Of a DNA stretch of 43,644 nt, positions 1-43,644 are shown piece after piece. The DNA comes from a virus. How positions within the stretch are numbered: position 1 is the stretch's first letter; every line of letters starts with the position of its first letter. Position numbers and translations under genes: made by a program. Where the stretch lies: IMG/VR virus record IMGVR_UViG_3300036768_000231, positions 1 through 43,644 of that record; one strand, written 5' to 3'. A model generated the notes under the pieces. That model saw nothing but the letters and a program-made list of their open reading frames with translations. It searched no databases and was not told the origin of the DNA.

Positions 1-141
1 AATTTGTCTCAAAACTTCGGGAGTTAATTTTCCCTGACTTCGCAGGATTCTGACGCGTTCGTCTATTTTTGCAACCAAAGGAGAAATTCCCTTGTCGTAT
101 ACATAAGGCGTGCCAAAAACTTGTAATTGTCGAGTAAACAT
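1..141 (-). CDS. Partial hypothetical protein, N-terminal 47 residues
   Basis: The gene reads leftward off the window edge. It starts with ATG at 141 after a good GGAG ribosome binding site seven bases upstream and has its own promoter (172-200). The visible N-terminus begins MFTRQLQVFGTPYVYDKG and continues with an amphipathic helix-like stretch (VAKIDERVRILRSQGKL). No domain can be assigned from so short a piece. It is the first member of the - strand accessory arm. Confidence 0.7.
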   Translation of the reverse strand, partial: MFTRQLQVFGTPYVYDKGISPLVAKIDERVRILRSQGKLTPEVLRQI

Positions 142-171
142 TCTTTGCTCCTTGTTCTTTGGTTATGACTA

Positions 172-200
172 ATTATACTTTACTTATCGTGGCTTGTCAA
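172..200 (-). promoter_or_regulatory. Sigma-70-type promoter for the partial gene at 1-141
   Basis: On the - strand TTGACA (200-195) is followed after exactly 17 bases by TATAAT (177-172), both perfect consensus, about 30 bases upstream of the start codon. Confidence 0.8.
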
Positions 201-459
201 GGGTTGAATAAAATACGAGACCTTTCAACTATCTTTTTGGCACACCTTTCAAAAAAATTCAATATTTGCGGCTAAGTGAATGAGATTTATAAATTGAATT
301 CAATTCTTTTTCAATTTGTTTTCAAATTGAAAAATACTTTTTCAATATATTTCAATTTTGAATTAAATTGAAATTCAAATTTATTTTACCTTCGTCTTCC
401 TTGGCCCCCATCTGCGTTTTGCTTCTTCTCTGGCCCCTCGCATGTTCATGATAATGGTG
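201..459. other. AT-rich intergenic stretch with nested CAATT palindromes
   Basis: No convincing gene lies here. AATTGAATTCAATT (292-305) is a perfect palindrome, TCAATTTG-TTTT-CAAATTGA (311-330) is a hairpin, and more AATTGAAATT repeats follow to about 380. A 22-codon - strand frame (about 378-443, ending RRWGPRKTKVK) has no ribosome binding site. The region could be regulatory or structural; function unknown. Confidence 0.5.
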
Positions 460-525
460 TTATCTTTTCTGAGTGGTTGATGGGTGCGGGGAGGCGAAAG
501 CCTCCCCGTCCTTTTCGTTTTTCAT
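460..525 (-). CDS. Possible 21-residue peptide coupled to the upstream gene
   Basis: The ATG at 525 overlaps the stop of the gene at 525-698 as TAATG, a classic coupling arrangement, and the frame runs MKNEKDGEAFASPHPSTTQ to a TAA. It spans a perfect GC-rich hairpin with a GAAA tetraloop on the + strand (GGGGAGGC/GCCTCCCC, 488-507). There is no family match and the length is tiny, so it may be just the 3' hairpin of the upstream message. Confidence 0.3.
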   Translation of the reverse strand: MKNEKDGEAFASPHPSTTQKR

Positions 526-698
526 TAGATACCCCGCATAATGCGGTAGGGTTTTCCGTCAAAAGCGTATGCAGTCAAAACCCATTTCTTAGCGTCTGCG
601 TAATTCTCCGCATAAGTTGATTTGGTGTTAAAGACTTTCACGATTTCGCGGTTAAAAACCACTGTTGCTTCTTGGAACGTGGTTACTGTTGCGTTCAT
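525..698 (-). CDS. Hypothetical protein, 57 residues
   Basis: The start is ATG 698, chosen because GGAG sits at the right distance just upstream; a longer frame to 758 runs into the promoter. The sequence (MNATVTTFQEATVVFNREIV... ending YAFDGKPYRIMRGI) has no recognised domain. It looks like a small beta-rich protein with many aromatic residues. It has its own promoter (730-758) and is followed by a stable hairpin at 488-507. Confidence 0.65.
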   Translation of the reverse strand: MNATVTTFQEATVVFNREIVKVFNTKSTYAENYADAKKWVLTAYAFDGKPYRIMRGI

Positions 699-729
699 TT
701 CATTACTCCTGTTTGTTATTGATAAATGT

Positions 730-758
730 ATTTTACTACGAGTCGAAGAACGTGTCAA
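730..758 (-). promoter_or_regulatory. Sigma-70-type promoter for the gene at 525-698
   Basis: On the - strand TTGACA (758-753), a 17-base spacer, then TAAAAT (735-730). It lies about 30 bases upstream of the start codon. The -35 box and spacer length match the promoter at 172-200. Confidence 0.7.
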
Positions 759-807
759 GGGGCTGGAGAGACCAATTTATCACGAGTTTTTGGCCGCGCA
801 ACAAAAC

Positions 808-838
808 ACCTAACGGTTGGCTTTACTGGCTAGGCGGA
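808..838. repeat. Degenerate half of an attC-like site
   Basis: CCTAACGGTTGGCTTTACTGG followed by CTAGGCGG has the same order of boxes as one arm of the three complete attC-like sites at 2942-3664 (CCTAAC, then GGTT, then four stem bases, an extra T, then five more). No matching second arm could be found in the next 130 bases, so it is called a relic. The stretch 699-923 otherwise holds only regulatory sequence and a GC-richer tail with no convincing gene. Confidence 0.4.
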
Positions 839-923
839 GATAAAGTCAGAAAGCACAACCAACTTTTGAGTATAGATAATGCTTGTGAGCCGCACCGTAC
901 CCACTTGTCAAGCGCAAGCAGTG

Positions 924-1478
924 CTAGGCGCTGTCTCTGCTTACAGTTGCTTTTCCCTGCAACGCAATATTTCTTATGTAGGCCATCATGCCTGACCAAG
1001 TATCGTGTTTGAAAATTAAAGTTTGTAATTTTCGGCCTACATTTCCTAACCTCTTGAAGAATAGAGATACACAATACCTAATACAAGAGAGATTGGTAAT
1101 ATTATCAAAAAATCTGACAAGATGATGTTTTCTTTCGATTGCATCTAAATATTTCTTAGCGCACAAAGGGGGACGAATAAAATAATCCTTTTCTACAGCA
1201 AAGGATACAAGACCCAACCGATTTATATCTTCTTCTGCCTCCGGAAATTCCTCTTTCATAATTTCCATAAAATTTTTGTTCGGGGAAGAGCCAATGCCAT
1301 CCAACCAAGATTCCCACAATTCTCAAGTTCTAACTCGAACATCGGTTATTGTTCCACAATCTAGGGAATATCCAGATGCAAGTTTATTGTTCATGACTAG
1401 TTTCCTTATAGGTAAGTATCCAATATATAAAGCATATACATCACCGACCTGTACCAGAGACGATTCAGTCATTTTCAT
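924..1478 (-). pseudogene. Hypothetical gene interrupted by an in-frame TGA
   Basis: From ATG 1478 (13 bases inside the end of the upstream gene) the frame reads MKMTESSLVQVGDVYALYIG and on to VRVRT, then TGA, then continues in the same frame ELWESWLDGIGSSPNKNFME to 924. The two halves read as one protein of about 184 residues. Either a nonsense mutation splits it, or a second product restarts at TTG 1319. TGA is a normal stop elsewhere (it overlaps the recombinase start at 37817), so code reassignment is unlikely. The last 30-40 residues are poor in recognisable features and may already be foreign sequence. Confidence 0.55.
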
Positions 1479-1968
1479 AAATCCATACTAAAATGTCCAA
1501 ATATTGAACATAGAAGTTATATAACTTCAAAAGAACTGTTCGATAATCGCGCAGGAATTTCGCCCGATAAAAATTAAATGGGTTGGAAATTTTGGCGTTA
1601 TTGTTTTGAATCCTTATACGTAGAAGAGCCATAGTTTCTTCTACTGTTATAATTTCGTTATAAATTGAAATATTATAAGGTTTACTTACAGACCACCAAT
1701 CTAAAATAAATTTCCATAGTTTACCATGAGCAGAATGAAAATCATTCCAAGCGTGTGTGTAACACCATACATTATTAAAGTCTTTAGATAAAGAATCACG
1801 ATACTCTTTAATTTCTGCATCAAGGAGGTTCAAACGCTGTTCGGGGTCATATGTGCCCATTTTAGTACACCTTTCGAAGTGTTCGGCGTTCTCGATACCA
1901 TAGCCGTTGTTAATAAAGATTTCCTGCCACTGAATTTTCGCCCCATGTTTCTGAATAAACTTCTTCAT
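1465..1968 (-). CDS. Hypothetical protein, 167 residues
   Basis: The frame is rich in aromatic residues and lysine, predicted mostly helical, and no domain is recognised. ATG 1968 has no good ribosome binding site. The same frame stays open upstream as ITNDFETKEAM back to an ATT at 1998, so initiation at ATT or translational coupling to the gene ending at 1991 is possible. Its TGA stop overlaps the start of the next gene (ATG 1478/1472). It contains one copy of the recurring AATTTCGCCCGATAA motif (1556-1570), translated as YRAKF. Confidence 0.65.
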   Translation of the reverse strand: MKKFIQKHGAKIQWQEIFINNGYGIENAEHFERCTKMGTYDPEQRLNLLDAEIKEYRDSLSKDFNNVWCYTHAWNDFHSAHGKLWKFILDWWSVSKPYNISIYNEIITVEETMALLRIRIQNNNAKISNPFNFYRAKFLRDYRTVLLKLYNFYVQYLDILVWIYEND

Positions 1969-1990
1969 TGCTTCTTTGGTCTCGAAGTCA

Positions 1991-2341
1991 TTAGTAATCT
2001 ATATTTTGTTTCTCCTGTTGTTTATTGAACCGTTTGAGTGCGTTTTTATAGACGGAAAAAGGAACATTTTTGACGCAAAAATCAAACTCCTTAACGAAAG
2101 ATAGCGCGTCTTCGCGTGTTAGAAAGTTATATTCCTTTATCTTCCGGTCTTCTGCAACCACCCCGTTATTTTTCTGAAAAATATTCTTAAATGTTTCTGA
2201 AAGACCCAGGATTTCAGCAAGAGCAACCGCTTCAATCCCACAATCAATATAACGGTCATCCTGAAACCAAACATAAAATTTCCCGGCGCATTCCCCCCAT
2301 TGTGTCACATCATCTTCAAATTGAGCAATTGTGTGTTTCAT
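1991..2341 (-). CDS. Hypothetical protein, 116 residues
   Basis: It starts at ATG 2341 after AGGAG and has a promoter at 2366-2394. The sequence begins MKHTIAQFEDDVTQWGECAG and ends in a basic, glutamine-rich helix (KRFNKQQEKQNIDY). It is probably a small globular alpha/beta protein; no family recognised. It is the first gene of a short - strand unit with the gene at 1465-1968. Confidence 0.75.
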   Translation of the reverse strand: MKHTIAQFEDDVTQWGECAGKFYVWFQDDRYIDCGIEAVALAEILGLSETFKNIFQKNNGVVAEDRKIKEYNFLTREDALSFVKEFDFCVKNVPFSVYKNALKRFNKQQEKQNIDY

Positions 2342-2365
2342 AAATTTCTCCTTGTGCTTTATTTA

Positions 2366-2394
2366 ATTATATCACAAAGGGGTCAAAAACTCAA
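2366..2394 (-). promoter_or_regulatory. Extended -10 promoter for the gene at 1991-2341
   Basis: On the - strand TTGAGT (2394-2389), 17 bases, TATAAT (2371-2366), with TGA before the -10 box. A copy of the recurring AAATTTCGCCC motif (2398-2415) lies directly upstream of the -35, as it also does at the promoter 4675-4703. Confidence 0.7.
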
Positions 2395-2422
2395 GTAAAT
2401 TTCGCCCGATAAAAGAACATTT

Positions 2423-2662
2423 TTACAACACCAGCCAACCTTGCTTAAGTTGTTCCTGCGTTGCCTTGCTTTTTACCAAGCGAGTCCCTACAATCTCGTG
2501 AAAATTTCGCCCTACAATATTCTTACAAGAGAGTGGCAAAAAGCCAAGAGAAGAAACTTCACGTTGAAAGCGCACTATATCATGTTCATCTACCCAAAAG
2601 TACGTAATAGATGGGTAAGTGGGGCAGGGCTTAAATTTGCGGAGAGTCCATAGATTATTCAT
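2423..2662 (-). CDS. Hypothetical protein, 79 residues
   Basis: ATG 2662 is preceded by AGGAA. The sequence (MNNLWTLRKFKPCPTYPSIT... ending ATQEQLKQGWLVL) has no recognised domain. A copy of the recurring motif lies inside it (2502-2517, translated IVGRNF), another just downstream of its stop (2398-2415) and a third upstream of its start (2682-2697). Confidence 0.65.
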   Translation of the reverse strand: MNNLWTLRKFKPCPTYPSITYFWVDEHDIVRFQREVSSLGFLPLSCKNIVGRNFHEIVGTRLVKSKATQEQLKQGWLVL

Positions 2663-2691
2663 GATTAGTTCCTGTTTTTTTGATTTTCGGC

Positions 2692-2934
2692 CTACAGTTT
2701 AACCGTTGGTGTTACCTGCGCTTTGTTATCCGCTATACCTTCATCAAAACCACGACAAGGGTTGTTAGAAGGTGTGCATTTATCACAAAACACCATGCCA
2801 TTTATCTTATTAACATTGGGAGCTCGAGTTGGATTACGCAGTCTACGATGCCTGTCCCATAAATCGCGCCCACAAGAGAAACAGAAATAATGAACGTTTG
2901 CAAAGGATGGTTGACTAGAGCCGATATTGTTCAT
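2692..2934 (-). CDS. Small zinc-ribbon protein, 80 residues
   Basis: Two CxxC pairs (CFSC near residue 18 and CDKC near residue 50) suggest one zinc ribbon; the tail is polar. ATG 2934 follows GAGG. Nothing indicates a specific partner; nucleic-acid binding is only the usual role of such small phage proteins. Its TAG stop falls inside a copy of the recurring motif (2682-2697). Confidence 0.7.
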   Translation of the reverse strand: MNNIGSSQPSFANVHYFCFSCGRDLWDRHRRLRNPTRAPNVNKINGMVFCDKCTPSNNPCRGFDEGIADNKAQVTPTVKL

Positions 2935-2941
2935 AACAGCC

Positions 2942-3067
2942 TCCTAACGGTTTGCGTTAGCCGCCGCCGTGTTTAGCGGACGACTCATCTGCCTGATTGA
3001 CATCAGGCAGGGGGAATTCGGCTTGCGTGCCTGCGCCAGCGGCGGTCGGCTGCACGCTTTGTTGGGC
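2942..3067. repeat. attC-like recombination site 1
   Basis: The outer boxes on the + strand are TCCTAAC (2942-2948) and GTTGGGC (3061-3067). Inside them GCGT-t-AGCCG-CCGCCG pairs with CGGCGG-t-CGGCT-gc-ACGC. The unpaired T and GC bases sit at the positions where sites 2 and 3 also have unpaired bases. This order (outer boxes, spacer, stem with extrahelical bases, variable loop) is that of integron attC sites. It overlaps the 3' end of the gene at 2957-3253, the usual place for attC in a cassette. Confidence 0.55.
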
Positions 3068-3253
3068 AGACTTACTGCCAGCAAAGATTTCTTTGAAGGC
3101 GTCTTCTTGCCCGCGCTGATATTCAGATAAGCAGTGGACGCACTGACACGGTAATTCGCTCGCCATGTCAATACCATCATACATTGCGTCATCATATCCG
3201 CATTGCCAAGCGTCAAAACCGTTTTGCCACGCGCTCGGATTGTGTTCGCTCAT
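2957..3253 (-). CDS. Hypothetical cassette-type protein, 98 residues
   Basis: ATG 3253 follows GGAG and overlaps the TGA of the upstream gene. The N-terminal two thirds (MSEHNPSAWQNGFDAWQCGY...) carry a CxCxxC group (CQCVHC, about residue 36) and resemble small metal-binding phage proteins. The last 35 residues are low-complexity because they translate an arm of the attC-like site 1. Base composition is GC-richer than the + strand phage genes, which fits recent arrival. Function unknown. Confidence 0.65.
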   Translation of the reverse strand: MSEHNPSAWQNGFDAWQCGYDDAMYDGIDMASELPCQCVHCLSEYQRGQEDAFKEIFAGSKSAQQSVQPTAAGAGTQAEFPLPDVNQADESSAKHGGG

Positions 3254-3507
3254 ACTTTTCTCCTTCGGGGTCTGCCTAACGGTTTTGCTTTAGTGGCGTG
3301 GCGGACGATTGCAATACCCGCACAACTTACCAGCGCCTTCATAAACGAGACAACCACATTGGGCGGATGGCGTAGCCACGTCCACTGCAAGCGTAGTTGT
3401 ATTGCGTGCCGCTCAATTTCTTCAAGTAGAGTATCAAGGCGACGCATTGTATTTTCTAAGTCACGCCTAACTGCCCGTAAGTTTGACAATAACATACTGT
3501 AACTCAT
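3250..3507 (-). CDS. Hypothetical cassette-type protein, 85 residues
   Basis: The start is ATG 3507 after AAAGGAG. The first half is a strongly heptad-like basic helix (SNLRAVRRDLENTMRRLDTL), so a short coiled coil or DNA-binding helix is plausible. The second half translates through attC-like site 2 and is likely not conserved. It ends in a four-base overlap with the next gene. No family recognised. Confidence 0.55.
   Translation of the reverse strand: MSYSMLLSNLRAVRRDLENTMRRLDTLLEEIERHAIQLRLQWTWLRHPPNVVVSFMKALVSCAGIAIVRHATKAKPLGRPRRRKV
3274..3402. repeat. attC-like recombination site 2
   Basis: GCCTAAC (3274-3280) opens the site and GTTGTAT (3396-3402) closes it. GCTT-t-AGTGG-CGTGGC pairs with GCCACG-t-CCACT-gc-AAGC (3375-3392). 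The stem sequence differs from site 1 but the lengths and the unpaired T and GC are the same. That is covariation, which indicates selection on structure. Confidence 0.6.
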
Positions 3508-3535
3508 TTTTCTCCTTTCGGTTTCGGGCGAAGCC

Positions 3536-3664
3536 GCCCAACGGACTTGCATTACTGGTTTGCGGGCGGGAGTTGAACAACTTCCGCGAGCGGATAAGTT
3601 TCCGGCGTAGGTGATGCTTGGGATGGCGCATAATCCCGCAAATCCAGCACATGCGTAGTTAGGC
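3536..3664. repeat. attC-like recombination site 3
   Basis: GCCCAAC (3536-3542) and GTTAGGC (3658-3664) match the integron consensus boxes RYYYAAC and GTTRRRY. GCAT-t-ACTGG-TTTGCGGG pairs with CCCGCAAA-t-CCAGC-ac-ATGC with one mismatch. The length is 129 bases, the same as site 2. Confidence 0.6.
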
Positions 3665-3827
3665 AGGCTTCTAAACATTCGCGGCAAACGTCTTGCCGTA
3701 AACCCTGCCGATAATTTATAAACCTACGCCAGCCTTCAAACTGCGGAAGCCCGCTTTCTTTGCCGCACAAATCGCAAACCGTAGTTTGCATAATGCCCGC
3801 GCCTTGGATGATGATTGTCTTTTGCAT
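3552..3827 (-). CDS. Zinc-ribbon cassette-type protein, 91 residues
   Basis: CDLC (about residue 18) and CREC (about residue 47) form a probable zinc ribbon around a WRRFINYRQG segment; the proline-rich C-terminus runs into attC-like site 3. ATG 3827 has only GGCAGG upstream; ATG 3791 is an alternative. The start codon sits in an inverted repeat (ATGATAG-cctgc-CTATCAT, 3826-3844) that could hide or regulate it. Confidence 0.65.
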   Translation of the reverse strand: MQKTIIIQGAGIMQTTVCDLCGKESGLPQFEGWRRFINYRQGLRQDVCRECLEACLTTHVLDLRDYAPSQASPTPETYPLAEVVQLPPANQ

Positions 3828-3892
3828 GATAGCCTGCCTATCATTACTCCTGTTTGTGGGAGGAAAGAAGAGCGTGTAAGGTAAATTTTGCC

Positions 3893-4104
3893 CTAGACAA
3901 TGGAGCCCATAACAGAAATTGAAAAAGAAATATCATTTGTCGGTAACGCGGCCTCATACACTTTGTGGTCACGAGAAAGAATTACCACCCGTCCCTCATT
4001 GAAGGACATGTATAACTCTTTGCAAGTTTCTACAGGGGCAACTACCAACCGATAATATTTGCCCGAAAAATATCGGTATAAGAAATTTCAATCTCATAAA
4101 TCAT
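3893..4104 (-). pseudogene. Frameshifted small gene
   Basis: ATG 4104 opens MIYEIEISYTD and soon stops. From about 4070 another frame reads YRYFSGKYYRLVVAPVETC and continues through SFNEGRVVILSRDHKVYEAA to a TAG at 3893. The two pieces join into a believable protein of about 70 residues if one base is corrected near the T-run at 4058-4066. The stop lies in a copy of the recurring motif (3883-3900). It is real gene decay or a local sequence error. Confidence 0.5.
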
Positions 4105-4138
4105 GATTTATTTACCCAATTTTCGCCTAACAAATTTG

Positions 4139-4648
4139 TTATAATCCCCGCTCTTTAAAATAGCGGGCAATTTCTAGTACCAATTCGACACGCTCCCTCA
4201 ATTCCCATTCATACCGGTATAAAACTTTTCCGTTTTCAAATTCTTTGCAAACGTATTCGGATTCATCTTCAAAACGAATCTTAATCATCTTAATCTGCGT
4301 CCCATCCTTGCTAATTGCCCCCGATAAATAATGATGGTAATCCCATATGGAATCCCGCACCGCATAAAAAAGAATATGCCAACCGCTACACATAGCGGTA
4401 TACTTTTCGAATTTGTGCACATAAGCAGGATATAAACGCGAAATACCTGTAACGTTTTCGATGTAGTGCGCGATTACTTCTTTCTCGTCTATCGAGACAT
4501 TAATCATTTGCTGATTCGCATATGATTTAACATCTTCAATCTTTTTCATCGCTTCACGTTCCGCCTCACCAATCACAGCGTTTACAGATTCGAGCGTCGG
4601 GTGAGAACGAAGAAAATTAAGAATCTTTTTAATTTTTTTGTTGTCCAT
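4139..4648 (-). CDS. Hypothetical protein, 169 residues
   Basis: The ATG start at 4648 lies about 30 bases from the promoter 4675-4703; the ribosome binding site is weak. The protein begins with a basic helix (MDNKKIKKILNFLRSHPTLE), has a central part rich in tyrosine and tryptophan, and ends in a charged helix. No known domain. The unit is framed by the recurring motif on both sides (4118-4133 and 4708-4724), as if it were a discrete one-gene cassette. Confidence 0.75.
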   Translation of the reverse strand: MDNKKIKKILNFLRSHPTLESVNAVIGEAEREAMKKIEDVKSYANQQMINVSIDEKEVIAHYIENVTGISRLYPAYVHKFEKYTAMCSGWHILFYAVRDSIWDYHHYLSGAISKDGTQIKMIKIRFEDESEYVCKEFENGKVLYRYEWELRERVELVLEIARYFKERGL

Positions 4649-4674
4649 TTTATACTCCGTCTGTTAGATAACCA

Positions 4675-4703
4675 ATTATATCACATATTGCAAACAATTA
4701 CAA
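4675..4703 (-). promoter_or_regulatory. Extended -10 promoter for the gene at 4139-4648
   Basis: On the - strand TTGTAA (4703-4698), 17 bases, TATAAT (4680-4675), with TGTGA before the -10 box as in the promoter at 2366-2394. The recurring motif (4708-4724) abuts the -35. Confidence 0.65.
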
Positions 4704-4727
4704 GGGTAAATTTCCCCCTATAAATAT

Positions 4728-5264
4728 CTACCCCCAAATATCCTTGTACACAGCCATAACTAATTCTTTACATTGGTCGGGCAAGTCATAAAAGGAGATT
4801 ATTTTTCCCCAATCCGAAAAGTTTTCCTCCACCCATTCCTTATCTTCGGGGGAAAATTGCCCGCCAACTTCGCCATGTTGACAAAAACCTTGCGGGTTGT
4901 ATGGGCAAGATGACATCCCTAAATATAGCGAATTTCCGCCCATGTCATAATGGCCCATGAAAATAACGGAGTATCTATCCCAACAGGAATCTCCACTGTC
5001 AAAACATACAATGAGGGCCGGCGTTCCGTCTTCGTTATATTTTTTCGTTTCCCACCTGTTTACCAATTCATTATAATAATTCAACCCTTCCGGGGTAAGG
5101 TGATTTTCGTCGCACAGGGTCGGGGACGCCTTAAATCCCATGCGCTTTAATTGTATGGGGATAGAGTGACCCGTTTTCTTGTCGCGGTTAGTTGGGCCCA
5201 ATTCGCCCCATAACATGTTATACACATAATAGGCTTCACAAATATCAGAAATTAAATTATCCAT
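4728..5264 (-). CDS. Hypothetical protein, 178 residues
   Basis: A well-formed globular frame from ATG 5264, with a probable promoter upstream (AACCAA/ATTATA on the + strand, 5296-5323, spacer 16). The central part carries several cysteines and histidines (SGDSCWDRYSVIFMGHYDMG, then SSCPYNPQGFCQHGEVGG) that could bind metal; the C-terminus is acidic and helical. No family recognised. It is framed by two copies of the recurring motif (4708-4724 and 5397-5413). Confidence 0.75.
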   Translation of the reverse strand: MDNLISDICEAYYVYNMLWGELGPTNRDKKTGHSIPIQLKRMGFKASPTLCDENHLTPEGLNYYNELVNRWETKKYNEDGTPALIVCFDSGDSCWDRYSVIFMGHYDMGGNSLYLGMSSCPYNPQGFCQHGEVGGQFSPEDKEWVEENFSDWGKIISFYDLPDQCKELVMAVYKDIWG

Positions 5265-5343
5265 GTTTTATTTTTTCCTTTCTGGTGATGCTTTGATTAT
5301 AGCACATGACCATCATTAACCAATACTAATTTTTGTTTTAGAC

Positions 5344-5380
5344 TTATATCAGACAATAAGAGTCTTATTATCTGATATAA
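5344..5380. repeat. 17-bp near-perfect inverted repeat between two genes
   Basis: TTATATCAGA-c-AATAAGA and TCTTATT-a-TCTGATATAA form a hairpin with one mismatch and a one-base loop, or a palindromic operator. It lies between the end of the gene at 5407-5703 and the promoter of the gene at 4728-5264. No U-run follows on either strand, so a binding site is as likely as a terminator. Confidence 0.6.
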
Positions 5381-5406
5381 ATCCCCCCGTTGTACTGATT
5401 TTCCCC

Positions 5407-5703
5407 CTATTTGTGATTGATTTGTGCTACAATCGCTTTAGCCATTTCCACAGGGTATGACCATTCTTCGACCCAGCGACGCACTTTTTCCGATTTCCCG
5501 TCAAACGTTTCCGGGTCAAACCCCATACACTCGGAAAATAAAACGCTACCGTCTAAGCGAAGGCCATCTGTTTCGCGGGGGTAGAACACATAATCCGACA
5601 TGTGGTCGGTACAAACGATAACAGCTCTGTCTTCGTGACCCCGAACAGGCCACATGCGAGCGTCAGGATACACACTTTCAGGGTCGATGTTGTAGAGTTT
5701 CAT
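5407..5703 (-). CDS. Hypothetical protein, 98 residues
   Basis: ATG 5703 is preceded by a purine-rich AAAGAGG. The sequence (MKLYNIDPESVYPDARMWPV...) is acidic with a C-terminal helix (EEWSYPVEMAKAIVAQINHK). No domain recognised. Its TAG stop is part of a copy of the recurring motif (5397-5413). Confidence 0.7.
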   Translation of the reverse strand: MKLYNIDPESVYPDARMWPVRGHEDRAVIVCTDHMSDYVFYPRETDGLRLDGSVLFSECMGFDPETFDGKSEKVRRWVEEWSYPVEMAKAIVAQINHK

Positions 5704-5763
5704 TTTTGCCTCTTTGTTTTGACGGTTAATTATACCCTGCTTTAGCCGCAGAACTCATACTTG

Positions 5764-6048
5764 TTAGAGTCCATGACGTTCGCGAGCGGCGGCGAGCATG
5801 GCGGAAAAAGTAGCATAGTCCTTGCGGGCCTGCTTGTTCCCGCCGTCAATCCAGTTAAGATGTTTACCCGTAGTAACGCCCCATTTATTTTTGGACACTA
5901 CCAGCCCGTCCACATTGTCATAATAAGCTACAATTGTATCGTAGGAATAGTATAGGTTAATGTTTCCAGTCTTAACAAGACGGGTATTAAAACCATAATT
6001 ATTATTTGTATATTTGCCCCAGTTTTCGATGGTGGGAAGAGTAGTCAT
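5764..6048 (-). CDS. Hypothetical protein, 94 residues
   Basis: The first gene of the leftward arm, from ATG 6048 after AAGGAGA, with a consensus promoter at 6096-6124. The N-terminal 60 residues are beta-like and tyrosine-rich (WGKYTNNNYGFNTRLVKTGN, then SYDTIVAYYDN); the end is a basic helix. The pattern suggests a small beta-sheet domain; no family recognised. Confidence 0.75.
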   Translation of the reverse strand: MTTLPTIENWGKYTNNNYGFNTRLVKTGNINLYYSYDTIVAYYDNVDGLVVSKNKWGVTTGKHLNWIDGGNKQARKDYATFSAMLAAARERHGL

Positions 6049-6095
6049 TGCTTATCTCCTTTTGTTAGATTACAGTTTTTGGTTTCGATGGTTTA

Positions 6096-6124
6096 ATAAT
6101 ACTGCCGTTACTCTACTCTGTCAA
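6096..6124 (-). promoter_or_regulatory. Sigma-70-type promoter for the gene at 5764-6048
   Basis: On the - strand TTGACA (6124-6119), 17 bases, TATTAT (6101-6096). It is the outermost promoter of the leftward arm and faces away from the + strand genes. Confidence 0.75.
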
Positions 6125-6841
6125 GGGTTTTAGACCGCCAATTTTTAACGATTTTTTCGCTGACTGCCGCTGGCGTAGAGTCTGCTCGATTTATACCAGC
6201 ATTGTACCAGACTTTTCTATTAAAAGATTAGATTCCTGTTATTATCATCCTCTACAAATTAAAATATTGTAGGGTTTTACTCTTGTTACAAAAATAAAAA
6301 TTTTAACAGGTTATAAAACATTAGTTCTTTTTGAATTTTTCGGATAAGATTATATCACAAGAGATTTAAACCTGTAAAGGTTTTTGGCGGTAATTGTGAT
6401 AAATTTAACTTGTTGGTGCAAACGGGTTTCTAGCCAATTCTGCGGGCGGAAAGGTATAAAGTATTGTTTTTTTAAATTTTGTTCAGCGCGGGCATTCTGG
6501 ATAGGATTCTTATGTTTATACGAATTCGTGAGAAGATATTTATATATAAAATCATAATAAATAATTTACCAGTGTATAATTAGAATTCGTTCATTTTAGG
6601 ATTGACAAGAGAAAAAACTTCAATCTTAAAACCTTAAAATTTTATTTTTACTATTGACAAATAAATTATTATATGGTGGCAACTAGACCTTAAAATATTT
6701 TTTAATACTTATTTATAACTTGACGGCGGGAAGATTATATGCTATCAAAAATTTCGAAAAAAGTATTTAAATGGAATTAGAACAAAAATATATAAAGGAT
6801 AGAACACAATCTTAAAAAATGTTTTTTTCTGTATTATGATA
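6125..6841. other. AT-rich spacer between the leftward and rightward arms
   Basis: No supported gene. The strand switch of the window lies here. Two isolated TTGACA boxes (about 6604 and 6654) lack good -10 partners at the right distance. A short GC-richer patch (about 6410-6500) carries no recognisable structure. It may be a divergent regulatory region or an old insertion site. Confidence 0.5.
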
Positions 6842-6871
6842 TTGACAATATACGGGCGCATATAATATAAT
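6842..6871 (+). promoter_or_regulatory. Sigma-70-type promoter for the gene at 6907-7047
   Basis: TTGACA (6842-6847), 18 bases, TATAAT (6866-6871). An overlapping TATAAT begins at 6861 but its spacing is too short. The start codon is 35 bases downstream. Confidence 0.75.
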
Positions 6872-6906
6872 GGCGAAAATAAAACAAAAAGAAAAGGAAT
6901 CAGAAA

Positions 6907-7047
6907 ATGAATACATTGATTAACCAATATCGCAAGAGTCTGACACAGGCGCGAAAGGCCTACCGCAAGAATCCCACGAAAGAAAATCAGATTATGCGCG
7001 ATATTGCGTGGGGGAATCTAATCGCAGTATTAAGAAACAAAAAGTAA
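6907..7047 (+). CDS. Small basic protein, 46 residues
   Basis: A complete monocistronic unit: promoter 6842-6871, AAAGGAA binding site, ATG 6907, TAA at 7047, terminator at 7054-7086. The peptide (MNTLINQYRKSLTQARKAYR...) is strongly basic and helical. Its function is unknown; small phage proteins of this kind often bind host factors or nucleic acid, but nothing here shows which. Confidence 0.75.
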   Translation: MNTLINQYRKSLTQARKAYRKNPTKENQIMRDIAWGNLIAVLRNKK

Positions 7048-7053
7048 AAAACG

Positions 7054-7086
7054 ATTATCCCCGTCACATGGCGGGGATAATTTTTT
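7054..7086 (+). terminator. Rho-independent terminator
   Basis: ATTATCCCCG (7054-7063) pairs perfectly with CGGGGATAAT (7072-7081) around an eight-base loop, followed directly by a run of T. Confidence 0.9.
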
Positions 7087-7099
7087 AAGGTTTAAGCGC

Positions 7100-7127
7100 T
7101 TGACAACTTTTATAAAATCCGTATAAT
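7100..7127 (+). promoter_or_regulatory. Sigma-70-type promoter for the prepilin-like gene
   Basis: TTGACA (7100-7105), 16 bases, TATAAT (7122-7127). It follows the terminator at 7054-7086, so the downstream gene is an independent transcription unit. Confidence 0.75.
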
Positions 7128-7161
7128 GTGAGTATAACCTAATCACAAAGGATGATAAAAA

Positions 7162-7338
7162 ATGAATACAGAAAAAGGTCAGTCGCTTGTTGAATTCGCC
7201 GTATTACTCCTGATTGCGGCAATCTTCGCCGGGGTGATTGCGCTTGCGCTGAGTACCATTTTCGGCGGCGGACCTAACTTGTCGCAGGCCTGGTTTAATG
7301 CCTTATGTGCAAGCGGCGGACAGTGGGCGTGCCGGTAA
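7162..7338 (+). CDS. Flp/TadE-like prepilin peptide, 58 residues
   Basis: ATG 7162 follows AAAGGATG. The N-terminus MNTEKGQSLVEFAVLLLIAA is the class III (type IVb) prepilin pattern: a short basic leader ending in G6, then Q-S-L-V-E with the glutamate five residues after the cleavage point, followed by about 20 hydrophobic residues. The remaining tail (GGGPNLSQAWFNALCASGGQ...) contains two cysteines. Flp pilins and TadE-type pseudopilins of tight-adherence pili share this architecture and length. No pilus machinery is present in the window, so it would need a host prepilin peptidase and assembly system. Alternatively it is simply a small membrane protein. Confidence 0.65.
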   Translation: MNTEKGQSLVEFAVLLLIAAIFAGVIALALSTIFGGGPNLSQAWFNALCASGGQWACR

Positions 7339-7340
7339 TT

Positions 7341-7393
7341 TGGGTTATGCCAGGGCAGGGTATAGGGTTATACCCTGCCTTATGGATAACCCA
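7341..7393 (+). terminator. Long stem-loop after the prepilin-like gene
   Basis: An inner stem GGCAGGGTATA/TATACCCTGCC (7354-7379, loop GGGT) is extended by TGGGTTAT (7341-7348) pairing with ATAACCCA (7386-7393). There is no T-run, so it is more likely a message-stabilising or processing hairpin than a full terminator. Confidence 0.55.
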
Positions 7394-7417
7394 AAAAAAC
7401 AAATAAGGAAAAAATAC

Positions 7418-7513
7418 ATGTATAACCATACTGTTGGCGAAATAATTGTTTATTCAATCCTTTTGACGGGGGCGGGCGTGTATCTGGTATTAGTATTATT
7501 TGGAATATGCTAA
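7418..7513 (+). CDS. Small single-span membrane peptide, 31 residues
   Basis: ATG 7418 follows AAGGAA. The peptide MYNHTVGEIIVYSILLTGAG continues with VYLVLVLFGIC, almost all hydrophobic, so one membrane span. It directly follows the prepilin-like gene and precedes the gene at 7515 by one base, suggesting a small membrane-associated operon. Confidence 0.55.
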   Translation: MYNHTVGEIIVYSILLTGAGVYLVLVLFGIC

Positions 7514-7514
7514 C

Positions 7515-7727
7515 ATGACACGGCAAATTATAATCACTCTGGCAATACTGACGGGTAGGGAATCTACTCACAGCGCTATTGCAAAGGGTTTAATCTTACG
7601 CCGGGAATATGAGCAAGCATATAATACAGCACATGAGTTATATTTAAATCACTGGACAGTCGCCCCGGCGGAAAATGGATACAATGCGATACAAAATATA
7701 CCGCGCTGGAAAAGACGGATTAGGTAA
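7515..7727 (+). CDS. Hypothetical protein, 70 residues
   Basis: ATG 7515 lies one base after the previous stop, so it is probably translationally coupled. The sequence (MTRQIIITLAILTGRESTHS...) has a short hydrophobic start, then a polar helical middle (GLILRREYEQAYNTAHELYL) and a basic end. No family recognised. Confidence 0.5.
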   Translation: MTRQIIITLAILTGRESTHSAIAKGLILRREYEQAYNTAHELYLNHWTVAPAENGYNAIQNIPRWKRRIR

Positions 7728-7747
7728 TAAAAAAAGGATAATATAAA

Positions 7748-8108
7748 ATGAATAAATACGCGATTGTTAACGGACTATATCGTCAGAATGTATATAATGT
7801 TAGAGATGGACGCGGACATTATAAAAATTATACTCGTTATTATAACTTAGACTTTTCCTTTTTTCTTGTGAGTATAGCAGGCACTAACAGAGGATTAATC
7901 GATTTTAAGGAAAACAAGAATCCCAAAATTATTTTTGTTTCAAAAAAAATTAAAAAATTTGTTAACTTCAATCCTGCGAGAATGGACATATAGTCATTTA
8001 AAGCCAATCGGAACCGATGCCTCGGAATCTATACGTAAAATTTTCAATGAACCTTTGGATGCGGAAATTACTAAAAGGTTTTATGAGTTTCAAATTTCCA
8101 AAAAATAA
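7748..8108 (+). pseudogene. Gene with a frameshift in an A-run
   Basis: ATG 7748, after AAGGATAA, opens 81 residues (MNKYAIVNGLYRQNVYNVRD...) ending at 7993. From the A8 tract near 7942 another frame continues as LREWTYSHLKPIGTDASESI and on to FYEFQISKK, ending at 8108 just before a terminator. Joined, they give a protein of about 119 residues. Decay, a sequence error in the homopolymer, or slippage on A-runs could each explain it. Confidence 0.55.
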
Positions 8109-8116
8109 ATAAAAAA

Positions 8117-8150
8117 AATAATACTCTGCTGAAGCAGGGTATTATTTTTT
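8117..8150 (+). terminator. Rho-independent terminator
   Basis: AATAATACTCTGC (8117-8129) pairs over 13 positions with GCAGGGTATTATT (8134-8146) around TGAA, then a T-run to 8150. It ends the small-gene block. Confidence 0.9.
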
Positions 8151-8164
8151 AAGGTTAATGGTAT

Positions 8165-8214
8165 AGTTAAGATACTTAATAGTTAATAATACTTAACTAT
8201 TAAGTATCTTAACT
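8165..8214. repeat. Perfect 22-bp inverted repeat
   Basis: AGTTAAGATACTTAATAGTTA plus one base (8165-8186) is the exact reverse complement of 8193-8214, with a six-base loop. Half-copies (ATAGTTAACTAT at 8221-8232) lie next to it. It is very AT-rich with no T-run, so it is better read as a cruciform or protein-binding palindrome than a terminator. Confidence 0.8.
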
Positions 8215-8353
8215 GTTCGTATAGTTAACTATGTACTCTCAATCTTTACAGTGTTTAGATTATGTAAGTACACTTTACTTAATGTCAAGTATCCTTTACA
8301 TTATATACGATACTAGAGGGGGGCGGAAGGGCAAACCAAGATAATCATACATA

Positions 8354-8384
8354 TATTATTGATAATATACTATTATCAATAATA
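8354..8384. repeat. 14-bp inverted repeat
   Basis: TATTATTGATAATA (8354-8367) is mirrored by TATTATCAATAATA (8371-8384) around TAC. It is the second large palindrome in the 700-base non-coding region upstream of the winged-helix gene. Confidence 0.75.
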
Positions 8385-8651
8385 ATTTGGGGGGTATTTT
8401 ACAAGTGGACGCCACCCCTCCCGCTCATAACCCATGTAGCGGTTTGATTCACACATCCCCGACAAGGGAAGTTGCATAGGCAAAACCTGTATGTACGATA
8501 CAGAAAAACCCATTTGCAAGGCATTGTTTGAGCATAGGGTCAAAATGCCCCATCACAAACAAAACCTTATGTGATATACTTAGACGTGAAGAAATCGCTA
8601 TGGAGTAGCATTTCACTGGCTTGGGATTGGTTATTTTTCCTCATTAACTTT

Positions 8652-8818
8652 CATGGAGTAGAAAATCTACTCCATGACTTTCATGGAGTAGAAAATCTAC
8701 GAGTTAATTAATATATATGTATTAATTAATTAATTAATTAATTAATTAATTAATTAATTAACTCGTAGAAATTCTACTTCTTGAAACTTCCGGTAGTTTC
8801 ATGGAGTAGAAAATCTAC
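8652..8818. other. Candidate replication origin or operator array
   Basis: Four copies of the palindrome GTAGAAAATCTAC occur at 8658-8670, 8688-8700, 8765-8777 (as GTAGAAATTCTAC) and 8806-8818. Three copies carry CATGGA upstream, and the first extends to a perfect palindrome CATGGAGTAGA/TCTACTCCATG (8652-8676). Between copies two and three lies a TTAA microsatellite (8704-8762). It is closed by CTACGAGTTAATTAAT and its reverse complement ATTAATTAACTCGTAG (8753-8768), so the whole unit can extrude as a cruciform. Iterated sites next to an easily melted AT tract, just before a winged-helix gene, are typical of phage and plasmid origins. The last copy touches the -35 box at 8822, so it may also regulate transcription. 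Confidence 0.55.
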
Positions 8819-8821
8819 CTC

Positions 8822-8850
8822 TTGACTTTTCAAGAGAAGTGTGGTATACT
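8822..8850 (+). promoter_or_regulatory. Extended -10 promoter beside the operator array
   Basis: TTGACT (8822-8827), 17 bases, TATACT (8845-8850) within GTGGTATACTT, the same element as at 9871-9881. A GTAGAAAATCTAC palindrome ends four bases before the -35, well placed for a repressor or activator. Confidence 0.75.
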
Positions 8851-8881
8851 TTTTAAAGCTAAAAAAACACCAGGAAATGAA

Positions 8882-9139
8882 ATGCAACTCTATATAGGAG
8901 AAATCGTGTCAAAATCAACAAATATAAAAATTCCCACCAGTTTTTAGGAGAGATAACCACTCCCCTTACACCCGAAGGACTAAAAGAAATTTAAGAATTA
9001 TTATATCCACCCCTGCAATATGCAACTACCATCCTTATTGAAAAAAGGGGGGGGGCATATATATGGCGTTAGTGTAAATGGTGTAAGAGAGTTTGTAAGC
9101 GACGTATTGTACAATGCAGTTAAAAGGGAACTCGCATAG
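8882..9139 (+). pseudogene. Decayed gene upstream of the winged-helix protein
   Basis: Pieces of one protein appear in different frames. ATG 8882 or GTG 8906 opens MSKSTNIKIPTSF before a TAG. Another frame carries GEITTPLTPEGLKEI, an in-frame TAA, then ELLYPPLQYATTILIEKRGG. After a nine-G tract (9047-9055) a third frame gives HIYGVSVNGVREFVSDVLYN ending at 9139. Removing one G would restore the last join. At least three lesions argue for real decay; the poly-G could also be a phase-variable switch. Confidence 0.5.
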
Positions 9140-9178
9140 TTAGAGTTGTTGTGTTGGAAATGTAGATAGGAGTAAAAT

Positions 9179-9589
9179 TTGCAAATACCAGACGAATTCG
9201 CAAACAATGTTGTAACTTATAGTGCTCCTGCGATAAAGCTGTTTTTCTATTTTCGGTTTCTTCTTATTGAACAGCAAGTGACCTCTCAATTTTATGATTA
9301 TCCGTGTGCTTATCAAACGCTACGAGAGAAAGCGGGTGTAAAATCCAATCCCTTGCTACGTTCTGCTCTAAAAGAGTTGGAAGATACGGGATGGATTCAA
9401 ATACTAAAGAAGGGTCATTACAATAGAATTTCTAGAAAAAAGGAAAGCAACGTTTATCGGATTACGAATTATAAAGATTTAGACAATGCTCTTGTGTCTA
9501 GCGCTGTATCTACTCAATCGGCAGACACCGTGCAGCTATCAAAAGCAATCAAACAATTGAAAGGAAGTTTAAAAAATGACAACGAGTAA
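9179..9589 (+). CDS. Winged-helix DNA-binding protein, candidate replication initiator or regulator
   Basis: The start is TTG 9179 with TAGGAG seven bases upstream. Residues about 10-95 fit a winged helix: hydrophobic helix (APAIKLFFYFRFLLIEQQ), recognition helices (CAYQTLREKAGVKSNPLLRS and ALKELEDTGWI), then a basic wing (KKGHYNRISRKKESNVYRI). This is the layout of RepA-like initiators and MarR/GntR-like regulators. The C-terminal 40 residues are polar. It is the first intact gene after the operator array, so it probably binds there. It overlaps the next gene by 14 bases. Confidence 0.6.
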   Translation: MQIPDEFANNVVTYSAPAIKLFFYFRFLLIEQQVTSQFYDYPCAYQTLREKAGVKSNPLLRSALKELEDTGWIQILKKGHYNRISRKKESNVYRITNYKDLDNALVSSAVSTQSADTVQLSKAIKQLKGSLKNDNE

Positions 9590-9845
9590 CACCTTAATAA
9601 GTGCTTTATATTTTATAGACAGACTCGAAACAGAAATTGGGGATGGGGTCAAGGTAAAACTTGAAGTTTGCGAGGAAGAAATTCTTAAAATTATTGTGCA
9701 TTGGGAAAGTTATGATTTTACGTTTAGTTACTCTTGTCACGCAAACAACATCAAGGGAATGAGTGATGAAGCGTTTATCTCCTTTTTCGTAGTATATGTT
9801 AAAGCCAAATTTCGCGCAATGCTGAATGTGCAAAACTCCCTGTAA
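9576..9845 (+). CDS. Hypothetical protein, 89 residues
   Basis: ATG 9576 lies within the end of the winged-helix gene, after GGAAG. The sequence (MTTSNTLISALYFIDRLETE...) alternates hydrophobic and polar residues, predicted alpha-beta-beta-alpha; no domain recognised. Probably co-translated with its upstream neighbour. Confidence 0.65.
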   Translation: MTTSNTLISALYFIDRLETEIGDGVKVKLEVCEEEILKIIVHWESYDFTFSYSCHANNIKGMSDEAFISFFVVYVKAKFRAMLNVQNSL

Positions 9846-9851
9846 AGACCG

Positions 9852-9880
9852 TTGACAAATTTCAGTCTTTGTGGTATACT
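9852..9880 (+). promoter_or_regulatory. Extended -10 promoter for the genes from 9905
   Basis: TTGACA (9852-9857), 17 bases, TATACT (9875-9880) preceded by TGTGG. The -10 block GTGGTATACTT is identical to that at 8841-8851. Confidence 0.85.
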
Positions 9881-9904
9881 TAAATAAAAATTCCAAGGAG
9901 TCTT

Positions 9905-10093
9905 ATGAAACACACCGTTGCCAATCCGCATTTCCCGGACGTAAACGAAAGAATTTGGAACGAAGATGCCTTATATGAGTTCATGAAGAAAATGAACCTT
10001 CTTGGAATTTCTGAGAACGATAAAATTCTTGTTATCAAGACTTGGAATGAGGCAGTTGCCCAATACATCATAGGTTCCCAAGCGAAAGATTAA
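9905..10093 (+). CDS. Hypothetical protein, 62 residues
   Basis: ATG 9905 follows AAGGAG and is 25 bases from the -10 box. A short acidic-helical protein (MKHTVANPHFPDVNERIWNE..., ending VAQYIIGSQAKD). The next gene starts one base after its stop. Function unknown. Confidence 0.75.
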   Translation: MKHTVANPHFPDVNERIWNEDALYEFMKKMNLLGISENDKILVIKTWNEAVAQYIIGSQAKD

Positions 10094-10094
10094 T

Positions 10095-10517
10095 ATGACC
10101 CGATTATCTAAGATTTTACATAGCGCAGAATACAAAGGTAGTAGATATATTTATAAATTGATTCGTATTGGAGCAGGTGTAAAATATCCAAGAGGGAATT
10201 GCATGGCTACCGTCTTGGATGTAGAAGCCGACCCGATGGCGTGTGAATTTCCGTTGCCAAATTATAAGGAACTGGCGTTTGAGTGGGGAGAAAGAAACAT
10301 TCCGTTTCGCAAGCGCGAAAATGCTCTCTCCAAGGCAATTCTGTATCATTATTACTTTCAAGATTTTGAAAAGTACGCAAGGAACAAAAAACTGGACACA
10401 TTAGTTCCGTACTTTCGAGCAGAAATAATCGAACTGGTTCCCTTTGAGGGTGTGGATATTACCGAAGCGATTGTCGAAACCTGGTTGGATTACAAAATGG
10501 ACGAGTTAGGAATGTAA
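10095..10517 (+). CDS. Hypothetical protein, 140 residues
   Basis: It starts at ATG 10095, immediately after the upstream stop (TTAATATG), so coupled translation is likely. An N-terminal beta-rich part (YKGSRYIYKLIRIGAGVKYP) is followed by a basic helical middle and acidic C-terminal helices. No domain recognised. Confidence 0.7.
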   Translation: MTRLSKILHSAEYKGSRYIYKLIRIGAGVKYPRGNCMATVLDVEADPMACEFPLPNYKELAFEWGERNIPFRKRENALSKAILYHYYFQDFEKYARNKKLDTLVPYFRAEIIELVPFEGVDITEAIVETWLDYKMDELGM

Positions 10518-10596
10518 ACAAGGAGAAATACGAAAAAGATTAATTTTGTTATTGAGAGGGAATTGGAAAGTCCAATCGAACACAGAGAGGTTTGAG

Positions 10597-10677
10597 ATGC
10601 TCATTTTAATTGACAAGATACTTCGTTTTCTTTTACAATTCAAAAAGATACGCATTAGAAATACTCACGGAAGATAA
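10597..10677 (+). CDS. Possible 26-residue basic peptide
   Basis: ATG 10597 follows GAGAGGTTTGAG and gives MLILIDKILRFLLQFKKIRI then RNTHGR, an amphipathic basic helix, stopping one base before the next start. Upstream, AAGGAGA precedes an ACG (10530) that would open KKINFVIERELESPIEHREV to the TGA at 10595. This looks like a gene that lost its ATG, or uses ACG. Both are weak calls. Confidence 0.3.
   Translation: MLILIDKILRFLLQFKKIRIRNTHGR
10610..10639 (+). promoter_or_regulatory. Probable promoter for the membrane protein at 10679
   Basis: TTGACA (10610-10615), 18 bases, TACAAT (10634-10639), 40 bases before ATG 10679. It lies inside the possible peptide at 10597-10677. Confidence 0.5.
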
Positions 10678-10678
10678 T

Positions 10679-10855
10679 ATGGGTTGGTATGATTTTTTTG
10701 AAAACATTCTTGTCGTTTTGAATAAAATAAGAATTTTCTTTATCCGCGTGTTTTGGTATATACTTGTCTTTGCCTTTGTCGGATATGCTGTAATCACTCT
10801 GTTTGGCATATGCTATTTTACTTGGAAGTTTCTAATTTTTATCGGAGTATTATAA
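10679..10855 (+). CDS. Small membrane protein, 58 residues
   Basis: ATG 10679 follows ACGGAAG; a longer reading from TTG 10610 would begin in the -35 box and is rejected. A charged N-terminal segment (MGWYDFFENILVVLNKIRIF) is followed by a long hydrophobic region (FWYILVFAFVGYAVITLFGI then CYFTWKFLIFIGVL), so probably two membrane spans. It could be an early membrane effector such as a superinfection-exclusion protein, but that is only a guess. Confidence 0.6.
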   Translation: MGWYDFFENILVVLNKIRIFFIRVFWYILVFAFVGYAVITLFGICYFTWKFLIFIGVL

Positions 10856-10870
10856 ATTCCTAGAATTCTT

Positions 10871-11080
10871 TTGGATGTGGATTACTGTATTGCGCTTCTT
10901 CATGACGAATGGTTAATTCGATACAATCGTGATTACGATGATAGCCTGATGGGTGAGGATATATCCGAGTGGAATATGACCAAGTTTGTCAAACCAGAAT
11001 GCGGGGTAAAGATTTATGTTTATTTAAACCAGCCCGATTTGTATAATACGACGTGTCTCATAATCAAAGCGCTCAAGTAA
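10871..11080 (+). CDS. Hypothetical protein, 69 residues
   Basis: The frame opens at TTG 10871 (or GTG 10877) without a clear ribosome binding site, so the N-terminus is uncertain. An acidic protein (DYCIALLHDEWLIRYNRDYD...). In another frame GTG 11053 opens MSHNQSAQVTYRAYDWEDVL and PIIVLLEEHND, ending at 11148 over the next start. That piece reads like real protein and may be the displaced C-terminus of this gene. Confidence 0.5.
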   Translation: MDVDYCIALLHDEWLIRYNRDYDDSLMGEDISEWNMTKFVKPECGVKIYVYLNQPDLYNTTCLIIKALK

Positions 11081-11140
11081 CATACCGCGCATATGATTGG
11101 GAGGACGTATTGCCTATTATAGTGCTGTTGGAGGAACATA

Positions 11141-11431
11141 ATGATTGATGATGTATTTTATCAGAATGTTGGCAAGCGTACTTTTAAAGATTGTAAAGAA
11201 AGGAACACTCCTTTAACACTTTTATCTGTAGAGGCGAAGACAGAATGGTATAAAGGCTATGACATGGCGAGAATTCCCGCAAACGGCCATAAAGTCGGTT
11301 GGAGTTATTATGAAGGGGAATGTGGGCAGTACGGAGATTATGCGAAATCTGAAGTTGAAAACATAGTAAAGAAAATGAATTGTATGGATAATGGATACCC
11401 GCTGGTTTACTTTGTTATTCCTCCTTCGTAA
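11141..11431 (+). CDS. Hypothetical protein, 96 residues
   Basis: ATG 11141 follows TTGGAGGAA at ideal spacing. A balanced composition (MIDDVFYQNVGKRTFKDCKE..., YYEGECGQYGDYAKSEVENI, ending YPLVYFVIPPS). No domain recognised. It is the last small gene before the RNA polymerase and probably in the same transcript. Confidence 0.75.
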   Translation: MIDDVFYQNVGKRTFKDCKERNTPLTLLSVEAKTEWYKGYDMARIPANGHKVGWSYYEGECGQYGDYAKSEVENIVKKMNCMDNGYPLVYFVIPPS

Positions 11432-11457
11432 GCATATAAACTTGGAGAATATCACTA

Positions 11458-14208
11458 TTGAAAAAAATACAACAATTCTCAGTTTTAAGATTGGAAAGTA
11501 AGAGACTCAAAGAGTCTAACTATAACATAAAAAAGTTCTCTATTGAAGACTCTGCCAAAAACGGAGAGATTATATTGATGGCAAACTCTCAATTGATACG
11601 AACATTATTGAGAGTGTGCGGAAGAGAGTATAATGCGGCGGAACTAGATGAACTTGAAGCACAAAAGAAATTCTTTCGAAAGCGGAAAAACACCCAAAAA
11701 AACCGCGAAAGATTTTCTCAAATATTATCCAGAATAGAAAATATTCTTTTCATTCCTGAAATAGTTAGCGTTTATTTTACAGACAGACGCCACTATAACA
11801 ACATCCTGAACAGGGATGGTTTTTTTGTTTTAGGGAAGAGGTATGTCCCCTTCATGGCAAGCGCAGGGATGTTACGCAGAGACTCGGTGTTATTTATTGA
11901 CGCTACAATACGAGATAAAATTCTAGAAATATTCGAAAACAATCGAGATACATCGGTTCCATTAGTCCCGTCAAAATATTCTGCATACTTTAGTTTGTAC
12001 TCGTCATCGTCCTACGAAGTTACATTTCCCAGAATTGCAGTTGTTCCAGATAAAATTATAAAAGCGGCAAAGAGAGTTAATTACGGAAAATATATAGCAG
12101 AAGGTGTTGACCCGCTTGTAGTAGAAAAAGAAATGGAACTGGAATTTAACGCTTTTGATGGGCAGGGCTTATGCTCTCCTGAAATCGCAGAAGTTTGGAA
12201 AAAAGAACTTGAACTGGATTATCTTCCCTCCTATTTTGGAGTACGTGCCCCGTTTATAAAAGGCCAATGCACCGTTTTCGATTTTCACAAATTCGGAAAA
12301 GAAATTGCCAACTCTTCTTTTATAACAGACATATACGGAAAAACAATTTCTATACAGGATGTAGACTGTATTATATCTGAATCACAGTTTAAGTTATGGA
12401 ACGCTTATACGAGTACAGAGTTTTATGTACAAAGTTGTAAGGATAATAATTTAGGTTGGGGAATAACCAAAGTTCCTCCGAAGCGCGATAAAAACCACGC
12501 AAGAACCAGCTATCAATTTCTGCAAGTATTGAATTTATCGGATGACGCAATTAAAAGATTATGTAAGCCAACGCTAGACTGGATAAATGAATCAGGGGGG
12601 GCGGAAATAATGTCCACTCTAATGTATTCGTTGGGGGAAACCGATTTTACAGAAGGCTGGTTCGAAAGAGCGGATGTAATTACACAAGCGCTTTTATTGA
12701 ATAACTCGTTGTTGAATGATGGATACGTTAGAAGTCACTACTCGTCTTCTCTTTCCAAAAAGATGAATGACGCCAAAATGGGAAGGCTTTATTTAGAGGG
12801 AAATTATCAATGTATGATTTCAGACCCTTACGCCCAATGTTCTCACATTTTTGGAATTGAGTTTTCCCCTCTTCTTCAGGAGGGTCAGCATTATTCTCAA
12901 TACTGGAATGAGCGCGGTGTGGATAGAGTTGCGGCAATTCGCAGTCCGATTGTTCATCATGGAGAAGTTGGGGTATTGAACCTGCAATCTAATCCACAAG
13001 TTACAGATTGGTACAGATATATCTATAGTGGTATAGTATATCCGGCCAACGGTGTTGGAATCGATACGATGATACATGGAGGAGCCGACTTTGATTTGGA
13101 TATTGTTTGTACTGTGAACAGCCCAGAAATAATATCGGGAATAATACCTGACCTTCCGGTGGTATATGATGTTGTGAAGCCCGAAAAAGTGGAAATTCCA
13201 ACATCGCATTCTAAAATTGTATATGAGTCTCAGCTTTCCCAAATAAAAACCAACAAGATAGGTTTTTACACAAATGTAAGTTCGTCCTTGTATGCGATGT
13301 TAGCGGATTATCCAGAAGGAAGTCATGAAAGAGAAATCATCTTAAATCGACTGCGATGGGGGAGAGTTTTACAGGGAACCGAAATAGATAAAGCGAAGGG
13401 AGTAAAAGTTGACCCCTATCCGGAGCATTTCACAAAGTATAAACGTATAAGCGAAGAAATGGACGAAGAAGAAAAAACCCAATCCGCGCTGAACAATTCC
13501 CTTATTGCAGAGAAACGTCCTGTTTTTATGAGATGGTTGTACGCGGATTATAACGCGCGATACAGAAACGAAAGACAAACTTACGACACAATATCTCGTA
13601 CCAGATGGGGCAAACCTTTTGAGGAAATTGAAAGGCTTTCGGAAACAGAGGAGCAAGTAAGATTGGTTGAGCGCTATAAGAGAAAAACATTTTTTATAGA
13701 CAACGATTCTACGATGAATCGTATCAGCCGATATATAGAAAACAGCCTTCGAAATTTCAAAAGCGAATTTTCAAAAAATATATCTTCTTTTGATTATACC
13801 GCTTTGCTAAGTGGAAAAAATGTATCTCCCAATATAGAAACACTTAACAAATTGAAAGTTCTATATAAAGAGTATAAGAGTCTTAGGAAAACCTTGTATA
13901 GAAACGGGTCTAGCGAAATCTCCTTTGAAGACAATCAGGAAATATGTAAATACATAAACCAGAAGGCATATCGAACCATCTCTTCAAACGGAGCGGAATT
14001 GGCGGATATGACAATACTTCTATGCTATACCATTATGGGGAAAAACTCGAAGTCTTTTCTATGGAATGTATTCGGGAAAGAAGTTTTGGAAAATCTTAAA
14101 GGACGCCATTCAGAAAAGTATGTTCGTGTTCCGATGTATAACGATAAAGGCTCGTCCAGATACTTATGGTCAAATTACGGAATATATAAAATTCAAATAA
14201 AGGAGTAA
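11458..14208 (+). CDS. Two-barrel RNA polymerase (QDE-1/YonO/crAss-like family), 916 residues
   Basis: The start is TTG 11458 with TTGGAG upstream. Residues 257-350 match the first double-psi barrel: VRAPFIKGQ (K268) and ESQFKLW (K312), candidate catalytic lysines. Residues about 475-560 match the second barrel: AAIRSPIVHHGEVGV, then WYRYIYSGIVYPANG, then GGADFDLDIVC with D544, D546 and D548 as the metal-binding triad. This parallels the R-N-P...H-P-G-D...DxDGD order in eukaryotic RNA-dependent RNA polymerases and phage YonO. The usual glycine is leucine here; to my recollection a crAss-like phage enzyme has DFDID. Such enzymes synthesise RNA on DNA or RNA templates as one chain. The gene stands between early and late blocks, so a role in middle or late transcription is likely. 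The remaining 350 residues are helical and unassigned. Confidence 0.8.
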   Translation: MKKIQQFSVLRLESKRLKESNYNIKKFSIEDSAKNGEIILMANSQLIRTLLRVCGREYNAAELDELEAQKKFFRKRKNTQKNRERFSQILSRIENILFIPEIVSVYFTDRRHYNNILNRDGFFVLGKRYVPFMASAGMLRRDSVLFIDATIRDKILEIFENNRDTSVPLVPSKYSAYFSLYSSSSYEVTFPRIAVVPDKIIKAAKRVNYGKYIAEGVDPLVVEKEMELEFNAFDGQGLCSPEIAEVWKKELELDYLPSYFGVRAPFIKGQCTVFDFHKFGKEIANSSFITDIYGKTISIQDVDCIISESQFKLWNAYTSTEFYVQSCKDNNLGWGITKVPPKRDKNHARTSYQFLQVLNLSDDAIKRLCKPTLDWINESGGAEIMSTLMYSLGETDFTEGWFERADVITQALLLNNSLLNDGYVRSHYSSSLSKKMNDAKMGRLYLEGNYQCMISDPYAQCSHIFGIEFSPLLQEGQHYSQYWNERGVDRVAAIRSPIVHHGEVGVLNLQSNPQVTDWYRYIYSGIVYPANGVGIDTMIHGGADFDLDIVCTVNSPEIISGIIPDLPVVYDVVKPEKVEIPTSHSKIVYESQLSQIKTNKIGFYTNVSSSLYAMLADYPEGSHEREIILNRLRWGRVLQGTEIDKAKGVKVDPYPEHFTKYKRISEEMDEEEKTQSALNNSLIAEKRPVFMRWLYADYNARYRNERQTYDTISRTRWGKPFEEIERLSETEEQVRLVERYKRKTFFIDNDSTMNRISRYIENSLRNFKSEFSKNISSFDYTALLSGKNVSPNIETLNKLKVLYKEYKSLRKTLYRNGSSEISFEDNQEICKYINQKAYRTISSNGAELADMTILLCYTIMGKNSKSFLWNVFGKEVLENLKGRHSEKYVRVPMYNDKGSSRYLWSNYGIYKIQIKE

Positions 14209-14211
14209 TCC

Positions 14212-14946
14212 TTGAAAATATTATATAACGAAGAAGTAATGGGTAAGATGCTTTTAGAGAAAGGGTATAGCAATGGCTATACCTTTTATGAAACATTATT
14301 GGTTGCGAGATATTTATATCATAAAGACGGTTTGAAGGGCGTTCCCCTGAAGAAAAAAATAATTGCACATATCGAGGTACACGACCCCCTTTTTGCATCT
14401 CATACCCGGTATAGTATGCTTAAGGAGATTATGAAAAAATCAACCCTTCCTTTTGTGTCTACAGGAACAGTGACCATTTATGAGGATGAGATTTCGAAAA
14501 TCAGGGAAATAAAGAACTTCAAATTTCAGAAAATAGCGCTTGCTATTTTATTAGTTTCAAAACGTGCGACAAACAAGGGTACAATTAATATCCAGTCTTT
14601 TCGTGAAGTAAAACATCTTGTAAGCCATAAAATAACAAGGCAGGATATTCTAAATTGTTTGTACCACATGAGAACAAATTTGATGATAGAAGTATTTGAC
14701 GCTCATAAATTCAAGGAAGATGCAAAAGTCTGGTATAAAGTTATCTTTTCGAGAGACCACGGAATACCTGTTTTTATAATCGAAAACGATAATGATGCAA
14801 AAAAAATAGGAAAACGATACGAAGAACATTGCGGTGGGATTATCGGCTTTTGCTCATGTGGCGCAGAGTTTATTCGCACAAACAATTATCAAAGAATGTG
14901 CTCAAACTGTGCGGCAAAAAGAAAACATCGTAAAGTGAATGTGTAG
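14212..14946 (+). CDS. Zinc-finger protein paired with the RNA polymerase, 244 residues
   Basis: TTG 14212 follows AAAGGAG and lies three bases after the polymerase stop, so the two are co-translated. The N-terminal 200 residues are basic and helical. Segments such as FQKIALAILLVSKRATNKGT and ITRQDILNCLYHMRTNLMIE look like a winged-helix pair. The C-terminus is a four-cysteine zinc ribbon (FCSCGAEF...MCSNC) with a basic tail. The pairing suggests a specificity or processivity factor for the phage polymerase. That is inference from position and DNA-binding character only. Confidence 0.65.
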   Translation: MKILYNEEVMGKMLLEKGYSNGYTFYETLLVARYLYHKDGLKGVPLKKKIIAHIEVHDPLFASHTRYSMLKEIMKKSTLPFVSTGTVTIYEDEISKIREIKNFKFQKIALAILLVSKRATNKGTINIQSFREVKHLVSHKITRQDILNCLYHMRTNLMIEVFDAHKFKEDAKVWYKVIFSRDHGIPVFIIENDNDAKKIGKRYEEHCGGIIGFCSCGAEFIRTNNYQRMCSNCAAKRKHRKVNV

Positions 14947-14991
14947 GGCTTGCAAGGGGGCGAATCTATATATGGACAGGAATAATATAAA

Positions 14992-15315
14992 ATGATTGGG
15001 AAAAATATATCAACCAGAAAAGAATTTGTAAAGGTTGTTGCGAAACGTGCAAATTTTACGCAAGGGGATGTTGAAATAATTTTAGATACAATAACGAAAA
15101 TTTTCGAGGAAGCCACTCTGGAAGGGGTTGAAATTAGAGTTAGAAAATTTGGCAGGCTTTATCATCAAACTCTACCCGAACGAAAAGGCGGTTTGAACGG
15201 AAAAATCCTCCCTCCCGCCAGGAGAACCGCCTTTAGACTTGCGGACAACATACGTTCTGGCGGACTTATTTGTTACGACAATGAAGAAGAAAGTATACAA
15301 GAGGAGGAAACTTAA
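14992..15315 (+). CDS. HU/IHF-like DNA-binding protein, 107 residues
   Basis: It matches the HU fold throughout: helical N-terminus (STRKEFVKVVAKRANFTQGD then VEIILDTITKIFEEA), the glycine-turn strand (EGVEIRVRKFGRLYHQTLPE), a flexible arm with the intercalating-type proline region (GKILPPARRTAFRLAD), and an acidic tail. Such proteins bend and compact DNA and help replication, recombination or packaging. ATG 14992 lacks a strong binding site. The stop overlaps the endolysin start (TAATG). Confidence 0.85.
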   Translation: MIGKNISTRKEFVKVVAKRANFTQGDVEIILDTITKIFEEATLEGVEIRVRKFGRLYHQTLPERKGGLNGKILPPARRTAFRLADNIRSGGLICYDNEEESIQEEET

Positions 15316-17048
15316 TGGATATTTTTAGCGCTTTATCGCCGAAGTTTTATAAGATAGATACAAATAGATTCCCTGTATGGGGAATAGACACAAGTTTTTA
15401 TTCTGCCCAAATGGATTGGGACACGTTTAAAAAAGCGGGCGGAACATTCGCTATTATAAAAATGCTGGGCGGCATAAAAGTGGATGTGTGGTTTGAGAAA
15501 AATTATGTATCTGCAAAAAAAGCTGGTGTACTAGTTAGCACATATCAATGGTTATATTCAAACGCCTTAGAGTCTGTTGTGTTACAGGCATCCAAATATG
15601 CCGAAATGCTTAAACAATATCCTGTAGACTTTTACCCTTCTATAGATTATGAATGGTATCCTTCTAGAAATCCTGTTTCTACAGACTTGGAAAAATATGT
15701 TGAAGAGTTTGAATCCAGAAGTAACTATAAATTAATGATTTATTCTGCCCCCGGATATTTAAGAGACAATAATTATAAGTTAGGAAACAAGTTTTCGTCA
15801 TATCCATTGTGGGTGGCTCACTACGAAGTATCCAACCCCGATGTTGTTGAGCCTTTTACGCACTGGACTTTTTGGCAGGCAAGCGAAAGAGCGGACGGAA
15901 AATCTTTAGGGTCTTCGGTGTACGGAGAAACAGAAATTGATTTGAATTATTTCAACGGCTCTTTGAGCGATTTCTTTGAATTATGTAATGTTTCCGGGGG
16001 AACGGATGTAAAAAAAATTCCTTCAAATCCTGATACAGAAATAATTTTGGACGGAAAGAAATATTCGGTAAACACGGACGTTCTTAATTTAAGACCGGAA
16101 CCAAATACAAGCAAACCTGCAATCAAAAAATTATATATGGGCGAAATTCTTCATGGGATAACTAAAAACGTAGATGGGTCTTGGGTTAAAGTTTTAACAT
16201 CGGAATCTCTCGTTGGCTGGTGTTCTATTCAGTATTTAAGATTAATATCTGAAAATCATGAAGAGCCTAAAGAGGAATATAATTCCCCTGTGAACACAAC
16301 ATCTGTTTTGGAATCGCGGAATTTATTTGGAGGAAAAGCGGACTATAAAAAATGGTCTATTGCTACACCTAGAGGGAATATAATTTATCATATTGTTAAA
16401 ATTAAAAAACAATATGCTGAAATTTTTATAACCCCGCGCCCATCATCTGTTTCCTATGTTCACTCGTTTTTGACAAGATACAAGTTGCAAATTGCAATTA
16501 ACGGAGACGGCTTTGCTTCCGTAAAAAAAGGTTCTCAGTGGCAATTGATTATGGCGGGGCAGTCTGCAAGCAAAGGCCAACCATACGGAACTGCTAATGC
16601 AGAAGGGGCTATTTACATTTCCAGAAATGGGGAAGCATCGTTTTCAAGACCTCCCGAGAAGGATTTATGGAACGCCATTGCCTTTCCTAATAAACTTGTC
16701 GAGAACGGTACGAAGGCAAAGATAACCAGAACAGACTTAGACCCGCGAACGGCTTTAGGATTTACAAAAGACAGTGATATAATTATAGTTGCAGTAGACG
16801 GAAAAGAAACTTATAATTTAAATCGTAGCGGAGCATCCTTTGACGAACTTGCTACGGTTCTTATAGAAAACGGGGCATGGATTGGGGTAAACCTAGACGG
16901 TGGGGGAAGTACAACACTGGTTATCGAAGGAGAGAATAAAACTCCCGAAATACTGAATGTGCCGTGCGGAGAAAATTCCATAAATGTCGGCGGAAAGGTA
17001 TACCGTCTTAGACCGGTAGCCAACCATTTTGGCGTATATATAAAATAG
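15315..17048 (+). CDS. Modular endolysin: GH25 muramidase, SH3 domain, phosphodiester glycosidase
   Basis: Residues about 20-220 are a GH25 lysozyme: WGIDTSF (D25) and PSIDYEW (D111, E113) are the family's acidic active-site residues, with WTFWQASERADG and TEIDLNYFNG near its end. Residues about 250-315 are an SH3b domain (VNTDVLNLRPEPNTSKPAIK, ending GWCSIQYLRL), which binds cell wall. Residues about 330-577 resemble the NAGPA/phosphodiester glycosidase family (AINGDGFASVKKG, GVNLDGGGSTTLVI). It would cleave peptidoglycan at lysis or at entry. No signal peptide is visible, so a holin is needed for export (see 37008). The triple combination is unusual for a phage. Confidence 0.85.
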   Translation: MDIFSALSPKFYKIDTNRFPVWGIDTSFYSAQMDWDTFKKAGGTFAIIKMLGGIKVDVWFEKNYVSAKKAGVLVSTYQWLYSNALESVVLQASKYAEMLKQYPVDFYPSIDYEWYPSRNPVSTDLEKYVEEFESRSNYKLMIYSAPGYLRDNNYKLGNKFSSYPLWVAHYEVSNPDVVEPFTHWTFWQASERADGKSLGSSVYGETEIDLNYFNGSLSDFFELCNVSGGTDVKKIPSNPDTEIILDGKKYSVNTDVLNLRPEPNTSKPAIKKLYMGEILHGITKNVDGSWVKVLTSESLVGWCSIQYLRLISENHEEPKEEYNSPVNTTSVLESRNLFGGKADYKKWSIATPRGNIIYHIVKIKKQYAEIFITPRPSSVSYVHSFLTRYKLQIAINGDGFASVKKGSQWQLIMAGQSASKGQPYGTANAEGAIYISRNGEASFSRPPEKDLWNAIAFPNKLVENGTKAKITRTDLDPRTALGFTKDSDIIIVAVDGKETYNLNRSGASFDELATVLIENGAWIGVNLDGGGSTTLVIEGENKTPEILNVPCGENSINVGGKVYRLRPVANHFGVYIK

Positions 17049-17056
17049 GAGGCGGC

Positions 17057-17854
17057 ATGGAAGAATATTGGCAAACAAGAATACGCACTCCAAACATGAC
17101 TCAGTTTATCCCGTGGACGTTATATCCAAAAAAGGGAGGTTTTGGCGCAGGCGGCCAAAACAATTGGTCTGAAATCGGAGGAAATCGCTTGAAGTTTATC
17201 AAAGACCTTAATAACAATGGGCCAGTTCTTCAGAACATGATTTGGGAGCGGGGCGGAAGTATTTATGTTTATGTTCCCAAAAAAGGGGAGCCATATTATA
17301 AGAAAGCGTGGCAAGCCCCCGCTGTTCGTTGGCCCCGTATTGGGGTTGTATTCAATGTTGTAAAAGTTGTTGAACGCGAAGGGGACTGGAATCGTATTGA
17401 AGGGATACCTGCCGATGCGGAATTAAGCACAGATTTGATTAATCGCCAAAAGACTCCTTGGTTGGTACATCGGATATGGTGCGGCGGTAAAAAAGACAGA
17501 AGCGGAAAAATAGCATTGAGGAACATGCCAAAGGGAGCCGCAGACATGGGTCTTTTTGAACCGGTAGGACTACCAGGAACCGGGGGAGATGGTCTATGGT
17601 TGCACATATCTTCTTTGGAAAAAAGATTAGATGACCCTCTTGCCCCACTCGTGCCCCCTGACGGGGTTGTGGTATACGATAATTCCCTTACAGGAAACTA
17701 TGATGCTGTAACCTTTTTGCGCGGCTCTATAATTTGGCAAAGGCCGCAAGAGGGTTCCCAAAAAATAAGAAAACTTATAAAGAGTGAAACCTTGTTAGTA
17801 TACGAGATTGTTGGAGACTGGTATAAAGTGTTCGAGGGATGGATAAAAAGGTAA
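17057..17854 (+). CDS. Putative SH3-like wall-binding protein, 265 residues
   Basis: ATG 17057 follows AGGAGGC, eight bases after the endolysin stop. It is rich in Trp, Gly and Pro. Two regions (about 85-115, GVVFNVVKVVEREGDWNRIE, and the C-terminus, TLLVYEIVGDWYKVFEGWIK) have the beta pattern and closing G-W-hydrophobic motif of SH3b repeats; a GLWLHISSLE segment near 190 looks like a third. No catalytic residues recognised. Probably an accessory lysis or wall-binding protein. Confidence 0.55.
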   Translation: MEEYWQTRIRTPNMTQFIPWTLYPKKGGFGAGGQNNWSEIGGNRLKFIKDLNNNGPVLQNMIWERGGSIYVYVPKKGEPYYKKAWQAPAVRWPRIGVVFNVVKVVEREGDWNRIEGIPADAELSTDLINRQKTPWLVHRIWCGGKKDRSGKIALRNMPKGAADMGLFEPVGLPGTGGDGLWLHISSLEKRLDDPLAPLVPPDGVVVYDNSLTGNYDAVTFLRGSIIWQRPQEGSQKIRKLIKSETLLVYEIVGDWYKVFEGWIKR

Positions 17855-17863
17855 AACTCACCC

Positions 17864-17892
17864 TTGACATATTTAGGGTTCTATGGTATTAT
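17864..17892 (+). promoter_or_regulatory. Near-consensus promoter for the structured RNA
   Basis: TTGACA (17864-17869), exactly 17 bases, TATTAT (17887-17892) with an extended TGG. No start codon with a binding site follows for 580 bases, so the product is RNA. Transcription should begin near 17899. Confidence 0.85.
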
Positions 17893-17898
17893 TAATAC

Positions 17899-18235
17899 AA
17901 TCACAAAGGTAGACCTGTGTGAGAGTTTCATAGCCCTTATATTTAGACCGCCTTCGCGGAAGGCATTAAAGGTCTGCGCTTCCAAAAGTTTTTGAACGGG
18001 CATGAAACAAAAAAAGATGATTGGTTTCGCCAATCAATATATAAAATAATGGGCGCGGCGTGGATGTAGTACACGCGGAAAAGGTGAAGAATCCTCGAAT
18101 CTGAGGCCTGCAATCGAGGAGGAATAGAACCGATTAATCCAAATGCGTTCGACAAGTCCCATAACCTTGACGCAAAGAGGAGGAGCGCTCTGAGGGCAAC
18201 CCGGCCTCTCGCCCATTATTTTTCTTATTTTTATT
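17899..18235 (+). ncRNA. Large structured non-coding RNA, family not recognised
   Basis: The stems found by eye form two domains. 5' domain: GTTTCAT-a-GCCC (17925-17936) pairs with GGGCATGAAAC (17998-18008) and encloses AGACC/GGTCT and the hairpin GCCTT-cgcgg-AAGGC. A linker hairpin TGATTGG/CCAATCA (18018-18036) follows. 3' domain: AAAATAATGGGCG (18043-18055) pairs perfectly with CGCCCATTATTTT (18210-18222) and encloses GCGTG/CACGC, TCCTCGA/TCGAGGA, TGCGT..CAAG/CTTG..ACGCA and AGAGG/CCTCT. A T-rich run (18217-18235) follows and can end transcription. A strong promoter and no reading frame make it an RNA gene. It does not match tmRNA, RNase P RNA or 6S RNA, and it sits beside tRNA-Ser. The exact ends are inferred. 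Confidence 0.7.
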
Positions 18236-18246
18236 TCGTGGCATAT

Positions 18247-18334
18247 GGAGTTGTGTGCGGAGTGGCCCGCAACCAGTCTTGAAAACTGGACTATCGAGTA
18301 ATCCTCGATAAGAGTTCGATTCTCTACGGCTCCT
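18247..18334 (+). tRNA. tRNA-Ser (anticodon TGA)
   Basis: Acceptor GGAGTTG pairs with CGGCTCC (18327-18333). The anticodon stem-loop is CCAGT-CTTGAAA-ACTGG with anticodon TGA. A long variable arm (TCGAG-taatc-CTCGA) marks it as class II, and the T-loop is TTCGATT. It reads UCA codons. The discriminator base is T, which is unusual for serine, and CCA is not encoded. It lies 12 bases after the structured RNA and is probably co-transcribed with it. Confidence 0.92.
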
Positions 18335-18477
18335 CTTGAACATCAAACGTTTTTTTTCGTAAAATTGCCGTTATTTTTGTAGCCTGTATGGAATATAAAG
18401 AAACTCCGATACGTGTCTAATTCTAATATAAAATTTTCTAAAATACAATATTTCCATAGTTAAAACCAAAGGAAATT

Positions 18478-18707
18478 ATGCCAATAAAAGATGAGTTTTA
18501 TAAATATTGGAGAGAGCGCTGGCAAATTAGAAAATCTTAGAGACATCTGCAAACGTTGTAGAGACCAGAAGCGCGTTTCTTGCGTGCTACCTTGCAAGAA
18601 TATGAGAAATAACCGAAAATACTGCGGGCTGGAAATGTCCAAGGTGTAAACAGATTAATTTTTCGGCTCATCAATATTGTTCTATATGTCATATGAAAAA
18701 GCCATGA
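18478..18707 (+). pseudogene. Frameshifted zinc-finger gene
   Basis: ATG 18478, after AAAGGAAA, opens MPIKDEFYKYWRERWQIRKS then TAG. A second frame continues NLRDICKRCRDQKRVSCVLP and CKNMRNNRKYCG. A third frame ends GWKCPRCKQINFSAHQYCSI then CHMKKP at 18707. Six or more paired cysteines show a multi-finger protein broken at two points. The end overlaps a small hairpin (AAAGCC-ATGA-GGCTTT, 18698-18713). The stretch 18335-18477 contains nothing recognisable. Confidence 0.5.
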
Positions 18708-18733
18708 GGCTTTACTAAAAGGAGTATTTTATC

Positions 18734-19708
18734 TTGAAGAACGAAGTATACAAGGAGTGTTTTGAAAGATGGGCGAATTCTGCTGGAAACCAGCCGTTTT
18801 GGAAAGAACTATCCGAAAGGCACGGCTATTCAAGCCCTGAGGCATTGCGCTCTCAGTTTAAGCGAGAGAGACGTAAGCGGGGTGACAATAAAACCATGCA
18901 ATCCGCACAGCATAATTCTCCCGTTGGAATTTTGAAGTCGCCTGTAAGAGCAGTAGTTGTTGATATTGAAACCCTATACCCAATTTACGCGAGTTGGAAC
19001 ACTTACGGTGTCGACTTATCTCCCGACATGTTGCTGGAAGAAGGATGTCTCTTGTCTTGGTCAGGAACGGTATATGGAGAAGATAGCATTCAAGCCGATA
19101 TTATGACTCCGAAGGAAGCAAAGGGAAGAGATTCTTATCGTGTGGTAGATAGTTTGTATCGTTTCTTGGAAACTGCTCATATTGGCATTGGACATAATTC
19201 TACAGATTTCGATTTCAAGTTAGCCAATACCTACTTTTTGGATTATCGATTTCCTCCTGTGAAGTTCCAAAAGATTGATACATTTCAAATTCTTAGAAAA
19301 CATTTCAAACTTCCTTACAATCGCCTTGCTTATGTTAATAAGCGATTTGGAATTCGAGAAAAGATGCCAAACGAAGGTTTTGGGCTGTGGCGTAAATGCG
19401 CCGAAGGAGACCAAGAGGCTCTTGATACAATGCTAAAATATAACATCGAAGATGTTCTTGCAACTTCTGAACTATTTACATTAGTTTATCCGTGGGCAGA
19501 TAATCTTCCCTCGTTCTCTCCGTATGCTCCTCAAGGGGAAAAATCTGTATGCTCTTGTGGCTCAGAGGATTTGGAACCAGCGGGAGAATGGCGATTAAAT
19601 TTAGGTGTCTACGAAAAATATCGTTGCAAGAATTGTGGTTCTCTTGTTAGAGGGCGCAAGAACTTGATGCCAGTAGACCAGCGTAAGCAACTTCTAGTAA
19701 AGTTATAG
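18734..19708 (+). CDS. DnaQ-like 3'-5' exonuclease with zinc ribbon, 324 residues
   Basis: TTG 18734 follows GGAG. Residues 20-50 look like a helix-turn-helix (FWKELSERHGYSSPEALRSQ). Residues 72-250 are an RNase H-like exonuclease: VVVDIET (D77, E79), GHNSTDFDF (D158 or D160) and KYNIEDV (Y236, D240), giving the DEDDy set. Residues 270-310 hold a zinc ribbon (CSCGSEDL...YRCKNCGSLV). It resembles YprB-like or polymerase-proofreading domains but stands alone. It may degrade host or recombination-intermediate DNA, or process RNA. No polymerase domain is present. Confidence 0.75.
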   Translation: MKNEVYKECFERWANSAGNQPFWKELSERHGYSSPEALRSQFKRERRKRGDNKTMQSAQHNSPVGILKSPVRAVVVDIETLYPIYASWNTYGVDLSPDMLLEEGCLLSWSGTVYGEDSIQADIMTPKEAKGRDSYRVVDSLYRFLETAHIGIGHNSTDFDFKLANTYFLDYRFPPVKFQKIDTFQILRKHFKLPYNRLAYVNKRFGIREKMPNEGFGLWRKCAEGDQEALDTMLKYNIEDVLATSELFTLVYPWADNLPSFSPYAPQGEKSVCSCGSEDLEPAGEWRLNLGVYEKYRCKNCGSLVRGRKNLMPVDQRKQLLVKL

Positions 19709-19727
19709 ATTTAAAAAATAAGGATTT

Positions 19728-19841
19728 ATGAAAATAATCAAAAAGGGAAATCTTCTAGAAGAAAAACTTACGAACGAAAAAGAATGCGAAAGAGGAAGAT
19801 ATGTTTTATCTATTAAATTTTTTACATCTTATTTCGTGTGA
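19728..19841 (+). CDS. Possible small peptide, 37 residues
   Basis: ATG 19728 follows AAGGA and runs MKIIKKGNLLEEKLTNEKEC then ERGRYVLSIKFFTSYFV. The beginning looks like the start of small phage zinc-finger proteins, with the cysteine part missing, so it may be a truncated remnant. Confidence 0.35.
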   Translation: MKIIKKGNLLEEKLTNEKECERGRYVLSIKFFTSYFV

Positions 19842-20002
19842 TGGGAATAGCATACTAGCATGAGATAAGTATATAATCTGGTTTATATACTGAAAAAGTT
19901 GACTAGATATAAACTGGATTTATGGGGGTATAGAATGTCATTTATTCTTGGGGGAATTCTGGGGGTTTTATAGACGCAAGTTGGGGGAATTTTATTTTTC
20001 CC
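19842..20002 (+). other. Non-coding leader of tRNA-Thr, candidate late promoter region
   Basis: It contains the inverted repeat GTATATAA-tctgg-TTTATATAC (19869-19890). G-runs recur (tatGGGGGtatag, ctTGGGGGAATTctgGGGGtttta, ttGGGGGAATTtta). A TTGACT at 19899 has no -10 box at normal spacing. It is the only sizeable non-coding gap before the 23-kb structural block, so a promoter for the phage polymerase could lie here; that is speculation. Confidence 0.35.
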
Positions 20003-20075
20003 GCCTGCGTAGCTCAATTGGAAGAGCAACCGCTTTGTAAGCGGTAGGTTATGAGTTCAACTCTCATCGCAGGCT
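20003..20075 (+). tRNA. tRNA-Thr (anticodon TGT)
   Basis: Acceptor GCCTGCG/CGCAGGC, D-arm with GCTCAATTGGAAGAGC, anticodon stem ACCGC-TTTGTAA-GCGGT (anticodon TGT), T-arm ATGAG-TTCAACT-CTCAT. It is 73 bases with discriminator T and no encoded CCA. It reads ACA codons, which are frequent in these AT-rich genes. A terminator follows at 20084. Confidence 0.95.
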
Positions 20076-20083
20076 CTATCTGT

Positions 20084-20115
20084 GCCGTCATGGTTATGAC
20101 GGCTATTTTTGTTTT
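20084..20115 (+). terminator. Rho-independent terminator after tRNA-Thr
   Basis: GCCGTCAT-GGTT-ATGACGGC (20084-20103) followed by TATTTTTGTTTT. It separates the tRNA transcript from the terminase genes, or works as a partial attenuator for them. Confidence 0.9.
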
Positions 20116-20131
20116 AGGAAGGAGAATCGTA

Positions 20132-21088
20132 GTGTCACCACAATCAAGAAAGAAAAGAACGGTATCCCCTGACACAAAAATTCCTGAAGGAAGTTATTAC
20201 TGTAGAGTGTGTCAAAGACTCCGCTCAAAAAACTATTTTTACGAAACTACTAACCCAGAGGTTGATACATGTGGGTATATGTCTGTTTGCAAGGAATGTT
20301 TAAATACATTATATGTAAAATATTACAACATTTATCACAACGTAGATGCGGCTGTTCTAAAAATATGTCAGTTGTTCGACATAAAATTTGACCAATCTGC
20401 AATTGCGGCGGCTTTAAAGCATTATGAAAATAACGGCACAGAGTCCGATAAATTTATTGGAATGTACAAAACAAAATTATTGCTTATGAATCGTCACAGA
20501 ACCACGGACAGAATAGAAGATATTGATTTGCGATATAATCATCCCGTAAGCATTACGATAGCCGCTCCTCCACAGGCGGAGGTTGGAAGCGAAGACCTTA
20601 AAGAATTGCGTGCGTTTTGGGGAGAGGGATTTAACATTAATGATTTACAAATTTTAGAAAAAAAATTTTCTGATTGGTCGAAAAGTCATTCGATAGACAC
20701 GCAATCTGAGAGAGTTCTTTTGAAGTTCATTTGTTTGAAGGAATATGAAATAGACAAAGCTATTTCTTCGAAGTCTGGTACGGCAACTCTCATGAAGGAG
20801 TTTCAGGAACTTCTAAAGACTAGCGCCTTGTCCCCGAGTATGGCGAGTGCGTCCAGCGGGAATAAGAGCATGGAAGCATTTGGAGTTTGGGTAAAAGAAA
20901 TAGAATCTGTTACCCCTGCAGAATGGATAAAAGACAAATCCATCTATAGGGATGTTGATAACATTGAAGAATACGGGGATAAATATATTACGTCTCCTTT
21001 ACGCGCTTTTATTACAGGTTCAAAAGAATTTTCCTTAGAGGATGATTCAGAAAAGGATGACGACACAGAATTCGGTATGGAGGAATAA
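20132..21088 (+). CDS. Candidate small terminase subunit, zinc-finger protein, 318 residues
   Basis: The start is GTG 20132 with AGGAAGGAG upstream; the longer frame to 20051 begins inside the tRNA and terminator and is rejected. The N-terminus has a four-cysteine finger (YYCRVCQRLRSKNYF...CGYMSVCKECLNTLY). A helical middle and an acidic end (EDDSEKDDDTEFGMEE) follow. It lies directly before the large terminase gene, and stop and start are adjacent. Position argues for the DNA-recognising terminase partner; sequence alone does not prove it. Confidence 0.5.
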   Translation: MSPQSRKKRTVSPDTKIPEGSYYCRVCQRLRSKNYFYETTNPEVDTCGYMSVCKECLNTLYVKYYNIYHNVDAAVLKICQLFDIKFDQSAIAAALKHYENNGTESDKFIGMYKTKLLLMNRHRTTDRIEDIDLRYNHPVSITIAAPPQAEVGSEDLKELRAFWGEGFNINDLQILEKKFSDWSKSHSIDTQSERVLLKFICLKEYEIDKAISSKSGTATLMKEFQELLKTSALSPSMASASSGNKSMEAFGVWVKEIESVTPAEWIKDKSIYRDVDNIEEYGDKYITSPLRAFITGSKEFSLEDDSEKDDDTEFGMEE

Positions 21089-21089
21089 T

Positions 21090-22904
21090 ATGGCGCAGAA
21101 TTTTACAGGCACATATAAACAAAGAGCCTCCAACCCAGAAAATCAATTCAATGCGCCGAAGCAGATGATTCGCTCAAAAGAACTTGACGAACAGCGCAGA
21201 ATAAAATTGATAGATTGGATAACCTTTTATAGACGCAACATGCACCGATTTGTGGAACATTATTTTGGCATAGAGTTATATTTTTATCAAAAGATATGGC
21301 TTTATTTTATGTCTACAAGAGATTCGTATGTGGCAATTGCGTCACGCGCCTCTGCTAAAACATGGTTGGTTGGCGTTCTTGCGGTTGCCAAGGCGGTTTT
21401 ATATCCGAACTCTGAAATTGTAGTTGTAAGTTCTACTAAAGAACAAGCGGGTATAATCATTGAAGAAAAAATAAAAGGTCTTCAAGAGAATTATCCGAAC
21501 GTAGCGAGAGAAATAAAAAACATAACTACAAACATGAACAAATGGCAGGTTGATTTTCATAACGGCTCTGTTATAAAAATCGTAGCGGCCAGAGATAGTT
21601 CTAGAGGTAGACGTTCCACTTTTACAATATACGAAGAGTTTCGTCTAATCGATAAAGAAGTTCTAGACTCGGTCATTCGCCCCTTCTCGTATATTCGTCA
21701 GGCTCCATATTTAAAAATTCCAGAATGGAAAAATTACGGAGAAGAGCCAAAAGAAGTCTTTATATCCTCAGCTTATCATAAAGGTTTATGGTGGTTTGAT
21801 GAGACCAAGAAAAACATAATGGATTTTCTTCGAGGCGGAAACTCAGGATTTATTGCGTTTGATGCACGAATAGCTATTCATCATCACATAAAGACAAAAC
21901 GCCAACTAAAGAACGAAATTTCCAAGATGGATGAGATTACGGCCCTCGAAGAATATTACAATATTCCTTGGGGGGAAAACTCTGATAGTTATTTCAAACT
22001 GAAACAATTTTCTCGTTCTAGAAATGTAGAACGAGCGTTCTATCCCCAAAAGCGAGATACATTCAACAGTAAAAAGAATCCATATGATATTCCCAAAATC
22101 GAAGGGGAACTGAGAATATTATCGTGTGACGTTGCTCAACGGTCAGGAAAGGCGAATGACCTTTCTATAACGTGGTGCATAAGACTTCTCCCGACACATA
22201 AGGGATATTATAGAGAAGTTGTGTATGGTGAATCGTTTTCTGGGGAAAACTCAATTCTTCAGTCCCTTAGAATAAAACAATTATATTATGATTTCTCAGC
22301 CGACGCAATCGTATTGGATGTTGCATCTGGTGGTGGCGGCTTGCCGATGTATGACCAATTGGGGCAAATAACAAAAGACTCTGAAAGAGGGTTGGAATAC
22401 CCTCCCATGACAATAATGCCACATCCGTCTATCGACGACGCTGTATACACAGAATTGTCCAAGAGAACTTTGGGTCTGAATGCTCTTCCTGTTGTTTATT
22501 GTATTTCAGCTACATCAAAATTAAACTCGGTCATGGCAGTCGAAATGCGCGACAAGTTGCAAAAGAAATTGTTTGGATTTCTTGTTGACGAAAGTAAAGC
22601 AGAAGATTATTTGATTAGAACGAAGCGTGGGGAATTTATGACAAACGATGATGTTTCTGCAAAAGCCTTTTTCATGCAACCATATGTGCAAACTTCTCTT
22701 TTAGTAAACGAAGCCATAAATCTTACCATGACTCTTACCGCAGGAAACATAAAACTATCGGAGCCAAACGGGGCAAGAAAAGACAGAATAGTTTGTTTGA
22801 TGATGGGAAATTATTATGCAGGGTTATTGGATTCAGAATTATTAAAACAAACAGATACTTCCACAGATTTAGAGACAATGTTATCTGTAACGGCTATAAT
22901 ATAA
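21090..22904 (+). CDS. terL: Terminase large subunit, 604 residues
   Basis: The start is ATG 21090 (GGAGGAA upstream); the frame is open from 21042 but lacks a binding site there. ATPase: deviant Walker A SRASAKTW (residues 85-92), then EIVVVSSTKEQAG, Walker B-like TIYEEF (YEE at 181-183). Nuclease: SCDVAQRSGKANDLS (D347), VLDVASGGGG (D410) and GARKDRIV (D565) supply the metal-binding acids of the RNase H-like fold. It is the motor that pumps DNA into the prohead and cuts it. The length is slightly above average. Confidence 0.9.
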   Translation: MAQNFTGTYKQRASNPENQFNAPKQMIRSKELDEQRRIKLIDWITFYRRNMHRFVEHYFGIELYFYQKIWLYFMSTRDSYVAIASRASAKTWLVGVLAVAKAVLYPNSEIVVVSSTKEQAGIIIEEKIKGLQENYPNVAREIKNITTNMNKWQVDFHNGSVIKIVAARDSSRGRRSTFTIYEEFRLIDKEVLDSVIRPFSYIRQAPYLKIPEWKNYGEEPKEVFISSAYHKGLWWFDETKKNIMDFLRGGNSGFIAFDARIAIHHHIKTKRQLKNEISKMDEITALEEYYNIPWGENSDSYFKLKQFSRSRNVERAFYPQKRDTFNSKKNPYDIPKIEGELRILSCDVAQRSGKANDLSITWCIRLLPTHKGYYREVVYGESFSGENSILQSLRIKQLYYDFSADAIVLDVASGGGGLPMYDQLGQITKDSERGLEYPPMTIMPHPSIDDAVYTELSKRTLGLNALPVVYCISATSKLNSVMAVEMRDKLQKKLFGFLVDESKAEDYLIRTKRGEFMTNDDVSAKAFFMQPYVQTSLLVNEAINLTMTLTAGNIKLSEPNGARKDRIVCLMMGNYYAGLLDSELLKQTDTSTDLETMLSVTAII

Positions 22905-22917
22905 AAACGGAGGTATA

Positions 22918-23250
22918 ATGGCGGTTATAAATAAACATAAGACAACTTATACAACAGAAAATACTAGTACGCTTGTTCCAGACTTTACAATACAAACCAC
23001 GTTTGGGCGTTCCATATCGGATACTGTAGTAAACACTGGAGATAAGTCATTAACGTTGGCCGTCCATGACGGAAACGAATCAGACTTGTCAGACGCCGTA
23101 GAAATAAAAACCGATGCTGATGTTCTTGATGGTGCAATAGGTTCCTATTCGTCAGACGTTGCAGTATTCGAATCCTATGGTTTATATCTAAATAGTACGG
23201 TTGCGGACACTCCGACAACTTGTTTCTTAAATGCTATCGTTAAAAATTAA
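22918..23250 (+). CDS. Hypothetical virion-associated protein, 110 residues
   Basis: ATG 22918 follows CGGAGG. Low in charge clusters, rich in Thr, Ser and Val, with alternating hydrophobic residues (LVPDFTIQTTFGRSISDTVV), so probably a small beta-barrel. Its place between terminase and portal suggests a minor head or decoration protein; no family recognised. Confidence 0.6.
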   Translation: MAVINKHKTTYTTENTSTLVPDFTIQTTFGRSISDTVVNTGDKSLTLAVHDGNESDLSDAVEIKTDADVLDGAIGSYSSDVAVFESYGLYLNSTVADTPTTCFLNAIVKN

Positions 23251-23270
23251 AGAAGTTGGAGGATTAAACT

Positions 23271-24860
23271 TTGGCAAGAACACGTAAAACATCTACCGCC
23301 AATAACGAAGAAGTCCTCCTGACAAAGCAAGAAGTTTTTGATGTTCTTCGGTTTGCACAATCTCTGTATGGAGGATACTCTAACGTATATACTCCGGAAC
23401 TTGTGAATTCCAGACTGAAAGACGTAACAATGTCTCCGCAAGTTGCAACTGCCGAGAAAATAAACGCGGCTCTTCAGAACCCAAAAGAGAACGAACAAAA
23501 TCTGGTTGGCTTCAACGAATATTTGGAACTTACCAGTATGTTATACAAAAGAATGCTTTTGTATTTTTCTGGAATGTTATCTTTTGATTGGACTTATATA
23601 TGCACAAACGCGGAAGACGATAAAGATTATAATTCATCTGCTTATAGAAAAGACTTAGCGGTTGTTAGGGACTTCTTTGATAGATTTAATGTTAAAGAGT
23701 CTTTTAAAATGGCACTGCGTCAAATGCTGCGGGCAGAAACATTTTTTGCCGTTCTAAGAGAAGACGGCAACAAATATGTGCTACAGGAACTCCCACAACA
23801 ATACTGTAAAATAACTGGTCGATTTGATTACGGACTAGTATATGATTTTAATATGTATTGGTTTCTACAACCGTCTGTATCGTTGGATATGTATCCAAAG
23901 GTTTTCAAGAAACTATACAATAAGGTTTTTGGGTCGTCTACGACTTCAGGATATAACCCTGCCGCAAGAGTTGACGGAAGAACGGGAACCTATGTATATT
24001 GGACGCAAACAAGCCCCAAAGACGGTTTTATAGCATATAAACTTCTTCCAGAAGTTGCAACGAATATTCCGTTTCTATCTCCGTATATGTCGGACACAAT
24101 ATTACAGCCTGTAATACGAGAACTTCAACTAAACTCATATATAGCACAGGCCAGTAAAATAATTGCCGGGCAGGTTCCATTTTTAAAAGACGCAAAGGCA
24201 AGCGTCAAAGACGCTCTTGCTCTAGACCCGGTTACATTAGGAAAGTTTCTTGCCCTTATGAAGGCAGGTCTTCCTTCTGTCATAAAGATTGCTAGCGCTC
24301 CTCTTGAAAACATCGAAGGAATTGAGTTTTCAGGGGACAATGAAATTTATGATTCTTATCTTAGTACCTCTGCCAGTTCAACAGGTATAAATAGCAGATT
24401 GCTTTACTCGAAGGATAGACAGAACATATTGGAAACAAAAACTTCTTTGGATGTAGATTTGAACATACTTAGACCAGTATATTATCAATTTGAAAATTCT
24501 TTGGAATACTGGATTAATCAAAAAACAAAAAAGTTCAAGTTTAAATTTGTATTAGAGGGCTTTGAAACATCACTGGACAGAGATGCTAGATTTGAAAAAG
24601 TTAACAAACTTGCCGATTCCGGCATAGTATTAGAACAAAAATTTGCAAGTGCCATAGGGATGAATCCGTTCGACTTTAGACGAATGCTTGCTGAAGGAAA
24701 AGCGAACAAGTTTGTTGATAAACTAACTCCCATACTAAAATCAAATCAAATGGGAGCAAATAGAGAAGCAGGAAGACCTTCTGTCTCTGACGATTCTCTT
24801 GGCGACTCTGGCGCAGATACGCGCAACGTGGGTTCTAACGAAGAGAAAGAAGAAAGTTAA
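23271..24860 (+). CDS. Portal protein, 529 residues
   Basis: TTG 23271 follows TTGGAGG. Size and position after the terminase fit a portal. It has the typical core AETFFAVLREDGNKYVLQEL then PQQYCKITGRFDYG, the long helix with SVSLDMYPKVFKKLYNKVFG, and a stem/wing region (NILRPVYYQFENSLEYWINQ, FKFKFVLEGFETSL). The C-terminus is polar and probably disordered. Twelve copies would form the DNA channel at one capsid vertex. Confidence 0.8.
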   Translation: MARTRKTSTANNEEVLLTKQEVFDVLRFAQSLYGGYSNVYTPELVNSRLKDVTMSPQVATAEKINAALQNPKENEQNLVGFNEYLELTSMLYKRMLLYFSGMLSFDWTYICTNAEDDKDYNSSAYRKDLAVVRDFFDRFNVKESFKMALRQMLRAETFFAVLREDGNKYVLQELPQQYCKITGRFDYGLVYDFNMYWFLQPSVSLDMYPKVFKKLYNKVFGSSTTSGYNPAARVDGRTGTYVYWTQTSPKDGFIAYKLLPEVATNIPFLSPYMSDTILQPVIRELQLNSYIAQASKIIAGQVPFLKDAKASVKDALALDPVTLGKFLALMKAGLPSVIKIASAPLENIEGIEFSGDNEIYDSYLSTSASSTGINSRLLYSKDRQNILETKTSLDVDLNILRPVYYQFENSLEYWINQKTKKFKFKFVLEGFETSLDRDARFEKVNKLADSGIVLEQKFASAIGMNPFDFRRMLAEGKANKFVDKLTPILKSNQMGANREAGRPSVSDDSLGDSGADTRNVGSNEEKEES

Positions 24861-24924
24861 ATTTTATCTTCTGTCTTCAAGTTTTTGATGCTTGCTGGCA
24901 GAAAACTAAATACGGAGGAATACA

Positions 24925-24984
24925 ATGATTAGACTTACTACCGATGGTTCAAAGGTTTATGGCCTTTATTTCTTTACCCAATAG
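24925..24984 (+). CDS. Possible 19-residue leader peptide before the ferritin-like gene
   Basis: A strong CGGAGG precedes ATG 24925, giving MIRLTTDGSKVYGLYFFTQ and a TAG eight bases before the ferritin start, which itself has only GGTG. This suggests translational coupling: ribosomes load on the leader and pass to the ferritin-like gene. It could also be a relic. Confidence 0.45.
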   Translation: MIRLTTDGSKVYGLYFFTQ

Positions 24985-24991
24985 GTGAAAA

Positions 24992-25486
24992 ATGGAAACT
25001 CTTTTAAAACAAGAGTTGAAAGAAGCATTACAATCTCAATTCGCTCACGAAGTTCTTAACTCGCATATCTACCTTTTTATTGCTTCCTTTCTACACGGAA
25101 AAGGGTTGGACAATCTAGCCAAACATTTTGAAGGCCAATGGAAAGAAGAGCAGGAGCATTCTCAGATTATATATTCCCTTATTACAGATTTGGGAGAAGT
25201 ATTTGAAATACCTGATATTGATGGTTTTGGTATAGAATTTCCAACATTCCGTGCGTTGGCGGAAGCATATTTAGCAAGAGAAATCTTAACAACAGATTCA
25301 TTGAATGAGATAAAACTTTTAGCACAATCGGAAGACTCTCCCAACCCTGTTGTAGAGGAACGAATACGAGAAATGATTTTGCTTCAACAACACGAGTATG
25401 AAGAAGCAACTTCCATGTTGGATAAAGCGATTCTGTTGCCCGAATGGTGGCAAGTTGCTTTATTAGATGGCGCAATGGATAAATAA
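24992..25486 (+). CDS. Ferritin-like diiron protein, 164 residues
   Basis: The four-helix ferritin layout is clear. Helix A is LKEALQSQFAHEVLNSHIYL (E20). Helix B is FEGQWKEEQEHSQIIYSLIT with the E-x-x-H pair E53/H56. Helix C starts LAREILTTDSLNEIKLL (E97). Helix D is MILLQQHEYEEATSML (E135). These match the ferroxidase ligands of bacterial non-heme ferritins, although the residue equivalent to E127 of E. coli FtnA appears to be Q132. The length is normal. In cells it would oxidise and store iron. Its position between portal and prohead protease, in the head operon, hints at a virion or assembly role. Confidence 0.85.
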   Translation: METLLKQELKEALQSQFAHEVLNSHIYLFIASFLHGKGLDNLAKHFEGQWKEEQEHSQIIYSLITDLGEVFEIPDIDGFGIEFPTFRALAEAYLAREILTTDSLNEIKLLAQSEDSPNPVVEERIREMILLQQHEYEEATSMLDKAILLPEWWQVALLDGAMDK

Positions 25487-25487
25487 A

Positions 25488-25694
25488 ATGTATGTTTTAA
25501 ACATTTCTACCATAGACCCTGAAAAGTATTATGTTTGTAACAGAGCAATTGCGAATTGGCTTATATATGAAAAAAGCCTTCCGTTGTTCGGAAGAACAGA
25601 CAAGGGAGAATTTATATTTGCAAAAACCGAAGTATTCAAAGAAGTAATTGAACAAATTCCTTTTTATTTAAAAGTTACAAAGTTTGTATGGTAG
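25488..25694 (+). CDS. Hypothetical protein, 68 residues
   Basis: ATG 25488 follows the ferritin stop by one base, so translation is probably coupled; the alternative in-frame ATG 25467 overlaps the ferritin gene. The sequence (MYVLNISTIDPEKYYVCNRA...) is small, mixed alpha/beta, with a basic middle. No family recognised; it may act with the ferritin-like protein. Confidence 0.6.
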   Translation: MYVLNISTIDPEKYYVCNRAIANWLIYEKSLPLFGRTDKGEFIFAKTEVFKEVIEQIPFYLKVTKFVW

Positions 25695-25707
25695 GGAAGG
25701 GAGGTAT

Positions 25708-27903
25708 ATGACACAAAAATTATACTTTGATGTAGAAACTGCTGAGATAATCGACCAAGACCCCCTATCCCAATTCGCAACGGCTAGGATTATGGCTTTT
25801 TCTACTGGAAGAAGCAAACACGATACTGTATGCGACGAAGAAGCGCTTAGAAAGACAGCATATACCATTTACGAAAAGCCAATAGTGTTTGAGTACAATA
25901 ATGCTTTTAGAGATTTTGGGACGCATACAAAAACTCCGATTATTTCGGGGTTTGTTGTTAAAGATAGCGCACGTTTTGTAAATCAACCAGACGGAAGAAT
26001 TAGTCTAGAAGTTACTGCAAAAATTTGGAAGCGATATGCCCAAAAATTTATGGATGTTTTCTCTGACTCTGAAACAAAAAAAAGAAGTGTTTCGGTAGAG
26101 ATTGAAATTATATCTTCGGAAGAAGATTCTAATGGATTTTTAAAACTCATTGACTGGGTTTATTCTGCCGTGTGCGTGCTTGGCGAACTTGTAACTCCTG
26201 CTTCTCCGGGGGCGGAAATAGAGATGCTATCTTTTTCCGAAAAAGAAAACAAAGAGTATCAGGAAGCCAAAGATGCAGAATTTTCTTCCAAATATGATGA
26301 TATTGACTTTACAATTCCTTCTGATGTTAAGAAAAATGCAAAGCAAGGTCTTGCGCTAATAAAAGAGTATGGTCGCGGAGGAACTTCTGTCGGTCTTTCT
26401 ACCGCAAGATATTTGACAAAAAATGATGTAGCTAGTCCTGAAAAAGTCAGACACATGGCAAAATATTTCCCTCGTCACGCCAACGACAATCTTGATGACA
26501 AAACAAGTAATGGTTGGATTGCCTGGCAATTATGGGGCGGAAATGCTGGCAGAAAATGGTCTGAAAGTTTGGCAAAACGCATGAATGAGGCAGACGAAAA
26601 ACAGATGTCTTATTTCTCGCAAGAGAAAGGAAGAACAATGGATACTTTTTCATTAACATCCGCCCAAATTACTGAAATATTAAATTCATGTCTGAGCAAC
26701 GAAACTTATGGAGAGAATAAATATAGAAAGTATTGGGTCGAAACATATGACGATGAATGTGTATATGTATACGATAATGAAACTGGATTTATTTATTGCG
26801 CTTCATATTCTCTAAATCAGGAATCGCTTACTGCAATAATAGATATGGAATCCAAACGCCGTGTGGTTCGCGGGGGGTATGAAGTGGTGGACGAAAACGG
26901 GAATGTTGTATTTTCAGACGAAATGGGGACAGGAAATTCTTTAGATGTATCAGAATCTTCAGAAGATTTATCGGAAAGTTCTTGGGGTTCTGTTGACAAA
27001 ACTTCACTTAGAAAAGCTGTTTTAAAAGCAAGTAATTATAAAGCACTTGTCAGGAAGGTATATCTTTTAGTTGAAGACGGGTGGGAGGAACACCCTAGTT
27101 CGTCCTTGAAATACCCGGTGATGCAATTAAAAGACGGAAAATTAGTTTATAACAGATATGGATTATCTGCGGCGCTTCAGAGAGCGAAGGGCCAAGAAGA
27201 AACATCTGTTGTTAAAAAAGTTTTATCTCTATATAAGAAACTTAAGATAGAACAAAACGAGGAGGATGATTTAGATATGGCAGAAAAAGAAGTAACTGAA
27301 GAAATGGCCGCTGACGAAACTAAAGAAACTCCGAAGGAAGAGTCCGAAGAAGCACCCGAGGAACAGGAACAAGAAAAGGAAGAAGGAACCGAAAAAGAAA
27401 AGTTCTCTCTGAACGCTTGGGCTGATGTTGCCAGTGTTTTATCTTTCCTAGAGGAAGAAACAGACGACGCTTCTGAGGATGCTCAAAATATTCGTTTAGC
27501 CGCAGAAGAATTAAAGAAAGACAAATCTGATTTCGGAATTGTTTTTCGTGGGATGTATGCAAAGATGTGTAAGATGTCTGCTTTTGCAAAGGCTTGCATG
27601 GCTGAGAACGAAGACCTTAAGAAATTTAAGGCTTCTGTCGAAGAGGAAAAGAAGCAGTTTGCAGTAGATGTTACAATAAAGGAACTTTGCCAAAAGTTTT
27701 CTATTCCAGACGAGGTTGTTGCTGAAATGAAAACTTCTTCAAAAGACTTTTCGTATGAAAAGTTAAATGACTGGACAAACTCTGTAAAGGCTCGCGCCGT
27801 TGATTTTGCAGTAAAAACAAACGAAAATGACGGCGACCAGATAATCACTTACGCTTTTCCTTTCGGAGAAGCGTATAAGAATCCAGAAGAACTTTGGAAT
27901 TAA
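25708..27903 (+). CDS. Prohead protease fused to a scaffold-like tail, 731 residues
   Basis: The start is ATG 25708 (AGGGAGG upstream), not the earlier in-frame ATG 25684. Residues about 1-185 resemble XkdF-like/prohead serine proteases (GFVVKDSARFVNQ, KKRSVSVEIEIISS, VLGELVTPASPGAEIEML). Residues about 205-300 match a helical domain often seen in phage head proteins (VKKNAKQGLALIKEYGRGGT, RYLTKNDVASPEKVRHMAKY, AWQLWGGNAGRKWSESLAKR). After about 520 comes a strongly acidic, coiled-coil-rich stretch (EEAPEEQEQEKEEGTEKEKF) like an assembly scaffold. It would cleave scaffold and capsid during maturation. The catalytic serine and histidine were not pinned down. Confidence 0.7.
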   Translation: MTQKLYFDVETAEIIDQDPLSQFATARIMAFSTGRSKHDTVCDEEALRKTAYTIYEKPIVFEYNNAFRDFGTHTKTPIISGFVVKDSARFVNQPDGRISLEVTAKIWKRYAQKFMDVFSDSETKKRSVSVEIEIISSEEDSNGFLKLIDWVYSAVCVLGELVTPASPGAEIEMLSFSEKENKEYQEAKDAEFSSKYDDIDFTIPSDVKKNAKQGLALIKEYGRGGTSVGLSTARYLTKNDVASPEKVRHMAKYFPRHANDNLDDKTSNGWIAWQLWGGNAGRKWSESLAKRMNEADEKQMSYFSQEKGRTMDTFSLTSAQITEILNSCLSNETYGENKYRKYWVETYDDECVYVYDNETGFIYCASYSLNQESLTAIIDMESKRRVVRGGYEVVDENGNVVFSDEMGTGNSLDVSESSEDLSESSWGSVDKTSLRKAVLKASNYKALVRKVYLLVEDGWEEHPSSSLKYPVMQLKDGKLVYNRYGLSAALQRAKGQEETSVVKKVLSLYKKLKIEQNEEDDLDMAEKEVTEEMAADETKETPKEESEEAPEEQEQEKEEGTEKEKFSLNAWADVASVLSFLEEETDDASEDAQNIRLAAEELKKDKSDFGIVFRGMYAKMCKMSAFAKACMAENEDLKKFKASVEEEKKQFAVDVTIKELCQKFSIPDEVVAEMKTSSKDFSYEKLNDWTNSVKARAVDFAVKTNENDGDQIITYAFPFGEAYKNPEELWN
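27277..27903 (+). CDS. Possible internal start giving a free scaffold protein, 208 residues
   Basis: GAGGAGG (27259-27265) lies upstream of an in-frame ATG (27277) exactly where the protease gene turns into its acidic scaffold part (MAEKEVTEEMAADETKETPK). Nested scaffold genes sharing the protease frame are known from lambda (C/Nu3). The spacing of 11 bases is a little long, and the GAGGAGG also encodes acidic residues, so it could be chance. Confidence 0.4.
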   Translation: MAEKEVTEEMAADETKETPKEESEEAPEEQEQEKEEGTEKEKFSLNAWADVASVLSFLEEETDDASEDAQNIRLAAEELKKDKSDFGIVFRGMYAKMCKMSAFAKACMAENEDLKKFKASVEEEKKQFAVDVTIKELCQKFSIPDEVVAEMKTSSKDFSYEKLNDWTNSVKARAVDFAVKTNENDGDQIITYAFPFGEAYKNPEELWN

Positions 27904-27923
27904 TTTAGGAGGAATGTTATAAT

Positions 27924-28478
27924 ATGTCACACTCAGTTTTAATTACAAAACAAATCGCTTCCATGAACGTAGACGCATGGAACCGTTCGGCTGTTTCAGC
28001 ATCGGACGTGGACAATGGCAACATTGTTGTTTTGACTGGCAAGTCTGCTACCGCTGGTCAGAGCGAAGTATGGACAGCCGTTGTGCCCTCGACCAGCAAT
28101 GGTCTTACCGGGGTGTGGATGGTATATGAGCCGGAAGTGGTTACAACCGTTTCGGGTTCTTCAAAATATAAGGGCTTAGACCCAGACCCAAGAAACTTCT
28201 ATACCGTTGCTGGTACAGTGTTTTCGGTATTCAAACCCAAGATTGGTGATATTGTAGAACTTACTGCTGACGGTTTGGCTGGAACATACATTGCCGGTAC
28301 TACCACGCACGCCAATGCCACAAACTCTACCGGCGGCCTGAAACCTCTTTGGGGCAACTCACAGACACCTTCGGTCTTTTCGATGAAACTTCTGGGAACA
28401 GGTTATGTTTCGATTGGCTCTGGGGCGATTGACAGCCAAAGAGTTACAACCTACATCTTCGAAGTTGTTGGGGAATAA
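27924..28478 (+). CDS. Probable head decoration protein, 184 residues
   Basis: ATG 27924 follows TAGGAGGAA. A beta-rich protein, low in lysine (VLITKQIASMNVDAWNRSAV, GNIVVLTGKSATAGQSEVWT), directly before the major capsid gene, as for lambda D-type or other decoration proteins. Codons are GC-richer (GTT, ACC, GGC) than in neighbours, as in the capsid gene, which points to high expression. No family match can be claimed by eye. Confidence 0.6.
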   Translation: MSHSVLITKQIASMNVDAWNRSAVSASDVDNGNIVVLTGKSATAGQSEVWTAVVPSTSNGLTGVWMVYEPEVVTTVSGSSKYKGLDPDPRNFYTVAGTVFSVFKPKIGDIVELTADGLAGTYIAGTTTHANATNSTGGLKPLWGNSQTPSVFSMKLLGTGYVSIGSGAIDSQRVTTYIFEVVGE

Positions 28479-28508
28479 GGTTTTAGAATTAGGAGGATTT
28501 ATAATAAT

Positions 28509-29651
28509 ATGTCTATCACAAAAGTTCCATCACATGTAATTAACTTTGCCGGGGGCGAAGATAAAGTTGGTTTGTATAAGATGTTTTATGATTACTGGCA
28601 ACACTCTCGCCACCTTGCAGGGGCGAAAAATGCCGAGTTTCAGAAGACTCGCACTACCCCTGACGGCAAGACCGTAGAAATTTCATTCTCGGAAAAAGAA
28701 GATAAGCTGAACGCTGAATTACGCAAGGAAATCATGCGTATTGCGGGTATTCCTTCAACCGAAGGTCTTCCTCTCGAAGCATGGGCTACTCATCCTACTC
28801 TGAGATGGGCTTCTTTCGCGGTTGTGAGCGCTCTGGTGGATATGATTCTGCCAGAAACAATGATTGATACCATCGGCATGTATACCGATGTACGCAATAT
28901 CGGGTGGGGCGATTCTGCGGCTTTCGACATTAAGCCTCGCGACCTGTTTGTTGTTAGCAAGGTCGGACGCGCCAAGCGCACAACCGAACTGCACAAGCAA
29001 TATGAGGGTCAGGTAACAGTTACGCCAGAACCCCGTCAGTTGGCCGTTTCGACAAGCCTCTATAGAGTTCTTGCTGGAAAGGAATCTCTCTCTGAACTGG
29101 TTATGAAAGCTGTTCGCTCACTGGAAACCCAGATGACCTATGATGTATATGGGGCATTTGCTACTGCAATGGATGCCATTAGCAATACCGCCTCAACCGG
29201 CTTGCGCGTTGCTGGTTATAGCCAGGCCGAATTTGTGCGCTTAAGCCAAACCGTTTCCGCGTGGAATGGTGGCGCTAAGGCGGTTGCTATTGGTACACAA
29301 GCCGCCCTTGCGAATATCCTTCCCGCCGATGCTAACTATCGATATGATTTAGTTGATAGCGAATACGTTAAACTCGGTTTTATCCGAAACTTCCAGCAAA
29401 CCGATATAATCATGCTGCCCCAAGTTGCCGATTATGCTACTCCGTTTGGCCTGAAGTTGGCCGATAATCGCATTTGGTTTGTTTCTCCTTCGGCTCAAAA
29501 GCTGGTGAAACTCGTTCTGGAAGGTTCGATGCTGGCTTACACAGATGATGTGTATAAGAACGCCAACCTCATGCAGAACAGCAATTTGGTCAAGTCTTAC
29601 GGCGCGGCTATTGCTACGAACGCCGTTGCTGGTACTATCACCCTTTCGTAA
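28509..29651 (+). CDS. Major capsid protein, 380 residues
   Basis: ATG 28509 follows TAGGAGG. Size, place after protease and decoration genes, and a mixed alpha/beta sequence fit an HK97-fold capsid. It has a helical N-terminal arm (KMFYDYWQHSRHLAGAKNAE), a DIKPRDLFVVSKVGRAKRTT segment like an E-loop, and a C-terminal A-domain (DLVDSEYVKLGFIRNFQQTD, PFGLKLADNRIWFVSPSAQK). Codon choice is markedly GC-rich compared with flanking genes, consistent with very high translation. A strong hairpin follows (29663). Confidence 0.8.
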   Translation: MSITKVPSHVINFAGGEDKVGLYKMFYDYWQHSRHLAGAKNAEFQKTRTTPDGKTVEISFSEKEDKLNAELRKEIMRIAGIPSTEGLPLEAWATHPTLRWASFAVVSALVDMILPETMIDTIGMYTDVRNIGWGDSAAFDIKPRDLFVVSKVGRAKRTTELHKQYEGQVTVTPEPRQLAVSTSLYRVLAGKESLSELVMKAVRSLETQMTYDVYGAFATAMDAISNTASTGLRVAGYSQAEFVRLSQTVSAWNGGAKAVAIGTQAALANILPADANYRYDLVDSEYVKLGFIRNFQQTDIIMLPQVADYATPFGLKLADNRIWFVSPSAQKLVKLVLEGSMLAYTDDVYKNANLMQNSNLVKSYGAAIATNAVAGTITLS

Positions 29652-29662
29652 GTATGAAAACT

Positions 29663-29686
29663 AGGGGGAGGATGACTCCTCCCCCT
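29663..29686 (+). terminator. Ten-base-pair GC-rich hairpin after the capsid gene
   Basis: AGGGGGAGGA (29663-29672) and TCCTCCCCCT (29677-29686) pair perfectly around TGAC, followed only by TTATG. Without a U-run it probably stabilises the capsid message or gives partial termination. Confidence 0.7.
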
Positions 29687-29708
29687 TTATGACATAAGGA
29701 GAATCGAA

Positions 29709-30338
29709 GTGACTCAGAAAAGAACTACCACAAGAGCCTCTGCTAGAGAAGAAAAAGAAAGACTCGCTAGAGAAAATGAGGCTCTTAAATTGGAATTATC
29801 CAGATTGCAATCAATCAAAGGAGAACAAGGAGGTTTAGAAGAAACACGAATTCCGTTAGATGAATTAATTCCCGTCATGTCATTGCTTCCTTATACCCTT
29901 AACTTATCTACGTTAGGGAACGGAAGAGGAAAAGAAATAAAATTTACACAATACGGACAAGTAAAGCAAGTCCTTTATCAAGATGTTTTGGGAATTCTCG
30001 AATATCATTACAGTTTTGCAGAATATGGTTATTTTATAATTCTGAATGAAAAGGTAGTGCGAAAACACGGACTTCAAGATGTTTATTCTAAAATCTTAAC
30101 AAAAGACAAGATTGACCAAATACTTTCTGGTTCAAAATCATCGGTAGAACTATATTCAATTTCAAACCCTGAACAGCAAAAAACGATTGTGGGAATGTTG
30201 ATTGAGAAACTACGAGACGATGTCGATTCTGTTGACTTGAATGTGGTTGACAAAATTTCTAGACTTTCTGGGGTAAATATTGCCCAAAAAGCCGAAGAAG
30301 CACGGGACCTTATGCGAAAAGATACGGCGGAGGAATAA
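29709..30338 (+). CDS. Virion-associated protein with N-terminal coiled coil, 209 residues
   Basis: GTG 29709 follows AAGGAGA. Residues about 10-45 form a coiled coil (AREEKERLARENEALKLELS); a globular core follows (PVMSLLPYTLNLSTLGNGRG, AEYGYFIILNEKVVRKHGLQ) and a helical end. It lies directly after the capsid gene, where head-completion proteins are usual. No family recognised. Confidence 0.6.
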   Translation: MTQKRTTTRASAREEKERLARENEALKLELSRLQSIKGEQGGLEETRIPLDELIPVMSLLPYTLNLSTLGNGRGKEIKFTQYGQVKQVLYQDVLGILEYHYSFAEYGYFIILNEKVVRKHGLQDVYSKILTKDKIDQILSGSKSSVELYSISNPEQQKTIVGMLIEKLRDDVDSVDLNVVDKISRLSGVNIAQKAEEARDLMRKDTAEE

Positions 30339-30374
30339 TCTCCGCCACAAATTCAGGAAAGGAGGAAACAAAAC

Positions 30375-30830
30375 TTGGGAACAACATTTAGTGAAGTTTA
30401 TGACTCCTTTATGATGACTGTTACTGATTATACTTTAATAAATCTCTTCAACGCCTCTCCCGCAGACTTTGAAACATATATGTCTGCTTTTTTAGTGAAG
30501 GGGGTAGAAGATTTCAAAGGAACGTGTGACCAAGACCTTTCCTATACGAACTTTGAATTTACAGAAGTTTTATATCAGAAAAACATCGACATGCTTGTGC
30601 TATTGATGAAAAAACATTGGCTTGAAAAACTAATTGACGATATAAAGCAGATGAATTTGGCAGTAACAGATAAAGATTTTAGAAGATATGCAGAAAGCCA
30701 GAACATGCGGGAAAAACAAAATCGTTATATTCTGGACTTGGAGGAAGTATCTCAACAATTGTCAAATTATGCCCTAAAGCATACAATAGATTGGACACAA
30801 TGGTTTAATGGAAACTTTTACGTTCCATAA
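30375..30830 (+). CDS. Probable head-tail connector, 151 residues
   Basis: TTG 30375 follows GGAAAGGAGG. A largely helical, acidic protein (FSEVYDSFMMTVTDYTLINL, ending TQWFNGNFYVP). Size and position between capsid and tail genes suggest an adaptor of the gp6/gp15 kind; the assignment rests on gene order. Confidence 0.55.
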   Translation: MGTTFSEVYDSFMMTVTDYTLINLFNASPADFETYMSAFLVKGVEDFKGTCDQDLSYTNFEFTEVLYQKNIDMLVLLMKKHWLEKLIDDIKQMNLAVTDKDFRRYAESQNMREKQNRYILDLEEVSQQLSNYALKHTIDWTQWFNGNFYVP

Positions 30831-30838
30831 GGAGGGAT

Positions 30839-32125
30839 ATGCCTTACACATATAAATATATTCCTTCCGGAACGCCCATACAGCTTTCGCCAAAAGAGGA
30901 CTATTTGTTGCTCACCCAAAAAATAATGGATGATTCTTTTTACAATGCGTCGGACTGGTTTACAATCGAAGAAGAAACAACGCTTGGTTCGGGTGTATAT
31001 CAAGAAACAGATGTACGCATAAACTATGCCATAGATTCAACTACAGGAGAACGTGTCGGAGATGATTTTAAAAAGATAATCTTTCCGGATATTAATCATT
31101 ATACGTCCATTGGGCTTCAATACAGGTTTGACAACAATATATGGTTGACCGTTGAAGTCGATAAAATAAAAACAATGGCGGCAACGGCTACTGTGAAAAG
31201 ATGTAATAATACCCTTCGCTGGATGGATGATAATGGGGCGATTTATTCTGTGCCTTGCTCGATAGGGTATTTGATAAAGGAAAACAGAGACTATTCAACC
31301 GCAGGTTCGGCATTGACCGTTCCTGCCGGCATGATTGAGGTCGTTACTCAATACAACGAATTTTCAAACAAGATAAAGCCAAACCAAAGATTTTTGTTTG
31401 GTAATTCGGGAAATTGGACTGCTTACAGAATTGAAGGTGGTGGTATAGCTAATTTTAATCTCCTAAACACAAACATCTTGAATAGTGCCGGAATTATACG
31501 GTTCAGCATGGTTGTTGACTATTCAAACCCTGATACGGATGATTTTGTTTTAGGAATTGCAAACTCTACTTCTAAAAATTATGAAATAACCTTAAATACA
31601 AACTCTTTGTCTGGTGAAATTTCTCAAGGGTTCCAGTTATTTGCTGAAGTAACGTTAAATGGGAACACTGTAAATAGAAATCTTGTTTGGAGCAGTAATG
31701 ATGTGACAAAAGCCATAGTAAATAATATGGGTTATGTTACTCTGCTCGATACCGGAAGTGCTACTATTACATGTAGCCTAGAAAACAACGCTTCCGTTTA
31801 TGCAACATGTTTGTTTACAATAACCAATACTCCGTCAGACACATATACGATACAAATATCCCCTTTGAAGAATTACGTCTTGGAAGGGCTTACAGAAACA
31901 TTCTTAGTTTATCTATATAAGAATGGAATACAGCAAAGCGATTCTATATCTTTTTCATTGGCCTCTAACAGTGTTCCTAGTTCTAAGTATACTTATACTG
32001 TTATAGATTCCCATAGTTTTAGTATAGAAAACAAAGGAATGTATCTAACTGACACTTTAGACGTGACTGCTACCTCCGGTTCAACGTCGGAAACTTTCTC
32101 GATATTGTTAAAGGGAGGATGGTAG
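30839..32125 (+). CDS. Structural protein with Ig-like (BIG2) domains, 428 residues
   Basis: ATG 30839 follows AAGGAGG. Residues 1-235 are a beta-rich virion domain (YKYIPSGTPIQLSPKEDYLL, FPDINHYTSIGLQYRFDNNI). Residues about 250-330 match a bacterial Ig-like fold (LFAEVTLNGNTVNRNLVWSS then NDVTKAIVNNMGYVTLLDTG). Residues about 335-428 are a second, weaker one. Such domains decorate phage surfaces and help adhesion. It may be a head-tail joining or decoration protein. Confidence 0.6.
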   Translation: MPYTYKYIPSGTPIQLSPKEDYLLLTQKIMDDSFYNASDWFTIEEETTLGSGVYQETDVRINYAIDSTTGERVGDDFKKIIFPDINHYTSIGLQYRFDNNIWLTVEVDKIKTMAATATVKRCNNTLRWMDDNGAIYSVPCSIGYLIKENRDYSTAGSALTVPAGMIEVVTQYNEFSNKIKPNQRFLFGNSGNWTAYRIEGGGIANFNLLNTNILNSAGIIRFSMVVDYSNPDTDDFVLGIANSTSKNYEITLNTNSLSGEISQGFQLFAEVTLNGNTVNRNLVWSSNDVTKAIVNNMGYVTLLDTGSATITCSLENNASVYATCLFTITNTPSDTYTIQISPLKNYVLEGLTETFLVYLYKNGIQQSDSISFSLASNSVPSSKYTYTVIDSHSFSIENKGMYLTDTLDVTATSGSTSETFSILLKGGW

Positions 32126-32126
32126 C

Positions 32127-32669
32127 ATGACGATACAAAACTCCTATGCTGGTTATCAATATTTAGATGACTATAGTTATAATTGTATAAAGTATTTAAT
32201 GGACAACGACGAAGAAGTTTGGAAACTTTTGAAGCACACTTCTCCGGATGCTTGGAATATGCCAAACCTTACATATGAAGAAAAAGCATCTCTTATATAT
32301 AATGGGGCAGACGACACTTCAAAATACAAGGTATTTTTGGATATGGGGTCTCCTGATGTTTTGACGCGGGAGGACTGTCTGATTAGAATAAGCCCCCATT
32401 CAGTTTTTCCTGAGAATAGGGTTATAGGAACTGTCAATATGATATTTGAAGTTTATGCAAACTACCATTGCAACACTTTAAGTAACTATAAGACCAGAGT
32501 TGATATGATAACCAGAAGATTTTTTCAGGTTTTTAACGGTGTAGAAATCCCCGGAATGGTTGGGAAATTATACTTTGACAGACTGGCAAGCGAGTCTAAC
32601 AGAATGGAGTGGGGAGGCCAGTCACCTTGGCGCGGCAGATGGATAATCTTTTCCGGAAAGGCGACATAA
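32127..32669 (+). CDS. Probable tail-completion or connector protein, 180 residues
   Basis: ATG 32127 begins one base after the upstream stop, with AGGGAGG inside the previous gene as binding site. Features are LTYEEKASLIYNGADDTSKY and a C-terminal strand region (MVGKLYFDRLASESNRMEWG). Gene order (after connectors, before the tail tube) points to a head-tail joining or tail-terminator role. Confidence 0.5.
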   Translation: MTIQNSYAGYQYLDDYSYNCIKYLMDNDEEVWKLLKHTSPDAWNMPNLTYEEKASLIYNGADDTSKYKVFLDMGSPDVLTREDCLIRISPHSVFPENRVIGTVNMIFEVYANYHCNTLSNYKTRVDMITRRFFQVFNGVEIPGMVGKLYFDRLASESNRMEWGGQSPWRGRWIIFSGKAT

Positions 32670-32672
32670 AGA

Positions 32673-33455
32673 ATGAAAAATCTTTATACCTTTGACCTTC
32701 CAGTTACCTACAAGGGGATTAAACTATATCCGGCAAAAGTAAAAGATTATTATCTTTTTTTTACGTTTATACAACCATTATTTCTTGAACGCGCAAGCGA
32801 TTCTAATCCTATGGTATCTCTCACCATGACAAGACTAGAATACATGTTATATAAATCGCTTGCTAGAGATGAAAATGGTCAAGACAAATTTACCGAAGGA
32901 AGCCCTGCCGAAATGTTTGTAAATCTTTTGGGTTTGCTGACGAACGCGGATTCGGACTTTCATGTAGTGTTCGGGTTTGGTAAAGATAAAAAACCTACGT
33001 TTACGATTGGAACAACAACATATACATCTGATGATTATGAAAAAATCAGGGAGATTATATGTGAACAAAACGATGTTCCATTACCTGACGAAAACATACA
33101 ATTGAACGTTCGTAGAGAAATTGAAGAAGCCAGAAGATATAAGGATAAACTACGAGGAACAAAAATAGCAAATTTTGAGGAACAAATGGTTGCCTTATCC
33201 TCTTATACTGGCATTTCTTTAAACCAAATATATGAACTTACAATTCGCAAATTTTATCTTTACATAAAAAGAGTAACACATATGATTTATCAGGACGCAT
33301 ATCTGAAAGCATCACTTTCTGGAATGGTCGAGTTTAAAGATAAATCAATATTACAAGGGTGGTTATCTGAGATACAGGAAAGTAAAAACTCGGATGTGAC
33401 ATTGGACTTAGAAGAAGTCCAAAATAAAATATCCGGAGCCTCTACGGGAGGCTAA
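32673..33455 (+). CDS. Hypothetical tail-region protein, 260 residues
   Basis: ATG 32673 lies three bases after the previous stop. It begins with a beta segment (LYTFDLPVTYKGIKLYPAKV), then long helices (MTRLEYMLYKSLARDENGQD, EEQMVALSSYTGISLNQIYE). Proteins of this size and shape next to tail tube genes often act in tail assembly; no firm family. Confidence 0.55.
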   Translation: MKNLYTFDLPVTYKGIKLYPAKVKDYYLFFTFIQPLFLERASDSNPMVSLTMTRLEYMLYKSLARDENGQDKFTEGSPAEMFVNLLGLLTNADSDFHVVFGFGKDKKPTFTIGTTTYTSDDYEKIREIICEQNDVPLPDENIQLNVRREIEEARRYKDKLRGTKIANFEEQMVALSSYTGISLNQIYELTIRKFYLYIKRVTHMIYQDAYLKASLSGMVEFKDKSILQGWLSEIQESKNSDVTLDLEEVQNKISGASTGG

Positions 33456-33478
33456 GATTATAGGAGGATATATAAATT

Positions 33479-34531
33479 ATGGCAATTAGAAAATTCTTAA
33501 CATCTGTTGCTGATGTGTATGCGTATGATGCCAGCGACAACCTTCTCTTTAGCGCTAAAACATTATTGGATTCCAGTATTGATGTAAAGGTTGGCTCAAG
33601 CGAAGTTCGCGGCGGGCGCGGCAACTCGCTACTCTACGTTTATTACCACACAGGCGCAATGAGTATTGCCCTTACAGACACCCAATTTAACCTTGGTTTC
33701 TTGGCTGAGACTGTAGGCGCAAGCGTAGTTACAGGTAATGATGTTTACACTGAAGAAACTGTAACTCTAAATTCTAGCAAACAAGGAACTGTTACGGGAA
33801 CTCCTTTGGCTCTTCCGAACAGTGGCGCAATTTATGGTTGGCTAACTCTTCCGGGCGGGGATGTCGAAAAGGTTACATTTACTGGAAGTACCTTTACATC
33901 TGCCAACGGGTCAAATGGCGATGTGTGTTGCGTAAGATATTACCACACTAACTCGGCGTCTAGAAGTATTACAATTCCGGCCAACATTCTGCCTTCCAGT
34001 GTTAAACTAGTCATGGAAGCGTCTTTAAATTCTGGCGACCAGGCGGGAGCAAACAGAATTGGAACCCTTCAAGTTCTTGTTCCTCGCGCCCAATTGAGTG
34101 GCGCATTTACCATTTCTCTAAAGAGCGATGGTGTTAGCAATACTCCGCTGTCCGCTATGGCGTTGGCTGACACAGACCTGACTTCTGCGGCCTGCTCAAG
34201 CGAACCGCTGTATGCAAAGATTACTGAAATAATCGACAACGTAAATTGGTATGATGAAGTTACGGCCTTAGCCATTGACGGCGGTGATTTCGCATTAACC
34301 CATCCCGCTACTAAAACACTTAAAGTTTGGGCAATTAAGGGCAACTCCAACGACGCTCCCTTCCTTGCCCCTGTAGCCGACTTAACGTTTACATCGGGAA
34401 CAACTGCTACAGCCACAATTGGCTCTCACACAGGGGCCGTCACGACTGTGGCCGGCGGGACAACCTTACTTAAGGCGGTTATTACAAGCAAGACATCGAT
34501 TGAAGCTAGTTGTACGTTGACTGTTTCCTAA
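33479..34531 (+). CDS. Major tail (tube) protein with C-terminal Ig-like domain, 350 residues
   Basis: ATG 33479 follows TAGGAGG. The first 230 residues are beta-rich and Ser/Thr/Gly-rich, as in tail tube proteins (VADVYAYDASDNLLFSAKTL, GAMSIALTDTQFNLGFLAET). Residues about 255-350 form an Ig-like domain (ATKTLKVWAIKGNSNDAPFL, ending SKTSIEASCTLTVS). GC-rich codons and a strong hairpin after the gene, as for the capsid gene, indicate an abundant product. Confidence 0.7.
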   Translation: MAIRKFLTSVADVYAYDASDNLLFSAKTLLDSSIDVKVGSSEVRGGRGNSLLYVYYHTGAMSIALTDTQFNLGFLAETVGASVVTGNDVYTEETVTLNSSKQGTVTGTPLALPNSGAIYGWLTLPGGDVEKVTFTGSTFTSANGSNGDVCCVRYYHTNSASRSITIPANILPSSVKLVMEASLNSGDQAGANRIGTLQVLVPRAQLSGAFTISLKSDGVSNTPLSAMALADTDLTSAACSSEPLYAKITEIIDNVNWYDEVTALAIDGGDFALTHPATKTLKVWAIKGNSNDAPFLAPVADLTFTSGTTATATIGSHTGAVTTVAGGTTLLKAVITSKTSIEASCTLTVS

Positions 34532-34540
34532 TGATTATTG

Positions 34541-34572
34541 ATTGGAGGGGAGGAGAACTCCGCCCCTCCAAT
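34541..34572 (+). terminator. Long GC-rich hairpin after the tail tube gene
   Basis: ATTGGAGGGG-a-GGAG and CTCC-g-CCCCTCCAAT pair along 14 positions with a two-base loop. No U-run follows. It mirrors the hairpin after the capsid gene, so it probably protects the upstream message or partly blocks transcription. Confidence 0.7.
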
Positions 34573-34589
34573 TATAAAAAGGAGGACTG

Positions 34590-34802
34590 ATGCCAGAAAA
34601 AGATTTAACTAAGGAAAAAGATGTAAAAGAAGTCCAGTGGCAGGATAAGCCCTCTGCTACAAAGAAAAGAACTGGACAAGTGGTTCTTGTTATTCCAAAC
34701 AAGCGTATAGTTATAGAATATGGAAATGCCTTGGGTACAGAGATTCCATATAACGACACAAAACACAAAAACATTAAGATTGGCGACACGATAGAGTTTT
34801 AA
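34590..34802 (+). CDS. Small basic protein, 70 residues
   Basis: ATG 34590 follows AAAGGAGG. A lysine-rich N-terminus (EKDLTKEKDVKEVQWQDKPS) and a beta-like second half (TGQVVLVIPNKRIVIEYGNA). No family recognised. It stands right after the tail tube gene, where small tail-associated proteins occur. Confidence 0.6.
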   Translation: MPEKDLTKEKDVKEVQWQDKPSATKKRTGQVVLVIPNKRIVIEYGNALGTEIPYNDTKHKNIKIGDTIEF

Positions 34803-34813
34803 CGGTATAGGGA

Positions 34814-35122
34814 ATGCTATTTACGGACATTCTTGTTTTAGCTTCTCCCCTTCCGATAATGTGTTTGTGTCTATATACCCTGTACGGTTTGATTGAAATA
34901 AATAAATATTTCGATATGTGGGAAATTAAAAGTTTATACCCCATACCGATAGCGTTTATGTTAACGTATTTTATAATATTTATAATAAATCCAGATATAG
35001 AAACTTCTAGGATTCTTGTTAGACTTTGTGTAATCTTCTCTTTCTCATCAAGTTCTGCTACACTTTATTCCTATTTAAAACAAAGAAGGGGAAAGCCCAA
35101 TGTCAAAGTTCACCGACACTAA
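34814..35122 (+). CDS. Membrane protein with about three spans, 102 residues
   Basis: ATG 34814 has only GGTATAGGG upstream. Hydrophobic segments at about 5-26, 45-60 and 66-92 (LVLASPLPIMCLCLYTLYGL, YPIPIAFMLTYFIIFIINP, LCVIFSFSSSSATLYSYLKQ) and a basic tail. It could be a holin-like protein paired with the coiled-coil membrane protein that overlaps its end by 23 bases. Confidence 0.6.
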   Translation: MLFTDILVLASPLPIMCLCLYTLYGLIEINKYFDMWEIKSLYPIPIAFMLTYFIIFIINPDIETSRILVRLCVIFSFSSSSATLYSYLKQRRGKPNVKVHRH

Positions 35123-35648
35123 CATTGTATCTATCATATCTGGATTTTTTACGGAAGACAAATCTTGGCAGGGGTTTATTTATAGTGTAATAGCTCTTTT
35201 CGTTGGCTTATTCAGCACAATTATATCTCGTTATATAGATAAGCGAAAAACCCCGAAAGAGAAGGAACAGGACGAATTTAAAAACATGACGGATGCTTCT
35301 ATTGAACTTATTGCTAACGCCAGAAGCGTATCCGACATGGCAAGAGATTTATTAAAAGACCAAGAAGATATTTTTCAAAAGAAAATTGAATTGGCTATTT
35401 CTAGAGCAAAAGATGATTGTAGCGACCAAATTTCTTCTCTGAAAGAAGAATATCAAAATGTAATTGCTACAATGGGGTTACAAATAAAGGTACTTCAACG
35501 CGAGAAAGATGAACTAACTAAAAAAATAGACGTTTTAGAGAAAGATAACAAAATTTTAAGCGAAAAGGTATTGGAACTTCAGACACGTTTAAAGAAATAC
35601 GAAAAAATGGGCACAGGCCCGTTATCTGATAAGACGATAAAAGAGTAA
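35100..35648 (+). CDS. Membrane-anchored coiled-coil protein, 182 residues
   Basis: ATG 35100 lies in the end of the previous gene, so the two are coupled. One membrane span (about residues 24-43, GFIYSVIALFVGLFSTIISR) is followed by a basic patch and about 110 residues of coiled coil (LQREKDELTKKIDVLEKDNK). The topology fits a spanin-like, holin-anti-holin or tail-associated membrane protein; none can be proved. Confidence 0.6.
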   Translation: MSKFTDTNIVSIISGFFTEDKSWQGFIYSVIALFVGLFSTIISRYIDKRKTPKEKEQDEFKNMTDASIELIANARSVSDMARDLLKDQEDIFQKKIELAISRAKDDCSDQISSLKEEYQNVIATMGLQIKVLQREKDELTKKIDVLEKDNKILSEKVLELQTRLKKYEKMGTGPLSDKTIKE

Positions 35649-35674
35649 TTTTAACGGAAAAAGGATGCACATAT

Positions 35675-36274
35675 ATGGATAAGAAACCTACTACCCTGCC
35701 CGCCGGCGGGTATGAGAAGGTTGTGTACGGCGATTTTGTTGTGTTTGTCAAACCATTTCTATCTCAAAGTGAGATGGAGGCGTTGATTGTCTCTTATATA
35801 GAGGATTTTATAAAAGGCCCGTCTTTCACCAATCATAAAGCAGAAATGTTCTTGATGATGGAAGTTATGAGTAGATGCACAAACATAGACATGTTGGCTC
35901 AGAATGAGGGCGGACGCCTTCTAATTGGCCCAGACGAAATGTTTGAAAACTATGATTTATACGAACAAGTAATTTCTAAAATAAAGAATTATAAATATTT
36001 TAGAAGCCTTCTGGATTTCTCTGTTAGTGAGATAATGGAACAACGCAGATTAGAACTTTCTTTAGGGAGAGTAGTTGAAAACGTATCCGAAAAGATTTTG
36101 GGAGCAATAACCAATGTTGCTAACGGAGGATTATCGGAAGATTCCATAAAGTCCATCCAGAATCTTCTTAATCAGGTAAATTCTTCCCCTGTTGTTAATG
36201 AACTAGCTTCTATCATGAAGGAAGGCTCTAAAACAAAAAAGCCCTCACGCCCAAGAAAACCAAAGGCTAAATAG
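35675..36274 (+). CDS. Probable tail assembly chaperone, 199 residues
   Basis: ATG 35675 follows AAAGGATG. A helical, acidic protein (FLSQSEMEALIVSYIEDFIK) with a basic, proline-rich end (KTKKPSRPRKPKAK). It lies between the tail tube and tape-measure genes, the place of lambda G-type chaperones, and ends two bases before the next gene. The +1 frame stays open from 36219 into the next gene and contains AAAAAAGCCCTCA, so a +1 or -2 ribosomal shift could make a fusion, as in other phages. No direct proof. Confidence 0.55.
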   Translation: MDKKPTTLPAGGYEKVVYGDFVVFVKPFLSQSEMEALIVSYIEDFIKGPSFTNHKAEMFLMMEVMSRCTNIDMLAQNEGGRLLIGPDEMFENYDLYEQVISKIKNYKYFRSLLDFSVSEIMEQRRLELSLGRVVENVSEKILGAITNVANGGLSEDSIKSIQNLLNQVNSSPVVNELASIMKEGSKTKKPSRPRKPKAK

Positions 36275-36275
36275 A

Positions 36276-36578
36276 ATGAGTAGAGACTTGGGAAGATTGA
36301 TTAGAACTACCTCCGATAAATGCCCTCTTTGTAAAAAGCCGTTACAGGTTAGAGCGAGAATAAAAACTTCTCGCTTTAAAGACAAACAAATAGAAAAAGA
36401 AATTCAATATTTGTCCTGCTCTGGTCAAGGATGTGAATACGAATCTTCTCTTAAACAAAAAGAGAGAAAGGTTCATCCTAACAAGTACGAGGAGGATGAA
36501 AATGGTCTTACAAAGTCGTCAAGAGATAGAAATGCTGGTAGAGCAAAGGGCCAGAGAAGCAATCGAGGGCGCTTCTAA
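36276..36578 (+). CDS. Zinc-finger protein, 100 residues
   Basis: ATG 36276 starts just after the previous stop. CPLC (about residue 16) and CSGQGC (about residue 48) could bind one zinc; the rest is strongly basic with an RGRF end (KGQRSNRGRF). It overlaps the following gene by 77 bases in another frame. It may be the frameshift extension of the chaperone-like protein rather than a free product. Confidence 0.55.
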   Translation: MSRDLGRLIRTTSDKCPLCKKPLQVRARIKTSRFKDKQIEKEIQYLSCSGQGCEYESSLKQKERKVHPNKYEEDENGLTKSSRDRNAGRAKGQRSNRGRF

Positions 36579-36999
36579 AGAAATTTTGGAAATATTTAAA
36601 AAAGACTATGTTCAAAAAATGGTTTATGATTCTCACGGAAAAAATGTGAGATATTATGCCGATACAGGTAGACCAACAGGAGAGTTTAAAGATGCGTGGG
36701 AATGGACTCCTATTGAGAGAAATATAAACTCTTTAGTGACAGAACTTTTTTACAATCCAGAACTAATGTCTTTTGATGCTTCTAAATTTTTGCATGGTTC
36801 AAAATACGGAGACCCACAGGACGCGACAGGTGATTTAGATGTGATATTAAACAAGGCAGGAAGAAGTAGCTCCTTGTGGCTGTCTGTTGATAGACCCGTT
36901 GCATATTTTGACGAGTTTATCAGGGAAATTTTCGACAGTGGGGAAATGAAAAGAATTTTAGTTAATCATTTCGTAGAAAATGGTTTTATAGAAGTATAG
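36502..36999 (+). CDS. Probable tail-completion protein, 165 residues
   Basis: The start is ATG 36502 with GGAGG six bases upstream; the frame is open from 36433 but without a binding site. The N-terminal helix VLQSRQEIEMLVEQRAREAI, then VRYYADTGRPTGEFKDAWEW and a C-terminal helix (PVAYFDEFIREIFDSGEMKR). The size and the tail-gene setting recall HK97 gp10-type completion proteins; a weak assignment. Confidence 0.5.
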   Translation: MVLQSRQEIEMLVEQRAREAIEGASKEILEIFKKDYVQKMVYDSHGKNVRYYADTGRPTGEFKDAWEWTPIERNINSLVTELFYNPELMSFDASKFLHGSKYGDPQDATGDLDVILNKAGRSSSLWLSVDRPVAYFDEFIREIFDSGEMKRILVNHFVENGFIEV

Positions 37000-37007
37000 G
37001 AGGACAC

Positions 37008-37301
37008 ATGTCTTTTACAGATTTTCTAGTTTGGCTTACTGCTGGCGGCTCAATCATTGCCGTTAGCTGGCTTTGCGAAAGATGGGTTTGGTTTGGACTT
37101 CAGACCAAAGAGCTAAAGCAATACATCATTTTTGGGGCATCCACAGCGCTTTCAATTGCGGCTCACGTATTTATAACGTATGCGAGCCCGGAACTTATTG
37201 TAATGCTCTCTCCATACTTTATGATTATAAGCGCAACCTTCGTTAGTATTTTCATCGGACAAGTATTTTTCAAGAGCATGAAAAAAGAATCTAAGGGCTA
37301 A
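37008..37301 (+). CDS. Holin-like membrane protein, 97 residues
   Basis: ATG 37008 follows TAGGAGGA. Three hydrophobic spans (FLVWLTAGGSIIAVSWLCER; YIIFGASTALSIAAHVFITY; LSPYFMIISATFVSIFIGQV), a short polar start and a basic end (KSMKKESKG) give the classic class I holin topology and size. It would release the endolysin (15315) at lysis. It is unusual in lying inside the tail block. Confidence 0.7.
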   Translation: MSFTDFLVWLTAGGSIIAVSWLCERWVWFGLQTKELKQYIIFGASTALSIAAHVFITYASPELIVMLSPYFMIISATFVSIFIGQVFFKSMKKESKG

Positions 37302-37313
37302 TAACCAAAAAGG

Positions 37314-37350
37314 AAATAAGACTGGTATAAAAATACCAGTCTTATTTTTT
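37314..37350 (+). terminator. Rho-independent terminator
   Basis: AAGACTGGTAT (37318-37328) and ATACCAGTCTT (37333-37343) pair around AAAA, extended by an A/T pair block on each side, with a final T-run. It would end the tail-I transcript before the RuvC gene. Confidence 0.9.
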
Positions 37351-37364
37351 ACGGAATTCAAATT

Positions 37365-37820
37365 ATGATTATTTGTTTTGATTTGTCGTTATCCAATACG
37401 GGCGTTGCAATTTTTGATGCTGACGGAAGGTGTATTAAACTGTTAAGCATAGACACGCAAAAGGAAAAAACACATCCTTTGAAACTTCGTAAAATTGAAA
37501 AAACATTACGCTCGATAAAGAAAAAATATAAACCATCTGTTGTTGTAATAGAGGAATCTTTTACAAGATTTAACAAATCCACCCATGCGATATATAAAGT
37601 AAGGGGGATAACCGAACTTATATTTTATGACGCAGAACAAGTATGCTATCACGCAACAACGGTTAGAAAAGAAGTTTTGGGACGGGGGAATTTGAAAAAA
37701 GAAGATTTGAGAAACTATATTGTGGGCCATTATGAGAATATAACATTCTCAGATTATGACCAATCAGACGCTTTTGGATTAGGATTATGCTATCTTAAAA
37801 AACGTGGAGTTATAAAATGA
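37365..37820 (+). CDS. RuvC-like Holliday junction resolvase, 151 residues
   Basis: RNase H-fold resolvase motifs in order: MIICFDLSLSNTG (D6), VVVIEESF (E63/E64), and FSDYDQSDAFGLG (D132, D135). The length fits RuvC-type phage resolvases. It would cut branched DNA before packaging or during recombination. No binding site is obvious at ATG 37365. The stop overlaps the recombinase start as ATGA, so the two form one recombination unit behind a terminator. Confidence 0.85.
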   Translation: MIICFDLSLSNTGVAIFDADGRCIKLLSIDTQKEKTHPLKLRKIEKTLRSIKKKYKPSVVVIEESFTRFNKSTHAIYKVRGITELIFYDAEQVCYHATTVRKEVLGRGNLKKEDLRNYIVGHYENITFSDYDQSDAFGLGLCYLKKRGVIK

Positions 37821-38809
37821 GCAATGAAGAAAAAAACAGAATTGATGAAATAACGGATGAACAGTGGAATTCTGTTAACAAAGAAAATAGAAAAATAGTT
37901 GATGAATTTTTACGAGAATCCATACAATTAAGCCCACAAACCTTGAAACAGTATAAATCGGCGCTTAAAATATATTTCCATTGGATAAAAAATAATGCGG
38001 ACGATAAAGTTTTTCATCAAATAAAAGCAAGAGACTTTATGCTGTATCAAAATTATTTGATAAGAAATGGCCTGTCATCTTCGGCGGTTAAATTCAAAAG
38101 AAGTGCGGTCAGTTCTTTGAACAATTATATCATACTTTATTACGGAGACGATTACCCCCATTTCAGACAATACATAACAAAGGCTATTGCGACTCCTCCG
38201 CCTTTATTTGTTCACGACAAAGAACCTTTAACATTAGAAGAATATGAAAGTTTATGCGCGGAATTAGAGCGACAGGAAATGTATCAGCAATTAGCCTACA
38301 TACGAGTATCTTTTGCCACAGGCGCAAGACGCGCCGAAATACGACAATTGTTAAAAGAAATTACTTCGTATGAACCGAAAATTGTAACTTCAGAAAAAGG
38401 TGAAGTAAAAACTTATTTTACTCATCCTATAAGATGTAAGGGACGTGGGCCGCAAGGAAAAGTTCGAAAACTTCAGTTTGACGAAAAAGCGATGAACGCG
38501 ATTAAGAAATGGCTAGAAATTCGCGGAGAAGATGATTGCCCTTATGTGTTTGTAACAAAAAGAAATGGCCTATGGAAGCAAGCAGGCGAGACTCTATTCA
38601 ATAGTTGGTCAGATACATATTTTTCAAAAATTGTAGGGAGAAGATTCCACCCTCATCTTTTAAGAGAAAGTAGGGCAACCACACTGGTTGTAGAGCAGGG
38701 TAAGGATATTAAATCTGCCCAGAAATTATTAGACCATAAATCATCTACAACCACAGAAATATATGTAATACGAAAAGATGAGGAGGACGCTGACGACGCT
38801 TTTATTTAA
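37817..38809 (+). CDS. Tyrosine recombinase (integrase/XerC-like), 330 residues
   Basis: A core-binding helical domain (about 20-120, SPQTLKQYKSALKIYFHWIK) is followed by the catalytic domain with all main residues. These are FATGARRAEI (R171), a probable beta-hairpin lysine near RCKGRGPQGK, HPHLLRESRATTL (H280, R283), LLDHKSSTTTEIYV (H307) and nucleophile Y316. It could integrate the phage genome, resolve dimers or invert DNA. Finding it in the tail block, coupled to RuvC, is unusual. The sites it acts on are not evident. Confidence 0.9.
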   Translation: MSNEEKNRIDEITDEQWNSVNKENRKIVDEFLRESIQLSPQTLKQYKSALKIYFHWIKNNADDKVFHQIKARDFMLYQNYLIRNGLSSSAVKFKRSAVSSLNNYIILYYGDDYPHFRQYITKAIATPPPLFVHDKEPLTLEEYESLCAELERQEMYQQLAYIRVSFATGARRAEIRQLLKEITSYEPKIVTSEKGEVKTYFTHPIRCKGRGPQGKVRKLQFDEKAMNAIKKWLEIRGEDDCPYVFVTKRNGLWKQAGETLFNSWSDTYFSKIVGRRFHPHLLRESRATTLVVEQGKDIKSAQKLLDHKSSTTTEIYVIRKDEEDADDAFI

Positions 38810-38845
38810 TATTCTCTCTTTTAAGAGAACGAAAGGAGGACATAT

Positions 38846-41800
38846 ATGGCGGGAAAATCAAAATTGCGAGTACAGTTGGGAGCAGAGTTTGATGTAGACA
38901 GTGGAATAGCCAAGGCGCAAGCGGACGCTTCTAAAAAATCTATAACTATTCCGTTGAAATTTAATTTCGATACAAATGACATAGAAAAAAGATTTCAAGA
39001 GATAAAAAGTTCCGTTGATTCAATGGCGTCAATGACGGCCAAGAAAAACGCATTGGGAGTAGTTGACCAATATACATTAAACTATGTAGACCAATATAAA
39101 AATAAATATTCTGAAATATGGAGATTAACAGAATCCATAGACGCAACTACCGGAAAGACCGTTGAAAAATGGGTAAGTACATCTCGCGTCATGGACGGGG
39201 TTGGTGCTAGACAAAAAGAGCTAAATAACTCATTACAAAAAGCCAACGAATTTCTAGCAAAAGCCGCTAATATGGATAAAACATCTAAGGTAAAAGCGGC
39301 AATGGCGAAAGCCGAAGAGATAAAGGTTGCCGTATCCGAAGGAGACGTAGCCAAAGTTGCGGCGCTTACTGAACAATTTAAGGAAATGCAAGCAGGCTTG
39401 ACGGGGGCGAAAGTTGGCTTGCAAAGCTGGTCTGAAAGTTTAGGGAGAGCGATAAAGCAAACGGTTAGTTATGCCATAACAACCGGAGCCTTATATACGG
39501 CACTAGCTCAACTAAGGCAAGGGCTACAATATGTAGTTGACTTGAATAGAGAAATGGTCAACATTCAAGTTCTTCAGGTACAGGGAGCAAGTAGCCCCGG
39601 AGAAGTAGCCGCCCTTGCAAATCAATATAACGTTTTGGCAAAAGAAATGGGTGTTACAACTCTAGAGGTTGCCAAGGGTTCAACGGAATGGTTGAGGCAG
39701 GGCAAGACAATTGCAGAGACACAGGAACTTTTACGTTCTACACTAATGCTTAGTAAGTTAGGGGCGTTGGACTCTGCACAAGCAACCGAATATTTGACTT
39801 CTATTCTGAACGGCTTTCAGATGGAAGCAACAAAAGCCGAGGATGTTGTTAACAAACTTGTCGCCATTGACAATATGGCGGCGACCAGTTCTGGCGAATT
39901 GGCAACCGCAATGCAATATTCTTCGGCGATTGCAAAGGACAGTGGCGTAAGTTTTGAAAAATTAGCCGCCATGATTGGCGTTGTGTCCAGCACAACGCGG
40001 CTCAGCGCGGAGATGATAGGCCAAGCCTTCCGAACTATGTTTGTCAGAATGCAATCAGTAAAAGCCGGCGAGATTGATGAGACGGGAATGTCTCTCAACA
40101 ATGTGGAAAAAACCCTATCTGGCATTGGAATATCGCTTAGAGATACCACAAAGTCTTTTAGACCGTTGGAAGATGTTATAGCGGATGTGGCGGGTATATG
40201 GGGGCAATTAGATGAAGTAACAAAGGCACAAATATCTAATGCGATTGCTGGTCAACGGCAAGCCCAAATGTTTGCTGTCCTCATGCAGAATTGGGGAGAT
40301 ATGGCAAAGTACGTGGGAGCGGAAACCGCTTCCGCCGGACTTGCACAAGATAGATATGCCATTTACTTACAAGGCGTCGAAGCGGCTCAAAATAGAGTAA
40401 CCGCATCGTGGGAGCGCCTTTCACAAACCGCTGTTTCGAGCGGAGCCGTTTCGGACTTATATAACACCCTTGCGGCAGTTTTAGACTTGATGAGTCAAAT
40501 GGGCGGAATTCCAACCATTCTAACTGTAATCATTTCATCCCTCACAGCCTTCAACGTCACAAGCCTGGCTACAACAGCGGGTATAACGACTATGACAGAC
40601 GCTTGGGCAGCTTTAGAATCGGCGTTTGAAGCAAATCCTTTGGGGTTTGTGGTGATGGGGATTGGTGCGGTTGTATTAGCACTCAATTACTTAAACGAAA
40701 CAACCGAAGAAACAAGAATTCGTTTACAAAATCTTCAGCAAGAGGTGTCCGCCACTAGAGGTTCGTTATCAAAACTATCTACTCAAAAATCTACAATACA
40801 AGATTTGTGGGGAGAACTTGAATCGCTAAATGCAAAGACTAGTTTAACAAACAGCGAACAGCAAAGATTTTACGAAATTCAAAGTCAAATTCGAGACATC
40901 CTTCCCCAAGTATCCGGGTATTATGATGAGCAAGGCCAATTCATAATAAATGAAAGCGTAAATCTTCAAGAACTATTAGCGCTCAAGCAAGAAGAAATAG
41001 ATATTGAAAGAGAAAAACTTGCTTTACAAGCCAATAAAAATATAGAAGAGGAAATAGAGGCATATAAGAACCTCCGAAAAGAGATGGAGTTATTCAAAAA
41101 CGGGCCTCAGATGTATTTGACAAAAAAGTATGGTTCTAGAGAACAGCAAGAAGATAAGATAAAAAACGACCTGCTTGTTCAAAAAGAATACATAAATCAA
41201 ATAAAATCTAACTATTATTCTCTCGAAAAGACTCAACAAGAAGTTCTTTTGTCCATGCTGGAAAACGGGGACGCGCTTGACCAAGAAATTGCAAGACAAC
41301 TAAAGAGCGTTGCAGATACCGTAAACGATACAAAAGGCGAAATAACAAACGGGGCACTTACAACCTCTCCTGATATGGCTCCTTTTGTCTCAGGCGTTGC
41401 CGACGCAATGAACACTCTTAAAGACAAAGTAGTTCAAATGATAAAGGACATGAAGAACGCCGAAAAAGACGCTCTTCAGGATGAACTACGAGACTATAAA
41501 GATTACATTGATGAGCAAAAGCAACTAGCTAAAGACGCTTACGATGCTAAAAAAGCATATCTTGACGAAGAAAAAAAGCAATTAGATAGGCAATACGAAA
41601 ACGAGAAGCGTAATCGTGACGCGCGAAAAAATGCAATTAAAGACCAGTTAGACGCTTATAAGAAAATAATCTCTGCTCAAAAAGAAATATTGCGTCAGCA
41701 AAAAGAGCAAGCGGATTATGAGAAAACTCGTGAGGATAAGCAAGAAAAACTCGCAAGACTTCAGGAAGAAATTCTAACACTAAGTCTTGACGATAGCGCA

Positions 41801-42727
41801 GAGGCGCAAGCCCAACGATTACAACTCGAACAAGAGGCCGCAGATTTACAGGAAGAAATAAACAACGATGCGGCAGACCACCAATACGACTTGGAGCAAA
41901 ACGCTCTTGACCAAGAACAACAAAACGCAGAAGATAGCGCACAAATACTCTTAGACCAAATCGAAAGGGAACAAGAAGCCGCAGATTTACGCCACGAGCT
42001 AAAACTTAGAGAAATCGAAGATGCTCAGGATGCGGCAAAGCAAGAATATGACATATTGGTTCGTTCTCTGGAAGACCAGTATAATGCTAAAGAAAAGCAA
42101 CTAAACGACCAAATTGCCGCAATTGACGCTTATCTAGCCAAAGAAGGGCAAATAAACCAAGACGCTATGGATATGATTAAAAATCATAGCGAAGAATTAT
42201 ATGCCCAACTTATTCAATGGAATAAAGATTATGGTACAGGTATAGATAATGATATTATAGCCATATGGGAGGCGGCAATAGCGAAGGTTCAGGAATATGG
42301 GGATGCGGTTAACGCTCTCCCCTCTTCTCCAACTACCGAGTCCCCTTATATTGGTACTGGCACTAATAACATGGACGACGATTGGAAAGAGCATCATAGC
42401 GGAATTAATGCAGGTGTTGTTGGGGGATTAAGGCTTAAGTCCAACGAAGAATTCATAAAAGCATTACGAGGAGAAGTGTATGTTACTCCCAAACAAGCTG
42501 ATGAATTTATGACCAAGAATCTTCCACGAATGATTTCTTCTGCATCTTACACTACAAATAACAACTCAGGTAGCCCGCAAATATCGATAAGTTTTCCGGT
42601 AGCCGGAAACTTAGATAAGACAGTAATACCAGAGATAGAAAAAGTCGTAAAGAAAGCGGTTGAGCAACTAAATAAAAATCTACTTATACGCGGAATGAAT
42701 CGCCGCGCAGAATCTTTTTCACTATAA
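38846..42727 (+). CDS. Tail tape measure protein, 1293 residues
   Basis: ATG 38846 follows AAAGGAGGA. The longest gene, after the tail tube and chaperone-like genes. Residues about 190-430 match the TP901-type core (VSYAITTGALYTALAQLRQG, REMVNIQVLQVQGASSPGEV, VGVTTLEVAKGSTEWLRQGK-type helices). Hydrophobic spans occur near 555-580 and 600-617. Residues about 870-1130 are extreme coiled coil (AYLDEEKKQLDRQYENEKRN). Length would set the tail at roughly 190 nm by the usual 1.5 Angstrom per residue rule. It may also enter the host membrane during injection. Confidence 0.9.
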   Translation: MAGKSKLRVQLGAEFDVDSGIAKAQADASKKSITIPLKFNFDTNDIEKRFQEIKSSVDSMASMTAKKNALGVVDQYTLNYVDQYKNKYSEIWRLTESIDATTGKTVEKWVSTSRVMDGVGARQKELNNSLQKANEFLAKAANMDKTSKVKAAMAKAEEIKVAVSEGDVAKVAALTEQFKEMQAGLTGAKVGLQSWSESLGRAIKQTVSYAITTGALYTALAQLRQGLQYVVDLNREMVNIQVLQVQGASSPGEVAALANQYNVLAKEMGVTTLEVAKGSTEWLRQGKTIAETQELLRSTLMLSKLGALDSAQATEYLTSILNGFQMEATKAEDVVNKLVAIDNMAATSSGELATAMQYSSAIAKDSGVSFEKLAAMIGVVSSTTRLSAEMIGQAFRTMFVRMQSVKAGEIDETGMSLNNVEKTLSGIGISLRDTTKSFRPLEDVIADVAGIWGQLDEVTKAQISNAIAGQRQAQMFAVLMQNWGDMAKYVGAETASAGLAQDRYAIYLQGVEAAQNRVTASWERLSQTAVSSGAVSDLYNTLAAVLDLMSQMGGIPTILTVIISSLTAFNVTSLATTAGITTMTDAWAALESAFEANPLGFVVMGIGAVVLALNYLNETTEETRIRLQNLQQEVSATRGSLSKLSTQKSTIQDLWGELESLNAKTSLTNSEQQRFYEIQSQIRDILPQVSGYYDEQGQFIINESVNLQELLALKQEEIDIEREKLALQANKNIEEEIEAYKNLRKEMELFKNGPQMYLTKKYGSREQQEDKIKNDLLVQKEYINQIKSNYYSLEKTQQEVLLSMLENGDALDQEIARQLKSVADTVNDTKGEITNGALTTSPDMAPFVSGVADAMNTLKDKVVQMIKDMKNAEKDALQDELRDYKDYIDEQKQLAKDAYDAKKAYLDEEKKQLDRQYENEKRNRDARKNAIKDQLDAYKKIISAQKEILRQQKEQADYEKTREDKQEKLARLQEEILTLSLDDSAEAQAQRLQLEQEAADLQEEINNDAADHQYDLEQNALDQEQQNAEDSAQILLDQIEREQEAADLRHELKLREIEDAQDAAKQEYDILVRSLEDQYNAKEKQLNDQIAAIDAYLAKEGQINQDAMDMIKNHSEELYAQLIQWNKDYGTGIDNDIIAIWEAAIAKVQEYGDAVNALPSSPTTESPYIGTGTNNMDDDWKEHHSGINAGVVGGLRLKSNEEFIKALRGEVYVTPKQADEFMTKNLPRMISSASYTTNNNSGSPQISISFPVAGNLDKTVIPEIEKVVKKAVEQLNKNLLIRGMNRRAESFSL

Positions 42728-42755
42728 AGGGCCGTAACTGGCCCTTTATAGTTTA
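42722..42755 (+). terminator. Hairpin after the tape measure gene
   Basis: CTATAAAGGGCC (42722-42733) and GGCCCTTTATAG (42740-42751) pair perfectly around GTAACT, followed by TTTAAAG. The 5' arm includes the tape measure TAA. A partial terminator or stabiliser. Confidence 0.7.
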
Positions 42756-42771
42756 AAGGGAAGGAGGATAA

Positions 42772-43578
42772 ATGGCTTTTTTTGGACGAAGTTTTATATA
42801 TGACGGAGTTCCTAGTGAAACTTACGGACTCTATATATCCAATATTGATGCAAGTGCCATAAACGAATCTATGGCTTCTTCGTCGATGGAAGTAAAAGAA
42901 CAAAAAATTTTTAGGCGACCTGCCCCCTATTTTCTTGGGGCAACACCCTCTCCGAAATTACAGTTTGAGTTTTCTGCTATGAGTGAAGACGAAATTGATG
43001 CAGATACTTTTCAACTAATATCGAGATGGCTATTTAGTTCCAGAGACTATAAAAAATTACAGATAGACCAAGAGGATATACGAAATATTTATTTTAATTG
43101 TATGCTTGTTGACCCGAAAATAATAAGAGTTGGAAATCTTATAAGAGGTTTTTCTGCCACTGTTCAGTGTGATTCCCCCTTTGCGTGGATGTATCCCAGA
43201 ACGAATGTTTATACTTATACCGACCCGAATGTAAACAATAGCCCTATAAATTTTTATAACGCCTCCGACGATGCGGGCTCTTATCTATATCCCGACTCGC
43301 TTATAATTACAATGAATAACTTTGGGGGAGATTGCACTATAGTTAATATGGACGATAACAACAGGCTTTTTTATTTAGCAAATCTTTCTCCTAATGAAGT
43401 TATAACTATGAACTGTAATCTGCAAACAATTTCAAGTTCAACAGGATTAAAAAGATTGGGAAATTTCAATAAGAACTATTTAAGACTTGTTCCGGGAATA
43501 AATCACTTACTTGTTTCGGGAAACATTTCTTCGTTGTCAATGACAACAAAATTTATAGCAAAAAAGATTGCAGGATAG
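42772..43578 (+). CDS. Distal tail (Dit-like) protein, 268 residues
   Basis: ATG 42772 follows AAGGAGGA. The N-terminus MAFFGRSFIYDGVPSETYGL and core (PKLQFEFSAMSEDEIDADTF, RNIYFNCMLVDPKIIRVGNL, FSATVQCDSPFAWMYP) have the split-barrel pattern of siphophage Dit proteins, which form the hub between tube and tip. The second half is a beta-sandwich-like extension. It follows the tape measure, the standard place. Confidence 0.8.
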   Translation: MAFFGRSFIYDGVPSETYGLYISNIDASAINESMASSSMEVKEQKIFRRPAPYFLGATPSPKLQFEFSAMSEDEIDADTFQLISRWLFSSRDYKKLQIDQEDIRNIYFNCMLVDPKIIRVGNLIRGFSATVQCDSPFAWMYPRTNVYTYTDPNVNNSPINFYNASDDAGSYLYPDSLIITMNNFGGDCTIVNMDDNNRLFYLANLSPNEVITMNCNLQTISSSTGLKRLGNFNKNYLRLVPGINHLLVSGNISSLSMTTKFIAKKIAG

Positions 43579-43587
43579 GAGGGGCAC

Positions 43588-43644
43588 ATGAATGTTCTTT
43601 TCGATATATTTGGGCAAAAAGAAGTGCCAAGCATGGTCTTATGT
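43588..43644 (+). CDS. Partial tail-tip gene, first 19 residues
   Basis: ATG 43588 follows TAGGAGGGG and the frame runs MNVLFDIFGQKEVPSMVLC off the window. By position it should be the tail-associated lysin, hub or fibre gene. Confidence 0.6.
   Translation, partial: MNVLFDIFGQKEVPSMVLC

Follow-up and report, generated by a model that had tools for sequence, protein, structure and literature searches.

A single-chain two-barrel RNA polymerase of a long-tailed phage and the candidate zinc-ribbon subunit encoded next to it

Does this phage encode an RNA polymerase of its own, and is the small gene that follows a part of the enzyme? The window, i.e., the whole stretch of DNA that was analysed, is a virus record of 43,644 bases. 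At 11458..14208 on the + strand it has an open reading frame of 916 aa with a TTG start and a GGAG sequence upstream at 11443. A preliminary description, made from the sequence, had read the product as a two-barrel polymerase of the QDE-1/YonO kind. All of the open reading frames and motifs that it listed are present in the window: the two conserved lysines of the first barrel, K268 (12259..12261) and K312 (12391..12393), and, in the second barrel, AAIRSPIVHHGEVGV (residues 492-506, 12931..12975), IVYPANG (residues 526-532, 13033..13053) and GGADFDLDIVC (residues 541-551). The last of these contains DFDLD (13087..13101), which by alignment with relatives is the metal-binding triad D544/D546/D548, with a leucine at the fourth place.

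The class assignment agrees with the results of homology searches. The Pfam family RdRP (PF05183) matches residues 111-612 with E=6.5e-13, and two PHROG families, both of unknown function, match with 1.7e-106 (phrog_8308) and 5.6e-82. Homologues are present in 36 phage records, among them those of six Enterocloster phages, two Thomasclavelia phages, Psychrobacillus phage Perkons and Bacillus phage BUCT082; the BUCT082 polymerase is 32-33% identical to that of the window over its full length. The yonO gene of SPBc2 (SPbeta) was detected by tblastn with E=8e-20 and about 25-26% identity. As a single query against viral contigs, the window polymerase gave no match; a profile built from three of its relatives gave 97 matches, and 80 contigs were fetched. 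A scan of the viral contigs with the TR-TP1 protein added nothing new. Among PDB sequences, phmmer with the single window polymerase found no relative, and the polymerase profile reached RDR2 alone, marginally.

Residue conservation was counted in an alignment of 66 polymerases. All 66 sequences share R263, K268, K312, R495, P497, G602, N606 and D644, of which R495 and P497 are part of AAIRSPIVHHGEVGV. The aspartates D544, D546 and D548 are kept in 65, 64 and 62 sequences, respectively, and the exceptions are gaps or insertions at this place and one H.

A structure model computed from 44 relatives has a mean pLDDT of 89.9 and a pTM of 0.87. In a fold search of the PDB the best solved matches are QDE-1 and the plant RDR2, with E values of 1e-19 to 1e-14 over ~900 columns, and the only other near-significant match is gp66 of the crAss-like phage phi14:2, at E=1.7e-3. 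The match to QDE-1 and RDR2 extends over the full length of the model, and the two barrels are judged from it. Because the fold match and the residue pattern agree, i.e., the DxDxD aspartate triad and the first-barrel lysines, there is little doubt that the modelled protein belongs to the single-chain two-barrel RNA polymerases of the YonO/QDE-1 kind. QDE-1 and RDR2 share the overall fold with it across about 900 residues, but their identity is 13-15% and they are eukaryotic RNA silencing enzymes. The phage proteins gp66 and gp64/gp96 of Thermus phage P23-45 are also single-chain two-barrel polymerases, and gp66 is matched in fold only at the E value given above; gp66 and gp96 are virion enzymes (PMC10770324).

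The window polymerase and YonO are akin in sequence and also in position, ahead of an HU gene and of the late genes. YonO is likewise a single chain with a two-barrel core, the triad and the lysines. It differs in having DNDGD, a C-terminal zinc ribbon fused to its own chain, and no partner gene. Since this ribbon is present in the YonO clade and absent from the polymerases of the window's clade, the window polymerase belongs to a separate clade of the same kind and not to the YonO clade. The enzyme is a new member of an already known kind.

The gene that follows is at 14212..14946 on the + strand and encodes a protein of 244 aa, here called the partner. Its AAGGAG ribosome-binding site (14200..14205) falls inside the two final codons of the polymerase gene, which suggests that translation of the two is coupled. 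An AlphaFold2 model (pLDDT 90) displays four N-terminal helices, a winged helix at residues 87-177 (14470..14742) and a C-terminal zinc ribbon with C214, C216, C230 and C233 (14851..14910). The zinc-finger/winged-helix reading given in the preliminary description is borne out by this model. In an alignment of 45 partners, whose overall identity to that of the window is 15-23%, three of the ribbon cysteines are invariant and the fourth is found in >90%. Fold matches in the PDB are weak and of the winged-helix type (Fur, ORC; best E=0.05), and what the protein matches among viral models (E down to 1.4e-10) is a set of siphophage proteins that are uncharacterised or carry automatic names. The literature searched, outside of which most subscription papers lie, has no mention of such a polymerase partner. 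The protein is probably a previously unrecognised second part of the polymerase, predicted to be a DNA-binding zinc protein.

The archaeal and eukaryotic TFE (TFIIE-alpha) is a polymerase-associated initiation factor in which a winged helix is followed by a zinc ribbon. The partner, as judged from its model and its cysteines, has this architecture, but Pfam, PDB sequence and PDB fold searches gave no match to TFE/TFIIE-alpha, and the likeness is an analogy only.

The third gene of the conserved module encodes an HU-type DNA-binding protein (14992..15315, + strand; Pfam PF00216, 5.5e-8). The order polymerase, partner, HU is the same in many loci, and the genes beyond vary in distance. In phages BUCT082, PMBT24 and TR-TP1 the polymerase is followed by an unannotated gene and then by HU, as in the window. 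The BUCT082 polymerase (UAW07825) and its zinc-ribbon neighbor (UAW07826) are both annotated as hypothetical; this phage differs from the window in having DFDYD and a late leader close to that of SPbeta. The long-tailed Enterocloster phages PMBT24 and CB457P1/CB473P1 have the polymerase, partner, HU, terminase and portal genes in that order, as the window does, but display DFDGD, and the CB473P1 polymerase is in several open reading frames. Thomasclavelia phage TR-TP1 also has the polymerase, a partner-like protein and HU, but its partner is 209 aa in length and is without the zinc ribbon. In the 80 viral contigs the gene after the polymerase encodes, with few exceptions, a protein of 240-300 residues with a terminal zinc ribbon, and the partner start is usually at about -50 to about +70 nt relative to the polymerase stop.

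Polymerase and partner profiles were also used to scan the whole genomes of two bacterial families and of a third, overlapping draw, ~380 genomes in all. A polymerase of the window's type is found in seven of them (G022, G167, G193, G325, G341, G403 and G412), and a full-length partner is located <=30 nt downstream in 7/7. At the same threshold the partner is found in 0/32 of the surveyed genomes that have other polymerase types only. One genome, G404, has a partner-like gene without any polymerase. Two of the 33 genomes bearing YonO-type polymerases have a full-length partner: in G022 it adjoins a second polymerase, which is of the window's type, and in G013 it directly follows a polymerase of 926 residues that is 36% identical to that of PMBT24 and only 24% identical to YonO.

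A polymerase tree of 77 sequences, with SH-aLRT support, places the partner-bearing polymerases in one branch (43/43, SH-aLRT 99), the window's clade, and the partner gene comes after the polymerase in every one of these 43 members. In a second clade, that of YonO, there is no partner gene, and HU or other genes come after that of the polymerase; a fused C-terminal ribbon is present in 25/27 polymerases by the pattern used, and the remaining two have Cys-rich tails with other spacing. A third clade, consisting of TR-TP1 and its relatives, has a partner that is ribbonless. The place of the ribbon is complementary, i.e., on the partner in the window's clade and on the polymerase chain in the YonO clade, but as the TR-TP1 clade has a partner without it, the ribbon cannot be needed everywhere. 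When the complete SPBc2 genome was scanned with the partner profile, the single match was to the YonO C-terminus (E=3.7e-7), and in many genomes with YonO-type polymerases the best matches are likewise polymerase C-termini. It is the ribbon and its basic tail that carry these alignments, and other small ribbon proteins also match the profile weakly. Since the zinc ribbon is a short and common motif, homology between the YonO tail and the partner ribbon is suggested only. The association of partner and polymerase is far stronger than the preliminary description could have known; it reflects few evolutionary events (two or three, in three clades), and thus the clade and genome counts are not independent.

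We favor the reading that the two genes encode a two-component YonO-type polymerase, with a catalytic chain and the partner as its initiation subunit, and regard it, with some reserve, as probable. The phage would make a DNA-dependent RNA polymerase of its own, whose single chain has two double-psi barrels, together with the 244-residue partner. The partner would most likely use its C-terminal zinc ribbon to dock on the chain and its winged helix to contact promoter DNA, and may be a dissociable subunit for promoter recognition or DNA opening. In YonO and its close relatives, which have no partner gene, the ribbon would do its part from within the polymerase chain. We infer the physical binding of partner and polymerase, and the role of the partner in initiation, from YonO and from the gene linkage. 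With a partner that is conserved and a ribbon whose position is complementary, this would be a new variant among the YonO-type enzymes.

YonO is a strict DNA-dependent polymerase; it is essential to SPbeta, and its transcription of the late genes begins upstream of yonK (PMC5467207). In the window, the packaging, head and long-tail genes (terminase, portal, tape measure and Dit; 20051..43578, + strand) are downstream of the polymerase and on the same strand, and by analogy with SPbeta they are its presumed targets, most likely transcribed from a DNA template. The tape measure and Dit proteins also confirm the long-tail morphogenesis block that had been described. The authors of the YonO study left open which promoter is recognised and whether other factors are needed (PMC5467207); the conserved partner is a named candidate factor for enzymes of this type and can be tested by mixing the purified proteins. 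If the two-component reading is right, the supposedly single-subunit kin of cellular RNA polymerases include two-component enzymes, which may be a model for the attachment of initiation factors to the simplest two-barrel polymerases, and a gene left unannotated in isolates, e.g., BUCT082 and PMBT24, gains a likely function. Speaking against it are the weak PDB fold matches of the partner, the ribbonless partner of TR-TP1, and the result that no late-promoter motif was found in the window. As a whole, the earlier interpretation is partly supported.

The polymerase may instead act alone like YonO, whose elongation in vitro requires no partner (PMC5467207), and the protein at 14212 may be an ordinary DNA-binding regulator that shares the transcript, i.e., a repressor, an activator of other genes, or a replication protein. 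The winged-helix and zinc-ribbon architecture suits a generic regulator, and the HU gene comes next in the same block. However, the partner has stayed with polymerases of this type throughout a clade that is deeply diverged and does not accompany the other types, the genes further along vary in distance, and the ribbon switches between partner and polymerase chain; we judge a lone polymerase with a bystander regulator to be rather unlikely. Zinc ribbons are also found in elongation factors, and the mapped YonO start site is followed by a long, structured leader, both of which would suit a partner that functions in elongation, processivity, anti-termination or the handling of the host polymerase and not in initiation. 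A winged helix more typically contacts DNA at promoters, however, and YonO is already highly processive (PMC5467207), and a role of this type is the more improbable of the two. A true RNA-dependent RNA polymerase, one that copies RNA, is what the name of the Pfam family implies and what the annotations of the PMBT24, TR-TP1 and Perkons homologues state, but the sister-clade enzyme YonO strongly prefers DNA over RNA as template (PMC5467207), and RNA copying has very little to recommend it.

The leucine of DFDLD could also be taken as a change that inactivates the polymerase, as the closest relatives of the window (L012-L014) have glycine at the fourth place. However, the three aspartates and both lysines are intact, the reading frame is open across 916 codons, and bulky residues recur at this place, including the tyrosine of DFDYD in BUCT082, which is an isolate; inactivation is hardly credible. 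The preliminary description had regarded the leucine as the replacement of an invariant glycine, a view that the family does not uphold. Among 75 tree members the fourth residue is glycine in 55, tyrosine in 7, serine in 6, phenylalanine in 3, alanine in 2, methionine in one and leucine in one (the window). The tree requires a minimum of nine switches between glycine and another residue, and the ribbon-fused members of the YonO clade all have glycine. Thus the fourth position is a variable one at which leucine is an uncommon state; DFDLD has not lost an invariant residue, and the leucine was rejected as a remarkable active-site change.

The SPbeta late promoter was considered as a lead. In genome G369, which we take to be the B. 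subtilis 168 chromosome, YonO is at the expected place, and thus the published YonO start site, 2225998, can be located there. It falls inside GTCGGAT[A]ATAGTCATTT. This box is identical in about 17 loci with a BUCT082-type polymerase, and directly 5′ of it is an inverted repeat that displays at least five sequence versions with the pairing kept; stems of at least 6 pairs are found at this place in about 1-3% of control sequences. A relaxed form of the box occurs exactly twice in SPBc2 and twice in BUCT082, with every copy ahead of late genes. The box is also able to pair with a stretch ~65 nt downstream, and so may have a role at the RNA level. The late leaders of BUCT082 and SPBc2 are 94% identical. 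As this leader is common to two phages with polymerases of different clades, ribbon-fused and two-component enzymes may start at the same box. A broader proposal is offered only tentatively, and as a whole we consider it doubtful: that YonO-type polymerases are not all single-subunit, most sampled lineages using a dissociable winged-helix/zinc-ribbon initiation subunit whose ribbon is fused to the chain in SPbeta, and that the SPbeta-like late promoter is of a new type, in which a variable inverted repeat abuts a fixed box, GTCGGATAATAGTCATTT, that includes the mapped YonO start and is recognised by both kinds of enzyme.

In the window itself no copy of the SPbeta late box exists with up to 3 mismatches allowed, and no late-promoter motif was found. 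When the window was searched for the same two-hairpin architecture, two features came up: a palindrome region at 8649-8790 and, at 20084, a hairpin resembling a terminator. Because the palindrome region is upstream of the polymerase and among direct repeats, it was rejected as a late promoter and judged to be a regulatory or replication region. Sigma-70-like promoters in 6000-22000 number 64 versus a shuffled expectation of 50, a count so little above expectation that it says little on which enzyme transcribes the late genes.

In some relatives, e.g., CB473P1, the polymerase is split into several open reading frames. Four insertions in split relatives were searched with Rfam; three of them gave no group I intron, and the one in relative L069 did.

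A leader of 1.5 kb, lying in the gap between the HU gene and yonK, is common to Bacillus phages BUCT082 (L002) and SPBc2 (L006) with 94% identity, and yet the polymerases of the two phages fall in different clades. Thus the polymerase module seems to have been swapped while the late leader was retained. The published start site of the YonO polymerase is contained in a box, GTCGGATAATAGTCATTT, that is unchanged in SPbeta-like phages, whichever of the two polymerase types is present. The box is immediately preceded every time by an inverted repeat, whose sequence varies between phages. The element is found at L157:3835-4009 (about 2225834-2226008 of B. subtilis 168), L002:7480-7654 and L015:12146, and SPbeta and BUCT082 display an additional copy of the box 157 bp upstream. 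The box and inverted repeat together are candidates for a late promoter or for an RNA element of the leader. Rfam matches to phage-associated small RNAs also lie near the polymerase module, at L157:4976-5041, L157:3622-3731 and L061:14482-14635; the families are DUF3800-VIII, drum, DUF3800-XI and skipping-rope, the last below threshold.

In seven loci, insertions interrupt the polymerase gene within or close to the codons for the catalytic DxDxD motif (L003:2096-3033, L029:9626-10007, L044:9638-10018, L061:9695-10499, L069:9701-10829, L084:9659-10769 and L090:9593-9881). In L003 and L061 the break separates DFD from GD. One insertion, that of L069, matches group I introns (Rfam, E=2.6e-9). A comparable disruption has been reported for zeta crAss-like phages (PMC7886860).

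A protein of 409 residues resembling the winged-helix/zinc-ribbon partner, and carrying an inserted sequence, is encoded in genome G404 (L158:3301-4530), where no polymerase was found. This protein is possibly a remnant, or the family may have been put to separate use.

The non-coding region at 8165-8850 of the window begins with a perfect inverted repeat of 22 bp (8165-8214). It also has TTTCATGGAGTAGAAAATCTAC in three direct copies, a long palindrome rich in AT and, at 8822, a sigma-70-like promoter, TTGACT-17-TATACT. The region may be an origin of replication, or one of early control.

The window also has genes for tRNA-Ser (18247-18335) and tRNA-Thr (20003-20076). Because the latter shares the first 26 bases of the open reading frame called at 20051-21088, the true start of that gene is probably further downstream. 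The endolysin gene (15315-17048) fuses glycosyl hydrolase family 25, SH3 and phosphodiester glycosidase (NAGPA) domains. An integrase-like gene (37817-38809; phrog_1, E=2.4e-36) is situated within the tail gene block, directly upstream of the tape measure gene.
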